A DNA stretch of 64,000 nucleotides, taken from Caloramator sp. E03. Lineage in GTDB: Bacteria > Bacillota > Clostridia > Clostridiales > Caloramatoraceae. Location: the NCBI RefSeq assembly GCF_006016075.1, contig NZ_CP040093.1, positions 1,963,501-2,027,500 on the forward strand, read 5' to 3'. Within the stretch, counting starts at the first letter, position 1; every line of letters starts with the position of its first letter. This document shows, piece after piece, positions 1 through 64,000 of the stretch. Under the pieces are notes generated by a model that saw only the letters and a list, made by a program, of their open reading frames with translations, searched no databases and had not been told where the DNA came from. A program made the position numbers and the translations under genes.

Positions 1-2
1 TT

Positions 3-560
3 GTTCAAGAAAGTAAAAGGCAATGGGAAAGAGAAGGAGAGAAATTAACCTATTCAGATTTAACACAAATGGCAAAAGAAGCAAGGCCCTTTGAAAACTT
101 TATTGATCCAGATTATCATGAGTTTGGACTGCCAGGGGACATGCCCAATAGAGTAAGAAACTATTGTAGGGCAACTAATCAAACTGTACCTGTTACGAAG
201 GGAGAAGTTATAAGGTGTATAACCCAGAGTCTTGCATTGAAATATAGATATACTATAGAGTGCCTTGAAAAAATATTATATAAGAAAATTGACAGAATTC
301 ATATAGTTGGAGGAGGTATACAGGATAAGATGCTCTGCCAATTTACAGCAGATGCAACAGGGAAAGAAGTAATTGCAGGACCAATTGAAGCAACAGCTGC
401 AGGGAATATAGCAGTGCAAGCAATGGCTCTTGGAGCAATTAAAGATTTAAATGATGCAAGAAGAATAATTAGAAATTCATTTCAAATGCAAACTTATAAA
501 CCACAAAATACACAAGAATGGGATAAAGTTTATGAAAAATTTATTAAATTAATAAAATAA
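3..560 (+). CDS. rhaB: Rhamnulokinase, C-terminal part (cut by window start)
   Basis: This is the C-terminal ~185 residues of an FGGY-family sugar kinase that phosphorylates L-rhamnulose at C1. The reading frame is open to the window edge, so the ATG at 69 is internal and not a start. The segment shows the family's C-terminal ATPase features: a GIQDKM loop following VGG (nt about 310-335) and the AxATGKEV nucleotide-binding stretch. The upstream residues RQWEREGE resemble the helical region before the second domain of RhaB. It ends 23 nt before the rhamnose isomerase gene, which supports the substrate assignment. The N-terminal half is outside the window. Confidence 0.9.
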
Positions 561-583
561 TTCTAACAAAAGGAGGCTTTTAT

Positions 584-1795
584 ATGGCAGGCATTGAGTA
601 CAAAGTTTGGGAAGAAAAACAGATTGAAAGAGGAATTGATGTAGAAAAGGTAAAGAAAAGTATTAAGGAATTTAAAGTTGAAACTCCATCATGGGGATAT
701 GGAGATTCTGGTACACGTTTTAAAGTATTTAAACAAATAGGTATGCCAAGAAATATATTTGAAAAGCTTGACGATGCAGCTCAGGTTCATAAATATACAG
801 GAATATGTCCAACAGTTGCAATACATATACCATGGGATAAAACAGATGATTATGAAAAAGTAAAAGATTATGCTGCAAATCTTAATTTAAAAATAGGTGC
901 AGTTAATCCAAATCTTTTCCAAGAAGATGAATATAAGTTTGGAAGTGTATGCAATAGTGATCCGAAAGTTAGAAAAAAGGCAGTAGAACACATGCTTGAG
1001 TGTGTAGAAATAGCAAGAAAGGTTGATTCCAAGATACTTAGCCTCTGGATTGCTGATGGTACAAACTATCCTGGTCAGGGTGATTTTAGAGCAAGAAAGC
1101 ACTATTTAGAGGAGAGCCTAAAAGAATTATATGACGCACTTGATGATGATATGAGAATGCTTATTGAATATAAGACATTTGAGCCTGCATTTTATCATAC
1201 TGACATTGCAGACTGGGGTATGTCATATACATTTGCGACAAAGCTTGGAGAAAAGGCTCAGGTACTTGTAGATATCGGACATCACTTCCAGGGTGCAAAT
1301 GTAGAACATATAGTTGCATTCCTTCTTGATGAAGGGAAAATAGGAGGTTTTCATTTTAATAATAGAAAATATGCAGATGACGATTTAATTGTTGGATCAA
1401 TTAATCCTTATGAGCTTTTCCTAATATTCAATGAGCTTGTATCTGCTGAAATAGATCCTTCAACAAGAAATACGGCAAAGAACATTGCATATATGATAGA
1501 TCAGAGCCACTGTATAGAACCGAAAGTTCCAGCAATGATTCAATCTGTTTTAAATGTTCAAACTGCTTATGCAAAGGCGCTTTTGGTTGACAGAGATGAA
1601 CTTAAAAAGGCACAGGAAAATAATGATGTAATGAGAGCTGAATCTATTGTAAGATGTGCATTTGAAACAGATGTAAGGCCACTACTTGAAAAAGTAAGAG
1701 AAGAGATGGGCTTAAATCCTGATCCTATGAAAGCATACCTTGAAAGCGGATATGAAGAGAAGAAGCTAGAAAGAGGTTATGGACAAGGTTGGTAA
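584..1795 (+). CDS. rhaI: L-rhamnose isomerase, RhaI type
   Basis: A 403-residue TIM-barrel isomerase interconverting L-rhamnose and L-rhamnulose in the cytoplasm. It matches the RhaI (Pseudomonas stutzeri/Gram-positive) type rather than E. coli RhaA. The segment [13 protein letters not shown] (around residues 153-165) and the probable metal ligands E195, D230, the His of GGFHF (257) and the acidic run at 265-267 are visible. The ATG follows AAAGGAGG at 7-8 nt. It lies between rhamnulokinase and a sugar ABC importer, so it is part of one rhamnose operon. Closely related isomerases can also act on rarer deoxy or aldo sugars, so the in vivo substrate is inferred partly from context. Confidence 0.93.
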
Positions 1796-1839
1796 ATTAA
1801 TAATCTGTGCTTTAAGAGGATGAGAAGGGGGACTTTAAA

Positions 1840-3342
1840 TTGTCAGAGTATATTCTTGAGCTTAGAGGTATAACAAAGATATTTCCAGGTGTTAAAGCTT
1901 TAGACCATGTCCATTTTCAGTTGAAGCCAGGTGAAATACACGCTTTAATGGGAGAAAATGGTGCAGGAAAATCTACATTTATAAAAGTTATTACGGGAGT
2001 TCACTCCCCAGATGCAGGAGAAATTTACTTAAATGGACAAAAAGTTGAGTTTAAAAACCCCAAGGATGCACAAAAAATGGGTATTGCAGCAATTTATCAG
2101 CATGTTACCTGCTATCCTGATCTTAGCGTTACTGAGAATATATTTATGGGCCATGAAAAGATAGATAAAAGAACAAAAAGAATATTATGGAAACAGATGC
2201 ATGATGATGCTAAAAAGCTTCTTAAAGAGCTTGGATCTGATATTGATCCTAAAACACAAATGGGAGCATTAAGTGTGGCACAACAGCAGATTGTTGAAAT
2301 TGCAAAAGCTCTCTCTACTAATGCGAAAATCATTATTATGGATGAACCAACAGCTGCATTAACAAAAAGAGAGAGCGAACAGCTCTATAAAATTACAGAA
2401 CAATTAAGAGACAATGGTGCATCAATAATATTTATATCTCATAGATTCGAAGACATGTACAGACTTGCGAGTAGAGTTACGGTATTTAGAGACTCAAAAT
2501 ATATAGGAACTTGGGGAGTAGATGAAATTACAAATGAGCAACTTATAGTCGCAATGGTAGGTCGTGAAGTTACTCAAATGTTTCCTAAAAAACAGGTAAA
2601 AATAGGAGAAGAACTGCTTAGAGTAGAAGGAATTGGGAAAACAGGTTATTTTGCTGATGTTTCATTTACTCTTCATAAAGGAGAAATACTTGGTCTTACA
2701 GGTCTTGTTGGTGCTGGGCGAAGTGAAGTTTGCCAATCTCTGTTTGGTATTATGCCTTATGATAAAGGTAAAGTATATATAGAAGGAAAAGAAGTCCATA
2801 TAAAAAGTCCGATAGATGCTATAAACTTGGGTATTGGATATTTACCAGAAGACAGGCAAAAACAGGGATTAATATTACAATGGGGAATAGGTAAAAATGT
2901 TACTTTACCAACAATTGATAAGTATTCAAAAAAAGGATGGTTAAATGATAAAAAAGAAACAGAGATTTCTAAAGAGCTATTAGAGAAAGTAAATGTAAAA
3001 GCAAAAAGTATATTTGATTTAGCAAGTTCCTTATCAGGTGGAAATCAGCAGAAAGTAGTATTTGCAAAACTTCTTGCTGCTGATTTGAAGGTTATAATAC
3101 TTGATGAACCTACAAAAGGTGTTGATGTTGGGGCTAAAGCAGCAATATGTGAGATAATGAGTGAGCTTGCAAGCCAAGGATATGGAATAATTTTGATTTC
3201 CTCTGAAATGCCAGAAGTTCTTGGAATGAGTGACAGAATTGTAGTTATGAGAGAAGGACGAGTAACAAGAATACTTGATAGAAAAGATGCAACTCAAGAA
3301 GCGATACTCGAAGCAGCAATGGTATCAAAGACCGCAGTATAG
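1840..3342 (+). CDS. Sugar ABC importer ATPase (two ATPase domains), probably for rhamnose
   Basis: A 500-residue double ATPase of the RbsA/MglA/XylG class that energises a periplasmic-binding-protein-type sugar importer. The first domain has a full Walker A (GENGAGKST, 38-46), signature LSVAQQQ and Walker B IIIMDEP. The second domain has the degenerate Walker A GLVGAGRSE typical of this class, signature LSGGNQQKV and a second Walker B ILDEPTKGVDVG. Its Q-loop reads YQHVTCYPD instead of the usual YQE. The start is TTG at 1840, placed by GAAGGGGG about 9 nt upstream. It is followed by two permeases and a binding protein, giving a complete importer within the rhamnose operon. Confidence 0.92.
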   Translation: MSEYILELRGITKIFPGVKALDHVHFQLKPGEIHALMGENGAGKSTFIKVITGVHSPDAGEIYLNGQKVEFKNPKDAQKMGIAAIYQHVTCYPDLSVTENIFMGHEKIDKRTKRILWKQMHDDAKKLLKELGSDIDPKTQMGALSVAQQQIVEIAKALSTNAKIIIMDEPTAALTKRESEQLYKITEQLRDNGASIIFISHRFEDMYRLASRVTVFRDSKYIGTWGVDEITNEQLIVAMVGREVTQMFPKKQVKIGEELLRVEGIGKTGYFADVSFTLHKGEILGLTGLVGAGRSEVCQSLFGIMPYDKGKVYIEGKEVHIKSPIDAINLGIGYLPEDRQKQGLILQWGIGKNVTLPTIDKYSKKGWLNDKKETEISKELLEKVNVKAKSIFDLASSLSGGNQQKVVFAKLLAADLKVIILDEPTKGVDVGAKAAICEIMSELASQGYGIILISSEMPEVLGMSDRIVVMREGRVTRILDRKDATQEAILEAAMVSKTAV

Positions 3343-3382
3343 TTTTAAGCTACAGTATTATATGTAAAAGGTGGGAAGGCTT

Positions 3383-4390
3383 ATGAGTGAAATTGCTTAT
3401 GAAAGAAAATCCAAAGTCTCAAATATTGCAAAATTTAGAGAACTAGGTCTATTGGGTTTTATAATAATTATTTCAATACTAGTTCAACTACGCAACCCAA
3501 GTTATTTAACTTTTGAAAATTTAAACGACATGATAAAAAATACTGCTATATTAAGCATTTTATCTGTTGGAATGATGCTTGTTATTGTAACAAGAGGAAT
3601 TGATCTTTCAATAGGTGCGACTCTCGCTTTATCAGGCATGGTTTCAGCAATGACAGTAAGTAAATATACAAATATGTCACCGATTGTTGCAATTTTAATA
3701 GGAATTAGCATAGGAATTTTGTGTGGCATAATAGTTGGTTTTTTAGTATCAAAAATGTCTATTTTGCCGATAATAGCTTCTTTGGGAATGATGAATGTAT
3801 TTAGAGGAGTAACGTTTTTAGTCAGTAAAGGCAAATGGGTAAGTGCGAACCAAATGCCTGCAAGTTTTAAAAACATTGCTACAAGCAAAATATTTGGAAT
3901 AAATACTCTGATATTTATTGCAATTTTGAATTTCATAATATTCTATTATTTTATTAATTATACAAGAACAGGAAGACAGATATATGCAGTTGGAAGCAAT
4001 CCTGATTCAGCAAAGATAAGCGGAATTAATAATGAAAAAATAATATGGATGGTTTATATAATAATGGGTGCTTTAGCTGGACTTGCTGGAGTGCTTTGGG
4101 TATCAAAATTTGCATCAGCACAAGGGGATACTGCAATGGGATATGAAATGAATGTAATTGCTGCCTGTGTACTTGGTGGCGTAAATGTTGCAGGAGGTTC
4201 TGGAAAAATTTCAGGTTTAATACTAGGATCTCTTCTACTTGGAATACTAAGTAATGCTCTGCCATTGATAAACGTTTCTCCATTCTGGCAGCAGGCAATT
4301 CAAGGAGTAATAATTTTAACAGCAATAATTTTTAATACAATTGTAAAAAGACAGGTTGATAAAAATAATCTCATGAGGAGGAAGATATAA
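3383..4390 (+). CDS. Sugar ABC importer permease 1 (BPD_transp_2 type)
   Basis: A 335-residue integral membrane permease of the RbsC/branched-chain type with about 8-10 hydrophobic segments. Family hallmarks are visible: the GIDLS segment after TRG early on (near residue 73), the SKMSILPIIASLGM region, GRQIYAVGSNPDSAKISGI, and the cytoplasmic YEMNVIAACVLGGVNVAGGSG stretch, quoted here only in part. I chose ATG 3383 over the upstream in-frame GTG 3371 because AAGGTGGGAAGG sits immediately 5' of it. It pairs with the next gene as a heterodimeric channel of the rhamnose importer. It ends 3 nt before the second permease. Confidence 0.92.
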   Translation: MSEIAYERKSKVSNIAKFRELGLLGFIIIISILVQLRNPSYLTFENLNDMIKNTAILSILSVGMMLVIVTRGIDLSIGATLALSGMVSAMTVSKYTNMSPIVAILIGISIGILCGIIVGFLVSKMSILPIIASLGMMNVFRGVTFLVSKGKWVSANQMPASFKNIATSKIFGINTLIFIAILNFIIFYYFINYTRTGRQIYAVGSNPDSAKISGINNEKIIWMVYIIMGALAGLAGVLWVSKFASAQGDTAMGYEMNVIAACVLGGVNVAGGSGKISGLILGSLLLGILSNALPLINVSPFWQQAIQGVIILTAIIFNTIVKRQVDKNNLMRRKI

Positions 4391-4393
4391 GCT

Positions 4394-5374
4394 ATGGAAC
4401 AGAGAAATTTAATCGCCAAAAAGGAATTTGATTTAAAAAGCTTCTTCTTCCAATGGGAGTGGATGTTACTACTATTGTTTATTCTTATAAACATTATCAA
4501 TGCAAACATATCTCCGTATTATTTAGATGGAGAAAAATTACTTGATGCAACTATGGCATTTCTCGATAAGGCATTTATTGTTCTTCCCATGACATTTATT
4601 ATAATACTTGGTGATATTGATATTTCAGTTGCATCAACGGTTGCTCTTTCATCAGTGATTATGGCAGTTACATATAATCATGGTGTTCCAATGCAGCTTG
4701 CAATTTTAATTTGCTTATTAGTTGGAACGATCTGTGGTTTTATAAATGGATATATAATTACGAAATTCAAAGAATTATCACCAATGATTATAACACTTTC
4801 TACAATGACTATTTATAGAGGAATTGCTTATATAATATTAAAAGATCAGGCAGCAGGTAAATTCCCAAGTTGGTATCAATTCCTTGGATGGGGTAAAATA
4901 GGAGGTATTCCTTTTATATTGATTGTATTTATTGTGTTCCTGATAATTTTTGGTGTTTTGCTACATAAAACAACCTTTGGAAGACGTGTTTATGCTATGG
5001 GTAGTAATATAACAGCGAGTAAATTTTCTGGAATTAAAATAGATAAAATAAAAATAATTATTTTTACTTTAGCAGGTTTTATGTCTGCTGTGACTGCACT
5101 TTTCCTAACATCAAGGATGGGGAGCACACGTCCTAATGTTGCAAATGGCTATGAACTTGATGTTATCGCTATGGTTGTTTTAGGTGGAGTAAGTACTTCA
5201 GGTGGAAAAGGAAACATCTTAGGAACTGTAATTTCAATTTTCATTATAGGATTCTTAAAATATGGTTTAGGGCTTATAAACGTGCCGGCACAAGTAATTT
5301 TAATAATAATTGGTCTTTTACTTATATTTGCAGTTATGATACCAAATTTTAAGTTTAATTTTAAAAAAATTTAA
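4394..5374 (+). CDS. Sugar ABC importer permease 2 (BPD_transp_2 type)
   Basis: A 326-residue second permease of the same family as its neighbour, expected to form a heterodimer with it. Recognisable parts are GDIDISVAS in the first third, TLSTMTIYRGIAY, RVYAMGSNITASKFSGI and VVLGGVSTSGGKGNI. A GAGGAGG element lies in the end of the preceding gene about 11 nt before the ATG, which suggests translational coupling. A duplicated permease pair instead of one homodimeric RbsC is the arrangement seen in rhamnose and autoinducer-2 type importers, which supports the rhamnose assignment made from the surrounding isomerase, kinase and mutarotase genes. Confidence 0.92.
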   Translation: MEQRNLIAKKEFDLKSFFFQWEWMLLLLFILINIINANISPYYLDGEKLLDATMAFLDKAFIVLPMTFIIILGDIDISVASTVALSSVIMAVTYNHGVPMQLAILICLLVGTICGFINGYIITKFKELSPMIITLSTMTIYRGIAYIILKDQAAGKFPSWYQFLGWGKIGGIPFILIVFIVFLIIFGVLLHKTTFGRRVYAMGSNITASKFSGIKIDKIKIIIFTLAGFMSAVTALFLTSRMGSTRPNVANGYELDVIAMVVLGGVSTSGGKGNILGTVISIFIIGFLKYGLGLINVPAQVILIIIGLLLIFAVMIPNFKFNFKKI

Positions 5375-5391
5375 AATAGTATGATGACACA

Positions 5392-5409
5392 AAACGGCGA
5401 AAGCTGTTT
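5392..5409 (+). other. Stem-loop with GAAA tetraloop before binding-protein gene
   Basis: AAACGGC pairs with GCTGTTT around a GAAA loop (7 bp including one G-U). It sits between the second permease and the binding-protein gene. No U-run follows, so it is more likely an RNA processing or stability element than a terminator. This is inference from position and structure only. Confidence 0.45.
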
Positions 5410-5442
5410 GTATAAAAAATAATATTTGTAAGGGGGATAAAA

Positions 5443-6498
5443 ATGAAAAAAGTATTAGCAACTGTTTTAACTTTAATTCTTGTTGTTTCTTTATTTGCAG
5501 GATGTGGCAAGAAAGAAGCCCAACAGACTCAACAAACACAACAAACTACAAATAGTACTTCAAATGCTAAAAAAAGATTTGCAATTGTATTTAAAAATGC
5601 AGGAAATCCTTATGGTGAAAAAATGATGGAAGGGTTTAAAAATGCTGTTGAAGAATTAGGAGGAGAAGCAATTTTAAAAGCTCCTGATCAACCTACAGCT
5701 GAAGCTCAGATCCAAATGATTGAAGAACTTATTTCACAGAAAGTTGATTGTATTGCAATATCAGGGAATGACCCAGATGCACTTCAACCTGTTTTGCAAA
5801 AAGCTATGAATAATGGAATTAAAGTATTATCTTTAGATTCAGCGGTAAATCCTCAAAGCAGAATGGTTCATGTAAATCAGGCAGATCCTGAAAGAATAGG
5901 TCGCGTACAGATTCAAGCTATTTATGATATGATTGGTGGAAAAGGTGAAATAGCAGTTTTGAGCGCTACTTCACAGGCAACAAATCAAAATACATGGATA
6001 GAATGGATGAAAAAGGAACTCCAAGATCCAAAGTATAAAGATGTAAAGCTTGTAAAGGTAGCTTATGGTGATGATTTAAGGGATAAGAGTGTTTCAGAAA
6101 CAGAAGCTCTGCTTAAAACATATCCAAATCTAAAAGGTATTATAGCGCCAACTACTGTTGGTATAGCTGCAGCAGGAAAAGTTTTAACGGATAAAGGATT
6201 AAAAGGAAAGGTACAATTGACAGGTCTTGGACTTCCAAGTGAAATGGCTGAATATATTGAAAGTGGAGTTTGTCAGTGGATGTATCTTTGGAATCCAATT
6301 GACGTTGGATATCTTGCAGGTTATGCAGCAGATGCCCTTGTAAAAGGAACAATAACTGGAAAAGCAGGAGAAAAGTTTAATGCAGGGAGATTGGGTGAAA
6401 AGGAAGTTGTTCAAGTTGGAGATGGAACAGAAATAATGCTTGGAGATCCATTTAAATTTGATAAGAGCAACATTGGAGAATGGAAGAAAGTATATTAA
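5443..6498 (+). CDS. Sugar-binding lipoprotein, probably rhamnose-specific
   Basis: A 351-residue extracytoplasmic substrate-binding lipoprotein of the periplasmic-binding-protein type I (ribose/rhamnose) class. The N-terminus is a lysine-starting hydrophobic signal peptide ending in the lipobox LFAGC (Cys about residue 21), followed by a Gln/Thr/Ser-rich flexible linker to about residue 42. The binding fold begins at KRFAIVFKNAGNPYG. It delivers sugar to the two permeases encoded just upstream. ATG 5443 follows AAGGGGG. A long hairpin follows the gene, probably raising its mRNA level relative to the membrane components. Rhamnose is the likely ligand from context. Specificity cannot be read directly. 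Confidence 0.9.
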   Translation: MKKVLATVLTLILVVSLFAGCGKKEAQQTQQTQQTTNSTSNAKKRFAIVFKNAGNPYGEKMMEGFKNAVEELGGEAILKAPDQPTAEAQIQMIEELISQKVDCIAISGNDPDALQPVLQKAMNNGIKVLSLDSAVNPQSRMVHVNQADPERIGRVQIQAIYDMIGGKGEIAVLSATSQATNQNTWIEWMKKELQDPKYKDVKLVKVAYGDDLRDKSVSETEALLKTYPNLKGIIAPTTVGIAAAGKVLTDKGLKGKVQLTGLGLPSEMAEYIESGVCQWMYLWNPIDVGYLAGYAADALVKGTITGKAGEKFNAGRLGEKEVVQVGDGTEIMLGDPFKFDKSNIGEWKKVY

Positions 6499-6508
6499 TA
6501 ATTTAAAA

Positions 6509-6544
6509 ACTGCCTCCCTCAAATCTTTGTTTGAAGGAGGCAGT
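6509..6544 (+). terminator. Strong intercistronic hairpin between binding protein and rhaM
   Basis: ACTGCCTCC (6509-6517) plus TCAAA pairs with TTTGA plus GGAGGCAGT (6536-6544), giving 14 bp with one C-A mismatch and a 6-nt loop. Only a short TTT follows, so it is probably a partial terminator or 3'-end stabiliser for the binding-protein message rather than a full stop. The rhaM ribosome site begins a few nt downstream. Confidence 0.7.
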
Positions 6545-6560
6545 TTATCGGGAGGTTAAT

Positions 6561-6887
6561 ATGGAAAAGAGCAATAAATTTGCATGGACCTGGAGAGTTA
6601 AAGAAGAATGCCTTGATGAATATGTAAAAATGCATCTTGATCCATGGCCGGAAATTTTAGAGGAACATAGCAAGGCAGGAATCAGAAATTACTCTATATT
6701 TCAAAATGGAAACCAATTTTTCTATTGCTTTGAGTGTGATGATGTTGATGCAGCCTTTGGCTATATTGCAAAAAGTGAAATATGCCAAAAGTGGAATGCA
6801 ATAACTTCGAAGATGGTTGAAGGCTCCTTTGACTTTTCAGAGGAAGAACCAATTAAACCAATGAAAGAGATATTTTATCTTAAATAA
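6561..6887 (+). CDS. rhaM: L-rhamnose mutarotase
   Basis: A 108-residue dimeric alpha/beta-barrel protein that interconverts alpha and beta anomers of L-rhamnose, supplying the form used by the isomerase. Family features are the N-terminal FAWTWRVKEE, the EYVKMHLDPWPEILEE segment with its conserved His and the C-terminal MKEIFYLK. The start at ATG 6561 is set by GGGAGG 5 nt upstream. An upstream in-frame TTG would begin inside the preceding hairpin and is unlikely. It closes the rhamnose uptake operon, being followed directly by a strong intrinsic terminator. Confidence 0.93.
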   Translation: MEKSNKFAWTWRVKEECLDEYVKMHLDPWPEILEEHSKAGIRNYSIFQNGNQFFYCFECDDVDAAFGYIAKSEICQKWNAITSKMVEGSFDFSEEEPIKPMKEIFYLK

Positions 6888-6926
6888 AAAATCAGGGGAT
6901 AAAATACATTATCCCCTGATTTTTTA
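6886..6926 (+). terminator. Rho-independent terminator after rhaM
   Basis: AATCAGGGGATAA pairs with TTATCCCCTGATT around a 6-nt loop, followed by a run of T. It cleanly separates the rhamnose uptake operon from the microcompartment operon. Confidence 0.92.
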
Positions 6927-6963
6927 TTTTTCTAAAAATTTTGTTATAATAAGTTTAATCATG

Positions 6964-6992
6964 TTGACTTAATCTTGTGATGCTGATAAAAT
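6964..6992 (+). promoter_or_regulatory. Predicted sigma-A promoter of the microcompartment operon
   Basis: TTGACT (6964-6969), a 17-nt spacer and TAAAAT (6987-6992) fit a housekeeping promoter, about 60 nt upstream of the aldolase start and just downstream of the rhaM terminator. No cobalamin riboswitch-like structure is evident in the leader. A TATAAT at 6945-6950 lacks a good -35 box. Confidence 0.6.
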
Positions 6993-7051
6993 AAATATAA
7001 ACAAAGAAAAACACAGATAAAACAACAAAATTATTACAAAAGGAGGATTGT

Positions 7052-7867
7052 ATGATGTTTTCTGAATATGAGGTAAAACAGATGATATGTGATATAGGAA
7101 AGCGAATATACATGAATGGCTTTGTTGCTGCAAATGATGGTAATATCACAGTTAAAATAAGCGATAACGAGATTATTACAACGCCAACAGGAGTTAGTAA
7201 AGGATTTATGACTCCTGATATGCTTATAAAAGTAAATTTAAATGGTGAAATCATTTCTTACTCAGGAAAATATAAGCCATCATCAGAACTTAAGATGCAT
7301 CTTAGAGTATACAAAGAAAGACCTGATGTAAAATCTGTTGTTCATGCTCATCCGCCCTATGCAACAAGTTTTGCTATAGCAGGGATTCCACTAACAAAAG
7401 CAATAATGCCTGAGGCAATAATATCCTTAGGATGTGTCCCAATAGCAGAATATGGAACTCCATCTACTGATGAAATTCCCGATGCAGTTTCAAAATATCT
7501 TCAACATTATGATGCGGTTTTACTTGAAAATCATGGAGCTTTATCTTATGGTGCAGATTTACTTTCTGCATATTATAAGATGGAGTCGCTTGAATTTTAT
7601 GCAAAGCTGACTTTTATATCAACATTACTTGGAGGTCCAAAGGAACTTTCACCATCCCAGGTAGATAAATTATATGAAATAAGAAAAAAACTCGGTGTAG
7701 GAGGACGTCATCCAGGAGAACTTTGCAAAACGCTTGGATGTGAATATCCATGTAATAGGGCAAATACAAAAAAAGAAGAATTAGGATTAAACTTTGATAA
7801 TAATGAAATATCTTCAGAACTCATTGAACAAATTACAAGAAAAGTAATTGAACAAATGAAGTTATAA
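7052..7867 (+). CDS. Class II sugar-phosphate aldolase (rhamnulose/fuculose-1-phosphate type) with C-terminal encapsulation helix
   Basis: A 271-residue zinc aldolase of the FucA/AraD family, cleaving L-rhamnulose-1-P (or fuculose-1-P) to DHAP and L-lactaldehyde. The N-terminal GNITVKI motif, the HAHPPYAT metal site (His pair near residue 94) and the ENHGALSYG motif (near 158) are visible. After the catalytic domain, a linker (~222-255) leads to a C-terminal amphipathic helix, SSELIEQITRKVIEQMKL, resembling the helices at the start of PduD, PduP, PduL and the alcohol dehydrogenase here. This indicates packaging inside the microcompartment. ATG 7052 and ATG 7055 are both possible after AGGAGG. 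It is the first gene of the operon. Confidence 0.9.
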   Translation: MMFSEYEVKQMICDIGKRIYMNGFVAANDGNITVKISDNEIITTPTGVSKGFMTPDMLIKVNLNGEIISYSGKYKPSSELKMHLRVYKERPDVKSVVHAHPPYATSFAIAGIPLTKAIMPEAIISLGCVPIAEYGTPSTDEIPDAVSKYLQHYDAVLLENHGALSYGADLLSAYYKMESLEFYAKLTFISTLLGGPKELSPSQVDKLYEIRKKLGVGGRHPGELCKTLGCEYPCNRANTKKEELGLNFDNNEISSELIEQITRKVIEQMKL

Positions 7868-7894
7868 ATTAATCCTTGAAAGTGAGGTACTATA

Positions 7895-9559
7895 ATGAAG
7901 CGTTCAAGGAGATTTGAAATTCTTGAAAAAAGGGCTGTAAATCAGGATGGATTTATAGATGAATGGCCGGAAAAAGGCTTTGTTGCAATGAAAAGCCCCT
8001 ATGATCCAAAACCTTCGATTCAAATTAAAGATGATTTAATAATTGAAATGGATGGTAAAAAAAGAGATGACTTTGATTTTATAGATACATTTATAGCAGA
8101 TTATGCAATAGATATCGAACAAGCTGAAATATCTATGAAAATGGAATCATTACAAATTGCAAGAATGCTTGTTGATATAAATGTTGATAGAAAAACAATT
8201 GTAAAAATAATATCTGGTCTTACTCCTGCAAAAATTGTTGAAGTAGTTAATTATCTTAATGTTGTTGAAATGATGATGGCTATGCAAAAGATGAGAGCAA
8301 GAAAAATACCATCAAATCAGGCTCATGTTACTAATTTAAAAGATAATCCTGTGCTAATTGCAGCAGATGCAGCAGAAGGAGCCTTAAGAGGTTTTCGTGA
8401 GGAAGAAACAACTGTTGGTGTTGCAAGATATGCACCACTTAATGCGATAGCTCTTCTTATAGGTTCACAGGTCGGGAAAAGAGGAGTTTTAACTCAATGT
8501 GCAGTTGAAGAAGCAACAGAGCTTGAACTTGGTATGAGAGGGTTTACAACTTATGCTGAAACTATGTCGGTATATGGAACAGAAAGTGTATTTATAGATG
8601 GAGATGATACACCCTATTCAAAAGCTTTTCTTGCATCAGCCTATGCATCAAGAGGTCTTAAGATGAGATTTACATCAGGGACAGGCTCAGAGGTTTTAAT
8701 GGGAAATGCTGAAAAAAAGTCGATGCTTTACCTAGAAACAAGATGCATAATGGTTACAAGAGGAGCAGGAGTACAAGGACTTCAAAATGGTTCTGTAAGC
8801 TGTATAGGAATAACGTCAGCAGTACCATCAGGAATAAGGGCTGTACTCGCTGAAAATCTTATTGCAGCAATGCTTGATCTTGAGGTTGCATCAAGTAATG
8901 ATCAAACATTCACACACTCAGATATGAGAAGAACAGCAAGAACTATGATGCAGTTTCTGCCAGGTACAGATTTTATTTTTTCAGGTTATTCAGCAACTCC
9001 AAATTACGATAATATGTTTGCAGGTTCAAATTTTGATGCAGAGGATTTCGATGATTATAATGTGCTTCAAAGGGATTTAATGATTGATGGAGGTTTAAGG
9101 CCTGTAAAAGAAGAGGATGTTATTAAAGTAAGGTATAAAGCTGCAAAAGTTCTTCAAGCTTTATTTAAGCAGCTTAATCTTTCAAAAATTTCTGATGAAG
9201 AAGTTGAAGCGGCTACTTATGCGCATGGAAGTTATGATATGCCGGAGAGGGATATGATTGCTGACCTTGAAGCTGTAAATGAAATAATGAAAAACAAAAT
9301 AACGGGAGTTGACATAGTAAAAGCCCTTGTATCTGCTGGTTATCCAGATGTTGCAGAAAGTATTTTGAATATGCTAAAGCAGCGTGTTTCAGGAGATTAT
9401 ATGCAAACGTCAGCAATTCTTGATGAAGATTTTAATGTACTTAGTGCTATAAATCTTCCCAATGATTATATGGGCCCAGGAACTGGTTATAGGATAAGTG
9501 AGAAAAGGTGGGAAGAAATTAAAAACATACCATATATCATAAATCCTGATGATATTTAG
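7895..9559 (+). CDS. pduC: B12-dependent propanediol dehydratase, large subunit
   Basis: A 554-residue catalytic subunit, the usual family length, which with the next two gene products binds adenosylcobalamin and converts 1,2-propanediol to propionaldehyde. The N-terminus (KRSRRFEILEKRAVNQDGFI) and conserved segments such as GLTPAKIVEVV, MQKMRARKIPSNQAH and GSEVLMGNAE match diol/glycerol dehydratases. Propanediol is the expected substrate because lactaldehyde from the adjacent aldolase can be reduced to it. Glycerol dehydration is also possible for the family. The stop codon lies 14 nt before the start of the medium subunit. Confidence 0.96.
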   Translation: MKRSRRFEILEKRAVNQDGFIDEWPEKGFVAMKSPYDPKPSIQIKDDLIIEMDGKKRDDFDFIDTFIADYAIDIEQAEISMKMESLQIARMLVDINVDRKTIVKIISGLTPAKIVEVVNYLNVVEMMMAMQKMRARKIPSNQAHVTNLKDNPVLIAADAAEGALRGFREEETTVGVARYAPLNAIALLIGSQVGKRGVLTQCAVEEATELELGMRGFTTYAETMSVYGTESVFIDGDDTPYSKAFLASAYASRGLKMRFTSGTGSEVLMGNAEKKSMLYLETRCIMVTRGAGVQGLQNGSVSCIGITSAVPSGIRAVLAENLIAAMLDLEVASSNDQTFTHSDMRRTARTMMQFLPGTDFIFSGYSATPNYDNMFAGSNFDAEDFDDYNVLQRDLMIDGGLRPVKEEDVIKVRYKAAKVLQALFKQLNLSKISDEEVEAATYAHGSYDMPERDMIADLEAVNEIMKNKITGVDIVKALVSAGYPDVAESILNMLKQRVSGDYMQTSAILDEDFNVLSAINLPNDYMGPGTGYRISEKRWEEIKNIPYIINPDDI

Positions 9560-9572
9560 GGATGGTGGCATC

Positions 9573-10217
9573 ATGCAAATTGATGAAAGATTATTAAAAG
9601 AAATTACAAGATTAGTAATCGAAGAGTTAAGTAAAGTTAATAATTCTGAAGCTAAAAACAAAGATAGATGCATAGGATATTTTAGAGAAATAGGGCCAGC
9701 AAAAAAGGGACAGGATATAAGAGAAGTTGTGATAGGTATAGGACCTGCATTTGGAGAATCTATAAAACATACAATAAATGGTATTGAACATAAGGATGTA
9801 ATAAAAGAAATAATGGCAGGTATAGAAGAAGAAGGAATGATACCAAGGATAGTAAAGATTTATAAGACATCAGATGTTGCTTTTATTGGAAAAGAAGCTG
9901 CAATTTTAAGTGGATCAGGTATTGGAATCGGAATCCAATCAAAAGGAACAGCAATAATACATCAAAAAGACTTATATCCATTAACAAATCTTGAATTATT
10001 TTCACAAGCACCACTTTTAACCCTTAAAGATTATAGAGATATTGGCAAAAATGCAGCAAGATATGCAAAAGGAGTTATAGTTAAGCCAATATCAATAAGG
10101 AATGATTTCATGTCAAGACCAAAATATCAAGTAAAGGCTGCGGTTATGCATATTAAAGAAACAGAGAAAATTAATAAAAACTATGCTCCAATTGAATTAA
10201 AGTTACTTAAGGGGTGA
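9573..10217 (+). CDS. pduD: Propanediol dehydratase, medium subunit with encapsulation helix
   Basis: A 214-residue subunit that, with the large and small subunits, holds the cobalamin. I place the start at ATG 9573, preceded by GATGGTGG. An earlier in-frame ATG (9549) lies inside the large-subunit gene and would disrupt the conserved N-terminus. The first ~20 residues (MQIDERLLKEITRLVIEE) form an amphipathic helix known in this family to target the dehydratase to the shell lumen. The body carries the expected GIGPAFGESI and GSGIGIGIQSKGTAIIHQ segments, the latter near the B12 site. Confidence 0.94.
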   Translation: MQIDERLLKEITRLVIEELSKVNNSEAKNKDRCIGYFREIGPAKKGQDIREVVIGIGPAFGESIKHTINGIEHKDVIKEIMAGIEEEGMIPRIVKIYKTSDVAFIGKEAAILSGSGIGIGIQSKGTAIIHQKDLYPLTNLELFSQAPLLTLKDYRDIGKNAARYAKGVIVKPISIRNDFMSRPKYQVKAAVMHIKETEKINKNYAPIELKLLKG

Positions 10218-10224
10218 ATAAATA

Positions 10225-10620
10225 GTGAAATATCCCATTTCTAAAAACATCCCAGATAAGGTTACAACAAAAACAGGTAAAAAAATAGATGAGATAAATA
10301 TAGAGAATATTATGAATGGAAGTATAACTTCAGAAGATATAAAAATTTCTAAGGAAACACTTTTAATTCAAGCAGATATTGCAAAAGAAAATGGAAGAAT
10401 TCAGCTTAAAAGAAATTTTATTAGAGCATCAGAACTTGTTGAAGTACCAGACGATGTAATTTTAAAGATATATAATCTGCTGAGGCCTTATAGAGCAACT
10501 AAAGAAGAACTTATATCTATAGCCTTTGAACTAAAAGATAAATATAATGCTGAAAGTTGCTCAAAATTTATACTAGAGGCTGCTAATATATATGAAAAAA
10601 GAGGGATTTTAAAAGCCTAA
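10225..10620 (+). CDS. pduE: Propanediol dehydratase, small subunit
   Basis: A 131-residue small subunit of the dehydratase. It starts with GTG at 10225, positioned by AAGGGGTGA, which overlaps the stop codon of the medium subunit, so the two are probably translationally coupled. The C-terminal segment with LRPYRATKEEL and the AANIYEKRGIL tail is typical of PduE. It lacks the long N-terminal extension of Salmonella PduE, as is common in Clostridia. The stop is 12 nt before the reactivase gene. Confidence 0.93.
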   Translation: MKYPISKNIPDKVTTKTGKKIDEINIENIMNGSITSEDIKISKETLLIQADIAKENGRIQLKRNFIRASELVEVPDDVILKIYNLLRPYRATKEELISIAFELKDKYNAESCSKFILEAANIYEKRGILKA

Positions 10621-10632
10621 AGGAGAATAAAA

Positions 10633-12450
10633 ATGAAATTAATAGCAGGAGTTGATGTTGGTAATTCAACAACTGAAACATGTATTGCTGGAATTAATGA
10701 AGATGGTAAGTTTAAATTTCTTTCAAGTGCTATAACTGAAACAACTGGAATGAAAGGTACTGTTGAAAATGTTAAAGGAATTATAAAAGTTTTAAATGAT
10801 GCACTATTAAAAATAAATAAAAAAATAAATGATTTAGATGTAATTAGAATAAATGAAGCGGCTCCTGTAATAGGAGATACAGCAATGGAAACAATAACGG
10901 AAACTATTATAACAGATTCTGCAATGATAGGACATAATCCATCAACTCCAGGAGGAGAAGGATTAGGAGTAGGAATTACAATAGACATTACAGAGCTTGA
11001 TAAAGCAGATAGTGGAAATAACTATATAGTAATAGTACCTGATAGCATTACTTTTGATAAGGCAGCAGAATTAATAAATAGTTTTAGCGAAAAAGTTAAT
11101 ATAAAGGGTGCAATAATTCAGGCAGATGAAGCAGTACTTGTTGAAAATAGGATAAATATTAAAATTCCAATAGTTGATGAAGTAAAACATATTGATAAGA
11201 TTAACAAAGGAGTAATGTGTGCTATCGAGGTTGCTTCATTAGGAAATACTATAAAAATGCTTTCAAATCCATTTGGAATTGCATCAATATTTAATCTAAC
11301 CCCTGAAGAAACAAAATTTGTAGTTCCAATAGCAAAAAGCCTAATTGGGAACCGTTCAGCAGTGGTTATTAGAACACCTTCTGGCGAGGTTAAAGAAAGC
11401 ATTATTTCAGCAGGTATATTAACAATATTTGGACAAAAAAGTGTAGTAAAAGTAAATGTTGATTCTGGAGCAGATGAAATAATGAAAGCTGTTAATGAAG
11501 CTGGATTGATTTATGATGTATCAGGGGAGATAGGAACCAATATAGGGGCTATGATAAATAGGATTAAAAATTCAATGGCAAACCTTACAAATATGGATAT
11601 TAATGACATTAAAATTAAAGATATACTTGCTGTTGATACAATGCTTCCTGTAAATGCATCAGGTGGTATAGCAGGAGAAACGTTTATGGAGAAGGCTGTT
11701 GCAATAGCTTCTATGGTTAAGGTGGACAGGCTTCCTATGATGAAAATAGCTGAAAAACTTCAAAATGAGACAGGGGTATATGTTAAAATTGCTGGAGTTG
11801 AAGCTGTAATGGCATCTTTAGGTGCACTAACTACACCAGGAACAAAACTACCTATTGCAGTACTTGATATTGGTGGTGGTTCAACTGATGCTGCACTACT
11901 TGATGAAAAAGGGAATGTAACATCTATTCATGTTGCAGGAGCTGGTGAGCTTGTTACTATGCTCATAAATTCAGAACTTGGATTAAATGACAGAGTTATT
12001 GCTGAGGAAATTAAAAAAAATTCTGTAGCAAAAGTTGAAAGTTTGTTCCATATTAGAGTTGAAAATGGGCAGATAAAATTTTTTGATGAACCACTAAATC
12101 CTAAATTGTTTGGAAGAGTTGTTGTTATAAAAGGCAAAGAACTAATTCCAATAAATAAGGATACAACTCTTGAAAAAGTTGTACAGGTTAGGAGAACAGC
12201 AAAAGAAAGAGTTTTTGTAAAAAATTCAATAAGAGCACTAAGAGCACTAAGAGCAATAGCACCGGAAGGAAATTTAAAGAAAATACCTAATGTTGTTATA
12301 GTTGGTGGTTCAGCACTTGATTTTGAAGTTCCTGAAATGATTTTAGCAGAACTTGCAAAGTATAAAATTGTTGCAGGCAGAGGGAATATTAGAAAATCAG
12401 AAGGCCCAAGAAATGCTGTAGCAACAGGGCTTACGATGTCTTATTTTTAA
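10633..12450 (+). CDS. pduG: Diol dehydratase reactivase, large subunit
   Basis: A 605-residue ATP-dependent chaperone (DdrA family) that ejects damaged cobalamin from the inactivated dehydratase so that a fresh cofactor can bind. It has an actin-like ATPase fold: the N-terminal phosphate loop GVDVGNSTTE (residues 5-14) and a second DIGGGSTDAAL loop (about 413-423). The preserved MDINDIKIKDI and RRTAKERVFV regions are also family features. It is immediately followed by the small subunit, giving the usual alpha2beta2 complex. Confidence 0.95.
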   Translation: MKLIAGVDVGNSTTETCIAGINEDGKFKFLSSAITETTGMKGTVENVKGIIKVLNDALLKINKKINDLDVIRINEAAPVIGDTAMETITETIITDSAMIGHNPSTPGGEGLGVGITIDITELDKADSGNNYIVIVPDSITFDKAAELINSFSEKVNIKGAIIQADEAVLVENRINIKIPIVDEVKHIDKINKGVMCAIEVASLGNTIKMLSNPFGIASIFNLTPEETKFVVPIAKSLIGNRSAVVIRTPSGEVKESIISAGILTIFGQKSVVKVNVDSGADEIMKAVNEAGLIYDVSGEIGTNIGAMINRIKNSMANLTNMDINDIKIKDILAVDTMLPVNASGGIAGETFMEKAVAIASMVKVDRLPMMKIAEKLQNETGVYVKIAGVEAVMASLGALTTPGTKLPIAVLDIGGGSTDAALLDEKGNVTSIHVAGAGELVTMLINSELGLNDRVIAEEIKKNSVAKVESLFHIRVENGQIKFFDEPLNPKLFGRVVVIKGKELIPINKDTTLEKVVQVRRTAKERVFVKNSIRALRALRAIAPEGNLKKIPNVVIVGGSALDFEVPEMILAELAKYKIVAGRGNIRKSEGPRNAVATGLTMSYF

Positions 12451-12464
12451 ATTAGGGTGATTTA

Positions 12465-12800
12465 ATGGATATAATAAAGCCATCTATTGTTATATTTAAA
12501 TGGAAGCAAAGCTTAAATTCATATAGTGAAATAGCTTTAGGAATTGAAGAGGAAGGAGCTTTATATACCATTTATGAGTCAGATGAAAATGCTTATGAAA
12601 TGGCATATAAAGCAGCTTTGAAATCTAAATTAGGTATTGGAATTGGTATTGATGATAAAGTGGCCTGCATCGTTTTAAGAAATATGAAAAAGGGACAAGC
12701 TCTTTTTGTAGATAATATAGAAGATAGAATTAAAATGCGAATATTAGGTTATAATGCTGCAAGATATGTAAAAGGAGAGCCTTTTATTATTAAAGATTAA
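12465..12800 (+). CDS. pduH: Diol dehydratase reactivase, small subunit
   Basis: A 111-residue protein of the DdrB/PduH family, structurally related to the dehydratase medium subunit and swapped with it during reactivation. The GIEEEGALYTIYE segment and the central KLGIGIGID match the family. It starts 14 nt after the large reactivase subunit and ends 11 nt before the adenosyltransferase. Confidence 0.92.
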   Translation: MDIIKPSIVIFKWKQSLNSYSEIALGIEEEGALYTIYESDENAYEMAYKAALKSKLGIGIGIDDKVACIVLRNMKKGQALFVDNIEDRIKMRILGYNAARYVKGEPFIIKD

Positions 12801-12811
12801 TAGGTGATTAT

Positions 12812-13768
12812 ATGAGGATATATACAAGAATGGGAGATAGTGGTGAAACAGGGCTTTATAATGGAGAAAGAGTACGTAAAGACAGCAAAATTTTTAGTGT
12901 ACTTGGTGATTTTGATGAGCTTACAAGCATTCTTGGAGTTGTTAAAGCTAGATTACTTAACGAAAATATTTCAAAAGAAATAGAAAAAGTACAAAAAAAT
13001 TTAATGCTTATAATGGCCAATATTGCAGGTAAAAAAGAATGCAAAATAAGTGAAAAAGATATTACTGAGATTGAAGAACTTATTGATAACTATCAAAGTA
13101 TGTTTCCAAAAATAAAAAGCTTTGCGATTCCAGGTTATTGTGAAACATCGGCACTTATTGATTTTGCAAGAACAGTTACAAGAAGAGCAGAAAGAAGTTT
13201 AGTATCTTTAGAAAATGAAATATATGTTGATGGAGATTTCAAAAAATATATTAACAGATTATCTGATTATCTTTATACAGCTGCAAGGTTTATTGAATTT
13301 AAAGAAAAAGTGGCAAAAAAAGTTATTGAGGTGCTCAATATAAATAATGATGTTTCAAAAAAAATCAATCTAAATATTGCAAAGAAAATTATAGAATTTG
13401 TTGAAAAAAAAGCTTTAGGAATGAATATTCCTGTTGTTATTGCAGTTGCAGATGAAAATGCAATTATAAAGGCTGTACATAATATGGATGGTGCTCTAAT
13501 AGCAAGTTATGATATTGCAGTAAATAAAGCATATACAGCAGCAGCTTTAAGATGTTCAACTGAAGAATTAGGGAAACTTTCTAAACAAGGAAGCCCTCTT
13601 TATGGAATACAAAATACTAATAACAAAATTGTTGTATTTGGAGGAGGATGTCCTCTAAAGATAGGAGATAAGTTTTTAGGTGGTATTGGAGTTAGTGGAG
13701 GAACAGCAGAAGAGGATATTGAGCTTGCAAATTATGGTGCAAATATACTTAAGGAGGTGTTAAAGTGA
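12812..13768 (+). CDS. pduO: PduO-type cob(I)alamin adenosyltransferase fused to a GlcG/HbpS-like domain
   Basis: A 318-residue two-domain protein. Residues ~1-165 are a PduO adenosyltransferase that makes adenosylcobalamin from ATP and cob(I)alamin: N-terminal TRMGDSGETGLYNGERV, the RRAERSLVSL motif and the NRLSDYLYTAAR motif. Residues ~180-318 are the PduO-C (GlcG/HbpS, DUF336) domain with SQGSPLYGI-like and GGCPLKIGDKFLGGIGVSGG segments, associated with heme or cobalamin handling. It supplies cofactor for the dehydratase beside it. Its last codons overlap the start of pduP by 4 nt (GTGA), implying coupled translation. Confidence 0.94.
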   Translation: MRIYTRMGDSGETGLYNGERVRKDSKIFSVLGDFDELTSILGVVKARLLNENISKEIEKVQKNLMLIMANIAGKKECKISEKDITEIEELIDNYQSMFPKIKSFAIPGYCETSALIDFARTVTRRAERSLVSLENEIYVDGDFKKYINRLSDYLYTAARFIEFKEKVAKKVIEVLNINNDVSKKINLNIAKKIIEFVEKKALGMNIPVVIAVADENAIIKAVHNMDGALIASYDIAVNKAYTAAALRCSTEELGKLSKQGSPLYGIQNTNNKIVVFGGGCPLKIGDKFLGGIGVSGGTAEEDIELANYGANILKEVLK

Positions 13769-15165
13769 CAATTAGGAATGAAGACATCGAAGCAATAGTA
13801 AAGCAAGTATTAATTAATTTAAAAAGCAGCAAACAAATCAAAAATGAAGAACTAGGTATATTTAATGATGTAAATGATGCAGTTAACGCTGCAAAGGAAT
13901 CTCAAAGAATTTTAAGATATATGTCTATAGATCAGAGAGAAAGGATAATCAATAAAATTAGGGAAAAAACAATTGAAAATGCAAAGCTTCTTGCCCAAAT
14001 GGGTGTTAATGAAACAGGAATGGGACGTGTTGATCATAAAATAATAAAGCATGAACTTGTTGCAAAAAAGACTCCAGGAACCGAAGATATTAAAACAATA
14101 GCATGGTCAGGAGATAATGGCTTAACTCTTGTTGAGATGGGCCCTTTTGGAGTGATTGGTGCAATAACTCCATCAACAAATCCATCAGAAACAGTAATTT
14201 GCAATAGTATAGGAATGATTGCTTCAGGTAATACAATAGTATTTAATCCTCATCCTGGAGCATCAAAAGTTTCAAATTATGCAGTAAGACTTGTAAATGA
14301 GGCATCGCTTGAGGAAGGAGGTCCTCCAAACCTTGCAGTTTCAATAGATAAACCAACGATAGAGATGGCAAATATACTTTTTAAACATCCAGACATATCT
14401 CTTCTTGTTGCAACAGGGGGGCCAGGTGTTGTAACAGCATGTTTATCTTCAGGTAAAAGAGCAATTGGAGCAGGTGCAGGGAATCCTCCGGTTGTTGTTG
14501 ATGAAACTGCAGACATTAAAAAAGCTGCGAAGGATATTATAGATGGAGCTACATTTGATAACAACCTTCCTTGCATTGCTGAAAAAGAGGTTATTGCAGT
14601 AGATGAAATAGCCGATGAGCTTATTTATTACATGATTAAAAATGGAGCATATAAAATAGAAAAAGATATGGTGGATAAATTAACAGAACTTGTACTTGAA
14701 AAGAAAAACGGAGAATATGTGATTAGCAGAAATTGGGTTGGAAGGGATGCTTATAAGATTTTAAAAGCTCTTGGAATTGATGCAGATGAAAGTATTAGAT
14801 GCATAATATTTGAGGCAAATGAGGAACATCCACTTGTTGAAGAGGAACTTATGATGCCAATACTTGGAATAGTAAGAGCAAGCAATGTTGATGATGCAAT
14901 AAAAATCGCAATAAGGCTTGAACATGGTAATAGGCATTCAGCACATATGCATTCTAAAAATGTAGACAACCTAACAAGGTTTGGGCGTGAAATTGATACA
15001 GCAATATTTGTTAAAAATGCACCCTCTTATGCTGCACTTGGATTTGGTGGGGAAGGATATTGTACTTTTACAATTGCAAGTAGGACAGGTGAAGGATTAA
15101 CATCTGCTAAGACATTTACAAAAATCAGAAGATGTGTGCTTGCCGATGGTTTTTCAATTAGATAG
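13765..15165 (+). CDS. pduP: CoA-acylating propionaldehyde dehydrogenase with N-terminal encapsulation peptide
   Basis: A 466-residue aldehyde dehydrogenase oxidising propionaldehyde with NAD+ and CoA to propionyl-CoA inside the compartment. Residues 4-18 (RNEDIEAIVKQVLIN) form the amphipathic encapsulation helix, followed by a linker. The catalytic domain shows the PFGVIGAITPSTNPSE cofactor region, ATGGPGVV, and the active-site cysteine within NNLPCIAEKE (about residue 272). The GTG start overlaps the stop of pduO. NADH made here is re-oxidised by the alcohol dehydrogenase encoded next, and the CoA product feeds PduL. Confidence 0.95.
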   Translation: MTIRNEDIEAIVKQVLINLKSSKQIKNEELGIFNDVNDAVNAAKESQRILRYMSIDQRERIINKIREKTIENAKLLAQMGVNETGMGRVDHKIIKHELVAKKTPGTEDIKTIAWSGDNGLTLVEMGPFGVIGAITPSTNPSETVICNSIGMIASGNTIVFNPHPGASKVSNYAVRLVNEASLEEGGPPNLAVSIDKPTIEMANILFKHPDISLLVATGGPGVVTACLSSGKRAIGAGAGNPPVVVDETADIKKAAKDIIDGATFDNNLPCIAEKEVIAVDEIADELIYYMIKNGAYKIEKDMVDKLTELVLEKKNGEYVISRNWVGRDAYKILKALGIDADESIRCIIFEANEEHPLVEEELMMPILGIVRASNVDDAIKIAIRLEHGNRHSAHMHSKNVDNLTRFGREIDTAIFVKNAPSYAALGFGGEGYCTFTIASRTGEGLTSAKTFTKIRRCVLADGFSIR

Positions 15166-15176
15166 GAGGTGTGAGA

Positions 15177-16388
15177 ATGGATTTTAATAATGTAAATATC
15201 GAGGAAATAGTAAAACAAGTATTAAAAGAAATGAGAGGTTCTGATACGCAAAAGGGAGAAGAAAAAAATAATATAATACCTAATACTGCAAGAGCAGCTG
15301 TTTTAACAGATAAGAGAAAAATTGAAGTTAAAGAGTTTCCAATACCGGAGATTAGTGATGATGAAATGCTGGTTAAAGTTGAAGGCTGTGGGATTTGTGG
15401 TACAGATGTTCATGAATATAAAGGAGATCCTTTTAATTTAATTCCAGTTGTTCTTGGACATGAGGGAACAGGTGTAATTGTTAAATTAGGTAAAAATATA
15501 AAAAAAGACAGCTCCGGTAAATACGTAAAAGTTGGAGACAAGATAGTAACATGTATTATTCCTTGTGGAGAGTGTGATGTATGCTTAAATCATCCTGATA
15601 GAACTAATCTTTGTGAAAATCAGGGGATATATGGATTAATGCCAGATGATAGATATCATTTGAATGGTTGGTTTTCAGAGTATATTGTTGTAAGAAAAGG
15701 CTCAACATTTTTTACAGTAAATGATATGGATCTTGATTTAAGGTTATTAGTAGAGCCAGCAGCAGTTGTTGTACATGCTGTAGAAAGAGCAAAATCAACG
15801 GGACTTTTAAAATTCAATAGCAAGGTATTAGTACAAGGATGTGGACCTATAGGATTATTACTCCTATCAGTAATAAGAACTATGGGAATTGAAAATATAA
15901 TTGCTCTTGATGGTGATGAAAAAAGGCTTAATATGGCAAAGAGGCTTGGAGCTAATAAAACTGTTAATTTTAAAAACTACAATAGCCTTGAAGAGACTAT
16001 TAAGGCAGTTAAGGATGCAACAGATGGATTTGGAATAGACTTTGCTTTCCAGTGCACAGGAGTTCCATCAGCAGCATCAAATATATGGAAATTTGTAAAA
16101 CGAGGCGGGGGGCTTTGTGAAGTTGGGTTCTTTGTAAATAATGGTGACTGCCAAATAAATCCTCATTTTGATATATGCAATAAGGAAATTACAGCTGTAG
16201 GTTCATGGGTATACACTCCACAGGATTATTTAACAACTTTTGACTTTTTAAAAAGGGCTAAGGGAATAGGCCTTCCAATTCAAGAATTAATAACACACAG
16301 ATTTTCATTAGATGATATGAATAAAGCAATGGAAGTGAATATGAAACAAGAAGGCATCAAAATTGTTTATATAAACGATAGATTTTAG
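15177..16388 (+). CDS. Zinc alcohol dehydrogenase with N-terminal encapsulation peptide
   Basis: A 403-residue medium-chain (MDR) dehydrogenase predicted to reduce propionaldehyde to propanol or lactaldehyde to propanediol, recycling NADH. Residues ~3-19 (FNNVNIEEIVKQVLKEM) resemble the PduP encapsulation helix. Then come the catalytic zinc region GCGICGTDVHEYKGDP, GHEGTG, the structural zinc motif CGECDVC...C, and the NAD-binding GCGPIGLLLL. Salmonella PduQ is an iron-type enzyme, so this is a non-homologous replacement. ATG 15177 is chosen over GTG 15171 because GGAGG lies 7 nt before it. Confidence 0.92.
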   Translation: MDFNNVNIEEIVKQVLKEMRGSDTQKGEEKNNIIPNTARAAVLTDKRKIEVKEFPIPEISDDEMLVKVEGCGICGTDVHEYKGDPFNLIPVVLGHEGTGVIVKLGKNIKKDSSGKYVKVGDKIVTCIIPCGECDVCLNHPDRTNLCENQGIYGLMPDDRYHLNGWFSEYIVVRKGSTFFTVNDMDLDLRLLVEPAAVVVHAVERAKSTGLLKFNSKVLVQGCGPIGLLLLSVIRTMGIENIIALDGDEKRLNMAKRLGANKTVNFKNYNSLEETIKAVKDATDGFGIDFAFQCTGVPSAASNIWKFVKRGGGLCEVGFFVNNGDCQINPHFDICNKEITAVGSWVYTPQDYLTTFDFLKRAKGIGLPIQELITHRFSLDDMNKAMEVNMKQEGIKIVYINDRF

Positions 16389-16401
16389 GAGATAAGGATT
16401 T

Positions 16402-16710
16402 ATGCAAGCAGTTGGATTTATTGAAGTTTATGGCACCGTTGCAGGCTTTGTAGCTGCTGATGCAGCGTGTAAATCTGCAAATGTTATAATAGAAGCATTT
16501 GATAATAACAGACCTAAAAATGCAGATGTTCCTGTTCCTTTAATAATTGTTGTTAAAGTGAGAGGAAGTCTTGAAGATGTTAAAGCTGCAGTTGATGCAG
16601 GAGCAAAGGCTGCTAAGGAAATTTCAGATGTAATTCAAACACATATAATACCAAAGCCTCAAGATGATACAGAAAAACTTTTAAAAATTAACTGTTTTAA
16701 TAAAAAATAA
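16402..16710 (+). CDS. Microcompartment shell protein (BMC-H) with enlarged central loop
   Basis: A 102-residue single BMC-domain protein predicted to form a shell hexamer. The N-terminus AVGFIEVYGTVAGFVAADAACKSANV and the C-terminal HIIPKPQDD follow the family pattern, quoted here in part. Compared with the PduA-like proteins downstream, the region that should line the pore (KIGSG there) is replaced by a longer DNNRPKNADVPVP loop, so the pore should differ. It is now separated from the other shell genes by an insertion sequence that begins 15 nt after its stop. Confidence 0.9.
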   Translation: MQAVGFIEVYGTVAGFVAADAACKSANVIIEAFDNNRPKNADVPVPLIIVVKVRGSLEDVKAAVDAGAKAAKEISDVIQTHIIPKPQDDTEKLLKINCFNKK

Positions 16711-16717
16711 TAAAAAA

Positions 16718-16725
16718 ATTAAAAT
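16718..16725. repeat. Target-site duplication, left copy (ATTAAAAT)
   Basis: The 8-bp ATTAAAAT directly abuts the left end of the insertion sequence and is repeated at 18053-18060. Eight bp is the typical duplication length of IS6-type transposition. Confidence 0.75.
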
Positions 16726-18052
16726 GATTGTGTTAAGTAAATATGAAAAAATAGCGTAGCTACACGTATAATTACACAAAATTACACAGTTTTTTTATGT
16801 AATCTAAATTAATAAAATTTGATAATACTGGATTTATCAAAAAAAGGCATGCCGAAGGCACCTACTTAAAACTTAAAATGTAGGTGTGTTAAGAATATAT
16901 GGTTTATTTGAGAATTAAGCAGACAGAAGCCAGTTATTAATATTTTTTTCATCAACTAAAATACCAGCAACTTGTGCAGGAGTTAGATTGTTTAAAGAAT
17001 AGTGAGGTCTTAAAAAATTATAATGGAAAATAAACATTGCTATTAGAGTGTTTGCACTTTCAAATGATTTAAAACCTCTTTTACGTTTATACCAGTCTTT
17101 AAATGTATCATTAAAAGCTTCTAGCAAGTTGTTGGATATATCATCTTTAAATGATTGAACTTTTATGTGTTTTGAAGAATTAAAAATAGTTTTAGTAGCA
17201 AGATTATATGAGCCTAATCTATCGGTCACAATAGCCGATGGACATCCAAACTTACTTGCAGATTTAAACAAGGAAAAAGCTTGAGAAGCATCTCTTGAAG
17301 GAGATAAATTAAAACCAAGAACCATTCTGGTTTCTGAATCTATAATTAACCAAAGATAATGCTTTTTACCATTAATAAAAACGACAGTTTCGTCGGCATG
17401 CCATTCATCAGATGCACTTAAATCAAGATTTTCAGTAAGTTTATTAGCTATACTTAGAAAAATTGGAGCAAATTTTTTGCACCAAGATGCAATAGTTACA
17501 TGAGAAACTTTGACATTGTAGGTTAGTTTAAAAAATTGAGATATTCTTCTTGTTGAAGAACCATTTAGATAATAGAGGTTAAGTGCAGTAAGAATTAAAA
17601 ATAATGGAAATCTCATTCTTTTAAAATCTGTCTTTCCTTTAATTAATTCACAAGATGCAGAGGGTATATTAATAGGTTTTGCAACATAAATAGAATGACC
17701 ACATTTTTTAGAGTTGCAAGTATAATGGGAATAGTACTCATAATCATGGTGCAAATAAGTACCACTACCACAAACAGGACAACGAGGATACCCTCTCAAT
17801 ACACGATTTTTCTTACCCTTATAATCTTCAAGAGTAAACTGACGTCTACAGTCTTTACATTGATATTTTTGATTACCTGCTTTGTCTTTCCCAAAGCGAT
17901 AGAGATTTTGACTATGGCATCTTGGACATGAAATTTTATTCAATGACTTGCACATAATTTCATCTCTCCTTCGGAGGTATTTTGTTTTTCGCTATATATA
18001 AGATAACTCAAAGGAGAGATGAAATTCAAATATCATATAACTTAACAAAACT
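16726..18052 (-). mobile_element. IS6-like insertion sequence within the microcompartment operon (1327 bp)
   Basis: Ends were deduced from the ATTAAAAT direct repeats and imperfect terminal inverted repeats. The left end GATTGTGTTAAG matches the complement of the right end AGTTTTGTTAAG at 9 of 12 positions, and both continue into ATATGA-like sequence. The element carries one transposase gene on the minus strand, opposite to the operon. A hairpin (CACCTAC/GTAGGTG, about 16859-16886) lies downstream of the transposase. An internal 15-bp inverted repeat (17957-17971 and 18011-18025) lies in the transposase leader. The element contains no passenger gene. Confidence 0.85.
16915..17955 (-). CDS. 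DDE transposase with N-terminal zinc ribbons (IS6-like)
   Basis: A 346-residue transposase. The first ~100 residues contain zinc-ribbon Cys pairs (CPRCHSQN, CKDC, CPVC, CNSKKC) for end recognition. The catalytic RNase-H-like domain shows the acidic triad in the contexts WHADETVV, VTDRLGSY and NLLEAFNDTFKDW, the last followed by RKRGFKSF, the pattern of IS6-type enzymes. It appears intact. The minus-strand ATG is preceded by a GGAGAGATG-like site in the right end of the element. The exact IS subfamily cannot be settled by eye, because zinc-ribbon variants of IS6 are less common than the short form. Confidence 0.88.
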   Translation of the reverse strand: MCKSLNKISCPRCHSQNLYRFGKDKAGNQKYQCKDCRRQFTLEDYKGKKNRVLRGYPRCPVCGSGTYLHHDYEYYSHYTCNSKKCGHSIYVAKPINIPSASCELIKGKTDFKRMRFPLFLILTALNLYYLNGSSTRRISQFFKLTYNVKVSHVTIASWCKKFAPIFLSIANKLTENLDLSASDEWHADETVVFINGKKHYLWLIIDSETRMVLGFNLSPSRDASQAFSLFKSASKFGCPSAIVTDRLGSYNLATKTIFNSSKHIKVQSFKDDISNNLLEAFNDTFKDWYKRKRGFKSFESANTLIAMFIFHYNFLRPHYSLNNLTPAQVAGILVDEKNINNWLLSA

Positions 18053-18060
18053 ATTAAAAT
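18053..18060. repeat. Target-site duplication, right copy (ATTAAAAT)
   Basis: Second copy of the 8-bp direct repeat flanking the insertion sequence. It lies just before the AAGGAGG ribosome site of the next shell gene, so the shell gene's translation signals are intact. Confidence 0.75.
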
Positions 18061-18077
18061 TTTAAGGAGGAATAGAA

Positions 18078-18356
18078 ATGACACAGGAAGCATTAGGAAT
18101 GGTTGAAACAAGAGGACTTGTAGCAGCAATAGAGGCTGCAGATGCTATGGTAAAAGCAGCAGATGTTACATTAATTGGAACAGAAAAGATAGGATCAGGA
18201 TTAGTTACAGTAATGGTAAGAGGAGATGTCGGAGCAGTTAAAGCTGCTACAGAAGTTGGAGCTGGTGCTGCTAAAAAGCTTGGTGAACTTGTTGCAGTAC
18301 ATGTAATACCAAGGCCACATACTGATGTTGAAAAAATACTGCCTGTTTTAAAATAA
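18078..18356 (+). CDS. pduA: Major microcompartment shell hexamer (PduA/PduJ-like)
   Basis: A 92-residue canonical BMC-H protein. It has the [20 protein letters not shown] start, the pore-lining KIGSG (about residues 36-40) and the C-terminal [15 protein letters not shown]. Such hexamers tile the flat shell facets and let propanediol enter while retaining the aldehyde. It is the first shell gene after the insertion sequence. Its coding sequence is nearly identical at nucleotide level to 18811-19089, so the two arose by recent duplication or are kept alike by gene conversion. Confidence 0.94.
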
Positions 18357-18389
18357 TTAACCCTAATATAATTGGCAGGAGTGTTATTA

Positions 18390-18680
18390 ATGAAATCAAT
18401 TGGACTTCTTGAAATACAGTCCCTATCAGCAGCTATAGAAGCTATTGATGCTATGTTAAAAACAGCAAATGTACAGTTTTTAACATGGGAGAAAAAGCTT
18501 GGAGGAAGGCTTGTAACTGTAGTGATTTCTGGCGAAGTTTCATCAGTAAAAGAGGCAATAGAAATAGGAATGACAAGAGCAAACATGATAGGAAAAGTTT
18601 TTGCTCATGCTGTAATACCTAATCCTCATGAAGAAGTTATGAAAATGATTGAAATTAGTGCAAAAAAATTGAATATATAA
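18390..18680 (+). CDS. Microcompartment shell protein (divergent BMC-H)
   Basis: A 96-residue single BMC-domain protein (KSIGLLEIQSLSAAIEAIDAM at the start, HAVIPNPHEE near the end). The pore segment reads EKKLGGR instead of KIGSG, which predicts a different pore size or charge. The tail adds about eight residues beyond the domain. ATG 18390 follows GCAGGAG at 8 nt. An upstream in-frame TTG (18372) overlaps that ribosome site. It lies between the two near-identical PduA-like genes. Confidence 0.9.
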   Translation: MKSIGLLEIQSLSAAIEAIDAMLKTANVQFLTWEKKLGGRLVTVVISGEVSSVKEAIEIGMTRANMIGKVFAHAVIPNPHEEVMKMIEISAKKLNI

Positions 18681-18693
18681 AGTGGTGAAATAA

Positions 18694-19089
18694 ATGGAAA
18701 ACAATAATACTTCTTTTCAAAATCAAAGTGATAATTCAGCTGAAGTACAAAACAAAAAAATAAAATCAGCTTCAAAAAATATTAAAAAGTTTTCAAAGGA
18801 GGATATAAAAATGGAACAACAAGCATTGGGAATGGTTGAAACAAGAGGACTTGTAGCAGCAATAGAGGCTGCAGATGCTATGGTAAAGGCAGCTAATGTT
18901 ACATTAATTGGAACAGAAAAGATAGGATCAGGATTGGTTACAGTAATGGTAAGAGGAGATGTTGGAGCAGTTAAAGCTGCAACTGAAACTGGGGCAAGAG
19001 CGGCAGAAAAGCTTGGTGAACTTGTTGCAGTACATGTAATACCAAGGCCACATACTGATGTTGAAAAAATATTACCAATAATGAAATAA
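18694..19089 (+). CDS. PduA-like shell protein with N-terminal extension and probable second internal start
   Basis: A 131-residue product: residues 40-131 are a PduA-like BMC-H domain almost identical to the protein from 18078-18356. Residues 1-39 are a hydrophilic Asn/Ser/Lys-rich extension ending in KKFSKEDIK, followed by the internal Met (residue 40). The outer ATG (18694) has a modest AGTGGTGA site. Inside the gene, AAAGGAGG (18796-18802) precedes ATG 18811 by 8 nt, a better ribosome site, which would produce a plain 92-residue form. One gene may therefore make both a tailed and an untailed hexamer subunit, as pduB does with PduB/PduB' in Salmonella. Confidence 0.88.
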
Positions 19090-19104
19090 AGAAGAGTGAT
19101 ACTT

Positions 19105-19746
19105 ATGAATGATGAGCAGATTAAGATGATTGCTACAATTGTAGCTAAGAAATTGTCAGAGGATTTTGCTAACAATAACTTTAGAATACCTGTAGGTGTG
19201 TCAGCAAGGCACGTTCATTTGACAAAAGAGCATTTAGAAATACTATTTGGAGAGAATTATAAGCTAAAGAAAAAGAAAGAGCTTATGGGCGGTCAGTTTG
19301 CTGCTGAAGAAAGCGTTACTATTATTGGAAAGAAGTTAAATGTAATTGAAAATGTAAGAATACTTGGCCCTTTAAGATCAAAAACTCAAGTAGAAATTTC
19401 AAAAACTGATTCAATAAAGCTTGGGATTAAAGCACCAATAAGAGAATCAGGTTTAATTGAAGGTTCAGCACCAATAACAATAGTTGGGCCATGCGGCTCT
19501 ATTTCTTTAAAGGAAGGTTGTATAATTGCAAAAAGACATATACATTTATCACCAAAGGATGCAGAAAGATTCAATGTAAAAAATGATGATATAGTGTCAG
19601 TAAAAATATGCGGTGAAAGAGGAGGAATAATGGAAAACGTTCAAATAAGAGTAGATGACTCATATACTCTGGAAATGCATATTGATACTGATGAAGCAAA
19701 TGCCTTTGGAATAGAATGTGGCAGCATGGTTGAACTTGTTAAATGA
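19105..19746 (+). CDS. pduL: PduL-type phosphotransacylase with encapsulation helix
   Basis: A 213-residue acyltransferase converting propionyl-CoA and phosphate to propionyl-phosphate, regenerating CoA inside the shell. Residues 1-18 (MNDEQIKMIATIVAKKLS) form an amphipathic targeting helix. The two zinc-binding beta-barrel halves are marked by VSARHVHLTKEH (about 31-42) and AKRHIHLSPKDAERF, with GPCGS between. ATG 19105 is preferred over the in-frame GTG at 19096, which lies in the ribosome site. No propionate kinase gene is present in this window. Confidence 0.94.
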   Translation: MNDEQIKMIATIVAKKLSEDFANNNFRIPVGVSARHVHLTKEHLEILFGENYKLKKKKELMGGQFAAEESVTIIGKKLNVIENVRILGPLRSKTQVEISKTDSIKLGIKAPIRESGLIEGSAPITIVGPCGSISLKEGCIIAKRHIHLSPKDAERFNVKNDDIVSVKICGERGGIMENVQIRVDDSYTLEMHIDTDEANAFGIECGSMVELVK

Positions 19747-19765
19747 TTTTAAGGAGTTGAATAAG

Positions 19766-20044
19766 TTGATTATTGCTAAAGTAGTAGGTACAGTAATATC
19801 AACAAGAAAAAGTTGCAACTTAGTGGGAAGTAAATTTTTAATAGTAGAACCAGTTGAAGAAATGAAATTAAAAAATGAAAATAGGATTGTTGCTGTCGAT
19901 ACCGTTGGAGCTGGAGTAGGAGAGATAGTTCTTGTAGCTTTAGGAAGCGCCGCCAGAGTAGGGTGTAATATGGCTGAGTCTCCGGTAGATGCTGCAGTAG
20001 TTGGAATTGTTGATAATAGGAAGGATATTGTAATAACAGAGTAG
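19766..20044 (+). CDS. pduN: Microcompartment vertex pentamer (EutN/CcmL/PduN family)
   Basis: A 92-residue BMC-P protein that should cap the icosahedral vertices of the shell. It begins LIIAKVVGTVISTRKS with the TTG start at 19766, set by AAGGAG 9 nt upstream. The GAGVGEIVLVALGSAAR loop and VDAAVVGIVD segment are typical. A longer reading frame upstream overlaps pduL and does not fit the family start. It is the only pentamer gene in the operon. Confidence 0.92.
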   Translation: MIIAKVVGTVISTRKSCNLVGSKFLIVEPVEEMKLKNENRIVAVDTVGAGVGEIVLVALGSAARVGCNMAESPVDAAVVGIVDNRKDIVITE

Positions 20045-20067
20045 CATTTGAAATTTGGGGTGGTTAC

Positions 20068-21423
20068 ATGAATATTAATGAATTGGGGATAGATGAGGTA
20101 AAAAGGATTATTTTTGAATGTGGAGTTGTTGGTGCTGGAGGAGCTGGGTTCCCCACTCATGCAAAGCTTAATAATGGTGTTGACACAATAATTTTAAATT
20201 GTGCTGAATGTGAGCCACTTTTTAGAGTTGATCAGCAGCTTCTTATTAAATATACAAAAGAAATACTTGAGGCTTTGTCACTTATAAAAATAGTTCTTCA
20301 TTCAAAAAAAGCAGTTGTAGCAATAAAATCTAAGTATAAAAAGACAATTGAAGCTGTGGAAAAAGAAATTTATCGTTATGAAAATATTGAAATAAAACAT
20401 CTTCCAGATATCTATCCTGTTGGGGATGAGGTTGTTCTTATTTATGAAACATTGGGAAGGATAGTGAAAGAGGGAACTATACCGTTATCAGTTGGTGTTG
20501 TAGTTTTAAATGTAGAAACAGTGCTAAATATTTATAATGCAGTTTTTTTAAATAAACCTGTTACAAATAAATATATAACAATAACAGGGGAAGTTAACAG
20601 ACCAATAACTGTTAAGGCACCAATTGGTATAGAAATTGGTGAGCTTATAAAATATGCAGGTGGAGTTAAGATAAATAATTATAACATTTTAGAAGGAGGT
20701 CCTATGACTGGTAGGATCTCAACTGAGAAATCAACGGTTACTAAAACAACAAAATGCATTATAATTCTGCCTGAAGATCATCAAATTATTATAAATAGAA
20801 AAACTAATCCATCAATTAGCATAAAAAGGGCAATGTCAATTTGTTCTCAATGTAGGATGTGTACAGACCTTTGCCCACGAAATCTTCTTGGACACTCAAT
20901 AAAACCTCATAAGATAATGAATGCGATATCAAATAATATAGTTTCAGATATTGATGCATTTTCTATAGCAATGTTTTGCTGTGAATGTGGACTTTGTGAA
21001 ATGTATTCTTGCCATCAAAGTCTTTTGCCAAGGAGAATCATTAGTGAACTTAAGATTAAGTTAAAAGCAAATGGATTTAAAAATCTAAGTAATAATGTTC
21101 AAAGAAATGTAGAACCATTAAGAAATGAAAGGCGTGTTCCTACAAAGAGGCTTATTTCAAGAATAGGAGTTTTAGATTATGATGTTGATGCACCTCTTAT
21201 AGAAAATGCTATTTTAACAGATAAAGTTGAGATATCTTTAAGGCAACATATTGGAGCTACGGCAGCACCTCTTGTTAAAGTTGGGGATGAAATTAATAAA
21301 GGACAATTAATAGGAGATATACAAGATGGGAAAATAGGCTCAAAGATACATTCAAGTATTGATGGAATTGTAACCCATGTAGATGAATACAGCATTACTA
21401 TAAAAACAAGGGGTGGTATGTAA
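20068..21423 (+). CDS. pduS: PduS-type cobalamin reductase (RnfC-like flavin/Fe-S protein)
   Basis: A 451-residue RnfC-related flavoprotein that passes electrons from NADH to cob(II)alamin so that the adenosyltransferase can act. It has the N-terminal GVVGAGGAGFPTHAKL loop and NCAECEPL near residue 50. Two [4Fe-4S] motifs are visible: CSQCRMCTDLCP (about 255-266) and CCECGLCEMYSC (about 299-310). A lipoyl/SLBB-like C-terminal domain (LRQHIGATAAPLVKVGDEI) follows. Its stop overlaps the pduT start by one nucleotide (TAATG). PduS and PduT are physical partners in Salmonella. Confidence 0.93.
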   Translation: MNINELGIDEVKRIIFECGVVGAGGAGFPTHAKLNNGVDTIILNCAECEPLFRVDQQLLIKYTKEILEALSLIKIVLHSKKAVVAIKSKYKKTIEAVEKEIYRYENIEIKHLPDIYPVGDEVVLIYETLGRIVKEGTIPLSVGVVVLNVETVLNIYNAVFLNKPVTNKYITITGEVNRPITVKAPIGIEIGELIKYAGGVKINNYNILEGGPMTGRISTEKSTVTKTTKCIIILPEDHQIIINRKTNPSISIKRAMSICSQCRMCTDLCPRNLLGHSIKPHKIMNAISNNIVSDIDAFSIAMFCCECGLCEMYSCHQSLLPRRIISELKIKLKANGFKNLSNNVQRNVEPLRNERRVPTKRLISRIGVLDYDVDAPLIENAILTDKVEISLRQHIGATAAPLVKVGDEINKGQLIGDIQDGKIGSKIHSSIDGIVTHVDEYSITIKTRGGM

Positions 21424-21971
21424 TGGATAAGGCGATAGGACTTGTTGAATATAAAACAACTGCTTCAGGTATAAGTGCTGCAGATAGTATGGTTAAAACT
21501 GCTGAAGTAGAAATTATTAGTTCACAGACGGTTTGTCCAGGAAAGTATATTATACTACTTAAAGGAAAGCTTAGTGCTGTTAATTCTGCAATTGAAAAAG
21601 GAATAAAAGATTATGCTGAAAAAGTGATAGATAGTTTTATTCTTGGAAATCCGCATGACGATATTTTTTATGCAATAAATGGTACATCTAAAGTAGATGA
21701 ATTTGAATCTATAGGGATAATAGAAACTTTCTCAGCAGCTTCTGCTATTATTGCAGCTGATGCTGCTGCTAAAGCAGCAAAGGTTAATCTTATAGAAATA
21801 AGACTAGCAAGAGGAATGTGTGGTAAGTCTTATCTTATTCTATCAGGGGAGCTTGCAGCAGTTGAAGCGGCAATAGATGCTGGAAGCAAAGTTATAGGAG
21901 AAACAGGTATGCTTCTTGATAAGTCAATAATAGCAAGGCCTGATAAAAAGATATGGGAAAGAATAGTATAG
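21423..21971 (+). CDS. pduT: PduT-type tandem BMC shell protein with Fe-S cysteine
   Basis: A 182-residue protein with two BMC domains (about 1-85 and 95-182) forming a pseudohexameric trimer. Cys38 lies in the sequence QTVCPGKY at the position known in Salmonella PduT to coordinate a [4Fe-4S] cluster in the trimer pore. This suggests electron transfer across the shell to the PduS protein encoded immediately upstream. It is the only tandem (BMC-T) shell gene in the operon; no PduB-like tandem protein is seen. It is the last gene before the operon's terminator. Confidence 0.93.
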   Translation: MDKAIGLVEYKTTASGISAADSMVKTAEVEIISSQTVCPGKYIILLKGKLSAVNSAIEKGIKDYAEKVIDSFILGNPHDDIFYAINGTSKVDEFESIGIIETFSAASAIIAADAAAKAAKVNLIEIRLARGMCGKSYLILSGELAAVEAAIDAGSKVIGETGMLLDKSIIARPDKKIWERIV

Positions 21972-21981
21972 TATATTTAAT

Positions 21982-22029
21982 ATAATCAGCGCCAGAAGCC
22001 ACCACTTTGTAAAGTTGAGGGTAGTTCAC
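21982..22029 (+). repeat. Intergenic repeat, copy 1 (possible IS200/IS605-type end relic)
   Basis: The segment ATAATCAGCG..CAGAAGCCACCA, a short hairpin (ACTTT/AAAGT) and GGGTAGTTCAC is shared, with a 17-nt internal difference, with 30255-30320. Both copies lie just downstream of operons and end in GTAGTTCAC. The layout recalls right ends of IS200/IS605 elements, but no tnpA or tnpB remains nearby. The assignment is tentative. Confidence 0.4.
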
Positions 22030-22033
22030 ATCT

Positions 22034-22079
22034 TTGCCTATAGCTTTTATAACTTCTAAAAGCTATAGGCAATTTTATA
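22034..22079 (+). terminator. Rho-independent terminator of the microcompartment operon
   Basis: A perfect 16-bp stem (22034-22049 with 22057-22072; core GCCTATAGC/GCTATAGGC) with a 7-nt loop is followed by TTTTAT. It ends the operon after pduT and sits 6 nt before the end of the convergent gene. Confidence 0.9.
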
Positions 22080-22084
22080 AAAAG

Positions 22085-23320
22085 TTAAAAGCATTGTTTT
22101 ATAACACTTAAAGCATCACCACATATTTCTTTCTTTAGAGCCATATCATCAAGTATTTTAAAGGCTTTATCCTTTGATATACCTTCTTTATATGGTCTTT
22201 TTGAAGTTAAGGCTTCAAATATATCACAAATAGCGAGTAATCTATCTTCAAAACATAAATCCTCACTTTTAAGCCTTCTTGGATAACCTTCTCCATTGAG
22301 CTTTTCGTGATGGTTTGCAGCCCAGGATGTTATTTCCTCTAATCCTTTTATCTTTGAGAGTATAAGATATGTATAATATGTATGGCTTTTAATAACAGTC
22401 ATTTCGTTATCATTAAGTTTTTCATTTTTATTTAAAATTGAGTTTGGGATTGCAAGCTTCCCTAAATCATGTAAAAGTGCTGCTATTATAAATTTTATTT
22501 TCTTTTCAGAATCAAACTTAAGGTGGTCTGCAACCTTTTCGCATAGCTTTGAAAGGTTATATGAGTGTTTGAACGTAAAAGGGCTTTTATTATCTATTAT
22601 TTCTGCGAAAATTTCAGCTATTGCTTTTAAAAATTCAAGATCTACAGGTATAAATTCCTTGGGTATAACATCATTAACTGTGTTAGAAGAGAAGGATAGA
22701 TTGTCAACATCCCACCAAAACATGTCTTTGCTTTCAACTTCCATAAATATATCAACAATATCAGGAGATAGTATTGATTTTTTTGAATTTAGCAGAAATT
22801 TTTTTATGTAATCTCTTTGGAAATAATTTGGTTTTGTTTCATCATAAAGTATTTCAAAGGTATCTGAAAGACGTATAATCTGCGATATTAATGGTATTTC
22901 ATCTTTATAGAGTCCAAAACTTCCACTCCCATCAAAGTTTTCATGATGATATTTTATGTATTCTGATATTGAAAAGTTAATAGGAAACTTTTTTAAAATA
23001 TTTTCCCCATCTAAGCAGTGTTTTTTTATGAACACTTCATCACTATGGCACTCATCTATAGAACAAGTAACGCCTATATCATGAAGAGTTGAACTAATAT
23101 ATACATCACTTAGGAAGCTTTTATCCAAAGATATAAGTTTGGCAATGGACATAGAAACATAGCTTGTTCTTTTAGAATGATTAAAAAACCTGTGTTTATC
23201 AACTGGGTTTTGGTTGCCTTTTAAGTAAGCTGGCGATTTATCATTTATCATGCTGCAGTGGGAAAGATCTGTTGCAATAGCAAGGGAAGAAATTAGCTCA
23301 TTTAAATTTATATTTAACAT
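22085..23320 (-). CDS. Tandem HD / HD-GYP domain protein (probable c-di-GMP phosphodiesterase)
   Basis: A 411-residue soluble protein with two HD-type domains. The N-terminal half has STLHDIG and YHHENFDGSG. The C-terminal half has the fuller set AALLHDLGKLAIP, NHHEKLNGEGYPRRL and DIFEALTSKRPYK. The latter resembles the HD-GYP consensus HHExxDGxGYP (here LNGEGYP), so it may hydrolyse cyclic di-GMP. The minus-strand ATG at 23320 follows TGGAGG. A longer upstream frame would run into the promoter region of the divergent chemoreceptor. No membrane segment is present. Its head-to-head arrangement with an H-NOX chemoreceptor suggests a shared stimulus, but the link is not proven. Confidence 0.88.
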   Translation of the reverse strand: MLNINLNELISSLAIATDLSHCSMINDKSPAYLKGNQNPVDKHRFFNHSKRTSYVSMSIAKLISLDKSFLSDVYISSTLHDIGVTCSIDECHSDEVFIKKHCLDGENILKKFPINFSISEYIKYHHENFDGSGSFGLYKDEIPLISQIIRLSDTFEILYDETKPNYFQRDYIKKFLLNSKKSILSPDIVDIFMEVESKDMFWWDVDNLSFSSNTVNDVIPKEFIPVDLEFLKAIAEIFAEIIDNKSPFTFKHSYNLSKLCEKVADHLKFDSEKKIKFIIAALLHDLGKLAIPNSILNKNEKLNDNEMTVIKSHTYYTYLILSKIKGLEEITSWAANHHEKLNGEGYPRRLKSEDLCFEDRLLAICDIFEALTSKRPYKEGISKDKAFKILDDMALKKEICGDALSVIKQCF

Positions 23321-23425
23321 AAAACCTCCATAAATAAAAATAATTATTATCCGATAAATACTATATAAAAAATGCATAATTAAATTATATATGATTTTAT
23401 AAAATAAATCTATGGAGGTGTTAGT

Positions 23426-25234
23426 TTGAAAGGGACTGTTGTATCTACGTGGCTTAACACTTGTAGGCAACTTTATGGAGATGAAATAGTTAATGTAGCA
23501 TTAGAAAAAGAGGGTGAAAAAAGGGATGTAACTTTTTCACCATTAGAGGATGTCGATGATAAAAAGATACATTCTATAATTTCAAATATTGCAAAGGCAA
23601 AGGGAATAACCATATCACAAATTTGGAGAAATATTGGCTTTAATAATATTATGACCTTCTCAAAGGTTTATCCTGCTTTTTTTAAGCATGAAAATTTATA
23701 TACATTTTTGAAATCCATGTATGATGTTCATGTTGTAATAGTAAAACGAATTCCAGGTGCAATGCCGCCTATACTTGATTTGAAACCTATTTCAGATAAA
23801 GAAGCTATCTTTACATATAATTCAAAAAGAGGGATGTTTGATTATTTTCTTGGGCTTATAGATGGAGCTTCTAAGTATTATAATGAAAAACTTGAAATAA
23901 AAGAAATTGAAAAAGGAAGTGATTTTTTAAAGCTCAAGCTTACCTTTGAAAAGGATATATATTTTATTAAAAAATATAATCTAAACACAGCAATATCCTT
24001 TGGGGTTATTAAAAATATAAATATAAAAATATCTGTACTTACCACAATAATTTTATCTATTATAAATTTTGCAGCTTTATTTCTTATTAAATCCTTTAAT
24101 CCTACGAATTTAGTAATATCAATAGTATCTTCTTTTGTTTCGTCTTTTATAGCTTCAAGCCTTTTAAATAGGCCATTAAAGTACTTAGATAAAGAGCTTA
24201 ATTCTATAAATAATCATGAATATATGAATAGGGGAGAAATAAAAACTAAAGATATATATGAAGATTTATATAAATTAATTTGTGAATATAAAGATAAGGT
24301 TAGAAAGGATTTTGTAGGATTTAAAGGCCTTACAGACGAAATGAATGCTTTTAGCGTTACTTTAAGTAATATTGCTGATAAGATGAATTATACTTCAAAT
24401 GAAATTTCGGCAGTTGTAGAACAGGTAGCAACGGCAGCAATGACGCAAGCACAGGAAACTGAAAGCTCTGTTGGATTATTAAATGATAATGTTGAAGCTA
24501 TAAAAACTGCTGTTGAGCTTGAGATAGAAAATAAAGATAAACTTGAAGAAGCTGTCTTAGGAATTGATAATAGCTTTAAAAATGTAAATAGCACAGCCCA
24601 AAAATTAAACCAAGTATTAAATAAGTTTGAAGATGTAAAAGATAGTAGCTTAAAACTTCAAAATAAGGCAAAGGATATAACAGATATAGTTCTTTTAGTT
24701 TCATCTATTGCTGAACAGACAAACCTTCTTGCACTTAATGCTTCAATAGAGGCTTCAAGGGCAGGAGAAGCAGGGAGAGGATTTGCAGTTGTAGCTGAGG
24801 AAGTTAGAAAGCTTGCAGAACAATCAAATAATGCTGTAAATGATATTAACAATAGCCTTATGGAATTTATTAAAGATATTGAAAGCCTTGTATTAGACCT
24901 TGGGGAAGAGTTTAATTTATTAAAAGATGAGAATAAAAACCTTAACGATGCAGTTTTAAACAGCAATACTGCAAAGGATAAAATAAAAGATGTAGCAAAG
25001 GTTATGATAGATACTTCAAATAAGCTTCAGAGTGCTACAAATGCAATATCAGAGGTTTATGGCAAGATAGAATCTCTGGCTGCAATAGCAGAAGAGAATT
25101 CCGCATCCTCACAGGAGGTTAGCGCTAATGTTTCAAATTACACAGAAGAGATTAAAAAGCTTACGATGAGCATAACGGAGTTTAAAAAGCTTACAGAACA
25201 GTTTAAAGAAGATTTTGATATTTATAGAATATAA
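23426..25234 (+). CDS. H-NOX heme sensor fused to methyl-accepting chemotaxis protein
   Basis: A 602-residue chemoreceptor. Residues 1-185 are an H-NOX (heme NO/O2-binding) domain with proximal heme ligand His102 (DVHVV), the heme-propionate clamp YNSKR (131-135), Pro115, and distal-pocket residues Trp9, Asn74 and Tyr140. From memory these are in the same register as the O2-binding H-NOX of Caldanaerobacter (Thermoanaerobacter) tengcongensis. Two membrane helices follow (about 201-222 and 226-247). The cytoplasmic methyl-accepting coiled coil runs to the end, with the hairpin tip [14 protein letters not shown] near 428-441. The start is TTG after GGAGGTG. It is likely an oxygen sensor steering an anaerobe away from air. 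Confidence 0.94.
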
Positions 25235-25260
25235 AGGGCTTAAATGCTCTTTTATTTTTT
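25233..25260 (+). terminator. Rho-independent terminator after the chemoreceptor
   Basis: AAAGGGC pairs with GCTCTTT (one G-U) around a 6-nt loop and is followed by TATTTTTT. It overlaps the stop codon of the chemoreceptor gene. Confidence 0.65.
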
Positions 25261-25317
25261 TAGCTTTAGGGCTAAAATAGAAGTTGTAAATACAATAGAA
25301 TTGAGGTTGATAGAGTA

Positions 25318-25755
25318 ATGATAATAAAGACAAAAAGCCCTGAGGAAACCTTTGAGGTTGGGGTTAAGATAGGAAGGCTTTTAAAAAAAGGGGATATAAT
25401 ATCATTAAATGGTGATTTAGGAGCTGGTAAAACCCATCTTACAAAGGGTATAGCAAAGGGTATTGAAGTTGATGAATATATTACAAGTCCAACCTTTACA
25501 CTTGTAAATGAGTATACAGGAAGGATTCCTTTATACCACTTTGATGTTTACAGGATTAATGATATAGAAGAATTATATGAAATAGGATTTGATGAATATA
25601 TATATGGGGATGGAGTGTCAGTTATAGAATGGGGAGATATAATAAAAGAAATACTTCCTGATAATATTATAAATATAAATATAAAAAAGATAGATGATAA
25701 TACTCGAGAGATACATATAGATGCAAAAGAGCTTGATTTAGGAGGATTAAAATGA
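25318..25755 (+). CDS. tsaE: tRNA t6A biosynthesis ATPase TsaE
   Basis: A 145-residue P-loop ATPase required for N6-threonylcarbamoyl-adenosine modification of ANN-decoding tRNAs. It carries Walker A GDLGAGKTHL (about 32-41), SPTFTLVNEY (about 59-68) and the downstream WGD motif (EWGDIIKE). It overlaps tsaB by 4 nt (ATGA). The tsaE-tsaB-rimI order is common in Firmicutes. It is a housekeeping gene unrelated to the catabolic clusters. Confidence 0.95.
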   Translation: MIIKTKSPEETFEVGVKIGRLLKKGDIISLNGDLGAGKTHLTKGIAKGIEVDEYITSPTFTLVNEYTGRIPLYHFDVYRINDIEELYEIGFDEYIYGDGVSVIEWGDIIKEILPDNIININIKKIDDNTREIHIDAKELDLGGLK

Positions 25756-26459
25756 GGGTGCTTGCAATAGAATCATCCTGCAGTGCAGCAGGAGTTGCTG
25801 TTATAAACGAAGAAAAGGTTGAGTCAGAAATTTTTTTAGATTATAAGCTTCAGCATTCAACAATACTTTTTCCAATGATAGAGAACCTTCTAAAACTTCT
25901 TGAGATAACAATAAATGATATAGATGCTGTTGCTGTATCAGGAGGACCTGGTTCCTTTACGGGGCTTAGAATAGGCCTTGCAGCTGCAAAGGGTATTGCA
26001 CAGGGAAGGAATAAGAAATTCATAGCAGTATCAAGCCTTGATGCTATGGCCTTTGCACAGGTAGGATTTGATGGAATAATATGCCCTATAATGAATGCTT
26101 TAAGAGATAATGTTTATACATGCCTTTATAGGTGGAATGAGGGAAGATTTGAAAGGATTTGTGAGTATGAAGCACTACATATAAAAGATTTGATTGAAAG
26201 ATTAAAAGGAAATAAAGTTATGTTCTGTGGGGATGCTATGCTCCTACATAAAAATACAATAATAGAAGAATTACAGGAGAATGCTTACTTTGCTCCAAAA
26301 ACATCATTGATGCCAAAGGCATCAGCCTTAGGAGAGCTTGCACTTTTGAGGCTAAAGGAAGGGAATTTAGATAACATATATACTTACAGCCCTATATATA
26401 TAAGACAATCGCAGGCAGAGAGGGAGTATGAAAGGAGGATGAGGAAAAATCTTGAATGA
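25752..26459 (+). CDS. tsaB: tRNA t6A biosynthesis protein TsaB
   Basis: A 235-residue inactive paralogue of the TsaD (Kae1) ASKHA fold that scaffolds the TsaD-TsaE complex. The N-terminus RVLAIESSCSAAGVAVI and the GGPGSFTGLRIGLAAAKG segment (about 57-74) are diagnostic. The start overlaps tsaE and the stop overlaps rimI, so the three genes are a tightly coupled operon. Confidence 0.95.
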   Translation: MRVLAIESSCSAAGVAVINEEKVESEIFLDYKLQHSTILFPMIENLLKLLEITINDIDAVAVSGGPGSFTGLRIGLAAAKGIAQGRNKKFIAVSSLDAMAFAQVGFDGIICPIMNALRDNVYTCLYRWNEGRFERICEYEALHIKDLIERLKGNKVMFCGDAMLLHKNTIIEELQENAYFAPKTSLMPKASALGELALLRLKEGNLDNIYTYSPIYIRQSQAEREYERRMRKNLE

Positions 26460-26901
26460 TGTCATTATAAGGAATATGGAGCTTAAAGATATTGATGATA
26501 TTCTTTTGATTGAAAAACTTAGTTTTAAAACTCCATGGTCAAAGGAGGCCTTTATAAATGAGCTTACGATTAATAAATGTGCAAATTATAGAGTTGTAGT
26601 TAAGGATAACAGGGTTATAGCTTATGGAGGAATGTGGATAATGCTTGATGAGGCGCACATTACTAACATAGCAGTTCACCCTGAGTTTAGAAGATGTGGA
26701 ATTGGTAAGAGACTAATAAATGATATGATAAATTGTTGCAAAGAAAAAAATGTACATGCAATAACCCTTGAAGTTAGGGAGAGCAATTTACCTGCAATAA
26801 ATTTATATAAAAGCTTTAATTTTATAGAAGTTGCCATAAGAAAAAAATATTATACTGATAACGATGAAGATGCTATTATAATGTGGAAATATGATGTATA
26901 A
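26452..26901 (+). CDS. rimI: Ribosomal-protein-alanine N-acetyltransferase (GNAT)
   Basis: A 149-residue GNAT acetyltransferase of the RimI group. The acetyl-CoA pyrophosphate loop is RRCGIGKRLI (about 80-89) and the NLPAINLYKSFNF motif near 122-134 is typical. It starts with TTG at 26452 overlapping the end of tsaB, with AAAGGAGG somewhat far (13 nt) upstream. Known RimI proteins acetylate the N-terminal alanine of ribosomal protein S18. The target here is inferred from family and tsaB linkage. Confidence 0.92.
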   Translation: MNDVIIRNMELKDIDDILLIEKLSFKTPWSKEAFINELTINKCANYRVVVKDNRVIAYGGMWIMLDEAHITNIAVHPEFRRCGIGKRLINDMINCCKEKNVHAITLEVRESNLPAINLYKSFNFIEVAIRKKYYTDNDEDAIIMWKYDV

Positions 26902-26972
26902 ATATAATAATTTAAATTTTAATTATGGCAGGAGATAAAAGTTTTCTGCCTTTTATAATGAGGGGTGGTTTT

Positions 26973-27749
26973 ATGATTGATATTATAAAAAGCCAAATGA
27001 ATGAATATGATATTAAATATTCATTAAGCGTTAAAAGGCTTGATACAGGGCAGGAATTTAATATTAATGAAAATGAAGTAGTTCCCTCTGCAAGTACTAT
27101 TAAGGTTTTTATAATGGCTGAAGCTATAAGGCAGATGAAGGAAGGAATTGTTAAGAATGAAAGGATAAAAGTTAGTACAAAGGATTATGTGCCCTATAGC
27201 ATAATTTCTTTATTAAATCCGGAAAACACTTATACTATGATGGATTTAATAACTCTTATGATAATACAAAGTGACAATACAGCAACTAACGTTTTAATAG
27301 ATATTCTTGGAATGGATAAAATAAATGCCTTTATTAAATCTATAGAATGTAATTCAACGATTCTTGAAAGAAAGATGATGGATTTAGATGTTAGAAAGAG
27401 AGGTTTAGAAAATAAAACTACATCGAAGGATCTTACGCATTTTATGGAGCTTTTATATAAAGGTAGAATAGTTGATGAAAAAAGCTCAAAAACAATGATT
27501 GATATTATGAAACATCAGCTTGATTCTTCTATGATGAGGTATTTTATTCCTGAAGAAATTGAAGTTGCAAATAAAACAGGAGAGCTTGATGGAATTGATA
27601 ACGATACAGGTATAGTTTATTTAAATAAAGGCGATTACATATTTACAATGATGACTAGAGATGCAAAATCAAATAATGAAGCAAGGTTTGCCATAGCACA
27701 GGTTTCTAAAATAGTATATGAATACTTTTGCAAATATATGGAGGGATAA
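26973..27749 (+). CDS. Beta-lactamase-fold serine hydrolase without signal peptide
   Basis: A 258-residue class A beta-lactamase-like protein. The catalytic motifs are STIK (residues 41-44), SDN (100-102) and KTG (201-203). The Glu of the class A omega loop is not obvious; the region reads RKMMDLDVRKRG. There is no signal peptide or anchor, so it should be cytoplasmic, unlike a resistance enzyme. It ends 2 nt before a dipeptide epimerase gene, suggesting a role in peptide or muropeptide turnover. The substrate is unknown. ATG 26973 follows GGGGTGG; the frame extends upstream but lacks a good start. Confidence 0.82.
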   Translation: MIDIIKSQMNEYDIKYSLSVKRLDTGQEFNINENEVVPSASTIKVFIMAEAIRQMKEGIVKNERIKVSTKDYVPYSIISLLNPENTYTMMDLITLMIIQSDNTATNVLIDILGMDKINAFIKSIECNSTILERKMMDLDVRKRGLENKTTSKDLTHFMELLYKGRIVDEKSSKTMIDIMKHQLDSSMMRYFIPEEIEVANKTGELDGIDNDTGIVYLNKGDYIFTMMTRDAKSNNEARFAIAQVSKIVYEYFCKYMEG

Positions 27750-27751
27750 AA

Positions 27752-28831
27752 ATGATAATAAAAGACATAAAAGTAAGAGAAGTTAGTATTCCACTAAAAA
27801 AACCCTTTACAACTGCTTTAAGGACTTTGAATATTCTTACAACAATAATAATAGAGATAATAACAGATACAGGAGATATAGGATATGGGGAAGCATCACC
27901 TACAGCAGTTATAACTGGGGATACATTAGGCTCAATAAGAGAGGCAGTTGAAAACAATATATTTCCAGCAATTAAAGGCATGGATATTGATGATATAGAA
28001 AATATAATGATTAAAATAAATAAGTGTATGATAAAAAACACAAGCCCCAAGGCAGCAGTTGATATGGCCGTGTATGATCTTTTTTGTAAAAAATATAATA
28101 TGCCTCTTTATAGGTATTTTGGAGGTTCTAAAAATGAAATTGAAACTGATATCACAGTTAGCGTAAAAGATGCAGATAGTATGGCCGAGGATGCAGTAGA
28201 ATATGTAAAGGAAGGATACAGAATTCTTAAAATTAAAGTAGGGTTAGATAGTGAGCTTGATATAAAAAGAATTAAAGCAATAAGAGATGCAGTTGGATTT
28301 GATGTTAAAATAAGGCTTGATGCAAACCAGGGATGGAAGCCTAAGGAAGCAATTAGAACAATTAGGAAGATGGAGGATATGGGGCTTGACATTGAGCTTG
28401 TAGAACAGCCAGTTGTATATTATGATATTGAAGGCCTTAAGTTTGTAACGGATAATGTAGACATACCTATAATGGCAGATGAGTCACTTTTTACGCCTTT
28501 TGATGCAATAAAGCTTTTGAGTATGCATGCTTGTGATATATTAAATATAAAACTTATGAAAAGTGCCGGATTATATAACGCTCAAAAGATTGTAAGCATC
28601 GCTGAGGCAATGGGGGTTGAATGCATGATAGGAAGTATGATGGAAAGTAAAGTTGGAATTACTGCCGCATCCTGTATTGCAGGAGGAAAGAATGCCATAA
28701 CAAGGGTAGATCTTGATGCATCAACACTTTTAGCTAAAGATATTGTAGTTGGAGGAGTTAAAATTGAAAACAGTAAAATTATAATGCCTAAAGGTTTTGG
28801 GCTTGGAATTGAAAGTATTGAGTATATGTAA
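27752..28831 (+). CDS. Dipeptide epimerase of the enolase superfamily (L-Ala-D/L-Glu type)
   Basis: A 359-residue enolase-superfamily enzyme of the muconate-lactonizing subgroup. It shows the KIKVG base motif (near residue 158), metal ligands in RLDANQGW, ELVEQP and MADES, and the second catalytic Lys in NIKLMKSAG, the pattern of L-Ala-D/L-Glu epimerases used in murein peptide recycling. It follows the beta-lactamase-fold hydrolase by 2 nt. Dipeptide epimerases vary in specificity, so the exact dipeptide is uncertain. ATG 27752 is preceded by GGAGGG. Confidence 0.88.
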   Translation: MIIKDIKVREVSIPLKKPFTTALRTLNILTTIIIEIITDTGDIGYGEASPTAVITGDTLGSIREAVENNIFPAIKGMDIDDIENIMIKINKCMIKNTSPKAAVDMAVYDLFCKKYNMPLYRYFGGSKNEIETDITVSVKDADSMAEDAVEYVKEGYRILKIKVGLDSELDIKRIKAIRDAVGFDVKIRLDANQGWKPKEAIRTIRKMEDMGLDIELVEQPVVYYDIEGLKFVTDNVDIPIMADESLFTPFDAIKLLSMHACDILNIKLMKSAGLYNAQKIVSIAEAMGVECMIGSMMESKVGITAASCIAGGKNAITRVDLDASTLLAKDIVVGGVKIENSKIIMPKGFGLGIESIEYM

Positions 28832-28924
28832 ACATATATTTCTATTTAAAAAAAAATATAGTAAAATATATTTAAATAAATATATTTAATATTCTAAAAA
28901 ATCAGTTAATGGGGAGGGATTTTT

Positions 28925-30145
28925 GTGAAACTGGAAGGGAAAGTTTTAGTAGCTCAAGGAGGAGGACCTACTGCTGTTATAAATCAGTCCCTTGTTGGGG
29001 CAGTCCTTGAGTCGAGAAAATTTCCACAGGTTACAAAGGTTTATGGGGCAATTCATGGGGTAGCTGGTATTGTTAATGAAGATTTTATTGATTTAACTCA
29101 AGAGACAACTCATAATCTTGAACAGGTTGCATTAACTCCATCTTCTGCATTGTTTTCAACAAGAGATAAGCCAGATGAGAAATATTGCAGAGAAATATTT
29201 GATGTTTTAAAGGCACACGATATAAGATATTTTTTCTATATTGGTGGAAATGATTCAGTTGATACGGTTAGAATCGTTAAAGAGAATGCAAGAAAGTCAG
29301 ATTATGAGTTCAGGGCTATACACATACCAAAAACAATTGATAATGATTTGGTAATTAATGACCATACTCCTGGCTATGGTTCAGCTGCTAAGTTTGTAGC
29401 CCATGCATTTACTGGTATTAACCTTGATGTTAGAGCCCTCCCGGGAGTTTATATTGGAGTTGTTATGGGAAGAAATGCAGGTTTTCTAACAGCCGCATCA
29501 TCTATTGCTCAAAAGTATCCTGATGATGGTCCACATCTTATATACCTTCCAGAAAGACCTTTTATAATGGAGAAATATCTTGAGGATGTAAAAAAAGTGT
29601 ACGAAAAATTTGGAAGATGCGTAATTGCAGTTTCTGAAGGAATTGCAGATGAAGAAGGCAATCCTATAGTAACTAAACTTTTGAAGGATGTTGAAAAGGA
29701 TGAGTTTGGGAATGTGCAGCTTTCAGGTACAGGAGCCTTAGGAGATTTACTAGCAAGTTATATTAAGAAGCACCTTGGAATAAAAAGAGTTAGAACAGAT
29801 ACTTTTGGATATTTACAAAGATCATTCTTTGGCTGCGTATCAGATGTAGATCAGCATGAGGCAAGAGAGGTTGGAGAGAAGGCAGCACAATTTGCGATAT
29901 GGCATAATCTTGACGGTTCTATAACAATACACAGAACAGGAGAATATTCTGTTGATTATCAGTTAACAAAACTTGAAGATGTTGCAGGTAAAACGAAACA
30001 AATGCCTGATGAATTTATAAATAGTGAAGATAATAACGTAACAGAGGCCTTTAGGCATTACGTTCTTCCTCTTTTAGGTTCTGGCATACCTTCAGCTCAT
30101 AGATTAAGAGCACCTAAAGTTCCAAAGATTTTAAGGAAGGAATAA
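28925..30145 (+). CDS. pfp: Phosphofructokinase, probably PPi-dependent
   Basis: A 406-residue PfkA-superfamily enzyme phosphorylating fructose-6-phosphate. GGGPTAVIN at 12-20 and GGNDS at 107-111 show Asp where ATP-dependent enzymes have Gly, and PKTIDNDL at 135-142 carries the Lys associated with pyrophosphate use. The phosphoryl donor is therefore likely PPi. The start is GTG after GGGGAGGGA. The last 83 codons plus the first arm of its terminator are duplicated at 44125-44405. At this locus the second arm of that terminator is missing and foreign sequence follows. Confidence 0.92.
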   Translation: MKLEGKVLVAQGGGPTAVINQSLVGAVLESRKFPQVTKVYGAIHGVAGIVNEDFIDLTQETTHNLEQVALTPSSALFSTRDKPDEKYCREIFDVLKAHDIRYFFYIGGNDSVDTVRIVKENARKSDYEFRAIHIPKTIDNDLVINDHTPGYGSAAKFVAHAFTGINLDVRALPGVYIGVVMGRNAGFLTAASSIAQKYPDDGPHLIYLPERPFIMEKYLEDVKKVYEKFGRCVIAVSEGIADEEGNPIVTKLLKDVEKDEFGNVQLSGTGALGDLLASYIKKHLGIKRVRTDTFGYLQRSFFGCVSDVDQHEAREVGEKAAQFAIWHNLDGSITIHRTGEYSVDYQLTKLEDVAGKTKQMPDEFINSEDNNVTEAFRHYVLPLLGSGIPSAHRLRAPKVPKILRKE

Positions 30146-30178
30146 AAGTTAAGGTTATCTGGCTATGGAAAGATTTTT
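29898..30178 (+). repeat. 281-bp duplication, copy at the intact phosphofructokinase gene
   Basis: This matches 44125-44405 over 281 bp with two mismatches by eye. It covers the last third of a kilobase of the gene and the AAGGTTATCTGGC arm of a terminator, and stops at AGATTTTT where the two loci diverge. The matching arm GCCAGATAACCTT is absent here. Confidence 0.9.
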
Positions 30179-30254
30179 GAGATTTTTACAAATATTTGGT
30201 GTGAATATTAAATTTTAAATATATCTTGTTAATAAATAGGGCAAAAGTTTTTAA

Positions 30255-30320
30255 CATAATCAGCGACAGAAGTTGCCCTAACCACGAAGCCACCATTTCG
30301 TAAAGTTGGAGGTAGTTCAC
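30255..30320 (+). repeat. Intergenic repeat, copy 2 (possible IS200/IS605-type end relic)
   Basis: This shares the AATCAGCG..CAGAAG, GAAGCCACCA and GTAGTTCAC blocks with 21982-22029. It carries an extra TTGCCC that can pair with GGGCAA at about 30239-30244, suggesting a structured RNA end. It lies where the phosphofructokinase terminator has been broken. No transposase gene is adjacent. Confidence 0.4.
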
Positions 30321-30321
30321 T

Positions 30322-30363
30322 GACGTCAATCATTTAATTATGGTTGGCGTTGTTTTTATTTTT
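30322..30363 (+). terminator. Rho-independent terminator before the LevR-type gene
   Basis: ACGTCAATCAT pairs with ATGGTTGGCGT (three G-U pairs) around a 6-nt loop, followed by TGTTTTTATTTTTA. It probably now ends the phosphofructokinase transcript. The rest of the 30146-30512 gap holds the repeat described separately and A/T-rich sequence with TATAAT-like stretches but no clear promoter. Confidence 0.7.
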
Positions 30364-30512
30364 AGTCTGATTTATAAAAAATGGATTATGGTGTAATTTT
30401 GTAATGAGCAATTTTGAATATCTAAAAGTTTTTAATTTGATATGATATACTTTTATATAGAATTTATTGCTTATAAGATGTTTTAAAATTGTATTATAAG
30501 GGGAGGATATCC

Positions 30513-33272
30513 TTGAAAAATAAAGAAAAAGTATATAATGCCTTAAAAGAACTATCAAAAGATATAAATATTAAACAAAAAAAGGGTCTAACTGCAGAAG
30601 AGATTGGTGAAAAGTTAAATATTAAAAGAAATGCAGTAAGTCATCTCTTAAATGAACTCTATAAAGAAGGTAAAATAATTAAAATAAATACAAGACCTGT
30701 TTATTTTATAGATAAAGAATTTTATGAAAAACAATTAATAGAATCAGAAGGAATCAAAAACAACAATGAATCTTCAATTAGATATTCAAATGAAGATCCT
30801 TTTATAAAACTCATAGGCTACAGCGGAAGCCTTAAGACTCAGGTGAAACTTTGTAAATCGGCTGCCTCATATCCTCCAAACGGATTGCCAGCCTTATTAA
30901 TTGGTAATACAGGTGTTGGAAAGAGCTTTATGGCTCAGCTTATTTATGAATATGCAAAATCTATTAATGCAATTGATAATAATGCTCCTTATGTGATTTT
31001 CAACTGTGCTGAATACGCAAATAACCCAGAGCTTTTAGCGGCAAATATTTTTGGATATGTAAAAGGAGCATTTACTGGTGCGGATAGGGACAAGATGGGG
31101 CTGCTCGAGGAAGCAGACGGAGGATATTTATTCTTAGATGAAGTTCACAGGTTGCCTCCGGAAGGACAGGAGAAGCTTTTTTTGTTTTTAGATAAAGGAG
31201 TATTTAGAAGATTTGGAGAAACGAGCAAATGGAGAACATCAAGGGTAAGATTTATATTTGCTACAACTGAAGATCCAGAAAAAAGCCTTATAAAAACATT
31301 CTTAAGAAGAATCCCATTAGTTATAAATATTCCATCGCTAAATGAAAGACCATTATATGAAAGACTGCAGATGGTTTATGCTTTCTACAAAGAAGAATCA
31401 AAAAATTTAGGAATGGATATTTTAATAAGCAATCAAGTTTTGAATGTACTCTTAAAGACAAAGGTATCCGGAAATATCGGAAAGATGATAAATGTTATTA
31501 AATACAGCTGTGCTCAGGCGTATTGTCAGCTATTAGATAGTAAGTCTAAATTATTAAGGATCCATTTAAGCGATTTGCCTCAGGAAATAAAGTATGATGT
31601 AGGTGAACTTTTAAAGAGCAGCAGTTTTAATTTCAATGGAATGCTTATTTCACAAAATAAAGTAAATGAGCAATTTGAATTGGTAGTAGAAGACGACAAA
31701 ATAATAAATGAAATAACTGAAGAACTTATAAACTTATTTGAAAGTTATTCTAATGGAGATATAAATATTGACGTTTTAAAAAAGAATTCATTTATATTAT
31801 TAAATAAGTTTTCAGATATAGTAGTATTTAAAAATAATGATAAGTTTACAGATTCTATAGTTTATAATGGAATAAAAAATGTAATAGAGAACGTTTTAAA
31901 TATTATAGAGAATAACTATGGAATAAAATACTATGGCAATACAGCGATTATTTTTACACATTTTACAAATAAACTGCTTGAAGGAATTAATATAAATTAT
32001 AAGTATAGCTGCTCTGATATTGAAAATACCATAGAAATTTTAAAAAATCTGTTTTTTAAAGAGTTTATTATTGCAAGTAAAATTATAGAGCTTATTGAGA
32101 AAAATCTTGACACTAAATTAGATAGAATAGCTTTAATGTATTTTACGTTATATATCAAAAGCATGAACAAGAGTGATAATTTTAAAACAATAAATTCAAT
32201 TATTATTGCACATGGCTATTCAACTGCAAGCAGTATAGCAAGCGTTGCAAATAGACTGCTTGGACAATTCATTTTTGAAGCTTTTGATATGCCTATTGAT
32301 ATGTCATCACAAGAAATTATACTAAAAATAGAAAGTTATCTAAAAAATATAGATACATCAAATGGAATTATTATCTTAGTTGATATGGGTTCCCTTGAAG
32401 CTATATATAAAACTTTACCTGATTTAGTTGATGGAGATGTAGCCATTATAAATAATATAACAACACAACTGGCTTTAGATGTAGGAAATAGAATTATCAA
32501 TGGACAACCATTAGAACAAATAGTTGTAGAGTCTGTTAAAAAAAATAACAGCAGTTTTAAATTTATAAAGTCAAATAAAAAGAAAAAGAACTGCATTATA
32601 ACTACATGTATTACAGGTATAGGAACGGCAGTAAACATTAAAAATCTTTTGCAGCAATGTTTAGCAAATGATAATATTGAAATTATGGCTTATGATTATG
32701 ATAAACTTAGAGGAAATGGACTGCGAGATGAAGTTTTTAAAAATTATAATGTTAAGCTTATTATTGGAACAGCCGACCCTGGAATAGAGAAAATTCCTTA
32801 TATATCTTTAGAAGAGTTGATTGCAGGGCGAGGAGATTCAGTTTTAAATAAAGTTTTAAAGGATTTAACAGATAATAAAACTATAGAGCAGGTCAATCAG
32901 GAAATAATAAAACTTTTTTCACTGCAAAATGTTATTGGATATTTAACTATAATCAATCCAGATAAGATAATTGAACAGGTTGAGAAGGCAATTTCTAATT
33001 TGGAATATTGTCTTAACTTTAAATTTTCAAATGACTTAAAGATAGGGCTTTATATACACATCAGCTGTCTTATAGAGAGATTGATAATGAAGGATCCCAT
33101 AATGTCTTATAATAATTTAAAAGAATTTGAGGAATGTCATGGAAAGTTTATAAGTTATGCAAAATCTTCATTAAGCGCGATTGAAGATATTTATAAAGTA
33201 CAAATACCTACATCAGAAATAGGATTTATATATGACATTATATATTCAAAAGTTAAAGACTTAGAAGTTTGA
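30513..33272 (+). CDS. levR: LevR/ManR-type sigma-54 activator with PTS regulatory domains
   Basis: A 919-residue transcriptional activator. In order: an N-terminal winged HTH (about 1-60), an AAA+ sigma-54 interaction domain with Walker A GNTGVGKS (about 130-137), GAFTGA and Walker B LFLDEVHR, a PRD, a PTS EIIA-Man-like domain with a phosphorylatable His in IIAHGYSTASS, an EIIB-like domain beginning CIITTCITGIGTAVN, and a C-terminal PRD with IHISCLIERL. Such proteins switch on PTS operons according to phosphorylation by HPr and EII. The TTG start at 30513 follows GGGGAGG. It lies directly upstream of the PTS genes it should control. Confidence 0.93.
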   Translation: MKNKEKVYNALKELSKDINIKQKKGLTAEEIGEKLNIKRNAVSHLLNELYKEGKIIKINTRPVYFIDKEFYEKQLIESEGIKNNNESSIRYSNEDPFIKLIGYSGSLKTQVKLCKSAASYPPNGLPALLIGNTGVGKSFMAQLIYEYAKSINAIDNNAPYVIFNCAEYANNPELLAANIFGYVKGAFTGADRDKMGLLEEADGGYLFLDEVHRLPPEGQEKLFLFLDKGVFRRFGETSKWRTSRVRFIFATTEDPEKSLIKTFLRRIPLVINIPSLNERPLYERLQMVYAFYKEESKNLGMDILISNQVLNVLLKTKVSGNIGKMINVIKYSCAQAYCQLLDSKSKLLRIHLSDLPQEIKYDVGELLKSSSFNFNGMLISQNKVNEQFELVVEDDKIINEITEELINLFESYSNGDINIDVLKKNSFILLNKFSDIVVFKNNDKFTDSIVYNGIKNVIENVLNIIENNYGIKYYGNTAIIFTHFTNKLLEGININYKYSCSDIENTIEILKNLFFKEFIIASKIIELIEKNLDTKLDRIALMYFTLYIKSMNKSDNFKTINSIIIAHGYSTASSIASVANRLLGQFIFEAFDMPIDMSSQEIILKIESYLKNIDTSNGIIILVDMGSLEAIYKTLPDLVDGDVAIINNITTQLALDVGNRIINGQPLEQIVVESVKKNNSSFKFIKSNKKKKNCIITTCITGIGTAVNIKNLLQQCLANDNIEIMAYDYDKLRGNGLRDEVFKNYNVKLIIGTADPGIEKIPYISLEELIAGRGDSVLNKVLKDLTDNKTIEQVNQEIIKLFSLQNVIGYLTIINPDKIIEQVEKAISNLEYCLNFKFSNDLKIGLYIHISCLIERLIMKDPIMSYNNLKEFEECHGKFISYAKSSLSAIEDIYKVQIPTSEIGFIYDIIYSKVKDLEV

Positions 33273-33310
33273 TAAATTTTATAATCAATTGGGAGGTAGA
33301 AAAATAAAAA

Positions 33311-33712
33311 ATGGTAGGAATAATTATAGTATCTCACGGCAATTATGCTGAGGCATTATATGAATCCATAAAAATGTTATATGGCGAGCAGGAGAAAATA
33401 GAAACGATAAATTTTAAAACAGGAGAAAGCATAGAAGATTTAAAAGAGAAAATAAATTTAGCAAAAGAAAGACTTAAAACAGAATACACTTTAATTCTTG
33501 TGGATATATTAGGCGGAAGCCCGTATAATGTAAGCTCATTAGAGATAGATGAAAAATTGAATGTTATTACTGGATTTAATATGCCGATGCTTCTTGATAT
33601 TATTTCAAGACGAAATGAACCTTTGAGTATAATATCTAAAGCTGCAAAACGTGCAGGTAAAAATGGAATTGTTGATGTTAAAGAAAAATTATCAGAGAAA
33701 ATAAATAAATAG
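33311..33712 (+). CDS. Mannose-family PTS component IIA (set 1)
   Basis: A 133-residue cytoplasmic EIIA of the mannose-fructose-sorbose family. The active-site His is in IIVSHGNYA (His9), and LVDILGGSPYNVSS (near residues 60-73) is the family's second motif. It takes phosphate from HPr and passes it to IIB. It is 38 nt downstream of the levR stop and may be co-transcribed with it. Confidence 0.92.
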   Translation: MVGIIIVSHGNYAEALYESIKMLYGEQEKIETINFKTGESIEDLKEKINLAKERLKTEYTLILVDILGGSPYNVSSLEIDEKLNVITGFNMPMLLDIISRRNEPLSIISKAAKRAGKNGIVDVKEKLSEKINK

Positions 33713-33728
33713 TTTTGAGGAGGTAAAT

Positions 33729-34211
33729 ATGCTAAAAGTAGTAAGACTTGATGAAAGATTAGTACATGGACAAATAGTAAACAACTGGTGCTCAAGCGAA
33801 GGTATAACAGAAATAATGGTAGTAGATAAAAATGTGGTAAGAGATGAAATACGAAAAACGTTTATAGAAATGGCAGTGCCTGAAGGAATAAATATATTAT
33901 TTTGTGATGTTGATGAAGCTGTTGAAATATATGAAGAAGAAAGCGAATATGAAGATTTAATGATTCTTTTCAGCAATCCCTTTGAAATATTAGAGTTTTT
34001 AGAGAAAGGAGGTCATTTTGAAAAAGTAAATATAGGAGGACTGCCATATAAAGATGGTAAGAGGCGCATCAGCACAGCTGTTTATGTAAGTGAAAGCGAA
34101 ATAGAGGCTTTTAAAAAAATAGCTGAAAAAAATATTGTTTTAGATGTTAGAATGCTCCCGACAGATAAAAGTGTAAATGTTTTAACTCTATTGCAGTTAA
34201 AGGAGGAATGA
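33729..34211 (+). CDS. Mannose-family PTS component IIB (set 1)
   Basis: A 160-residue EIIB subunit. The phosphorylated His is His15 in RLDERLVHGQIVNNW. It carries phosphate from IIA to the incoming sugar. The stop codon overlaps the region of the next gene's ribosome site, and AGGAGG at 34201 lies within its last codons. Confidence 0.92.
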   Translation: MLKVVRLDERLVHGQIVNNWCSSEGITEIMVVDKNVVRDEIRKTFIEMAVPEGINILFCDVDEAVEIYEEESEYEDLMILFSNPFEILEFLEKGGHFEKVNIGGLPYKDGKRRISTAVYVSESEIEAFKKIAEKNIVLDVRMLPTDKSVNVLTLLQLKEE

Positions 34212-34214
34212 TGA

Positions 34215-35855
34215 TTGACAATAACAAAGTTTATATTGTTGTTTATTGTAACATCAATATCTGGAATAGGAGCTGCAACAGAAGAATATCAAACACACAG
34301 ACCGCTGATTGCCAGCACATTAGTTGGACTTGCCTTAGGTGATATTAAATCTGGTGTAATGGCTGGAGCTTCAATGGAGTTAGTTGCATTAGGGTGGATG
34401 ACAATAGGGGCATCAGTTCCTCCAGATCCTGCTCTTGCCGGGACTATTGCAGCTATATTAACTATTATTGGTAAGCAGAATATTGGCATATCGATAAGCA
34501 TTGCTATTCCAGTAGCAGTTGCTGGGCAGATACTTCAAATAGTACAAAAGAGTACAATAGATGTAATAATAATGCATTGGGCAGATAAATTTGCAGAAAA
34601 AGGTAATACAGCTGGAATAACTGCAATGCATTTTTTAACAGGAATTCCAAGTGCTTTAAGGGTAGCGGTTCCTTCTTTGATGGTTGCATATTTTGCAAAT
34701 GTATCCTATGTTCAGATAATGCTTAATAAAATACCAAAGCCTATTACTTCAGGATTGCAGGTTGCTTCGGGTTTTTTAGTAGTTGTTGGATATGCGATGA
34801 TTATGCAGCTTTTAAATATAAAAGAGTTATTACCTTTTTTCTTTATTGGTTTTTTGGCAACAACGTTTTCAAATATAACTCTTGTTGGTTTGGCGGTTTT
34901 AGGAGGAAGTTTAGCGGCAATATATTATTTCTACTTTATTAAAGATGATAATAGAAATACGGGAAGAAGCAGAAGAGTAAAGACAGCTGATTTAAATAGC
35001 GATGCTGTTAATGTTGAGAATGAACTGAATGAAAAAAACGAATCAATTAAACTGAATCGTAAAGATCTTATGAAAGTATTTTGGAGAATGCAATTTTATC
35101 AGCTTTCGTGGAATTATGAGAGAATGCAGAATTTGTGTTATTGCTACAGCCTGATACCTGTTTTAAAAAAATTATATAAAACAAAAGAAGACTTATCAAA
35201 AGCCCTTAAAAGGCATATGGAATATTTTAATACACACCAATTTACAGTACCTGTAGTATTAGGAGTAAATGCAGCTATGGAAGAAGCAAGGGCAAATAAT
35301 GAAAAGATTGATAATGAAATGATAACCGGTATTAAAGTAGCTCTTATGGGTCCTTTAGCAGGCTTAGGAGATCCTATATTTTGGGGAATATTAAGACCGA
35401 TGACTGCAGCAATCGGGGCTGGCATAGCCCTTGGTGGAAATATAGCAGGACCAATAATATTTTTTATAATTATTAATATTATTAGATTAATAATGAGGTA
35501 TTATGGTTTGATTATATCCTATAATCAAGGAGTTAATATGATAACTTCAATAAAGGACATAATGCCTAAAATAATGAAAACAGTTACGGTACTCGCATAT
35601 ACAGTAATGGGAGGCCTTGTTGCAAAATGGACAGTAATTAATGTACCAGTTAGATTATACTCTTATAGATCTAATGGAAAATTAATAACTGTAACTGTTC
35701 AGCAGCAGCTTGATGCAATAATGCCTAACATGCTTCCATTATGTTTTACGTTTTTTATATACTATCTGTTAAGAAAAAAAGTTCCTCCAGTTTTATGCAT
35801 AATAGGTTTAATGATATTAGGCATTATAGGATATTCTTTTGGAATTTTAAAATAA
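34215..35855 (+). CDS. Fused mannose-family PTS IIC-IID permease (set 1)
   Basis: A 546-residue membrane protein in which the two normally separate permease subunits are joined. Residues ~1-245 are IIC (TKFILLFIVTSISGIG, PPDPALAGTIAAI, several membrane helices). A charged linker (about 246-280) follows. The remainder is IID (QLSWNYERMQNLCYCY, ALMGPLAGLGDPIFWG and the C-terminal LLRKKVPPVL). No frameshift is needed, so the fusion is real in this sequence. The TTG start at 34215 is set by AGGAGG 8 nt upstream. Set 2 downstream keeps separate IIC and IID genes. Confidence 0.9.
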   Translation: MTITKFILLFIVTSISGIGAATEEYQTHRPLIASTLVGLALGDIKSGVMAGASMELVALGWMTIGASVPPDPALAGTIAAILTIIGKQNIGISISIAIPVAVAGQILQIVQKSTIDVIIMHWADKFAEKGNTAGITAMHFLTGIPSALRVAVPSLMVAYFANVSYVQIMLNKIPKPITSGLQVASGFLVVVGYAMIMQLLNIKELLPFFFIGFLATTFSNITLVGLAVLGGSLAAIYYFYFIKDDNRNTGRSRRVKTADLNSDAVNVENELNEKNESIKLNRKDLMKVFWRMQFYQLSWNYERMQNLCYCYSLIPVLKKLYKTKEDLSKALKRHMEYFNTHQFTVPVVLGVNAAMEEARANNEKIDNEMITGIKVALMGPLAGLGDPIFWGILRPMTAAIGAGIALGGNIAGPIIFFIIINIIRLIMRYYGLIISYNQGVNMITSIKDIMPKIMKTVTVLAYTVMGGLVAKWTVINVPVRLYSYRSNGKLITVTVQQQLDAIMPNMLPLCFTFFIYYLLRKKVPPVLCIIGLMILGIIGYSFGILK

Positions 35856-35947
35856 TAAAATAGTGTCATTGACAGTATTGTAATTACATATAGATTTATA
35901 TATAGTGTCAAAAAAAGAAATACACTTTATATAAAAAAAGTCCTTAA

Positions 35948-35987
35948 AAACATGCTAAGCAGTGTTACACTGCTTGGCATGTTTTTT
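35948..35987 (+). terminator. Rho-independent terminator between the two PTS sets
   Basis: ACATGCTAAGCAGTG pairs with CACTGCTTGGCATGT around a TTA loop (one T-G pair), followed by TTTTT. It ends the set 1 transcript. Its 3' arm and T-run overlap a possible sigma-54 promoter. Confidence 0.85.
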
Positions 35988-35990
35988 GCT
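35974..35990 (+). promoter_or_regulatory. Possible sigma-54 (-24/-12) promoter of PTS set 2
   Basis: TTGGCATGTTTTTTGCT matches the -24/-12 consensus (TTGGCAC-N5-TTGCA/T) closely, with GG and GC exactly 10 nt apart. It lies 40 nt before the IIB start. A LevR-type sigma-54 activator is encoded upstream. Because the same bases form part of a terminator, the match might be fortuitous. Confidence 0.5.
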
Positions 35991-36029
35991 TTATTAATAG
36001 GTGAATTTAATGACAAGGAGGTATTAAAA

Positions 36030-36503
36030 ATGGCTCAGCCAAATATTTTATTAGCACGTATTGATAACAGGCTGGTTCATGGACAAGTTGGTGTTATATG
36101 GACCACGTCAATAGGCGCAAATCTAATCGTAGTAGTTGATGATGATGTTTCAAAGGATCCATTGCAGCAGCAGCTTATGTCTGTTACAGCTGAATCATCT
36201 GGTGTAGGAATTAGATTTTTTACTGTAGAGCATACAATCAATGTAATTCACAAAGCTTCACCATCTCAAAAGATATTTATTGTATGTAAGACACCGGAAA
36301 TAATTAGAAAATTAATTGATGGTGGGGTGCCAATTAAAGAAGTAAATGTAGGTAACATGCACTTTTCTCATGGAAAACGACAGATTAGCAAGAAGGTTTA
36401 TGTAGATGATAAAGATTTAGATGATTTGTACTACATAAGTAAAAAAGGAGTTAATGTTTACATACAAGACACTCCTGATGATAAAAAAGAATTTATTAAA
36501 TAA
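36030..36503 (+). CDS. Mannose-family PTS component IIB (set 2)
   Basis: A 157-residue EIIB with the phosphorylatable His in ARIDNRLVHGQVGVIW (about residue 19). It starts at ATG 36030, 8 nt after AAGGAGG. The frame is open further upstream through the terminator but that part has no ribosome site. It is the first gene of the second PTS set, which has separate IIB, IIC, IID and IIA genes. Confidence 0.92.
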   Translation: MAQPNILLARIDNRLVHGQVGVIWTTSIGANLIVVVDDDVSKDPLQQQLMSVTAESSGVGIRFFTVEHTINVIHKASPSQKIFIVCKTPEIIRKLIDGGVPIKEVNVGNMHFSHGKRQISKKVYVDDKDLDDLYYISKKGVNVYIQDTPDDKKEFIK

Positions 36504-36517
36504 GGAGGAAAGATGTC

Positions 36518-37312
36518 ATGCATAGTGTTACTTTAACCCAAGGTTTGCTATTAGCCCTTTTAGCAATTATAGTTGGTATTGACTTTTGGCTTGAGGCACT
36601 ATTTTTATTCAGACCTATAATAGTAGGTACTTTATCAGGACTTATTCTTGGAGATTTACAAACGGGATTAATTGCTGGAGGATTAACAGAATTAGCTTTT
36701 GCAGGATTGACTCCAGCTGGTGGAACACAGCCTCCAAACCCAATATTAGCAGGACTTATGACAACGGTTATAGCATTTACAACAGGAACAGATCCAAAAA
36801 CAGCAATAGGTTTAGCATTACCTTTCAGCTTTTTAATGCAGTATATCATTTTATTCTATTATTCAAGCTTTTCTTTCTTTATGGCAAAGGCTGACAAATA
36901 TGCAGAAGAAGCTGATACTAAGTCTTTAATAAAATTAAACATTTTAACAACATCTATTGTAGCAATAACCTATGGTATAGTTGTATTTTTATGTGTTTAT
37001 GTTGCACAGGATTTAATGAAAGCTTTAGTTGCTGCAATGCCAGCATGGCTTGCACATGGATTTGAAATAGCAGGAGGAATTTTACCTGCAGTTGGTTTTG
37101 GAATGCTTCTAAAGGTTATGATGAAAGCTCAGTATGTACCATATTTAATGATAGGATTCTTTATTGCATCGTTTATTCCATTTTCAAACTTACTTCCAGT
37201 TGCTGTTATTGGAGCAGCGTTAGCTATTTATGAGTATTTCAATTCTAAAGATAAAATTGTAAAAGGCGAAGCAGCAATGGTGAAAGGAGATGATTACAGT
37301 GAAGGAATATAA
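36518..37312 (+). CDS. Mannose-family PTS component IIC (set 2)
   Basis: A 264-residue multi-pass membrane subunit. Typical IIC segments are GIDFWLEALFLFRPIIVGTL, the AGLTPAGGTQPPNPILAG re-entrant motif (about 66-83) and the C-terminal helices. The last 14 nt overlap the IID gene, implying coupled translation. Confidence 0.92.
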   Translation: MHSVTLTQGLLLALLAIIVGIDFWLEALFLFRPIIVGTLSGLILGDLQTGLIAGGLTELAFAGLTPAGGTQPPNPILAGLMTTVIAFTTGTDPKTAIGLALPFSFLMQYIILFYYSSFSFFMAKADKYAEEADTKSLIKLNILTTSIVAITYGIVVFLCVYVAQDLMKALVAAMPAWLAHGFEIAGGILPAVGFGMLLKVMMKAQYVPYLMIGFFIASFIPFSNLLPVAVIGAALAIYEYFNSKDKIVKGEAAMVKGDDYSEGI

Positions 37313-38099
37313 TAAAGTTTTAACTAAAAAAGATATTACAAGGTTAGGTCTTTTGTCATCATTTTTACAGGCAAGCTTTAATTATGAGAGAATGCAGGCA
37401 GGCGGTTTTACTGCGGCACAGCTGCCATTTTTAAAGAAAATATATAAGGATGATAAAAAAGGATTATCAGAAGCTATGACTGATAATTTGGAATTTATTA
37501 ATACCCATCCTAATTTTGTTGGATTTTTAATGGGACTGCTTTTATCATTAGAGGAAAGCCATGAAGACAGAGGAATAATAAAAGGTTTAAAAGTAGCTTT
37601 ATTTGGACCTTTAGCAGGTATAGGAGATGCAATATTCTGGTTTACTATTTTACCAATAGTTGCAGGAATAAGCTCATCCTTTGCTATGCAGGGGAATGTT
37701 TTAGGACCAATTTTATTCTTTACTGTGTACTTAACTATATTTTTACTACGTATTGTATGGACTCACCTTGGTTACAATTTAGGAACGAAAGCTATAGATA
37801 TAATTAAAACTAATTCCCAGATGATATCAAAAGCTGCTTCAATATTAGGCATAACAGTTATTGGAGGACTGATTGCATCATATGTACACATTAACGTTTT
37901 AAGCACTATAGCAATAAATGCTGACCATGCAGTATCACTACAGAAAGATTTCTTTGATAAGATTTTCCCTAATCTTTTACCTCTTGGATATACGCTTCTT
38001 ATGTTCTATTTATTGAAAAAGAAAAAAGTCAGCCCTGTAGTTTTAATATTTATGACATTTATTTTAGCAATATTATTATCATTTATTGGTGTTCTATAA
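37299..38099 (+). CDS. Mannose-family PTS component IID (set 2)
   Basis: A 266-residue IID subunit. Diagnostic segments are SFNYERMQAGGFTAAQLPFL and ALFGPLAGIGDAIFW (about 103-117), and it ends with LLKKKKVSPV and a final helix. I prefer GTG 37299 (AGGAG 9 nt upstream, inside the IIC gene) to the in-frame ATG 37290, which overlaps that ribosome site. Confidence 0.91.
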   Translation: MKEYNKVLTKKDITRLGLLSSFLQASFNYERMQAGGFTAAQLPFLKKIYKDDKKGLSEAMTDNLEFINTHPNFVGFLMGLLLSLEESHEDRGIIKGLKVALFGPLAGIGDAIFWFTILPIVAGISSSFAMQGNVLGPILFFTVYLTIFLLRIVWTHLGYNLGTKAIDIIKTNSQMISKAASILGITVIGGLIASYVHINVLSTIAINADHAVSLQKDFFDKIFPNLLPLGYTLLMFYLLKKKKVSPVVLIFMTFILAILLSFIGVL

Positions 38100-38100
38100 T

Positions 38101-38538
38101 ATGAGGAAAATAATCATATTAACTGGACATGGTAACTTTGCAACAGGGCTAAAAAGTTCAGTAAACTTAATATCTGGGGTAAATAATGATTTGTTTGCTG
38201 TTGATTTTACTGTGGAAGATTCTGATATAACGTTAAAAGACAAAATAAAAAAAATATTAGATGAAAATACTGATTCACAAGTATTATTTGTATGTGATAT
38301 TGCTGGAGGAACACCCTTTAAAGTTGCAGCGGAGATTTCTAATTATAACGATAATTTTGAAGTCACAGCAGGATGCAACATTAGTTCTTTATTAGAAGTT
38401 CTCTTCCAAAAAGATATGCTTACTATTTCTGAATTGGCTGAACATATAGTAAATACAAGCAAAAATTCTGTTATGAAGTTTAAGAAAGTTTCTAATGGAC
38501 AAACCATAATTGTTAAGGAAACAGAGGAGGGAATTTAA
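38101..38538 (+). CDS. Mannose-family PTS component IIA (set 2)
   Basis: A 145-residue EIIA with the active-site His in ILTGHGNFA (His9) and the CDIAGGTPFKVAAE motif near residues 64-77. ATG 38101 lies 1 nt after the IID stop. It completes the second PTS set. Confidence 0.91.
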   Translation: MRKIIILTGHGNFATGLKSSVNLISGVNNDLFAVDFTVEDSDITLKDKIKKILDENTDSQVLFVCDIAGGTPFKVAAEISNYNDNFEVTAGCNISSLLEVLFQKDMLTISELAEHIVNTSKNSVMKFKKVSNGQTIIVKETEEGI

Positions 38539-38544
38539 CTTAAA

Positions 38545-38599
38545 AATCAATAAAAGCAGAGTTGATTTTTATTTATAGTTGGCTCTGCTTTTATTGATT
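38545..38599 (+). terminator. Long perfect stem-loop after PTS set 2
   Basis: A perfect 17-bp stem (38545-38561 with 38583-38599; core AAAGCAGAG/CTCTGCTTT) has a 21-nt loop. Only a weak T-run follows (ATATTTAA), so it may attenuate rather than end transcription into the catabolic genes. Confidence 0.65.
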
Positions 38600-38621
38600 A
38601 TATTTAATAGGTGGTGATTTG

Positions 38622-39263
38622 GTGCATAAAAAAGAATGTGTACTCTTTGATGTTGACGGGACGTTAATAGATACAGAAGAGGCAACTATTGAAGCATTAA
38701 GGTTAACTATGAAAAATCTTTACAATATAGAATATAGTAAAGAAGAATTATATTTTGCTATGGGTATACCAGGCAAATGTGCTTTAGAGAAGCTTAATAT
38801 TAAAAATATTGATTATACTCTTAAAGTTTGGGGAGAGCTTATTCAAAAATTTTCATATAAAACGAAGTTATACCCTCAAATTGAAGAACTTCTTGATATC
38901 TTGAAAAGTAAAGGTATAAAACTTGGGATTGTAACTTCAAGATATGATTTTGAGGTAGAAATGGATATGGTATTAAGAAAAATTATTCATTATTTTGATG
39001 TTGTTGTTACTTATGATGAAAGTCTTAAACCTAAACCATATCCTGATCAGATATTGAAAGCAATAAAAGAGTTTAATATAAATTCAAATGATGCGGTTTA
39101 TATTGGAGATACGATTTACGACTATGGATGTGCTAAAAATGGAGATGTAGATTTTATATTAGCTAATTGGGGAGAGATAGATAGAAAAAGCAACTTTGAA
39201 TACGGCAATTTTAATATATGTAATAAACCTTTTGAAATATTAAATTATGTTATTGGAGGTTAA
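38622..39263 (+). CDS. HAD-superfamily phosphatase, probably acting on a sugar phosphate
   Basis: A ~213-residue HAD hydrolase of the PGMB/phosphatase type. Motif I is FDVDGTLIDT near the N-terminus, motif II VTS within LGIVTSRYDF, motif III Lys in SLKPKPYPDQI and motif IV GDTIYDYG. The Asp after DxD supports hydrolase or mutase activity. The start is TTG 38619 or, more likely, GTG 38622 after AGGTGGTGA. Its place between PTS and aldolase genes suggests it dephosphorylates or detoxifies an intermediate of the pathway. The substrate is unknown. Confidence 0.85.
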   Translation: MHKKECVLFDVDGTLIDTEEATIEALRLTMKNLYNIEYSKEELYFAMGIPGKCALEKLNIKNIDYTLKVWGELIQKFSYKTKLYPQIEELLDILKSKGIKLGIVTSRYDFEVEMDMVLRKIIHYFDVVVTYDESLKPKPYPDQILKAIKEFNINSNDAVYIGDTIYDYGCAKNGDVDFILANWGEIDRKSNFEYGNFNICNKPFEILNYVIGG

Positions 39264-39267
39264 ATAA

Positions 39268-40122
39268 ATGGCATTAGTAAATACAGATAAAATGCTGCAC
39301 CAAGCGAAAATTAATGGATATGCAGTTGGTGCGTTTAATATTCATAATTTAGAAACTCTAAAAGCTGTTGTAAAGTCAGCCTCTGAAATGAACTCGCCGG
39401 TTATTTTACAGACAACTCCAGGTACAATAAAGCATGCTGGAGAAGATTATATTGCTTCGATTGCAAGGACTGCATCTGAAAAATATAATATTCCTATTGC
39501 TCTTCATTTAGACCATGGGAATTCTTTTGAGATTGCTGTAAGGTGTATTAGAGCCGGATATACTTCGGTTATGATTGATGCTTCGATGATGGACTATGAA
39601 AAAAATGTTGATACTACAAGAAAAGTGGTTGAAATCGCACATGCTGTTGGAGTTAGTGTAGAGGCAGAACTTGGAAGTATAGTAGGGGTTGAGGATGATT
39701 TATTCTTAAATGATGATAAAAAATCATATACTGATCCTGATACTGCAGCAGATTTTGTAAAAAGAACAGGAATTGATTCCTTGGCAATAGCAATTGGTAC
39801 AGCCCATGGACTATATAAAGGAGAAGTAAGACTCGATTTTGAAAGGTTAAAAGAAATAAGGAGATTAATAGATATTCCATTAGTACTACATGGAGCATCC
39901 GGCGTTCCTGATGATTTAGTTAGGAAGGCTATAAGCTTAGGTATAAATAAAATAAATATTGCAACTGAATTAAAGATTCCCTTTGCAAATTCAATAAAAG
40001 AAGTATTTAAAGAAAATCCTGACGAAAGCGATCCAAGAAAATATCTTTCAACTGGTGAAAAGAGTATTGAAGAAGTAGTAAAAGAAAAAATTAAGCTCTT
40101 TGGGTGCTATGATAGAGCATAA
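39268..40122 (+). CDS. Class II ketose-bisphosphate aldolase, GatY/KbaY-like
   Basis: A 284-residue zinc aldolase of the FBA class II family. The N-terminal YAVGAFNIHNLETLKAV, the metal-site LHLDHGNSFE (near 81-90), EAELGSIVGVED and GTAHGLYKG are typical of tagatose-1,6-bisphosphate aldolases (GatY/KbaY/AgaY). It would split the ketose bisphosphate to DHAP and glyceraldehyde-3-phosphate. It lies 4 nt after the HAD gene and 30 nt before an AgaS-type isomerase, which favours the amino-sugar (tagatose) route over fructose bisphosphate. IolJ of inositol breakdown belongs to the same family, but this gene lies in a different operon from the iol genes. Confidence 0.88.
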   Translation: MALVNTDKMLHQAKINGYAVGAFNIHNLETLKAVVKSASEMNSPVILQTTPGTIKHAGEDYIASIARTASEKYNIPIALHLDHGNSFEIAVRCIRAGYTSVMIDASMMDYEKNVDTTRKVVEIAHAVGVSVEAELGSIVGVEDDLFLNDDKKSYTDPDTAADFVKRTGIDSLAIAIGTAHGLYKGEVRLDFERLKEIRRLIDIPLVLHGASGVPDDLVRKAISLGINKINIATELKIPFANSIKEVFKENPDESDPRKYLSTGEKSIEEVVKEKIKLFGCYDRA

Positions 40123-40152
40123 AAAATATTAATATAAACAGGAGGAATAAAT

Positions 40153-41319
40153 ATGTTACTTGGGTATAATGTGGAAGAATTAAAAAATAAAAAGGCATAT
40201 TCGACAGCAAAAGAAATAGAACAGCAGCCACGTGTGTGGAGAGAACTTTATAATATTCTTTTAAATCAAAAATTAGAGATAAGCAATTTTTTAAATCCAA
40301 TTCTTAAAAGAGAGGGAATAAGGATTATAATAACCGGTGCTGGTACTTCTGCATTTGTTGGTAATTGCAGTGAAGGATATTTAAGAAGAAATTTAAAGTT
40401 AGATATAGAAGCAATTGATACAACTGATATTGTTGCTTCACCTGAGAATTTCTTTTATAAAGATAAGCCAACTCTTTTAATATCTCACGGAAGATCTGGT
40501 GACAGCCCAGAAAGTTTAGCAACGATTGAACTTGCTGAAAAAATAATAGATGAGATTTATTTCTTAAACATTACATGTAATAAAAATGGCAGTATGGCAA
40601 AAGGAACAATGGGAAAGAAAAACTGTTTAAATATTTTTATGCCTGAAGAATCAAATGATGATGGATTCGCAATGACAAGCAGTTTTACATGTATGCTTTT
40701 GACTGATTTAATGCTTCCATTTATTAATGAGATTGAAAACAAGAAAGAATTGTTTGATATTCTATCAAGTGAAGCAGAAAGAATAATAAACGAAGATGCG
40801 GAAATTATAGAAAAAATATCAAGAAATAAGTATGATAGACTTATATATCTTGGAAGTGGCGGACTAAAAGGATGTGCTATGGAATCAGCTTTAAAATCTT
40901 TAGAGCTTACACATGGAGTTGTAAATACAAATTCAAATACACCTTTAGGTTTCAGGCACGGACCAAAATCAGTTATCAACGATTCAACACTATTAGGTTT
41001 GTTTATTTCAAACAATTCATACACACAAAGATATGATTTGGATTTACTGAATGAGATTGCAAATGAGCCTGGAGATAGAAAAATAATGCTATTTTTACCT
41101 GAAGAAATGAATGTTAACGGTGCAGATTATATTTTCGGCTTAAAACAAGACTTTAGCAAAATAGATGAAGCCTTTTTAGTCCCTCTATATATTATTTATG
41201 CACAGATGTTAGGGTTATTTAAATCATTAAACCTTGGAATAACTCCTGATAATCCTAATCCAGAAGGATATGTAAATAGGGTAGTTAAAGGAGTTATAAT
41301 ATATGATTATTGCAAATAA
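40153..41319 (+). CDS. agaS: AgaS-type SIS-domain amino-sugar-phosphate isomerase/deaminase
   Basis: A 388-residue protein with two SIS domains: ITGAGTSAFVGN (about 57-68) and ISHGRSGDSPES (about 115-126) in the first, and GFRHGPKSVI plus the C-terminal LGITPDNPNPEGYVNRVVKG in the second. The last stretch is characteristic of AgaS, which converts galactosamine-6-phosphate to tagatose-6-phosphate and ammonia. With the aldolase it suggests galactosamine or N-acetylgalactosamine catabolism. A deacetylase and a dedicated tagatose-6-phosphate kinase are not seen in this cluster. ATG follows AGGAGG. Confidence 0.87.
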   Translation: MLLGYNVEELKNKKAYSTAKEIEQQPRVWRELYNILLNQKLEISNFLNPILKREGIRIIITGAGTSAFVGNCSEGYLRRNLKLDIEAIDTTDIVASPENFFYKDKPTLLISHGRSGDSPESLATIELAEKIIDEIYFLNITCNKNGSMAKGTMGKKNCLNIFMPEESNDDGFAMTSSFTCMLLTDLMLPFINEIENKKELFDILSSEAERIINEDAEIIEKISRNKYDRLIYLGSGGLKGCAMESALKSLELTHGVVNTNSNTPLGFRHGPKSVINDSTLLGLFISNNSYTQRYDLDLLNEIANEPGDRKIMLFLPEEMNVNGADYIFGLKQDFSKIDEAFLVPLYIIYAQMLGLFKSLNLGITPDNPNPEGYVNRVVKGVIIYDYCK

Positions 41320-41361
41320 ATCTCAAAAATTTAAAAAATAAATTAAATTATTAAAAAATAT

Positions 41362-41401
41362 GAGCCATGTAGCATTTAATATAAGTTCATGGCTCTTTTT
41401 A
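41362..41401 (+). terminator. Rho-independent terminator after agaS
   Basis: GAGCCATG pairs with CATGGCTC around an 18-nt loop and is followed by TTTTT. It ends the PTS/amino-sugar operon. Confidence 0.8.
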
Positions 41402-41601
41402 ATTATCTTTGGTATGAATGATAACTTGTTGATAAATTAGAATTTTAGATTTATAGAATTAGTCACATATTATAATAAATAGTACATAAAATCATTCGAT
41501 TGATATAGCCATTGAATGAATAAACCATGAATGTTGATTTGGAAGATTATAACTATATCATAATGATAGAAAACTTATTATTAATAGGTGGGGGTGTATT
41601 T

Positions 41602-42479
41602 ATGTTAAAATGTAAAAACTGTTGATTTAATTTGGAAGAAGGTGATATATTTTGCCCAAATTGTGGTTTTAAACAACAGGAGGATGATTTTAAAGATTTT
41701 TCATCAAATGAGGTGGCTTTAAAGGTCAACAACCAACTGGATTTTCAAGAGATTATTAATGTAATAATCAAATGTTTTTAAAGCCAATTGATGGAGCAAA
41801 AAAGTTTATTGAGCAAGAAAATAAACAAGCATCTATATTACTGGCGAAAGTTATTTGTTTAATTCAGGGTTTACTTGGTATATGAAAAACAAATCAAATA
41901 ATTAATAACGTTAACAAAACAGTTATTGATTTTGCAAAATCTATTAATAGTTTTATGTCCCTTTTTAATGAAGGTTATTTGAGTGATATAAATGATTTAA
42001 TGGATTTTACCCAGGTAATTGAAAGAATAAAATCTTTAATACAATTACCTTATGGTAGAATATTCTTACAAAATACATTTATAATGTTTGCAATTATATT
42101 GGTTGTATTTATGTGAATATTAATATTTTCAAATATTTTATCAAAAGAAAAAAACGATGTATTAGTAATATTTAAAATTTCTGTTTTAAGTATATTGACT
42201 TTTGTTTATTTTGAGATAATTTCTATAATTGCATCATATTTATCATTTTATTTAGGTATTATAATGTTCCTATTTGGAATATTTACTGCAATAATCAGTT
42301 TAAGCAAGCTTATTAATATTCATCTAATCAACAATGAAAATCATTCTATTTTTATTGTGGCTTTTATTGCAATAATTGCTTTGATTGTATTAACTACTAT
42401 AACAGCTAAATACATGAAATCAAATTTTATATGGCTTATAAATCATATTAAAAGTATTTCAAATATGATTGGTTTTTAA
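41602..42479 (+). pseudogene. Degenerate zinc-ribbon membrane protein
   Basis: The frame starts MLKCKNC, then TGA (41623-41625), then FNLEEGDIFCPNCGFKQQ, a zinc ribbon. A frame change near 41775 is needed to continue into FLKPIDGAKKFIEQENKQAS. Two more TGA codons follow (41883-41885 and 42114-42116). The last part (from about 42195) is a run of membrane helices ending at NHIKSISNMIGF. The layout (ribbon, linker, several membrane segments) resembles Yip1-like zinc-ribbon membrane proteins, but I cannot name the family with certainty. The start ATG still has a GGTGGGGG site. Confidence 0.72.
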
Positions 42480-42494
42480 TGGGGAGGTTATAAC

Positions 42495-43931
42495 ATGAAG
42501 TTTTGTCCCAAGTGTGGTTCTAACATAAATGAGAATCAAAAATTCTGTGCAAAATGTGGATATAATTTAAATAGGGATTTAAAAAATGAGCAATGCAATA
42601 TACAAAATAGTGATGTAGTTAAGCATAAAATTTTTAATGATGATTTAAAAGGGAAGAAAATTAATTATAAAATAATGCCAAAGAATATGAGATATGGAAT
42701 AATTGCTTCAGTAGTTATTGTTATACTTGCTTCAATATTTTTTGTATTATGAAAAATTCAATCAAATCCAACTAAAATAGTTGAAAGTTTTGAGCAAGCA
42801 ATAAAAACTGGAGATAATAAAAAATTTAGTAAAGTATTTATATGTTAGTGACAAAAATTTAAAACTAGATGATAAGAGCGTTGAACCACTAACAAAATAT
42901 TTAAAAGATAATTCTTTTTACACAAAGGATCTTATTGAAAACTTAACAAAACAAGCATATCTTTTATGTACAAATAGTGCTTTGTATAATATTGCACAGA
43001 ATAATTCTTTTGGATATTAACTATAAGAAAGGTAGGGAGTAAATTTCTTTTCTTTACGAACTATAAAATAGCTGTAAATCCTGTATACATAAATATTAAT
43101 ACAAAGGTAAAGGATGTAGAGTTTTAAATAGATGGCAATGAAATTGGCAAAAGTGATACTGATAATTTTGAAAAACAATTTGGTCCTTTTTTACCTGGAA
43201 TACATAAAATTACTGCAACCTATAAGGGTAAATATGCAAATCTTAATGAAAGTTATGATGTAAATACAATAGATTCAAATGAAACAGATGAAAAGGGTAG
43301 AATAACAGCATATCTGCTTAATAATGTTAAATATTTGAATTTTGATAGTGATTTTCTGGATGCAGAAATATATGTAAATAATCAAGCAACTGGTGTTAAG
43401 GTTCAAGATGTAAAGATGTTTGGACTATTTAATGTAAGTACAAAGGTTTATGCTAAAACCAATAAAAATGGTAAAGACTTAGTTAGTGATGAATATGCAG
43501 TGGATGATTCTGAAAATACAGAAGTATATTTGGACTTTGAAAATGCTATTTATCAGATAGAAAGAATGGAAGAAACTATAAGAGAATTAGTAGAAGGCTA
43601 TGCAGAGGTACTATGTACTGCTGTTAATTACAATGACTTTTCATATTTAGAATCATATTTATATCCTGGCAGCTCAATATATGAAATGCAAAAAACTTAT
43701 GTGCATAATACTTATAGTAAAGGTATTAGGGAATACATCATGTCCCTTGATATTTTATCATATAATATGAGCCTGGATAATAAAACAGGTACTGTAACTA
43801 CTGAGGAAAGATATAAGATATATAATGCAGACAATGAAGAAAGTATAAAAATATTTAAATATACTTATACTTTTAGGTTTAATGAACTTAATCAAAGATA
43901 TCAAATAGAAAGTATAAATCAAGCTAATTAA
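42495..43931 (+). pseudogene. Degenerate TcaA-like zinc-ribbon membrane protein
   Basis: It begins MKFCPKCGSNINENQKFCAKCG, a double-Cys zinc ribbon (quoted in part), followed by a membrane helix ending FFVL. A TGA (42750-42752) is next, then PTKIVESFEQAIKTGDNKKF. A frameshift near 42845 is followed by SDKNLKLDDKSVEPLTKYLKD. Stops and a frame change occur near 43019-43045, and a TAA near 43125. From about 43128 the frame is open to the end, including YVNNQATGVKVQDVKMFG. The order and repeats match TcaA-type extracytoplasmic proteins. At least four lesions make a functional full-length protein unlikely. Confidence 0.78.
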
Positions 43932-44124
43932 TGAAAGCTTCGTATTAAAAGGCATGTAGGCAATTTATTTAAATGCCCTCCTTTGCTTGTTTTAATAAAA
44001 TTAAAAATCTTTAAAATTAAAAAAATAAAATTTTCTATCTTTTATGGTTAACAGGAATAACAATATTATGATAACCGATGTGTGCAGAATTATTCATATT
44101 CCTTTAATTGTACCGCTTTAACCT

Positions 44125-44405
44125 TATGGCATAATCTTGACGGTTCTATAACAATACACAGAACAGGAGAATATTCTGTTGATTATCAGTTAACAAAACT
44201 TGAGGATGTTGCAGGTAAAACGAAACAAATGCCTGATGAATTTATAAATAGTGAAGATAATAACGTAACAGAGGCCTTTAGGCATTACGTTCTTCCTCTT
44301 TTAGGTTCTGGCATACCTTCAGCTCATAGATTAAGAACACCTAAAGTTCCAAAGATTTTAAGGAAGGAATAAAAGTTAAGGTTATCTGGCTATGGAAAGA
44401 TTTTT
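44125..44405 (+). pseudogene. Fragment of the phosphofructokinase gene (last 83 codons) with terminator arm
   Basis: 281 bp almost identical (two mismatches) to 29898-30178. It encodes the C-terminus of the phosphofructokinase from LWHNLDGSITIH to ILRKE and its stop at 44372. The upstream 43932-44124 has no recognisable gene. The 5' part of the enzyme, including the active site, is missing, so no functional product is expected. The terminator after it is complete, unlike at the intact gene. Confidence 0.88.
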
Positions 44406-44424
44406 ATTGCCAGATAACCTTTTA
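44378..44424 (+). terminator. Complete phosphofructokinase-type terminator
   Basis: AAGGTTATCTGGC (44378-44390) pairs perfectly with GCCAGATAACCTT (44409-44421), followed by TTAT. Its left arm is shared with the intact gene's locus, where the right arm is lost. Confidence 0.8.
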
Positions 44425-44575
44425 TAATTGTAAATAATTTTTTATTGTTTTTTATTGTTTTAATGAAATATAATTATATATAATATAAAATACAAAATAG
44501 TTCAATTATTATAAATATTTGTTGTGTTTAATAACAAATATAAAGATTGGTTGAGTATTATAAGGAGGCCCTGAT

Positions 44576-46915
44576 ATGAAATCTTTATATTTAAAATTAA
44601 AAAAAATAGTAAAATTTAAGAGCATTTTTCAAAGGTTAATTTTTTCATTTTTATCGGTAATATCAATAATAATGATGATATATACAACTGTTTTATATTA
44701 TGAATATAAAATATATATATTGGAACAATCTGAAGATACTTCAAAGAAAATTCTAAATCAAGCTGAATATTATATAGGATATACTTTAAATTGGGCAAAA
44801 TCTTATGTGTATCAGCTATATTTGGATGAAGATATATATAATCTTATGTTTAATAATAAGATATTATCATTAACAGGGGAAAATAAAATAAAACAAGCTG
44901 CATTAAGGCTTCCTTTTGTGCAATCTATATATGTTTACAATTACAATACTAATACAATATATACTTCTATCAGTAATTCATCAAAGTATGATGAGTTCTA
45001 TGATAAAGAGATAATTGATATCATAAAAAATAGTAATGAAACGATGAGTACGAGATTTATTCCCAGGAAAATTAATATAAATATAGGTAAGCAGAAATAT
45101 TATAAAGATGTTTTGTCGGTTCTTTTAACAAATATAAAGTCTACAGATAAGAAAGTACCTTATGGAGCAATAGTATTAAACGTTGATGCTAATTCTGTAC
45201 AAGCATATTTTAAAGATATGTCTCAAAAAGGTTATAATCTTTTTGCAATAGATAAAAATGGAGTTGTTATTTTTGATTCAAATCCAGAATTATTTTTAAA
45301 GAATATTTCATCCAAGGACTATATACAAAAAATATTAAATTCAAAAAAAGAAAGTGGAAGCTTTCTTTGTAAAATTGATGGTATACCTTATATAGTAACT
45401 TATAAAACAAGTCACAATTTAGAATTGAAGATGATAAATATAGTACCTTATGAAGCGTTAATGGGTATTATTTATAAGATGATGCATTTTATGATAAATA
45501 TTTTTATTATTCTATTTCTTTTAGGACTAATTCTTTCTTTCTTCTATTCTGAAAAGATATATTTACCTATTGCAAAGATATTAAAAACTTTAAAAAATTA
45601 TTATGCAGAGGATGATGAATTCGATTTAAAAGAACAAGACACAACAGATATAGAATATATGTCAAAAGCAGTTGATGAAATTATTAGAAGATATGAAACA
45701 TCGGGAAAACTATCAGAAGCAGATGCAAATTTTATTAAAAGACAATTAATAATAAATTTATTATTAAATATAAAGACAGGAACAGAAGATATAAAAAATA
45801 AACTGATAGAACTTGGTTCAAATCTTAATTTTGATAATACTTATGTTATACTTTTTAAAATTGATAAATATAAAGAATTAATAAAACAAAATGATTTACA
45901 ATATCCAATATCCGATTTAGAAGGAAAACTTCGTTTAGTTGTTGATGATATATTTTCAAGATGCTTTAAAAATGAAATTGTAATTATAAATGATAATGAG
46001 CTATGTGTCATTGTTGATTTTGAAGAAGATAATCATAATGCATCTATGGATAAAATTATAAAAGCTATTAAAAGCGTACAAGAAATATTGTATAAGAATA
46101 ACATTTCAGTATCGGCTTCAATTGGTAAGGTTTCTCATGGTATAGAAGATATATCTATGTCTTATAGTACAGCACAGCATTATATTAATTACAGGTTTAA
46201 ATATGGTTTAAAGTCTATTCTATATAATGAAAAAATAACTGCTGATATTACTGCTGAGTATAAATATAATGAAGACATGGAACAGGCAATATTTAAATGT
46301 ATTAGATCGGGAAATATTGATGAAACAGAAAAAGAGCTGGATAAGATATTTAGCCATTTTATGTCATTTTCCTATAGTGATATGATAATTGCTATAACTC
46401 AACTTGTAATTAATATTATCAGAGTTATTAATAATATGTTAAGAATGAATAAAGAAAGCGTATATATAAATATTGGTGACTTTATGAATAATATGAGCAG
46501 TTATGAAACTATTGATGACATAAAAAGTTATATAATGGGATTAACGGAATATATATCTCAAAAAATGAAAGATAAAAAGAGCAATAAAAAGAATGATGTT
46601 GTGGAAAAAGTAAAAAATTATATATATTTAAATTATGAAAATCCGTTATTATCTCTTGAAGTTATTGCGGAAAAAATGAAATTATCATCAAGTTATTTAA
46701 GGGTACTCTTTAAAGAAATTGAAGGCAAGTCTTTATCTACATTTATTAATGAAGTGAGATTTGAAAATGCTAGAAAACTTCTTGAAACAACAAACCTTTC
46801 TGTTATTGAAATAGCAGAAAAAGTAGGTTTTACAAACTCTAATTACTTTTATACAGCATTTAAGAAGTTTTATGGTATTTCGCCTAATCAATATAGAAAT
46901 AGTATAGGAGATTAA
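44576..46915 (+). CDS. Membrane-bound AraC-family regulator with extracytoplasmic sensor
   Basis: A 779-residue one-component regulator. Residues ~20-43 form a first membrane helix, ~45-300 an extracytoplasmic Cache-like sensor region (with NPELFLKNISSKDYIQ, as in dCache domains) and ~302-325 a second helix. A cytoplasmic linker with a YesN-like middle domain follows. The C-terminal ~100 residues are the AraC DNA-binding domain with two HTHs (LSLEVIAEKMKLSSSYLRVL and EIAEKVGFTNSNYFYTAFKK, the latter followed by YGISPNQYR). It faces the ABC sugar importer 290 nt downstream and is its likely activator in response to an extracellular sugar. ATG 44576 follows AAGGAGG. Confidence 0.9.
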   Translation: MKSLYLKLKKIVKFKSIFQRLIFSFLSVISIIMMIYTTVLYYEYKIYILEQSEDTSKKILNQAEYYIGYTLNWAKSYVYQLYLDEDIYNLMFNNKILSLTGENKIKQAALRLPFVQSIYVYNYNTNTIYTSISNSSKYDEFYDKEIIDIIKNSNETMSTRFIPRKININIGKQKYYKDVLSVLLTNIKSTDKKVPYGAIVLNVDANSVQAYFKDMSQKGYNLFAIDKNGVVIFDSNPELFLKNISSKDYIQKILNSKKESGSFLCKIDGIPYIVTYKTSHNLELKMINIVPYEALMGIIYKMMHFMINIFIILFLLGLILSFFYSEKIYLPIAKILKTLKNYYAEDDEFDLKEQDTTDIEYMSKAVDEIIRRYETSGKLSEADANFIKRQLIINLLLNIKTGTEDIKNKLIELGSNLNFDNTYVILFKIDKYKELIKQNDLQYPISDLEGKLRLVVDDIFSRCFKNEIVIINDNELCVIVDFEEDNHNASMDKIIKAIKSVQEILYKNNISVSASIGKVSHGIEDISMSYSTAQHYINYRFKYGLKSILYNEKITADITAEYKYNEDMEQAIFKCIRSGNIDETEKELDKIFSHFMSFSYSDMIIAITQLVINIIRVINNMLRMNKESVYINIGDFMNNMSSYETIDDIKSYIMGLTEYISQKMKDKKSNKKNDVVEKVKNYIYLNYENPLLSLEVIAEKMKLSSSYLRVLFKEIEGKSLSTFINEVRFENARKLLETTNLSVIEIAEKVGFTNSNYFYTAFKKFYGISPNQYRNSIGD

Positions 46916-46923
46916 AATATAAT

Positions 46924-46955
46924 AATCCGGCTAATGCTTGAATATTAGCCGGATT
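46924..46955 (+). terminator. Hairpin after the AraC-type gene
   Basis: AATCCGGCTAAT pairs perfectly with ATTAGCCGGATT around an 8-nt loop. No strong T-run follows, so termination is uncertain. The remaining 46956-47208 is A/T-rich leader of the importer operon. I see no clear operator or promoter in it beyond a TGTATCATTAATGCATACA near-palindrome (about 47097-47115). Confidence 0.6.
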
Positions 46956-47208
46956 AAAATTTAGACAAGAAAAGATTAATAATTAAAATTACAAAAAAAC
47001 TTCAAAAATTAACTAAATAATCAATTTTTAAAGTTTTTATAAAGCAAAAAATAAACATTTATTTTATCTTTAAACTGTTAATCGATTTTTTTTGAATGTA
47101 TCATTAATGCATACACTAAAAATTAAAAGGAAGGTGGTAGATTAAAAAATTTCAATTTTACACATTTAAATATTATTATTAATACATAATATTGAGGGGG
47201 ATTTAAAA

Positions 47209-48204
47209 ATGAAAAAAATTAAAAAATTATTAAGCATTTTTGTTATTTTAATTATGACAGTTATTGTTTTTTCAGGATGTGGCCAGAAAGAAGCTCAACA
47301 GAATAATAATACTTCTAATAATAATGAAGCAAAAAAAATAAAAATAGCTGTTGTTTTAAAGGCGTTAAACAGTGATTACTGGAAAATAGTACAAGCAGGT
47401 GCTATGGATGCAGCAAAGCAACTTGGAGTTGATGTTGAAGTTCTAGGTCCTAATGCAGAAACAGATATTGCAGGTCAAACATCGATAATGGAAGATCAGA
47501 TAGTTAAAAAGGTTTCAGCTCTTGTAGTTGCTCCATCACAGCCAAGTGCAGCTATAGCTACATTTGATAAGGCTGCAGAAGCTAATATTCCAGTAATATT
47601 AATAGATACAGATGCTAAATGGGACAAGAAATGTTCATTTGTAGGGACAGGGAACTATGCAGGTGGTGAAGTTGGTGGAAAGTTTATTGCAAGTAAATTA
47701 CAAAAGGGAGACAAAGTTGTAATTATTAGAGGAGCTTTAGGTGATACTACGCATGATGAACGTGTAAATGGTGCCAAAAAGGCTATGGAAGATGCTGGCC
47801 TTCAAATCGTAGCAGTACAGCCAGCAAACAGCGATAGAAATATGGGTATGTCAGTAATGGAAAACTTACTCCAGACATATCCAGATGTTAAAGCTGTATT
47901 CTGCTCAAATGATGAAATGGCACTTGGTGCACAAAGAGCAATTATGCAGGCAGGAAAAAAGGGAATTATAACAGTTGGTTTCGATGGATCACCAGATGCA
48001 TTAAAGTCAATAAAAGCAGGAGAGCTTACAGGTTCAGTAGCTCAGAGCCCATATAATATAGGTAAGTTTGGTGTTGAAGCAGCAGTAAAAGTTGTAAAAG
48101 GAGAGAAGATTGATACAAGGATTGATACAGGAACATCTATGATTACTGCAGAAAATGTTGATCAAGCACAGGCCGATCTTGATAAAATTTTAGGTAAAAA
48201 ATAA
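47209..48204 (+). CDS. Sugar-binding lipoprotein of an ABC importer, possibly for inositol
   Basis: A 331-residue type I periplasmic-binding-protein lipoprotein. The signal peptide ends at the lipobox VFSGC (Cys about 24), followed by a Gln/Asn-rich linker to about residue 41. The ribose/inositol-type fold begins KIKIAVVLKALNSDYW. The segments GKFIASKLQKGDKVVII, CSNDEMALGAQRAI and GFDGSPDALKSIKAG are typical of RbsB/IbpA-class proteins. The downstream iol genes make a cyclitol a plausible ligand, but specificity is not readable directly. ATG follows GAGGGGG. A strong hairpin follows the stop. Confidence 0.88.
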   Translation: MKKIKKLLSIFVILIMTVIVFSGCGQKEAQQNNNTSNNNEAKKIKIAVVLKALNSDYWKIVQAGAMDAAKQLGVDVEVLGPNAETDIAGQTSIMEDQIVKKVSALVVAPSQPSAAIATFDKAAEANIPVILIDTDAKWDKKCSFVGTGNYAGGEVGGKFIASKLQKGDKVVIIRGALGDTTHDERVNGAKKAMEDAGLQIVAVQPANSDRNMGMSVMENLLQTYPDVKAVFCSNDEMALGAQRAIMQAGKKGIITVGFDGSPDALKSIKAGELTGSVAQSPYNIGKFGVEAAVKVVKGEKIDTRIDTGTSMITAENVDQAQADLDKILGKK

Positions 48205-48229
48205 GAAAAAATAAGTCTATATATTAATT

Positions 48230-48280
48230 TTGTGATTGAAGTTGAATCTTACATTAAAAAAGATTCAGCTTCAGTCACAA
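48230..48280 (+). other. 21-bp intercistronic stem-loop after the binding-protein gene
   Basis: 48230-48250 pairs with 48260-48280 over 21 bp (two G-U pairs), with a 9-nt loop; the core is GAATCTT/AAGATTC. No T-run follows, so it is likely a 3'-end stabiliser or partial attenuator that raises binding-protein expression over the downstream ATPase and permease. Confidence 0.7.
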
Positions 48281-48304
48281 TATAAAGATGAGGTGACAAA
48301 AAGA

Positions 48305-49798
48305 ATGAAGCCATTTTTAGAACTAAAAGGTATCTCTAAGGTATTTCCTGGTGTTAGAGCACTTAACAATGTTGATTTTGATATATTTCCTGGTGAAGTC
48401 CATGGATTGGTAGGGGAGAATGGAGCAGGGAAGTCTACTCTTATAAAAATATTAACTGGAGCCTATAAAAATGATGCTGGGAAAATATTTATTGAAGGTA
48501 GAGAAGTCATAATCAATGGTCCTAGAGATGCTATGGAATATGGTATAACAGCAATATATCAGGAACTCAATATTATAAAAGGTCTTACGGTTGCAGAAAA
48601 TGTATTTTTGGGAAGAGAAATAAAACAAAACGGTAATAAGGGCCTCCTTGATATAAAGGAAATGAGAAGAAAATCTTATGAACTTTTAAAAGAACTTGGA
48701 CAAGATATCGATACTAAACAAGATGTGGCTTCTCTTGGTATAGGACAACAACAGATGGTTGAAATTGCTAAAGCATTAAGTATAAAGACAAAGCTATTAA
48801 TAATGGATGAGCCAACATCAAGTCTTACAGGAAGAGAGGTTAAAGAACTTTTAAGAACGATTAGGGAGTTAAAAAGTAAAGGAATTGCGGTTATTTATAT
48901 ATCGCATAGACTCGAAGAAGTCATGGAGATATGTGACAGAGTTACTGTAATGAGAGATGGTATGAAGATTACAACTCTACCAATAGAACAAGTTTCTGTT
49001 GAACAATTGATTAAGCTTATGGTAGGTAGAAGCTTAGAACAACAATTCCCAAAGATAAAGGTAAAGATAGGTGAAGAGGCTCTTAGAGTTGAAAATTTGA
49101 CAAGAAAAGGAATATTTAAGGATGTAAGTTTTAATGTTAGAAAAGGTGAAATAGTAGGAATAGCTGGACTTGTTGGAGCAGGAAGGACTGAAGTTGCAAG
49201 GGCAATTTTTGGAGCGGATGAGATAGATTCAGGTGAAATTTACATTGAAAATAAAAAAGTTAATATAAAATCTCCAAGAGATGCAATGAATTTTGGCATA
49301 GCATTTTTAACAGAGGATAGAAAGGGACAGGGATTAATTTTAGATAATACTATAGATTTTAATACGCATATTGCATCATACGATAAAACATCAAAAGGGA
49401 TGCTACTAAATTTAAAGTATCTTAAAGAAATCACACGTGAGAATATCAAAAAATTAAATATTAATCCACCGATTGAAAATTTTGTAACAAGGCAGTTAAG
49501 TGGTGGAAATCAACAGAAGGTAGTAATTGCAAAATGGCTTAATACAAAAGCAAAGATATACATTGTTGATGAGCCAACAAGAGGTATTGATGTTGGTGCA
49601 AAAGTTGAGGTTTACAATATTCTAAATCAACTTATACAAGAGGGGGCTGCAGTAATTATGATTTCTTCAGAATTACCAGAAATACTTGGTATGAGTGATA
49701 GAATATATGTAATGCATGAAGGGAGAATTACTGCAGAAATAGATAGGGCCCACGCTACTCAGGAAAATATAATGCTTGCAGCGACAGGAGGTAATTAA
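48305..49798 (+). CDS. Sugar ABC importer ATPase (double domain), possibly for inositol
   Basis: A 497-residue RbsA/MglA-class ATPase. Domain 1 has Walker A GENGAGKST, Q-loop YQELNIIKGLTVAEN, signature SLGIGQQQMVEIAKALS and Walker B LLIMDEP. Domain 2 has GLVGAGRTEVARAIF, signature LSGGNQQKVVIAKWL and IVDEPTRGIDVGAK. ATG 48305 is chosen because GAGGTGA lies 8 nt upstream. The frame is open further 5' but through the stem-loop. It forms an importer with the neighbouring binding protein and single permease. Confidence 0.92.
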   Translation: MKPFLELKGISKVFPGVRALNNVDFDIFPGEVHGLVGENGAGKSTLIKILTGAYKNDAGKIFIEGREVIINGPRDAMEYGITAIYQELNIIKGLTVAENVFLGREIKQNGNKGLLDIKEMRRKSYELLKELGQDIDTKQDVASLGIGQQQMVEIAKALSIKTKLLIMDEPTSSLTGREVKELLRTIRELKSKGIAVIYISHRLEEVMEICDRVTVMRDGMKITTLPIEQVSVEQLIKLMVGRSLEQQFPKIKVKIGEEALRVENLTRKGIFKDVSFNVRKGEIVGIAGLVGAGRTEVARAIFGADEIDSGEIYIENKKVNIKSPRDAMNFGIAFLTEDRKGQGLILDNTIDFNTHIASYDKTSKGMLLNLKYLKEITRENIKKLNINPPIENFVTRQLSGGNQQKVVIAKWLNTKAKIYIVDEPTRGIDVGAKVEVYNILNQLIQEGAAVIMISSELPEILGMSDRIYVMHEGRITAEIDRAHATQENIMLAATGGN

Positions 49799-50818
49799 AT
49801 GAGTAATATAGGATTTGAAAATATAAAAGCTGAAAGATTTCAATCTGTTGATAAAAAATCAATTAAAAATTATATTTCAAAATTTGGATCATTACTTGGA
49901 CTTTTGATTTTGTGCATTATATTAACATTTGCATCCTCTCATTTCTTGACACTTAAAAACATAATGAATATTGCAAGGCAATCTGCTATTAACAGTTTAA
50001 TTTCAGTTGGTATGCTTTTGACTATATTAACTGCAGGTATAGATCTTTCGGTTGGTTCAGTACTTGCTTTATCTACTTGTATTATGGGTGTATCAGTTGT
50101 TAAATGGGGTATTAATCCTATTTTTGCAATGTTTATATGTCTTATAGTAGGAGCTTTTTTGGGATTTTTAAATGGTGTTATGCTTACAAAGATGAGATTA
50201 CCTCATCCTTTTATATCAACACTTGGTATGAAAAATATTGCAAGAGGGCTTGCTCTGATTATCACAGCAGCTTCACCAATATCTGGTTTCCCAAAGGCAA
50301 TACAATATATAGGTGCAGGCTATATAGGTCCAGTACCAGTGAGTTTTATTCTTGTTGTTGTTATTTTTGTAATATTTTCAATATTCTTAAACAGGACAGC
50401 TCAAGGAAGATACATATATGCAGTTGGTGGTAATCTAGAGGCCTCAAAGCTTTCTGGTATAAATGTAGATAAAACTCTTATACTTGTTTATACAATCTGT
50501 GGATTTATGGCTGCTGTTGGAGGACTTGTATTGACTGGAAGAGTTAATGCAGCATTTCCACTTGCAGGTCTTGATTACGATCTTGATGCAATTGCAGCAT
50601 GTATAATTGGTGGTGCTTCTTTTATGGGAGGCTCAGGAACTGTATGGGGTACATTGATAGGCGCTATGATTATGGCTGTTTTAAGAAATGGTTTAAACCT
50701 TCTTGGAGTATCAGCTGATCTTCAGACTGTTGCAATAGGTGTTGTTATAATTGGTGCTGTTTATGTAGATGTATTAAGACGTCAAGCAGAAAAGAAGGCT
50801 AAGACACAGGCTCTATAA
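49799..50818 (+). CDS. Sugar ABC importer permease, possibly for inositol
   Basis: A 339-residue RbsC-type permease expected to act as a homodimer, since only one permease gene is present. Hallmarks: TAGIDLSVGSVLALST (about 79-94), LGMKNIARGLALI, GRYIYAVGGNLEASKLSGINV and DAIAACIIGGASFMGGSGTV. GGAGG in the end of the ATPase gene places ATG 49799. A hairpin with a T-rich tail follows at 50831. Confidence 0.92.
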   Translation: MSNIGFENIKAERFQSVDKKSIKNYISKFGSLLGLLILCIILTFASSHFLTLKNIMNIARQSAINSLISVGMLLTILTAGIDLSVGSVLALSTCIMGVSVVKWGINPIFAMFICLIVGAFLGFLNGVMLTKMRLPHPFISTLGMKNIARGLALIITAASPISGFPKAIQYIGAGYIGPVPVSFILVVVIFVIFSIFLNRTAQGRYIYAVGGNLEASKLSGINVDKTLILVYTICGFMAAVGGLVLTGRVNAAFPLAGLDYDLDAIAACIIGGASFMGGSGTVWGTLIGAMIMAVLRNGLNLLGVSADLQTVAIGVVIIGAVYVDVLRRQAEKKAKTQAL

Positions 50819-50830
50819 TTAACATTTTAT

Positions 50831-50875
50831 CTGACCGTGATATTTTATACGGTCGCGGTCAGAGTTCTTTTCTAA
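50831..50875 (+). terminator. Likely terminator after the importer permease
   Basis: CTGACCG (50831-50837) pairs with CGGTCAG (50856-50862), with an alternative GACCGT/ACGGTC pairing, followed by AGTTCTTTTCT. It separates the importer operon from the LacI-type gene. Confidence 0.6.
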
Positions 50876-50958
50876 AATATATTGCAAATATTTAAATTTT
50901 TAATGAAAATGATATAATATAAATTAATATTTAACAAAAAAATTAGGTTGGGATAAAG

Positions 50959-51942
50959 ATGGCAGTTACAATTAAAGATATTGCAAAAATATTAAATGTA
51001 TCATTTGCAACAGTTTCAAAAGCATTAAGTGACAGGGATGATATAAGTGAAGAGATGAAAGCAAAAGTAAGGAAGGTTGCAGAAGAGTTAAATTATAAAC
51101 CTAACTATATTGCAAGAGGGCTTGTAAAAAATGAAACAAAAACAATTGGACTTATTATTCCAGATATTACAAATCCTTTTTATTCTGAGATTGCAATGGC
51201 AATAGAAGAAACGGTTAATAAAGAAGGCTATAGTGTTTTCCTATGTAATTCCAATTGGAAAAACAGCAGCGAAAATGATTATATAAACCTATTAATAAGT
51301 AAAAAAGTTGATGGAATAATAATTGCACCTATTGGTGAAGGAAATTTGAGGTTAGAAAGTGTAGATATTCCAATTGTAATTGTTGGAACAAAAAAAGAGT
51401 ATAATAATCAAAACTATGTTGTTATTGATGATGAAAAGGGAGGATATTTAGCTGTAAAACATTTAATAAAACAAAACTGTAAGAAGATAATGTTTATTGG
51501 AGGAAAAGAAAATGTTCAGTCTAACAAACAAAGATTAGAAGGATATAAAAGGGCGTTAATTGAAAATAATTTTGAAATTGATGAAAAGTATATAAGAAAT
51601 GGTGATTTTAAACAGGAAAGTGGATACCTTATAATGAAAAAAGTCTTTAATGAAGGGATAATACCAGATGGTGTTTTTGCAGGCAATGACTTACTTGCTC
51701 TTGGAGTTATGCGTGCAGCTCTAGAGTTTGGTTTAAGGATACCAGATGAGATAAAAATTGTAGGTTTTGATGATATTCCTTTTGCAAGATTGCCTGAAAT
51801 ATCACTAACTACAATACTACAGCCTAAATATAAGATGGGACAGTATGCAGCAAGTATGCTTTTATCTAAAATAAAGAATCCAGAGATTAAGTATGAAAAT
51901 ATTATATTAAAACCTAAGTTAATAAAAAGAAATACCGGATAA
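50959..51942 (+). CDS. LacI-family repressor of the inositol-type operon
   Basis: A 327-residue LacI/GalR regulator. The N-terminal HTH is TIKDIAKILNVSFATVSKAL (about 4-23), with the hinge helix NYKPNYIARGL. The effector domain starts KTIGLIIPDITNPFYSEIA and includes GVFAGNDLLALGVMRAA and GFDDIPFARL. It sits between the importer and the catabolic operon. A perfect LacI-type palindrome lies at the catabolic promoter 140 nt downstream of its stop. The inducer is probably an inositol-pathway compound, by context only. Confidence 0.92.
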   Translation: MAVTIKDIAKILNVSFATVSKALSDRDDISEEMKAKVRKVAEELNYKPNYIARGLVKNETKTIGLIIPDITNPFYSEIAMAIEETVNKEGYSVFLCNSNWKNSSENDYINLLISKKVDGIIIAPIGEGNLRLESVDIPIVIVGTKKEYNNQNYVVIDDEKGGYLAVKHLIKQNCKKIMFIGGKENVQSNKQRLEGYKRALIENNFEIDEKYIRNGDFKQESGYLIMKKVFNEGIIPDGVFAGNDLLALGVMRAALEFGLRIPDEIKIVGFDDIPFARLPEISLTTILQPKYKMGQYAASMLLSKIKNPEIKYENIILKPKLIKRNTG

Positions 51943-52045
51943 AATTATATTTAAATCTGAATTTATAGAATTAGTTAATTCTAATTATGATAGTATAAAT
52001 ATAGACTCTATAAATAACATAATATTGCTAAAAATTAGATAATTA

Positions 52046-52098
52046 TTGAATTTTCAATAATGGGGTAATATAATATAGTTAAACTTAAACGTTTAAGT
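52046..52098 (+). promoter_or_regulatory. Sigma-A promoter with LacI-type operator for the catabolic operon
   Basis: TTGAAT (52046-52051), a 17-nt spacer and TATAAT (52069-52074) form a strong promoter. ACTTAAACGTTTAAGT (52083-52098) is a perfect 16-bp palindrome with central CG, the typical LacI/GalR operator form, lying over the expected transcription start. The upstream LacI-type protein is the obvious candidate repressor. The rest of 51943-52162 holds nothing else recognisable. Confidence 0.82.
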
Positions 52099-52162
52099 AA
52101 ATAAAACTTTTAAAGAATTAATTTACTTAAATTGAGAAAAATAAATCATTAGGAGGAATAAT

Positions 52163-53389
52163 ATGGATTTAAAGTTAAGGGCTTTAAAAGTACATAAAGA
52201 TAATCAAGGGAAAATAGCTCTTCATTGTAAAGTTCCAGTAAATAGTAAAGATGATATGACTTTGGCTTATACCCCTGGTGTTGCAGAACCGTGCCTTGAA
52301 ATTAAAGAAAATTATGAAAAAATATACGATTATACTTCAAAAGGAAATTGGGTTGCAGTAGTTACAAATGGAACGGCAGTTCTTGGACTTGGTGATATAG
52401 GAGCAGGAGCAGGGCTACCAGTAATGGAAGGTAAAGCTGTTTTGTTTAAATCATTTGCAGGAATCGATGCTTTTCCAATATGTATTGATACAAAGGATGT
52501 AAATAAAATAGTCGAGACTGTAAAACTTATGGAACCTACCTTTGGAGGGATAAATTTAGAGGATATAAAAGCTCCAGAATGCTTTGAAATAGAAGATAAG
52601 TTGAAAGAGATTTGTAACATACCAGTATTCCATGATGATCAGCATGGTACAGCGGTTGTAACTCTTGCAGCACTTATAAATGCACTTAAAATTACAGGTA
52701 AAAGGTTTGAGGATTTAAAAGTAGTAATAAATGGAGCAGGTGCGGCTGGGACATCTATAACAAAGCTCTTAATAAAATCTGGAGTAAAGGATATTCTTAT
52801 ATGCGATAGAGCTGGAATAATATCAAAGAATAGAAGTAGGCTTGATTTTAATAAAAAGAAACTTGCAGAAATAACTAATAAAGATAACGTAACAGGTACT
52901 TTAAGTGATGCAATTAAAGGTGCAGATGTATTTATAGGGGTATCTGTTGCAAATGTCTTAACTACTGATATGGTAAAAACAATGAGTAAAGATGCCATAG
53001 TTTTTGCGCTGGCAAATCCGGTACCAGAAATTTATCCAGATGAGGCAAAAAAAGGAGGTGCAAGAATCATTGGGACAGGCCGTTCAGATTTTCCCAATCA
53101 AATCAACAATGTACTTGCATTTCCAGGAATATTCCGAGGAGCACTTGACGTAAGAGCTTCCCAGATAAATGAGGAAATGAAAATTGCGGCAGCTTATGCG
53201 ATTGCAAGTGTAGTTGAAGATAGTGAATTAAATGAAGACTATATTCTTCCAAATGCATTTGATTTGAGAATTGCACCAAAAGTTGCAGAGGCTGTTGCAA
53301 AAGCTGCTATAGATACAAAAGTAGCAAGAGCAGAAGGTATAACCCCAGAGTGGGTAAGAAACCATACTATTGAATTATTAAAAAAATAA
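52163..53389 (+). CDS. NAD(P)-dependent malic enzyme
   Basis: A 408-residue malic enzyme of the short bacterial type, decarboxylating L-malate to pyruvate. Visible features are Tyr36 in [10 protein letters not shown], Lys91 in [13 protein letters not shown], the metal-binding FHDDQHGTA (about 155-163), and the nucleotide-binding GAGAAGTSI. It is the first gene of the LacI-controlled operon that also encodes iolB, D, E and G. That position is unusual and suggests that malate is an intermediate of the pathway rather than this being a general anaplerotic gene. ATG follows AGGAGG. It lies 17 nt before the GAPDH homologue. Confidence 0.93.
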
Positions 53390-53406
53390 TTTAGGAGGTT
53401 GATAAA

Positions 53407-54429
53407 ATGGTTAAAGTTGGAGTTGTAGGTTATGGAGTTATAGGTCAAAGGCTTGCAGATGGTGTTGCACTTCAAAAGGACATGGAGCTTGTTGGTGTTG
53501 CTGATGTATCACCAACCCTTGCAATAAGAGCACTTAAAGAAAAAGGAATGCCATACAACTTTTATCTTGCAATGCCAGAGAACATTAAAATGTTTGAGGA
53601 ACTTGGTATTCCTGTATCAGGAACTCTGGAAGATTTGGTTAAAAAGACTGATATTATACTTGATGCCACAAGTGCAGGTGTTGGAGCAAAAAATAAGGAA
53701 CTTTATGCAAAGTACAACAGAAAGGCAATATTCCAGGGAGGAGAGAAAAACTCTGTTGCTGATGTATTCTTCCATGGATATGCAAACTATGAAAAAGGAC
53801 TTGGAAAACAGTTCTTAAAACTTACATCCTGCAACACAACAGGGCTTATAAGATCAGTCGACTGCCTTGACCGTGAGTTTGGAATAGAAAAAGTTGCAAT
53901 AACTATAATAAGGCGTGTAGCTGATCCTGGTGATTATCACAGAGGACTTACAAATGCTCTTCAGATAGACAAGGCCCCAAGCCATCAGGCAGTAGATTTA
54001 ATGACTATAATGCCTCATATAAATGCAACAGGAATACTTGTTCATACACCTGTTACTCATGGACATATAATAACAGTAGTTGCAACACCAAAGAAAAAGA
54101 TATCAAAGGAAGAGGCAATTGAGTGCTTCAAGAAACATCCAAGAATAAGAGTAGTTAGAATTGCGGACGGGTTCCTTGGAAATGCTTCACTCTTTAGATA
54201 TGCAAGAGACCTTGGAAATCCAAGAGGAGATATGTATGAAATTGCACTTTGGGAAGAATCAGTTGTAAATTCAGGAGATGACATAATGTATGCAATAAAC
54301 ATACCTCAGGAAGCTGTAACAATTCCTGAAACAATAGACGGAATTAGAGCTGCTTTAATGATGCAGACAGATAGGATTTCAGCAACTACAGAAACAAATA
54401 AATATTTGGGGATGGGAAAATGGATGTAA
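53407..54429 (+). CDS. Archaeal-type (type II) GAPDH homologue; candidate malate-semialdehyde dehydrogenase
   Basis: A 340-residue phosphorylating dehydrogenase resembling archaeal GAPDH, not the bacterial GapA type. It shows the NAD-binding GYGVIGQR (9-16), catalytic Cys142 in SCNTTGL (141-147), RRVADP (169-174) and THGH (217-220). Archaeal enzymes normally have PSHHGPDV; here it reads PSHQAVDL (191-198), a change near the substrate phosphate site. The substrate is therefore probably not glyceraldehyde-3-phosphate. From the operon I infer D-malate semialdehyde oxidation to a malyl phosphate with NADH formation. It overlaps the PGK-like gene by 10 nt, indicating coupled synthesis. A glycolytic role cannot be excluded. 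Confidence 0.85.
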   Translation: MVKVGVVGYGVIGQRLADGVALQKDMELVGVADVSPTLAIRALKEKGMPYNFYLAMPENIKMFEELGIPVSGTLEDLVKKTDIILDATSAGVGAKNKELYAKYNRKAIFQGGEKNSVADVFFHGYANYEKGLGKQFLKLTSCNTTGLIRSVDCLDREFGIEKVAITIIRRVADPGDYHRGLTNALQIDKAPSHQAVDLMTIMPHINATGILVHTPVTHGHIITVVATPKKKISKEEAIECFKKHPRIRVVRIADGFLGNASLFRYARDLGNPRGDMYEIALWEESVVNSGDDIMYAINIPQEAVTIPETIDGIRAALMMQTDRISATTETNKYLGMGKWM

Positions 54430-55682
54430 AAATAACAAAAATTAGATCGATGGATGAGTTTAACTACGAAGGAAAGACAGTAATTCTAAGAATAGATGTA
54501 AATTCACCTATTGACCCTGTGACAAAAAAGATTGTGAATGAAAATAGAATAAAAAAGAGTATTCCAACAATAAAATATCTTCTGGAGAAAAAAGCAAAGG
54601 TTGCAATAATTGCACATCAGGGTGATACACTTGATTACCATAACTTAATTCCAATGGAAGAACATGCTCAAAAACTTTCAAGCCTTTTGGGGATAGAAAT
54701 AAAATATATTGATGACGTATGTGGTATTGCAGCAAGAGAGGCAGTTAAAAATTTAAAGCCAGGAGAAGCAGTATTTTTGGGGAACTTAAGATATCTTTGC
54801 GAAGAGATTTCAACATTTGAGGATGTAGTAAAATTAGAGCCTTATGAGATGCTTAATACCTATCTTGTAAGAAGTCTTGCACCTCTTGCGGACTATTATG
54901 TTAATGATGCATTTGCAGCTGCACACAGAAATGCACCTTCAATGGTGGCATTTCAAGAAATTCTCCCATCAGCTGGAGGAATACTTTTAAAGAAGGAAAT
55001 TGATGCTTTATGCAAGGTTATGGAAAATCCTGATAGACCAAATGTATTTGTTTTAGGAGGTCTTAAAATATCAGATGCATTTGGAATGATGAAGCAGGTT
55101 TTGGAGAATGGAAGTGCAGATAAAATACTTGCTTGTGGTGTTACAGGGCATATAATGCTTATGGCAAAAGGATATAATCTTGGAGAGAAAAATGAAAAGT
55201 TTATAAAGGATAGGTCCCTTGATGTATTTTTAAAGCCTGCAAAGGAATATATTGAAAACTTTGGAGAAAAAATAATTTATCCTGTTGACCTTGCCTTTGA
55301 AAAAGATGGTGAAAGATTTGAAATAAATATTGAAAGTCTTCCTGTCAATGAACTTTTCCTTGATATTGGGCAAAAGACAATTGAAATATTCAAAAAGGAA
55401 ATAGCATCAGCAGGAACTATATTTGTAAACGGTCCGGCAGGAGTATATGAGAATAAACTTTTTGAAAATGGAACAAGAGAGATTTGGAAGGCTATTGCAA
55501 ATGCTAAAGGATATTCGGTAATAGGCGGGGGAGATACAGTAAGTGCGGCTCAAAAATTCATAGATACTTCAAATATTAATTATGTATGTACAGCAGGAGG
55601 AGCGATGGTAAGGTTCTTATCTGGAGTTAAAATGCCTCTTATTGAAGCAATGAAAAAAGCATACAGCAGAGAATATAAATAA
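54420..55682 (+). CDS. Archaeal-type PGK homologue with altered substrate site; candidate malyl-phosphate kinase
   Basis: A 420-residue phosphoglycerate-kinase family protein, closest in style to archaeal PGKs (LRIDVNSPIDP, DAFAAAHRNAPSM, GGGDTVSAAQKF). Substrate residues equivalent to Arg38, Arg122 and Arg170 of canonical PGK remain (R43, R124, R170). The HxGRP motif reads HQGDT (66-70), so the Arg65 that grips the 3-phosphate is Asp69. This favours an acyl phosphate without a distal phosphate. I infer that it transfers phosphate from malyl phosphate to ADP. ATG 54420 lies inside the preceding gene. A loose inverted repeat (55692-55753) precedes the next gene. Confidence 0.84.
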   Translation: MDVKITKIRSMDEFNYEGKTVILRIDVNSPIDPVTKKIVNENRIKKSIPTIKYLLEKKAKVAIIAHQGDTLDYHNLIPMEEHAQKLSSLLGIEIKYIDDVCGIAAREAVKNLKPGEAVFLGNLRYLCEEISTFEDVVKLEPYEMLNTYLVRSLAPLADYYVNDAFAAAHRNAPSMVAFQEILPSAGGILLKKEIDALCKVMENPDRPNVFVLGGLKISDAFGMMKQVLENGSADKILACGVTGHIMLMAKGYNLGEKNEKFIKDRSLDVFLKPAKEYIENFGEKIIYPVDLAFEKDGERFEINIESLPVNELFLDIGQKTIEIFKKEIASAGTIFVNGPAGVYENKLFENGTREIWKAIANAKGYSVIGGGDTVSAAQKFIDTSNINYVCTAGGAMVRFLSGVKMPLIEAMKKAYSREYK

Positions 55683-55767
55683 ATCTTATTTTGGTATATG
55701 CTGCAGGCACTCTTTTATGCATGATTATAAATTTAAGCAGTATGTACCATAAATATGGAGGTAGAAA

Positions 55768-56607
55768 ATGTTAAGCAGTGAAAAAATAAAGGAAATTGAA
55801 AAGTTTGCTTTAAAAATTAGAATTGAAACCATAAAAGCAATAGGGAACCTTGGATTCGGTCATATTGGAGGAGCAATGTCAATTGCGGATACTATTGCTG
55901 TATTATATGATGCTGTAATGAAATACGATCCTAAAAATCCAAAGTGGGAGGATAGAGATTATCTTATATGCTCAAAAGGACATGCAGGCCCTACAATATA
56001 CTCTGCATTAGCACTAAAAGGATTTTTCCCAATTGAGGAGCTTATGACTTTAAATAAGCCAGGCACTCACCTTCCAAGCCACTGTGATAGAAACCTTACA
56101 ACAGGAATAGATATGACAACAGGCTCCCTTGGACAGGGCTCATCACTTGCAGTTGGGGTAGCACTTGGAAATAGATATAGTGGCAGAAAAAATACAACTT
56201 ATTTAATACTTGGCGATGGAGAAATGCAGGAAGGTCAGGTCTGGGAAGCAGTACTTTATGCTGCACATCAGAAATTAAGCAATCTTGTAGTATTTGTTGA
56301 TTACAATAAAAAACAGCTTGATGGATATACTGCAGATATAAATGATCTTGGAGATTTAAAATCAAAATTCGAAGCTTTCAAATGGTTTACACAGGAAGTT
56401 GACGGCCATAATGTTTCAGAAATTTATGAAGCAGTTGAAAATGCAAAAAAGCAGAATGAAAAGCCGTCTGCAATAATACTGCATACAGTAAAAGGGAAAG
56501 GATGCAGTTTTGCTGAAAATGAACTATATAACCATCATATGACAGTAAGCAGGCAGCAGATGGAAGAAGCACTCAATGTTCTTTTAAATGAACTTGACAG
56601 GAGGTGA
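55768..56607 (+). CDS. Split transketolase, N-terminal (thiamine-diphosphate binding) subunit
   Basis: A 279-residue protein corresponding to the N-terminal third of transketolase. The ThDP motif runs from LGDGEMQEGQVWEA (about 148-161) to VDYNKKQLDG. Conserved active-site His residues are in GFGHIGG, SKGHAGP, LPSHCD and the C-terminal ELYNHH. Variation from the usual GHPGG and LxGHP motifs is visible (HIGGAM, PSHCDR). With its partner it should move a ketol (C2) unit between sugars. Embedded between a PGK homologue and iolB, its donor may be the IolB product. GGAGG precedes ATG 55768. Confidence 0.92.
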   Translation: MLSSEKIKEIEKFALKIRIETIKAIGNLGFGHIGGAMSIADTIAVLYDAVMKYDPKNPKWEDRDYLICSKGHAGPTIYSALALKGFFPIEELMTLNKPGTHLPSHCDRNLTTGIDMTTGSLGQGSSLAVGVALGNRYSGRKNTTYLILGDGEMQEGQVWEAVLYAAHQKLSNLVVFVDYNKKQLDGYTADINDLGDLKSKFEAFKWFTQEVDGHNVSEIYEAVENAKKQNEKPSAIILHTVKGKGCSFAENELYNHHMTVSRQQMEEALNVLLNELDRR

Positions 56608-56611
56608 TAGC

Positions 56612-57583
56612 ATGAGTGTAGTATTGGCAAATAAAAGAGTTAAAGAAGATAAGGAAATGAGAAATGTATACTGCGAAACGCTTATGGAGCTTTCAGAGGA
56701 AAATAAAAAAATTGTAGTACTTGATGCAGATCTTATGAATTCAATGGGAATGACAAAATATGCGAAAAAATACCCTGGAAGGACATTTAATGTTGGTGTA
56801 CAGGAAGCTAATATGGTTGGTATTGCAGCGGGACTTTCAGCAACAGGGCTTATACCTTATGCACACAGCTTTGGGCCTTTTGCAACAAGAAGATGTTTTG
56901 ACCAGCTTTTCTTATCCTGTGGATATGCAAAATTAAACGTAAGAATTGTAGGAAGCGACCCTGGGGTTACTGCTGCATACAACGGAGGAACTCATATGCC
57001 TTTTGAGGATATGGGTATACTTAGAAATATTCCTAACATTACAATTTTGGAACCTGTTGATTCTGTAATGCTAAAAGATATTATAAAACAAACTTCAAAT
57101 ATGTACGGCCTGTTTTATATAAGGCTTTTAAGGAAAAATGCAGTAAAAATTTATGAGGACAGCTCAACATTTGAAATAGGAAAAGGAATTACTTTAAAGG
57201 ATGGAAGAGACGTTACAATAATTGCAACAGGAATTATGGTTGATGATGCTTTAAAAGCTTCCGAGGAGCTTGAAAAAATGGGTATATCAGCAAGGGTTGT
57301 AAACATATTTACATTAAAACCAATAGATAGGGAACTTATAATAAAATGCGCAAAGGAAACAGGTGCAATAGTTACTGTTGAAAACCACAGTGTAATTAAC
57401 GGACTTTATTCTGCAGTCTCTGAGGTTATAGCAGGAAGTACTTTAGTCCCAGTTGATAAGGTAGGAGTTATGGATGAATTCGGAGAAGTTGGACCTGTTG
57501 ATTATTTAAAGTTAAGGTTTAAGCTTACTCCTGAATCAATTGTTGAAAAAGTTAAAAAAGTGCTTGAAAGAAAGAACTCATAA
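56612..57583 (+). CDS. Split transketolase, C-terminal (pyrimidine-binding) subunit
   Basis: A 323-residue partner subunit containing the pyrimidine-binding and C-terminal domains. The cofactor-activating Glu lies in NVGVQEANM (about residue 65). The stretch aligned with E. coli H461-D469-H473 reads SDPGVTAAYNGGTH: the His becomes Asp (116), the Asp becomes Asn (124) and the final His is kept (128). These alter the site that recognises phosphate and the sugar hydroxyl, suggesting an unusual donor. ATG 56612 lies 4 nt after the N-subunit stop, with GGAGGTGAT overlapping that stop. A slightly longer upstream frame is less likely. Confidence 0.91.
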   Translation: MSVVLANKRVKEDKEMRNVYCETLMELSEENKKIVVLDADLMNSMGMTKYAKKYPGRTFNVGVQEANMVGIAAGLSATGLIPYAHSFGPFATRRCFDQLFLSCGYAKLNVRIVGSDPGVTAAYNGGTHMPFEDMGILRNIPNITILEPVDSVMLKDIIKQTSNMYGLFYIRLLRKNAVKIYEDSSTFEIGKGITLKDGRDVTIIATGIMVDDALKASEELEKMGISARVVNIFTLKPIDRELIIKCAKETGAIVTVENHSVINGLYSAVSEVIAGSTLVPVDKVGVMDEFGEVGPVDYLKLRFKLTPESIVEKVKKVLERKNS

Positions 57584-57596
57584 AGAGGTGTTTTAG

Positions 57597-58403
57597 ATGA
57601 TTAAAATTTGTCAAGATAAACCCTTTGAATATGGATATAATGCTATAACCGTAATGGGAGAAAAAGAACATGATACAATGATGGATTTTGGGATTTTAAG
57701 GCTAAAAAAAGAACATAAGGAAATATTTTTTAGTGAAAATAAGGAAAGAGCCTTTCTTCTGATAAAGGGGGAAGTAGCACTTGAGTGGAACGGATGCAAA
57801 AGAATAATAAAAAGAGAATCATGTTTTGACTATAACCCTTGGGTACTTCATGTCCCAAAGTGTACTGAAGTTAAAATTACTGGAATATCTGATGATTCTG
57901 AGATTAATATAACAAGTACAACCAATGATAGAAATTTTGATGCAAGACTTTATTCACCAGATGAATGTGCAAGCGAAGAGAGAGGAAAAGGGACGCTTAA
58001 TGAATGTTCGACAAGAATAGTAAGAACAGTATTTGATTATTCAAATGCAGACTATTCAAATCTTGTACTTGGAGAAGTTATAGATTTTCCAGGGAAATGG
58101 TCAAGCTATCCTCCACATCATCATCCTCAGCCTGAAATATATTTTTATAAATTCTATCCTGAAAACGGATATGGATTTTCACAGCTTGGTGATAACGTAG
58201 AAAAGGTAAAAAACAACTACACTATAAAGATTCTTGATGATGTAAGTCATCCTCAAGTTACTGCACCTGGATATGCAATGTATTATATATGGGTTATAAG
58301 GCATATTGACGGAAATCCGTACAAGAGTCCTCAGTATCCAATATTTGAAAGTGAGCATCTTTGGGTAAATGATAAAAATGCAAAGATTTGGCCGGAAAAA
58401 TAA
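57597..58403 (+). CDS. iolB: 5-deoxy-glucuronate isomerase
   Basis: A 268-residue bicupin of the KduI/IolB family that converts 5-deoxy-D-glucuronate to 2-deoxy-5-keto-D-gluconate in myo-inositol catabolism. The metal-site motif KWSSYPPHHHPQPEIYFYKF (about 168-187) and the C-terminal PQYPIFESEHLWV are diagnostic. It starts 13 nt after the transketolase and precedes iolD. Its product is the expected substrate of the kinase IolC in known pathways, but no iolC is present in this operon. Confidence 0.95.
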   Translation: MIKICQDKPFEYGYNAITVMGEKEHDTMMDFGILRLKKEHKEIFFSENKERAFLLIKGEVALEWNGCKRIIKRESCFDYNPWVLHVPKCTEVKITGISDDSEINITSTTNDRNFDARLYSPDECASEERGKGTLNECSTRIVRTVFDYSNADYSNLVLGEVIDFPGKWSSYPPHHHPQPEIYFYKFYPENGYGFSQLGDNVEKVKNNYTIKILDDVSHPQVTAPGYAMYYIWVIRHIDGNPYKSPQYPIFESEHLWVNDKNAKIWPEK

Positions 58404-58421
58404 TTAAAAGGGGTGAGAAAA

Positions 58422-60284
58422 TTGAAGACGATAAGACTTACAATGGGTCAGGCACTTTTAAAGTTTCTTGATAATCAGTATGTAGAATTTGATGGAGTTC
58501 AAAAGAAATTCGTAAAGGGAATTTTCACAATTTTCGGTCATGGATGTGTTGTCGGATTTGGCGAAGCTCTTGAGAGCTATAAAGGAGATATTGTTGTTTA
58601 TCAAGGGAAAAATGAACAGGGAATGGCACATGCTGCTATAGGATATGCAAAGCAGAAAAACAGAAGAGAAATAATAGCATGTACATCTTCAATTGGACCT
58701 GGCGCATTAAACATGGTTACTGCTGCAGGAACTGCAACGGTAAACAGAATACCGCTTTTATTATTTCCCGGCGATACATTTGCTTGTAGACAGCCGGATC
58801 CAGTTCTTCAGCAAGTTGAGCATCCTCTTAGTTATTCAATTACTGCAAATGATGCATTTAAGGCCGTATCAAGGTACTGGGACAGGATTGAAAGACCAGA
58901 GCAGCTAATGAGTGCTATGATTAATGCAATGAGAGTATTAACTGATCCTGCAGATACAGGTGCTGTAACTATATGCATCCCTCAAGATGTTCAGGGAGAG
59001 GCTTATGACTATCCTGTTGAGTTCTTTGAAAAAAGAATTCACATTATATCAAGAAGAGAACCATCAAAAGCTGAAATTGAAAGAGCAGTAGCAAAAATTA
59101 AAAATAAGAAAAAGCCATTAATAATATGTGGTGGAGGCGTTGTTTATTCTGAAGCTGCAGATGTACTTGTAAAGTTTGCTGAAAGGTTTAATATACCATT
59201 TGGTGAAACACAGGCTGGTAAAGGTGCTGTATCATGGAAACACAAATTAAATCTTGGAGGAATCGGGGTTACCGGAGGACTTGCAGCAAACAGGATAGCA
59301 ATGGATGCAGACCTTGTAATTGCAGTTGGAAGCAGGCTTTCAGATTTCACAACCTCATCAAAATGGCTCTTTAAAAATCCTGATGTTGAAGTTGTTTCAA
59401 TAAATGTGAACTCCTTTGATGCATACAAAATGAATGCATGTTCTATAATTTCAGATGCAAAGGCAGGACTTGAAGCACTTTATAAAGCACTTGATGAGGT
59501 AGGATATATGTCTTCGTATAAAGAAGAAATAGAAAAAGCAAAGAAAGAGTGGGAAGAAGAAGTAGACAGGCTATTTAAGGCTGATAGTGAAAATGGTCTT
59601 TCACAGACAAGAGTTCTTGGGGAACTTGACAAGCTAATTGATAAGAATGATATAATTGTCGGTTCATCAGGAAGCCTTCCGGGAGATCTACAAAGGGTAT
59701 GGAGACCTGAAAAACCCAAGACATATCACATGGAATACGGTTTTTCATGTATGGGTTATGAAGTATGCGCTGCACTTGGTGTTAAAATTGCAGAACCTGA
59801 TAAAGAAGTATACTCTATGGTTGGAGACGGAAGCTATTTGATGCTCCATTCAGAGCTTGTAACAAGCATTCAGGAAGGTAAAAAGATTAATGTACTTCTT
59901 TTTGACAACTCAGGTTTTGGATGTATAGAAAACCTGCAGAACTCTCAAGGAATACCAACTTTTGCAACACAGTTTAAGTTCCGTGATGAAAAAACTGGAA
60001 GATTAACTGGGCAGTCAATACCAATAAGCTATGCTGAAGTAGCAAAAGGATACGGATGTAAAACATATACCGTTACAAATATTGAAGAATTAAGAGAAGC
60101 AATAAAATGTGCAAGGAAAGATAATGTTTCAACACTAATTGATATAAAGGTTGCTCCAAAGACTATGACTGGAGGATATGAGTCATGGTGGCGTGTAGGT
60201 GTACCTGAGGTATCAGAAAACCAATCCGTAAGAGAAGCATACCAAAAAATGTCCGAAGAAATTAAAAAGACAAAGAAATTTTAA
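58422..60284 (+). CDS. iolD: 3D-(3,5/4)-trihydroxycyclohexane-1,2-dione hydrolase
   Basis: A 620-residue thiamine-diphosphate enzyme that opens the inositol-derived diketone ring to 5-deoxy-glucuronate. The start [19 protein letters not shown], the Glu in [27 protein letters not shown] and the ThDP motif [18 protein letters not shown] match IolD of Bacillus subtilis closely. I prefer TTG 58422, 6 nt after GGGGTGA, over the in-frame GTG 58413 inside that site. The ring-opening step commits the operon to inositol-type substrates. Confidence 0.95.
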
Positions 60285-60299
60285 AATGGGGGATATATT

Positions 60300-61196
60300 A
60301 TGTTTGATAAAAGTAAAGTAAAGCTTGGAATTGCTCCAATAGCATGGACAAATGATGACATGCCAGAGCTTGGAAGCCAAAATACATTTGAGCAGTGCAT
60401 AAGCGAGATGGCTCTTGCAGGATTCATAGGAAGCGAAGTTGGAAATAAGTATCCAAAAGATACAAAAGTTCTTAAAAAAGCTTTAAATTTAAGGGGAATA
60501 TCTATTGCAAGTGCATGGTTCAGTGCTTTTTTAACAACAAAACCTTTTGAAGAGACAAAAGAAGCTTTTATAAAGCATAGGGATTTTCTACATGAAATGG
60601 GTGCAAAGGTTATAGTTGTTGCAGAGCAGGGCCACAGCATACAGGGAATGATGGATGTCCCAGTGTTTGATAAAAAACCTATTTTTACTGAAGAAGAATG
60701 GGAAAAACTTGCAAGAGGCCTTGAAGAATTAGGAAAGCTTGCACTTGAGAAAGATATGAAGATAGTATATCACCACCACATGGGAACAGGAGTTCAGACA
60801 ACAGAAGAAATTGAAAAGCTGATGAGCATGACTGATGAAGACCTTGTATATCTATTGTTTGATACAGGACATTTAACTTTCTCGGGAGAAAATCCAGAAG
60901 AAATACTTAAAAAGTATGTTAAAAGAATTAAACATGTTCATCTAAAAGATATAAGAGAAGGTGTATTAAAAAAGGTAAAAGAAGAAAAATTGAGTTTTCT
61001 TCAGGCAGTAAAAGAGGGTGTATTTACTGTTCCGGGAGATGGAATGATTAATTTTGAACCATTATTTAAAATACTTGAAGAAAATAATTATGAAGGTTGG
61101 TTTATAGTTGAAGCAGAACAAGACCCAGCAAAGGCAAATCCTCTTGAATATGCTATAAAGGCAAGAAAATATATTAGAGAAAAAACAGGACTTTAG
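60300..61196 (+). CDS. iolE: Inosose (2-keto-myo-inositol) dehydratase
   Basis: A 298-residue xylose-isomerase-like TIM-barrel enzyme dehydrating 2-keto-myo-inositol to the trihydroxycyclohexane-dione. [18 protein letters not shown] (about 8-25) is a strong IolE signature. Probable metal ligands lie in HHHMGTG, DTGHLTF, HVHLKD and the C-terminal EAEQDP. ATG 60300 follows GGGGG. It sits between iolD and iolG, completing the front half of the pathway. Confidence 0.95.
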
Positions 61197-61206
61197 GAGG
61201 GTAATT

Positions 61207-62217
61207 ATGGAAAAGAAATTAAAAGTTGGTATTATTGGTGCAGGAAGAATAGGCAAAATTCATGCTGAAAATATTGTAAAAAAGTTTGGATATGTTGAAG
61301 TTAAAGCTATTGCTGATGTATATGCGGATAAAATTAAAGATTTTGCGCAAAGTCTTGGTATTAAGAATGTATATGATGATTATAAAAAAATAATAGATGA
61401 TCCTGAAATAGATGCAGTTGTTATATGTTCATCAACAAATACTCACTCACAAATAAGTATAGAAGCTGCAAATGCTGGGAAACACATATTTTGTGAAAAA
61501 CCAATTGACTATGACCTTAGTAGAATAAATGCTGTTCTTGAAGCAGTTGAAAAGGCAGGAATAAAGTATCAGGTAGGATTTAACAGAAGATTTGATCATA
61601 ACTTTAAAAAGGTTCGTGAACTTGTTAAAGATGGTAAAATTGGGGATGTTCATATTGTAAAAGTAACATCAAGAGATCCAGCACCACCTCCTATTGAATA
61701 TGTTAAGGTATCTGGAGGAATGTTCCTTGATATGACAATTCATGATTTTGATATGGTAAGATATCTTACAGGAAGTGAAGTAGTTGAAGTTTATACAAAT
61801 GCAGCAGTTCTTGTTGATCCAGCAATTGGAGAAGCAGGGGATGTTGATACGGCATTAATAAGTTTAAAGTTCAAAAATGGTGCAATAGGTATTATAGATA
61901 ACAGCAGAAGAGCTGCTTATGGATATGACCAGAGAGTTGAAGTATTTGGTTCAAAAGGTAAAGCTGAAGCTATGAATGACACACCAACAACAGTTGTTTT
62001 AAGTACTGAAGATGCTGTTACATCAGATAAGCCAAAGTATTTCTTCCTTGAAAGATATATGGACTCCTTTGCTGATGAAATGAAAGAATTCTTTGATGCA
62101 ATATTAAATGATACTCCAACACCTGTATCGGCAATTGATGGGTTAAAGCCAGTTTTAATTGGACTTGCTGCGAAAAAATCCTTTGATGAAGGGAAACCAA
62201 TTTCTATTGAAGAATAA
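61207..62217 (+). CDS. iolG: myo-Inositol 2-dehydrogenase
   Basis: A 336-residue Gfo/Idh/MocA dehydrogenase oxidising myo-inositol to 2-keto-myo-inositol with NAD. It has the Rossmann motif GAGRIGKIH (about 10-18), the catalytic Lys in CEKPIDYD (about 96-103), FNRRFDHNF and the catalytic His/Asp region DMTIHDFDMVRY (about 176-187). Related enzymes use scyllo- or D-chiro-inositol, so the isomer is not certain. A terminator-like hairpin follows, before the LarA-family gene. Confidence 0.92.
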   Translation: MEKKLKVGIIGAGRIGKIHAENIVKKFGYVEVKAIADVYADKIKDFAQSLGIKNVYDDYKKIIDDPEIDAVVICSSTNTHSQISIEAANAGKHIFCEKPIDYDLSRINAVLEAVEKAGIKYQVGFNRRFDHNFKKVRELVKDGKIGDVHIVKVTSRDPAPPPIEYVKVSGGMFLDMTIHDFDMVRYLTGSEVVEVYTNAAVLVDPAIGEAGDVDTALISLKFKNGAIGIIDNSRRAAYGYDQRVEVFGSKGKAEAMNDTPTTVVLSTEDAVTSDKPKYFFLERYMDSFADEMKEFFDAILNDTPTPVSAIDGLKPVLIGLAAKKSFDEGKPISIEE

Positions 62218-62224
62218 TCAAAAG

Positions 62225-62257
62225 TGGATGGCAGATTTAGTCTGCTGTCCATTTTTC
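62225..62257 (+). terminator. Rho-independent terminator between iolG and the LarA-family gene
   Basis: TGGATGGCAGA pairs with TCTGCTGTCCA (two G-U pairs) around a 5-nt loop, followed by TTTTTC. It should reduce read-through, so the LarA-type gene is probably expressed at a lower level. No separate promoter is evident in the 56-nt gap. Confidence 0.75.
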
Positions 62258-62273
62258 ATAAGGAGGAGATAAA

Positions 62274-63518
62274 ATGGAATTTAATCTTGGTTTTGCAAAA
62301 ACTACGATGAAGGTTAATGTTGATGAAAAAAATCTTTTGGATGTTCTTCATGCAAATGAAGTTGAGATCGGATTAACAGGTACTGATGAGGTGAAAAGGT
62401 CGATAGAAAATCCGATAAATTCAAAAAGGCTTTGCGAAATTATAAAAAAAGGTGAAAAGGTTGTAATAATCACAAGCGATATTACGAGACCTATGCCAAG
62501 TAAGGTTGTTCTTCCTTTTGTTATTGAAGAGCTTAAAAGGGGAGGAGTAGAGGATGATGATATTACGATTGTGTTTGCCCTTGGAAGCCATAGAAAGCAT
62601 ACAGAAGAGGAGAAAAAATATCTTGTTGGAGAGGAAATATACAAAAGAATAAAATGTGTTGATAGCGATGCAAATGACTATGTTCATTTTGGATATACAA
62701 AAAACAATACTCCAATAAATATTTTTAGGATAGTTGCAGAAGCAGATAGAAGGATATGTCTTGGCAATATAGAATATCACTATTTTGCAGGATATAGTGG
62801 GGGAGCTAAGGCTATAATGCCTGGTGTATCTACAAGAGAGGCGATTCAGGCAAATCACAGCAGGATGGTTGATGAGAATGCTTATGCAGGAAATATTGAG
62901 ACAAATCCTGTAAGACAGGATATAGAAGAAACAGTAAAATTTGTACCTATTGACTTTATAGTAAATGTTGTTCTTGATGAAAAAAAGAATATTATAAAAT
63001 GTGTATCAGGACATTATATTGATGCTCACAGAGAAGGATGCCGTTTTCTTGATAGCTTCTATAAAATTAAAATAAAGGAAAAGGCTGATATTGTAATTAC
63101 ATCTGCAGGTGGATTCCCAAAGGATATTAATCTTTATCAGGCACAAAAAGCTCTTGATAATGCAAAACATGCTGTTAAAAGGAATGGTATAATTATACTT
63201 GTAGCATCATGCAGGGAAGGACTTGGGGAACATACATTTGAGGAATGGCTTTTAAATGCAAAAAAAAGTGAGGAGCTTATTGAAAGAGTTAAAAAGGATT
63301 TTAAGCTTGGCGGACATAAAGCAGCAGCGATTGCAATGGTACTTCAAAATGCAAAAGTATTTCTTGTTTCAGAACTTGAGCCTGATTTTGTAAGAAGTAT
63401 ATTCCTTGAACCTTATTTTGATGTACAGTCTGCTTATGAAAATGCATTAAAGGAAATTGGAAATGATGCAAAAGTATTGATAATTCCACATGGAGGATCA
63501 ATTTTGCCATGTTTGTAA
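62274..63518 (+). CDS. LarA-family nickel-pincer racemase/epimerase, candidate malate racemase
   Basis: A 414-residue LarA homologue. The catalytic and nickel-pincer residues fit lactate racemase spacing exactly: Asp69 with TRP (SDITRPMP), His106 (LGSHRKH), His169 and Lys179 in EYHYFAGYSGGAK, and His195 (ANHSRM). The family racemises or epimerises 2-hydroxyacids using the NPN cofactor made by LarBCE, which is not encoded here. Known members include malate racemases. In this operon D-malate is a predicted intermediate and malic enzyme needs L-malate, so malate racemase is my inference. Lactate or another 2-hydroxyacid remains possible. ATG follows AGGAGG, 17 nt after the terminator. Confidence 0.86.
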   Translation: MEFNLGFAKTTMKVNVDEKNLLDVLHANEVEIGLTGTDEVKRSIENPINSKRLCEIIKKGEKVVIITSDITRPMPSKVVLPFVIEELKRGGVEDDDITIVFALGSHRKHTEEEKKYLVGEEIYKRIKCVDSDANDYVHFGYTKNNTPINIFRIVAEADRRICLGNIEYHYFAGYSGGAKAIMPGVSTREAIQANHSRMVDENAYAGNIETNPVRQDIEETVKFVPIDFIVNVVLDEKKNIIKCVSGHYIDAHREGCRFLDSFYKIKIKEKADIVITSAGGFPKDINLYQAQKALDNAKHAVKRNGIIILVASCREGLGEHTFEEWLLNAKKSEELIERVKKDFKLGGHKAAAIAMVLQNAKVFLVSELEPDFVRSIFLEPYFDVQSAYENALKEIGNDAKVLIIPHGGSILPCL

Positions 63519-63643
63519 AGGAATTATTATATAGAATTAAAATAAATAATTATGCAAACTATATTTAAACTTGTAAATATTTTAGATATTTCGGGAACTG
63601 AGAGTAAAAATTTAATCAAAAGTATAAGGGAGGAAAATAATAA

Positions 63644-64000
63644 TGAATGATGAAAATAAAAAATATGAAGTTGCTATCTTTGCAGGAGGATGCTTTTGGT
63701 GTATGGTATCTCCCTTTGACATACTCGATGGTGTTATAAAAGTTGAATCAGGGTATACAGGAGGGCATCTTGAAAATCCTACCTATAAAGATGTTAAATC
63801 TCAAACTTCTGGGCACTATGAAGCAATAAGGATTATATATGATCCTGAGATAATAACATATAAGAAACTACTTGATGTTTATTGGAGGCAGATTGATCCA
63901 ACAGATGATGGAGGACAATTTCATGACAGAGGGCCTTCCTATAGAACAGCAATATTTTATACCACTGAATCTCAAAGGGTTGAAGCAGAAGAATCTAAAA
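63644..64000 (+). CDS. msrA: Peptide methionine sulfoxide reductase A, N-terminal part (cut by window end)
   Basis: The first ~119 residues of MsrA, which repairs oxidised methionine (S-sulfoxide). The catalytic motif GGCFWCM (about 14-20), the [14 protein letters not shown] segment, GHYEAIRI and [17 protein letters not shown] are diagnostic. ATG 63644 follows GGGAGG. The frame is open to the window edge. It marks the downstream boundary of the catabolic cluster. The 63519-63643 gap shows no clear terminator or promoter. Confidence 0.95.

Follow-up and report, generated by a model that had tools for sequence, protein, structure and literature searches.

The window, which here means the whole 64,000-nucleotide stretch of Caloramator sp. 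E03 DNA that we analysed, carries ten co-directional genes on the + strand from 52163 to 63518 (Table 1), all at the coordinates of the original prediction. They are spaced by 9 to 85 bases, with overlaps within the GAPDH/PGK pair and between the two transketolase halves. It had been claimed that homologues of malic enzyme, GAPDH, PGK, a split transketolase and LarA sit inside this inositol (iol) operon and that both cluster borders fall within the window. We found all of them on the same strand; its 5' border is formed by the RbsBAC-like transporter genes and the gene of a LacI regulator (47209-51942), and its 3' border by msrA (from 63643).

Table 1. Genes of the operon and of its 5' neighbourhood, with the evidence behind each name.
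Gene product	Position	Strand	Evidence
AraC-family C-terminal domain protein, 779 aa	44576..46915	+	AraC-type C-terminal matches, all below cut-off
Sugar ABC transporter substrate-binding protein	47209..48204	+	RbsB-like, below cut-off
Sugar ABC transporter ATPase	48236..49798	+	RbsA-like, below cut-off
Sugar ABC transporter permease	49799..50818	+	RbsC-like, below cut-off
LacI-family regulator	50959..51942	+	profile match
Malic enzyme, predicted L-malate to pyruvate + CO2	52163..53389	+	profile match
GAP2, type II GAPDH homologue; predicted phosphorylating malate-semialdehyde dehydrogenase	53407..54429	+	profile and alignment
PGKx, PGK homologue; predicted ATP-forming malyl-phosphate kinase	54420..55682	+	profile and alignment
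TKN, transketolase N-terminal half	55768..56607	+	profile match
TKC, transketolase C-terminal half; Asp124 where the human enzyme has His416	56588..57583	+	profile and alignment
IolB-like isomerase, predicted 5-deoxy-glucuronate to DKG	57597..58403	+	nearest family IolB, below cut-off
IolD, trihydroxycyclohexanedione hydrolase	58413..60284	+	NCBIfam, over cut-off
IolE, inosose dehydratase	60300..61196	+	NCBIfam, over cut-off
IolG, inositol 2-dehydrogenase	61207..62217	+	NCBIfam, over cut-off
LarAH6-family nickel-dependent malate racemase	62274..63518	+	NCBIfam; best solved relative Mar2, 6d6z

Judging by its position, the transporter's substrate-binding protein likely serves inositol uptake. 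Homologues of it (66-77%) also lie 5' of the set of GAP2, PGKx and transketolase genes (the module) in four other loci (L046, L047, L066 and L070). The AraC-domain protein is possibly the regulator of the adjoining transporter, again from its position. The inverted repeats 5' of the operon are AT-rich, and no clear operator was found there. When we clustered the unassigned neighbour genes, they mostly reflected conserved synteny within one clostridial group.

Inositol genes and the place of IolC

Three of the inositol proteins score well over their NCBIfam cut-offs: IolD with 987 bits (cut-off 715), IolE with 443 (290) and IolG with 496 (355). The fourth gene had been called IolB. By profile IolB is indeed its closest family, with 188 bits on Pfam KduI/IolB, but it does not appear to be a clean member because it reaches just 101 bits on TIGR04378, where the cut-off is 205. 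The claim that one operon encodes IolG, IolE, IolD and IolB therefore stands for the first three, and for the last with this reservation.

The absence of IolC was borne out. We scanned eight of the ten PfkB matches in the genome (the other two are short and partial), and the best of them scored 210 bits, short of the cut-off of 300. A search with the IolC family at E 1e-85 had no match in the source genome, with five of ten candidates scored. With nothing over the cut-off among the eight matches scanned and the five candidates scored, we rejected an iolC elsewhere in the genome. For IolA (MMSDH), the best score in the genome was 42.7 bits against a cut-off of 448.5, as would be expected if malonate semialdehyde is not formed. 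None of the ten operon proteins is IolM, IolN or IolO; there was one weak, sub-cut-off IolO match for IolE.

In a sample of 398 genomes of the phylum, 18 have iolD. Fifteen of these have iolC at most 3 kb from iolD, and none of the fifteen has GAP2. The remaining three are without iolC and have GAP2-PGKx-TK adjoining iolD. This means that iolC and the module are mutually exclusive in 18/18 iolD genomes (Fisher p = 0.0012, with relatedness ignored). The arrangement of iolD with GAP2 is seen in at least four phyla, namely Bacillota, Spirochaetota, Chloroflexota and Thermotogota, and iolD is present in 41 of 80 GAPDH-anchored loci, so the gene grouping is not due to chance. These 41 loci come from 40 genomes, in which we scored all IolC candidates. 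Thirty-eight lack an IolC over the cut-off, which agrees with the co-occurrence of the module and iolD without iolC that had been expected, and two have one, which counts against the route proposed below. In the other 39 GAP2 loci there is no IolD in view, and 18 of the 80 loci have GAP2 and PGKx alone. Since the pair is also found without iol genes, its substrate may be wider than the one proposed here. The current names of genes in this recurring set are likely misleading.

A candidate transketolase route from inositol to pyruvate

We propose that the IolG, IolE, IolD and IolB-like proteins would convert myo-inositol to 2-deoxy-5-keto-D-gluconate (DKG), which the split transketolase would cut into D-malate semialdehyde and a ketol unit for an aldose phosphate, most likely glyceraldehyde-3-phosphate, giving xylulose-5-phosphate. 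GAP2 would then oxidise malate semialdehyde to malyl phosphate, PGKx would turn this into D-malate and form ATP, and the malate racemase and malic enzyme would lead from D-malate through L-malate to pyruvate and CO2. GAP2 and PGKx would thus copy the glycolytic GAPDH/PGK step, with the carboxylate of the substrate in place of the phosphate of glyceraldehyde-3-phosphate. What the sequence itself shows is the gene content with its conservation, the lack of IolC and IolA over the cut-offs, the repeated substitution of the module for iolC, and the residue changes described below; every substrate beyond 5-deoxy-glucuronate, the ketol acceptor and the direction of flux are inferred. We put the probability of this reading at about 0.8. 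No published description of a transketolase inositol route was found in the open-access PMC literature, among the matches listed, in line with the earlier supposition that the route is undescribed.

A split transketolase is ordinary in this organism, as the two further transketolases of the genome are both split, and we rejected the split as remarkable in itself. What sets this enzyme apart is a His to Asp change in TKC at human position 416, in the substrate site, which is found in all 27 iolD-linked TKCs; the paralogous TKCs of the source genome retain His. The Asp-type TKCs form a single clade with support of 100/97. In 14 genomes the iolD locus has no visible TKC, and 12 of these have an Asp-type TKC elsewhere. 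The exceptions are G450, where no Asp-type TKC was found, and G451, which has the His type only. The NGGTHMP motif of the Asp type, searched as a DNA pattern, occurs in 5/398 genomes, including all three with iolD and GAP2; the other two matches are in genomes without GAP2. The window TKC keeps the equivalents of Arg318, Ser345 and Arg474, which we take to be phosphate-binding.

GAP2 is a type II GAPDH by family (416 bits against an NCBIfam cut-off of 185), and its catalytic residues Cys142 and His220 are kept in 90/90 alignment rows (87 distinct). In the PSHH motif the second His is replaced by Gln in the same 90 rows, whereas four solved archaeal enzymes have His-His, a pair that we assume has a role in phosphate binding in archaeal type II GAPDH. 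All four solved archaeal enzymes also have Lys at position 33. The key residues align without gaps. Thermoanaerobacterium thermosaccharolyticum, the species of the characterised Mar2, has a GAP2 at 84% identity (P0028), although we do not go so far as to place Mar2 itself in such an operon.

On Pfam PGK, PGKx reaches 366 bits and the other PGK of the genome 569. We counted residues in 76 sequences, namely the window and 75 loci. Asp23, Asn25, Arg38, His62, Arg122 and Arg170 are conserved in all of them, and the Arg65 position has Arg in none (Asp in 65, including the window, Ser in 9, Asn in 1 and Gly in 1). According to PMC7729029, Arg65, Arg122 and Arg170 of PGK bind the 3-phosphate, and Asp23 and Asn25 the 2-oxygen. 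One of the three 3-phosphate arginines is therefore lost in 76/76 and the other two are retained. The Lys219 position is Ala in 76/76, which is another departure from classical PGK. The shift at Arg65 may partly reflect ancestry because it is family-wide and not specific to iol loci, and because an archaeal relative (2cun) has Lys there. The motif after His62 is HQGD in 37/40 iolD-linked sequences and HQGG in L028-L030, a partial separation, as three iolD loci have HQGS.

GAP2 and PGKx do not substitute for the cell's glycolytic pair. We rejected that explanation since the source genome has a separate gap-pgk-tpi operon with a type I gap, and a type I GAPDH domain is also present in 17 of 20 further genomes that we tested.

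At the malate end, the claim that a LarA-type racemase inverts malate gains support from family membership: the window protein scores 591 bits as a LarAH6 malate racemase (NCBIfam cut-off 500), and larC, for maturation of the NPN cofactor, is present in the genome. In the four spirochaete loci tested the racemases score 368-421 bits, below the cut-off of 500, and malate racemase is still their best family. LarA or malic enzyme is found in 34/41 iolD loci. Three of the seven loci with neither are cut short, and the 21 kb examined of L050 and of L068 contain neither LarA nor malic enzyme nor any gene resembling TIGR02089. The other two, L070 and L107, carry an in-operon tartrate-dehydrogenase gene of TIGR02089, a family that presumably includes D-malate dehydrogenase. 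This gene appears to stand in for the racemase and malic enzyme, which supports a route through D-malate. An ATP-phosphofructokinase follows LarA in five loci (three by family, two by similarity), and in one of these a class II aldolase comes after it; a phosphofructokinase is needed if the ketol unit returns via fructose-6-phosphate. A fructokinase-like ROK kinase lies 3' of the module in four Chloroflexota loci (one family-scanned, the rest by similarity). In L028 and L030, GAP2-PGKx-TK-LarA adjoins IolN (over the cut-off) and not IolD, and L030 also has an IolO-like protein below the cut-off.

Alternatives and implications

The transketolase, GAPDH and PGK homologues could instead act on ordinary sugar phosphates as co-expressed extra glycolytic or pentose-phosphate capacity, with DKG handled by an unrecognised kinase and aldolase. 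The automated families place GAP2 well over the type II GAPDH cut-off, PGKx and TKC keep most of their substrate-site residues, and the genome has other PfkB kinases. We consider this explanation unlikely, as a normal gap-pgk-tpi operon is already present, no iolD genome of the sample has both iolC and the module, and Arg65 is lost throughout PGKx. It also leaves no role for the malate racemase, the malic enzyme or the in-operon tartrate-dehydrogenase-family gene.

It is also possible, with a still lower probability, that the chemistry is as proposed but with a free aldehyde or ribose-5-phosphate as the ketol acceptor, or that phosphoketolase turns xylulose-5-phosphate into acetyl phosphate, in which case the energy yield would differ. 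The operon encodes no acceptor, and the Chloroflexota ROK kinase would fit such a variant; the three presumed phosphate-binding residues of TKC speak against it, as does the phosphofructokinase after the module, which fits a path from xylulose-5-phosphate to fructose-6-phosphate. We give the least credence to the idea that the module naturally acts on a different C4 acid semialdehyde, such as the tartrate semialdehyde formed from 5-keto-gluconate, with the operon serving inositol isomers or hexuronates. The IolN-linked modules of L028 and L030 point that way, and tartrate is also a malate racemase substrate according to PMC11770544, but IolD, IolE and IolG are all over their cut-offs in the same operon in the window, and the HQGD/HQGG difference in PGKx, partial as it is, separates the two kinds of loci.

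We therefore keep to the transketolase route to malate, for which the exclusion of iolC by the module, the malate-racemase family, the TIGR02089 stand-in and the changes in PGKx and TKC all argue. The predicted gain of one ATP would hold for the PGKx step itself. It would not hold as a net gain, which by our accounting would be about 1/3 ATP per inositol over the classical route because ATP is spent at phosphofructokinase when the C2 unit is recycled. By the same accounting, the route would yield more reducing equivalents than the classical one.

More broadly, we lean towards the view that GAP2 and PGKx serve as a module for substrate-level phosphorylation with C4 dicarboxylic semialdehydes, and that this module descends from glycolytic enzymes of archaeal type and has spread over phyla. 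Its front ends would be IolBDEG with an Asp-type transketolase for malate semialdehyde, IolN/IolO with a different transketolase for tartrate semialdehyde, and an E1-E2-E3 complex. The bacterial genes annotated as "type II GAPDH" would then include hundreds that encode malate-semialdehyde dehydrogenases, and finishing inositol breakdown would be a main role of nickel malate racemases.

If the route is real, inositol catabolism has a second, ATP-yielding lower half, in which a non-phosphorylated acid passes through a copy of the energy-conserving step of glycolysis. A large protein family would then need new names, and the nickel-dependent malate racemases would gain a physiological role, which their discoverers left open. 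Carriers of the predicted route include anaerobes and MAGs from gut, soil and sediment, with Caloramator quimbayensis, Clostridium magnum and Carboxydocella thermautotrophica among those in culture, and communities fed with inositol or phytate would be predicted to make pyruvate and more reducing power, not products of malonate semialdehyde.

Comparison with known systems

The operon shares with the classical pathway (IolG-E-D-B-C-J-A) the upper half to DKG, through IolG, IolE, IolD and the IolB-like protein. It differs in the lower half, where transketolase, GAP2, PGKx, malate racemase and malic enzyme are found in a genome without IolC or IolA over the cut-offs. The inositol pathway of Thermotoga (IolG-IolM-IolN-IolO) is likewise an alternative without phosphorylation of DKG, and L028 and L030 combine IolN with GAP2-PGKx. 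The window operon uses IolE-IolD-IolB, and its ten proteins include none of the IolM, IolN and IolO of that pathway.

The ketol transfer we propose follows the logic of the sulfo-TK pathway (SqwGH), in which, according to PMC11659671, a transketolase moves a ketol unit from a non-phosphorylated anionic ketose to glyceraldehyde-3-phosphate. We compare the two as pathways and not by SqwGH sequence. The sulfo-TK pathway isomerises its C4 product and cleaves it a second time, whereas the C4 product here would be oxidised and ATP gained. In favour of the proposed cleavage, an engineered E. coli transketolase converts 5-keto-D-gluconate, the 2-hydroxy analogue of DKG, to tartaric semialdehyde and so cleaves the identical bond (PMC12016104). 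That enzyme is an engineered one with a biosynthetic purpose, and no GAPDH/PGK step is involved. Among the nickel-dependent malate racemases of the Mar2/LarAH6 group, to which the window protein belongs by score with Mar2 (6d6z) as its nearest solved structure, the in vivo roles are called an important open question by the discoverers, who suggest growth on malate (PMC7583248). The inositol operon offers another candidate role beside the one described there.

The operon and its genome

The Caloramator sp. E03 genome is a single contig of 2,984,770 bases. The ten genes of the operon are spaced by 9 to 85 bases or have short overlaps (see table). IolD, IolE, IolG, the type II GAPDH homologue (GAP2) and the LarAH6-type malate racemase (LarA) have family profile scores over the curated cut-offs, and the IolB-like protein has IolB as its nearest family, with a score of half the cut-off. 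The closest named relative at the locus, among the best 80 of 445 GAP2 relatives, is Caloramator quimbayensis (L042), where ten homologous proteins are 92–98% identical. Six related loci (L046, L047, L050, L066, L070, L075) have large proteins of one unassigned family close to the transporter.

Features of the window and of related loci (PGKx, PGK homologue; TKN and TKC, transketolase N and C halves)
Location	Coordinates	Strand	Features
Window	52163-63518	+	Operon, 5' to 3': malic enzyme, GAP2, PGKx, TKN, TKC, IolB-like, IolD, IolE, IolG, LarA
Operon, 5' flank			RbsBAC-like transporter, LacI regulator
Operon, 3' flank			msrA
Window, 5' of transporter	44576-46915		779-aa protein, AraC-type C-terminal domain
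L053 (Lucifera butyrica)	673-6555		IolN (over cut-off) and IolM-like gene (below cut-off), upstream of iolBDEG-transketolase-GAP2-PGKx-LarA operon
L028	7682-14388		Transketolase, GAP2, PGKx (HQGG), LarA beside IolN (over cut-off)
L030	3867-12410		As L028, plus IolO-like and IolM-like genes (both below cut-off)
L026	5803-15341		GAP2-PGKx-LarA-malic enzyme behind pyruvate/acetoin-dehydrogenase-like E1-E2-E3 set (E1 and E2 by family scan); molybdenum-hydroxylase-looking genes nearby
L027	4989-11591		GAP2-PGKx-LarA-malic enzyme behind E1-E2-E3 set as in L026
L052 (Chloroflexota)	12553-13446		Fructokinase-like ROK kinase after module (by similarity)
L056 (Chloroflexota)	6788-7684		Same (by similarity)
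L058 (Chloroflexota)	17069-17959		Same (285 bits, cut-off 400)
L091 (Chloroflexota)	19460-19981		Same (by similarity)
Clostridial MAG group			L060, L069, L072, L073, L074, L076, L080, L086, L090, L092, L095, L104, L115, L117

IolC had been noted as absent from the operon, and none of the candidates scored in the rest of the genome reaches its cut-off either. The genome has 10 PfkB-family matches, two of them short and partial. We scanned the 8 others, and none reached the 300-bit IolC cut-off (best 210), all 8 scoring better on another kinase family. A family search for IolC, with 5 of 10 candidates scored, gave none at E 1e-85, and one for IolA (malonate-semialdehyde dehydrogenase) gave none over its cut-off in this genome. 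Without IolC, IolJ would lack a substrate. The genome also has a gap-pgk-tpi operon of the usual kind, with a type I gap, as well as two more split transketolases and one DXS, so the GAP2, PGKx and transketolase of the operon are additional copies.

Distribution of the module

In a sample of 398 genomes of the phylum, 18 had iolD over the cut-off (a 19th match, at 339 bits, was below it and was left out), 15 had iolC in a search that scored at most 5 candidates per genome, and 9 had GAP2. Every one of the 15 iolC genomes has this gene no more than 3 kb from iolD, and none has GAP2. The three genomes with iolD but without iolC are the window's own, a Carboxydocella (G051, locus L066) and a Thermincola MAG (G236, L044), the last two matched to their loci by an identical TKC, and in each of them GAP2, PGKx and transketolase adjoin iolD. 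Searching the latter two anew with all candidates scored (as G430 and G418) gave no IolC over the cut-off. The split between iolC and the module is complete among the 18 iolD genomes (Fisher p = 0.0012, kinship not corrected for).

For a scan of named genomes we used an alignment of nine GAP2 proteins as the query, and fetched the best 80 of 445 relatives as loci. IolD is present in 41 of these 80, and with it PGKx in 40, TKC (at least 45% identity) in 27, LarA in 32, malic enzyme in 15, and LarA or malic enzyme in 34. The iolD-bearing carriers include Bacillota (Clostridium magnum, Fonticella, Desulfosporosinus, Lucifera), Spirochaetota (Sphaerochaeta, Treponema), Chloroflexota (Flexilinea, Leptolinea) and one Thermotogae MAG. 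The 41 loci come from 40 genomes, of which 38 have no IolC over the cut-off and 2 do, one being Clostridium ganghwense with two copies. The pattern that the original prediction proposed to look for, the module with iol genes but without iolC, is seen in most of these carriers and in the phylum sample, where the module stands in place of iolC in 3 of 18 iolD genomes.

The other 39 loci have no IolD in view, and 18 of the 80 have GAP2 and PGKx alone; an Atribacteria locus (L063) has transketolase, GAP2, PGKx and malic enzyme. Because GAP2-PGKx pairs exist without iol genes, the substrate range of the module may be wider than the iol route. A protein search gave 5,248 GAP2 relatives among 7,997 candidates scored; where source names were shown among the 120 matches listed, they were glyceraldehyde-3-phosphate dehydrogenase and one dihydrodipicolinate reductase.

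Several side observations concern these loci. The clostridial MAG group has GAP2-PGKx in conserved synteny at 14 loci without iol genes, with a type I GAPDH domain also present in 11. The GAP2 of a Thermoanaerobacterium thermosaccharolyticum strain (P0028) is 84% identical to that of the window, and the same species is the source of the characterised malate racemase Mar2. Lucifera butyrica may combine two inositol routes in a single cluster, since IolN and an IolM-like gene lie upstream of its operon. The L028 and L030 clusters could represent a parallel route from 5-keto-gluconate by way of tartrate semialdehyde, and the E1-E2-E3 set of L026 and L027 possibly cleaves the ketol oxidatively onto lipoamide to give the same aldehyde.

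Substrate-site residues

We numbered TKC positions by alignment to human transketolase, where His416, Arg474, Arg318 and Ser345 presumably bind the substrate phosphate. The His416 position is Asp in all 27 iolD-linked TKCs, and His in the two other TKCs of the Caloramator sp. E03 genome. Arg474 is kept in 27/27; position 318 has Arg in 20 and Lys in the other 7, and position 345 has Ser in 24 and Ala in the other 3. The Asp-type TKCs (60 of 72 rows, with 67 of the 72 distinct) group in a single clade with support 100/97, in a tree built after removing two distant E1-type rows. Of the 14 iolD loci without TKC, 12 are in genomes with an Asp-type TKC elsewhere, the exceptions being G450, where nothing matched, and G451, which has the His type alone. 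A DNA pattern for NGGTHMP occurs in 5 of the 398 phylum genomes, three with iolD and GAP2 and two without GAP2. These two (G316 and G350, loci L156 and L157) have Asp-type transketolases with NGGTHMP, followed in L157 by an apparent zinc dehydrogenase; this would be another use of the transketolase type.

Canonical PGK binds the 3-phosphate with Arg65, Arg122 and Arg170, the bridging oxygen with His62 and the 2-oxygen with Asp23/Asn25, according to the portions consulted of a review (PMC7729029), and those of PMC3900376 give the same residues. We aligned 76 PGKx sequences (the window's and those of the 75 loci, out of 80, whose match was of sufficient length) to the genome's own PGK. Asp23, Asn25, Arg38, His62, Arg122 and Arg170 are kept in 76/76, and Arg65 in 0/76 (Asp in 65, Ser in 9, Asn and Gly in one each). 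With Arg65 lost and the others kept, the site retains its glycerate-like end and has a weakened phosphate end, as expected if a carboxylate replaces the phosphate. However, PGK 2cun, the nearest solved relative, has Lys at this position, the change also occurs in PGKx outside iol clusters, and Lys219 is Ala in 76/76. Of the 40 iolD-linked sequences, 37 have HQGD as the motif that follows His62 and 3 have HQGS. Away from iolD, L026-L027 and loci of Spirochaetota and Atribacteria have HQGS, and L028-L031 and L084 have HQGG.

In GAP2, Cys142 and His220 are kept in all 90 alignment rows (87 distinct). Residue 194 is Gln in all of them and His in the four solved archaeal enzymes, and we take this His to lie at the phosphate site. 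Residue 33 is Asp in 89 of 90 rows and Lys in the same four enzymes; we assume that Asp here favours NAD.

Predicted intermediates, energy yield and known systems

All enzyme activities of the proposed route are predicted from sequence. Seen from the C6 end, 2-deoxy-5-keto-D-gluconate (DKG) has the D-threo pattern of fructose at C3/C4. Removal of a ketol unit would leave an aldehyde whose oxidation would give (R)-, that is D-malate, which the operon's racemase and malic enzyme would take onward. Seven of the 41 iolD loci have neither LarA nor malic enzyme. Three of these (L054, L083, L114) are interrupted by contig or stretch ends, and L050 and L068 show neither of these two genes nor one resembling TIGR02089 in 21 kb. 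In L070 (C. ganghwense) and L107 (Thermotogae), a gene in the operon passes the TIGR02089 tartrate dehydrogenase family (521 and 545 bits, cut-off 470), which we believe includes decarboxylating D-malate dehydrogenase; such an enzyme would do the job of racemase and malic enzyme in one step. This convergence of different genes on D-malate is the strongest hint that it is an intermediate.

The ketol unit would pass to an acceptor that we infer, giving xylulose-5-phosphate and returning via fructose-6-phosphate. ATP-dependent 6-phosphofructokinase, which this return needs, lies within 70 bases after LarA in L046, L057 and L066 (by family scan) and in L044 and L047 (by similarity), with a class II fructose-bisphosphate aldolase next in L057. 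In the Chloroflexota loci, the ROK kinase might phosphorylate the ketol-transfer product.

By our own accounting, three inositols would yield 3 ATP at PGKx; recycling three xylulose-5-phosphates would give net two triose phosphates at a cost of 2 ATP, with 4 ATP gained on the way to pyruvate and 5 more in converting five pyruvates to acetate. The total would be 10 ATP and 16 electron pairs, against 9 ATP and 12 electron pairs for the classical route to acetate. The original prediction was of one ATP gained instead of spent. A gain at PGKx is still predicted, but per inositol the net advantage would be only about 1/3 ATP and 1.3 electron pairs, less than one would expect from the local two-ATP swing at the kinase step.

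Among the matches listed from open-access PMC full text, we found nothing on a transketolase route for inositol or a malyl-phosphate step in its breakdown, and no link between malate racemase and inositol. The relevant excerpts of PMC5808187 (naming the classical iolBCDEG set) and PMC12130570 (Megamonas iol expression) do not describe a transketolase route. PMC7583248 calls the in vivo roles of LarA-family enzymes an important remaining question, and the word inositol is absent from its excerpts and those of PMC11770544. A survey of iol clusters, as excerpted, gives iolB, iolC, iolD and iolE as the core and puts a missing fourth gene down to sequences that are incomplete or misassembled, or to frameshifts (PMC9430895). 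In the excerpted GapMind work, IolC-DUF2090 fusions represent another aldolase route, with IolC likewise required (PMC9007349). The proposed ketol transfer resembles that of SqwGH, which, in the text retrieved, transfers the ketol of an unphosphorylated sulfosugar to glyceraldehyde-3-phosphate (PMC11659671), and has a precedent in an engineered E. coli transketolase described as converting 5-keto-D-gluconate to tartaric semialdehyde (PMC12016104, in part).
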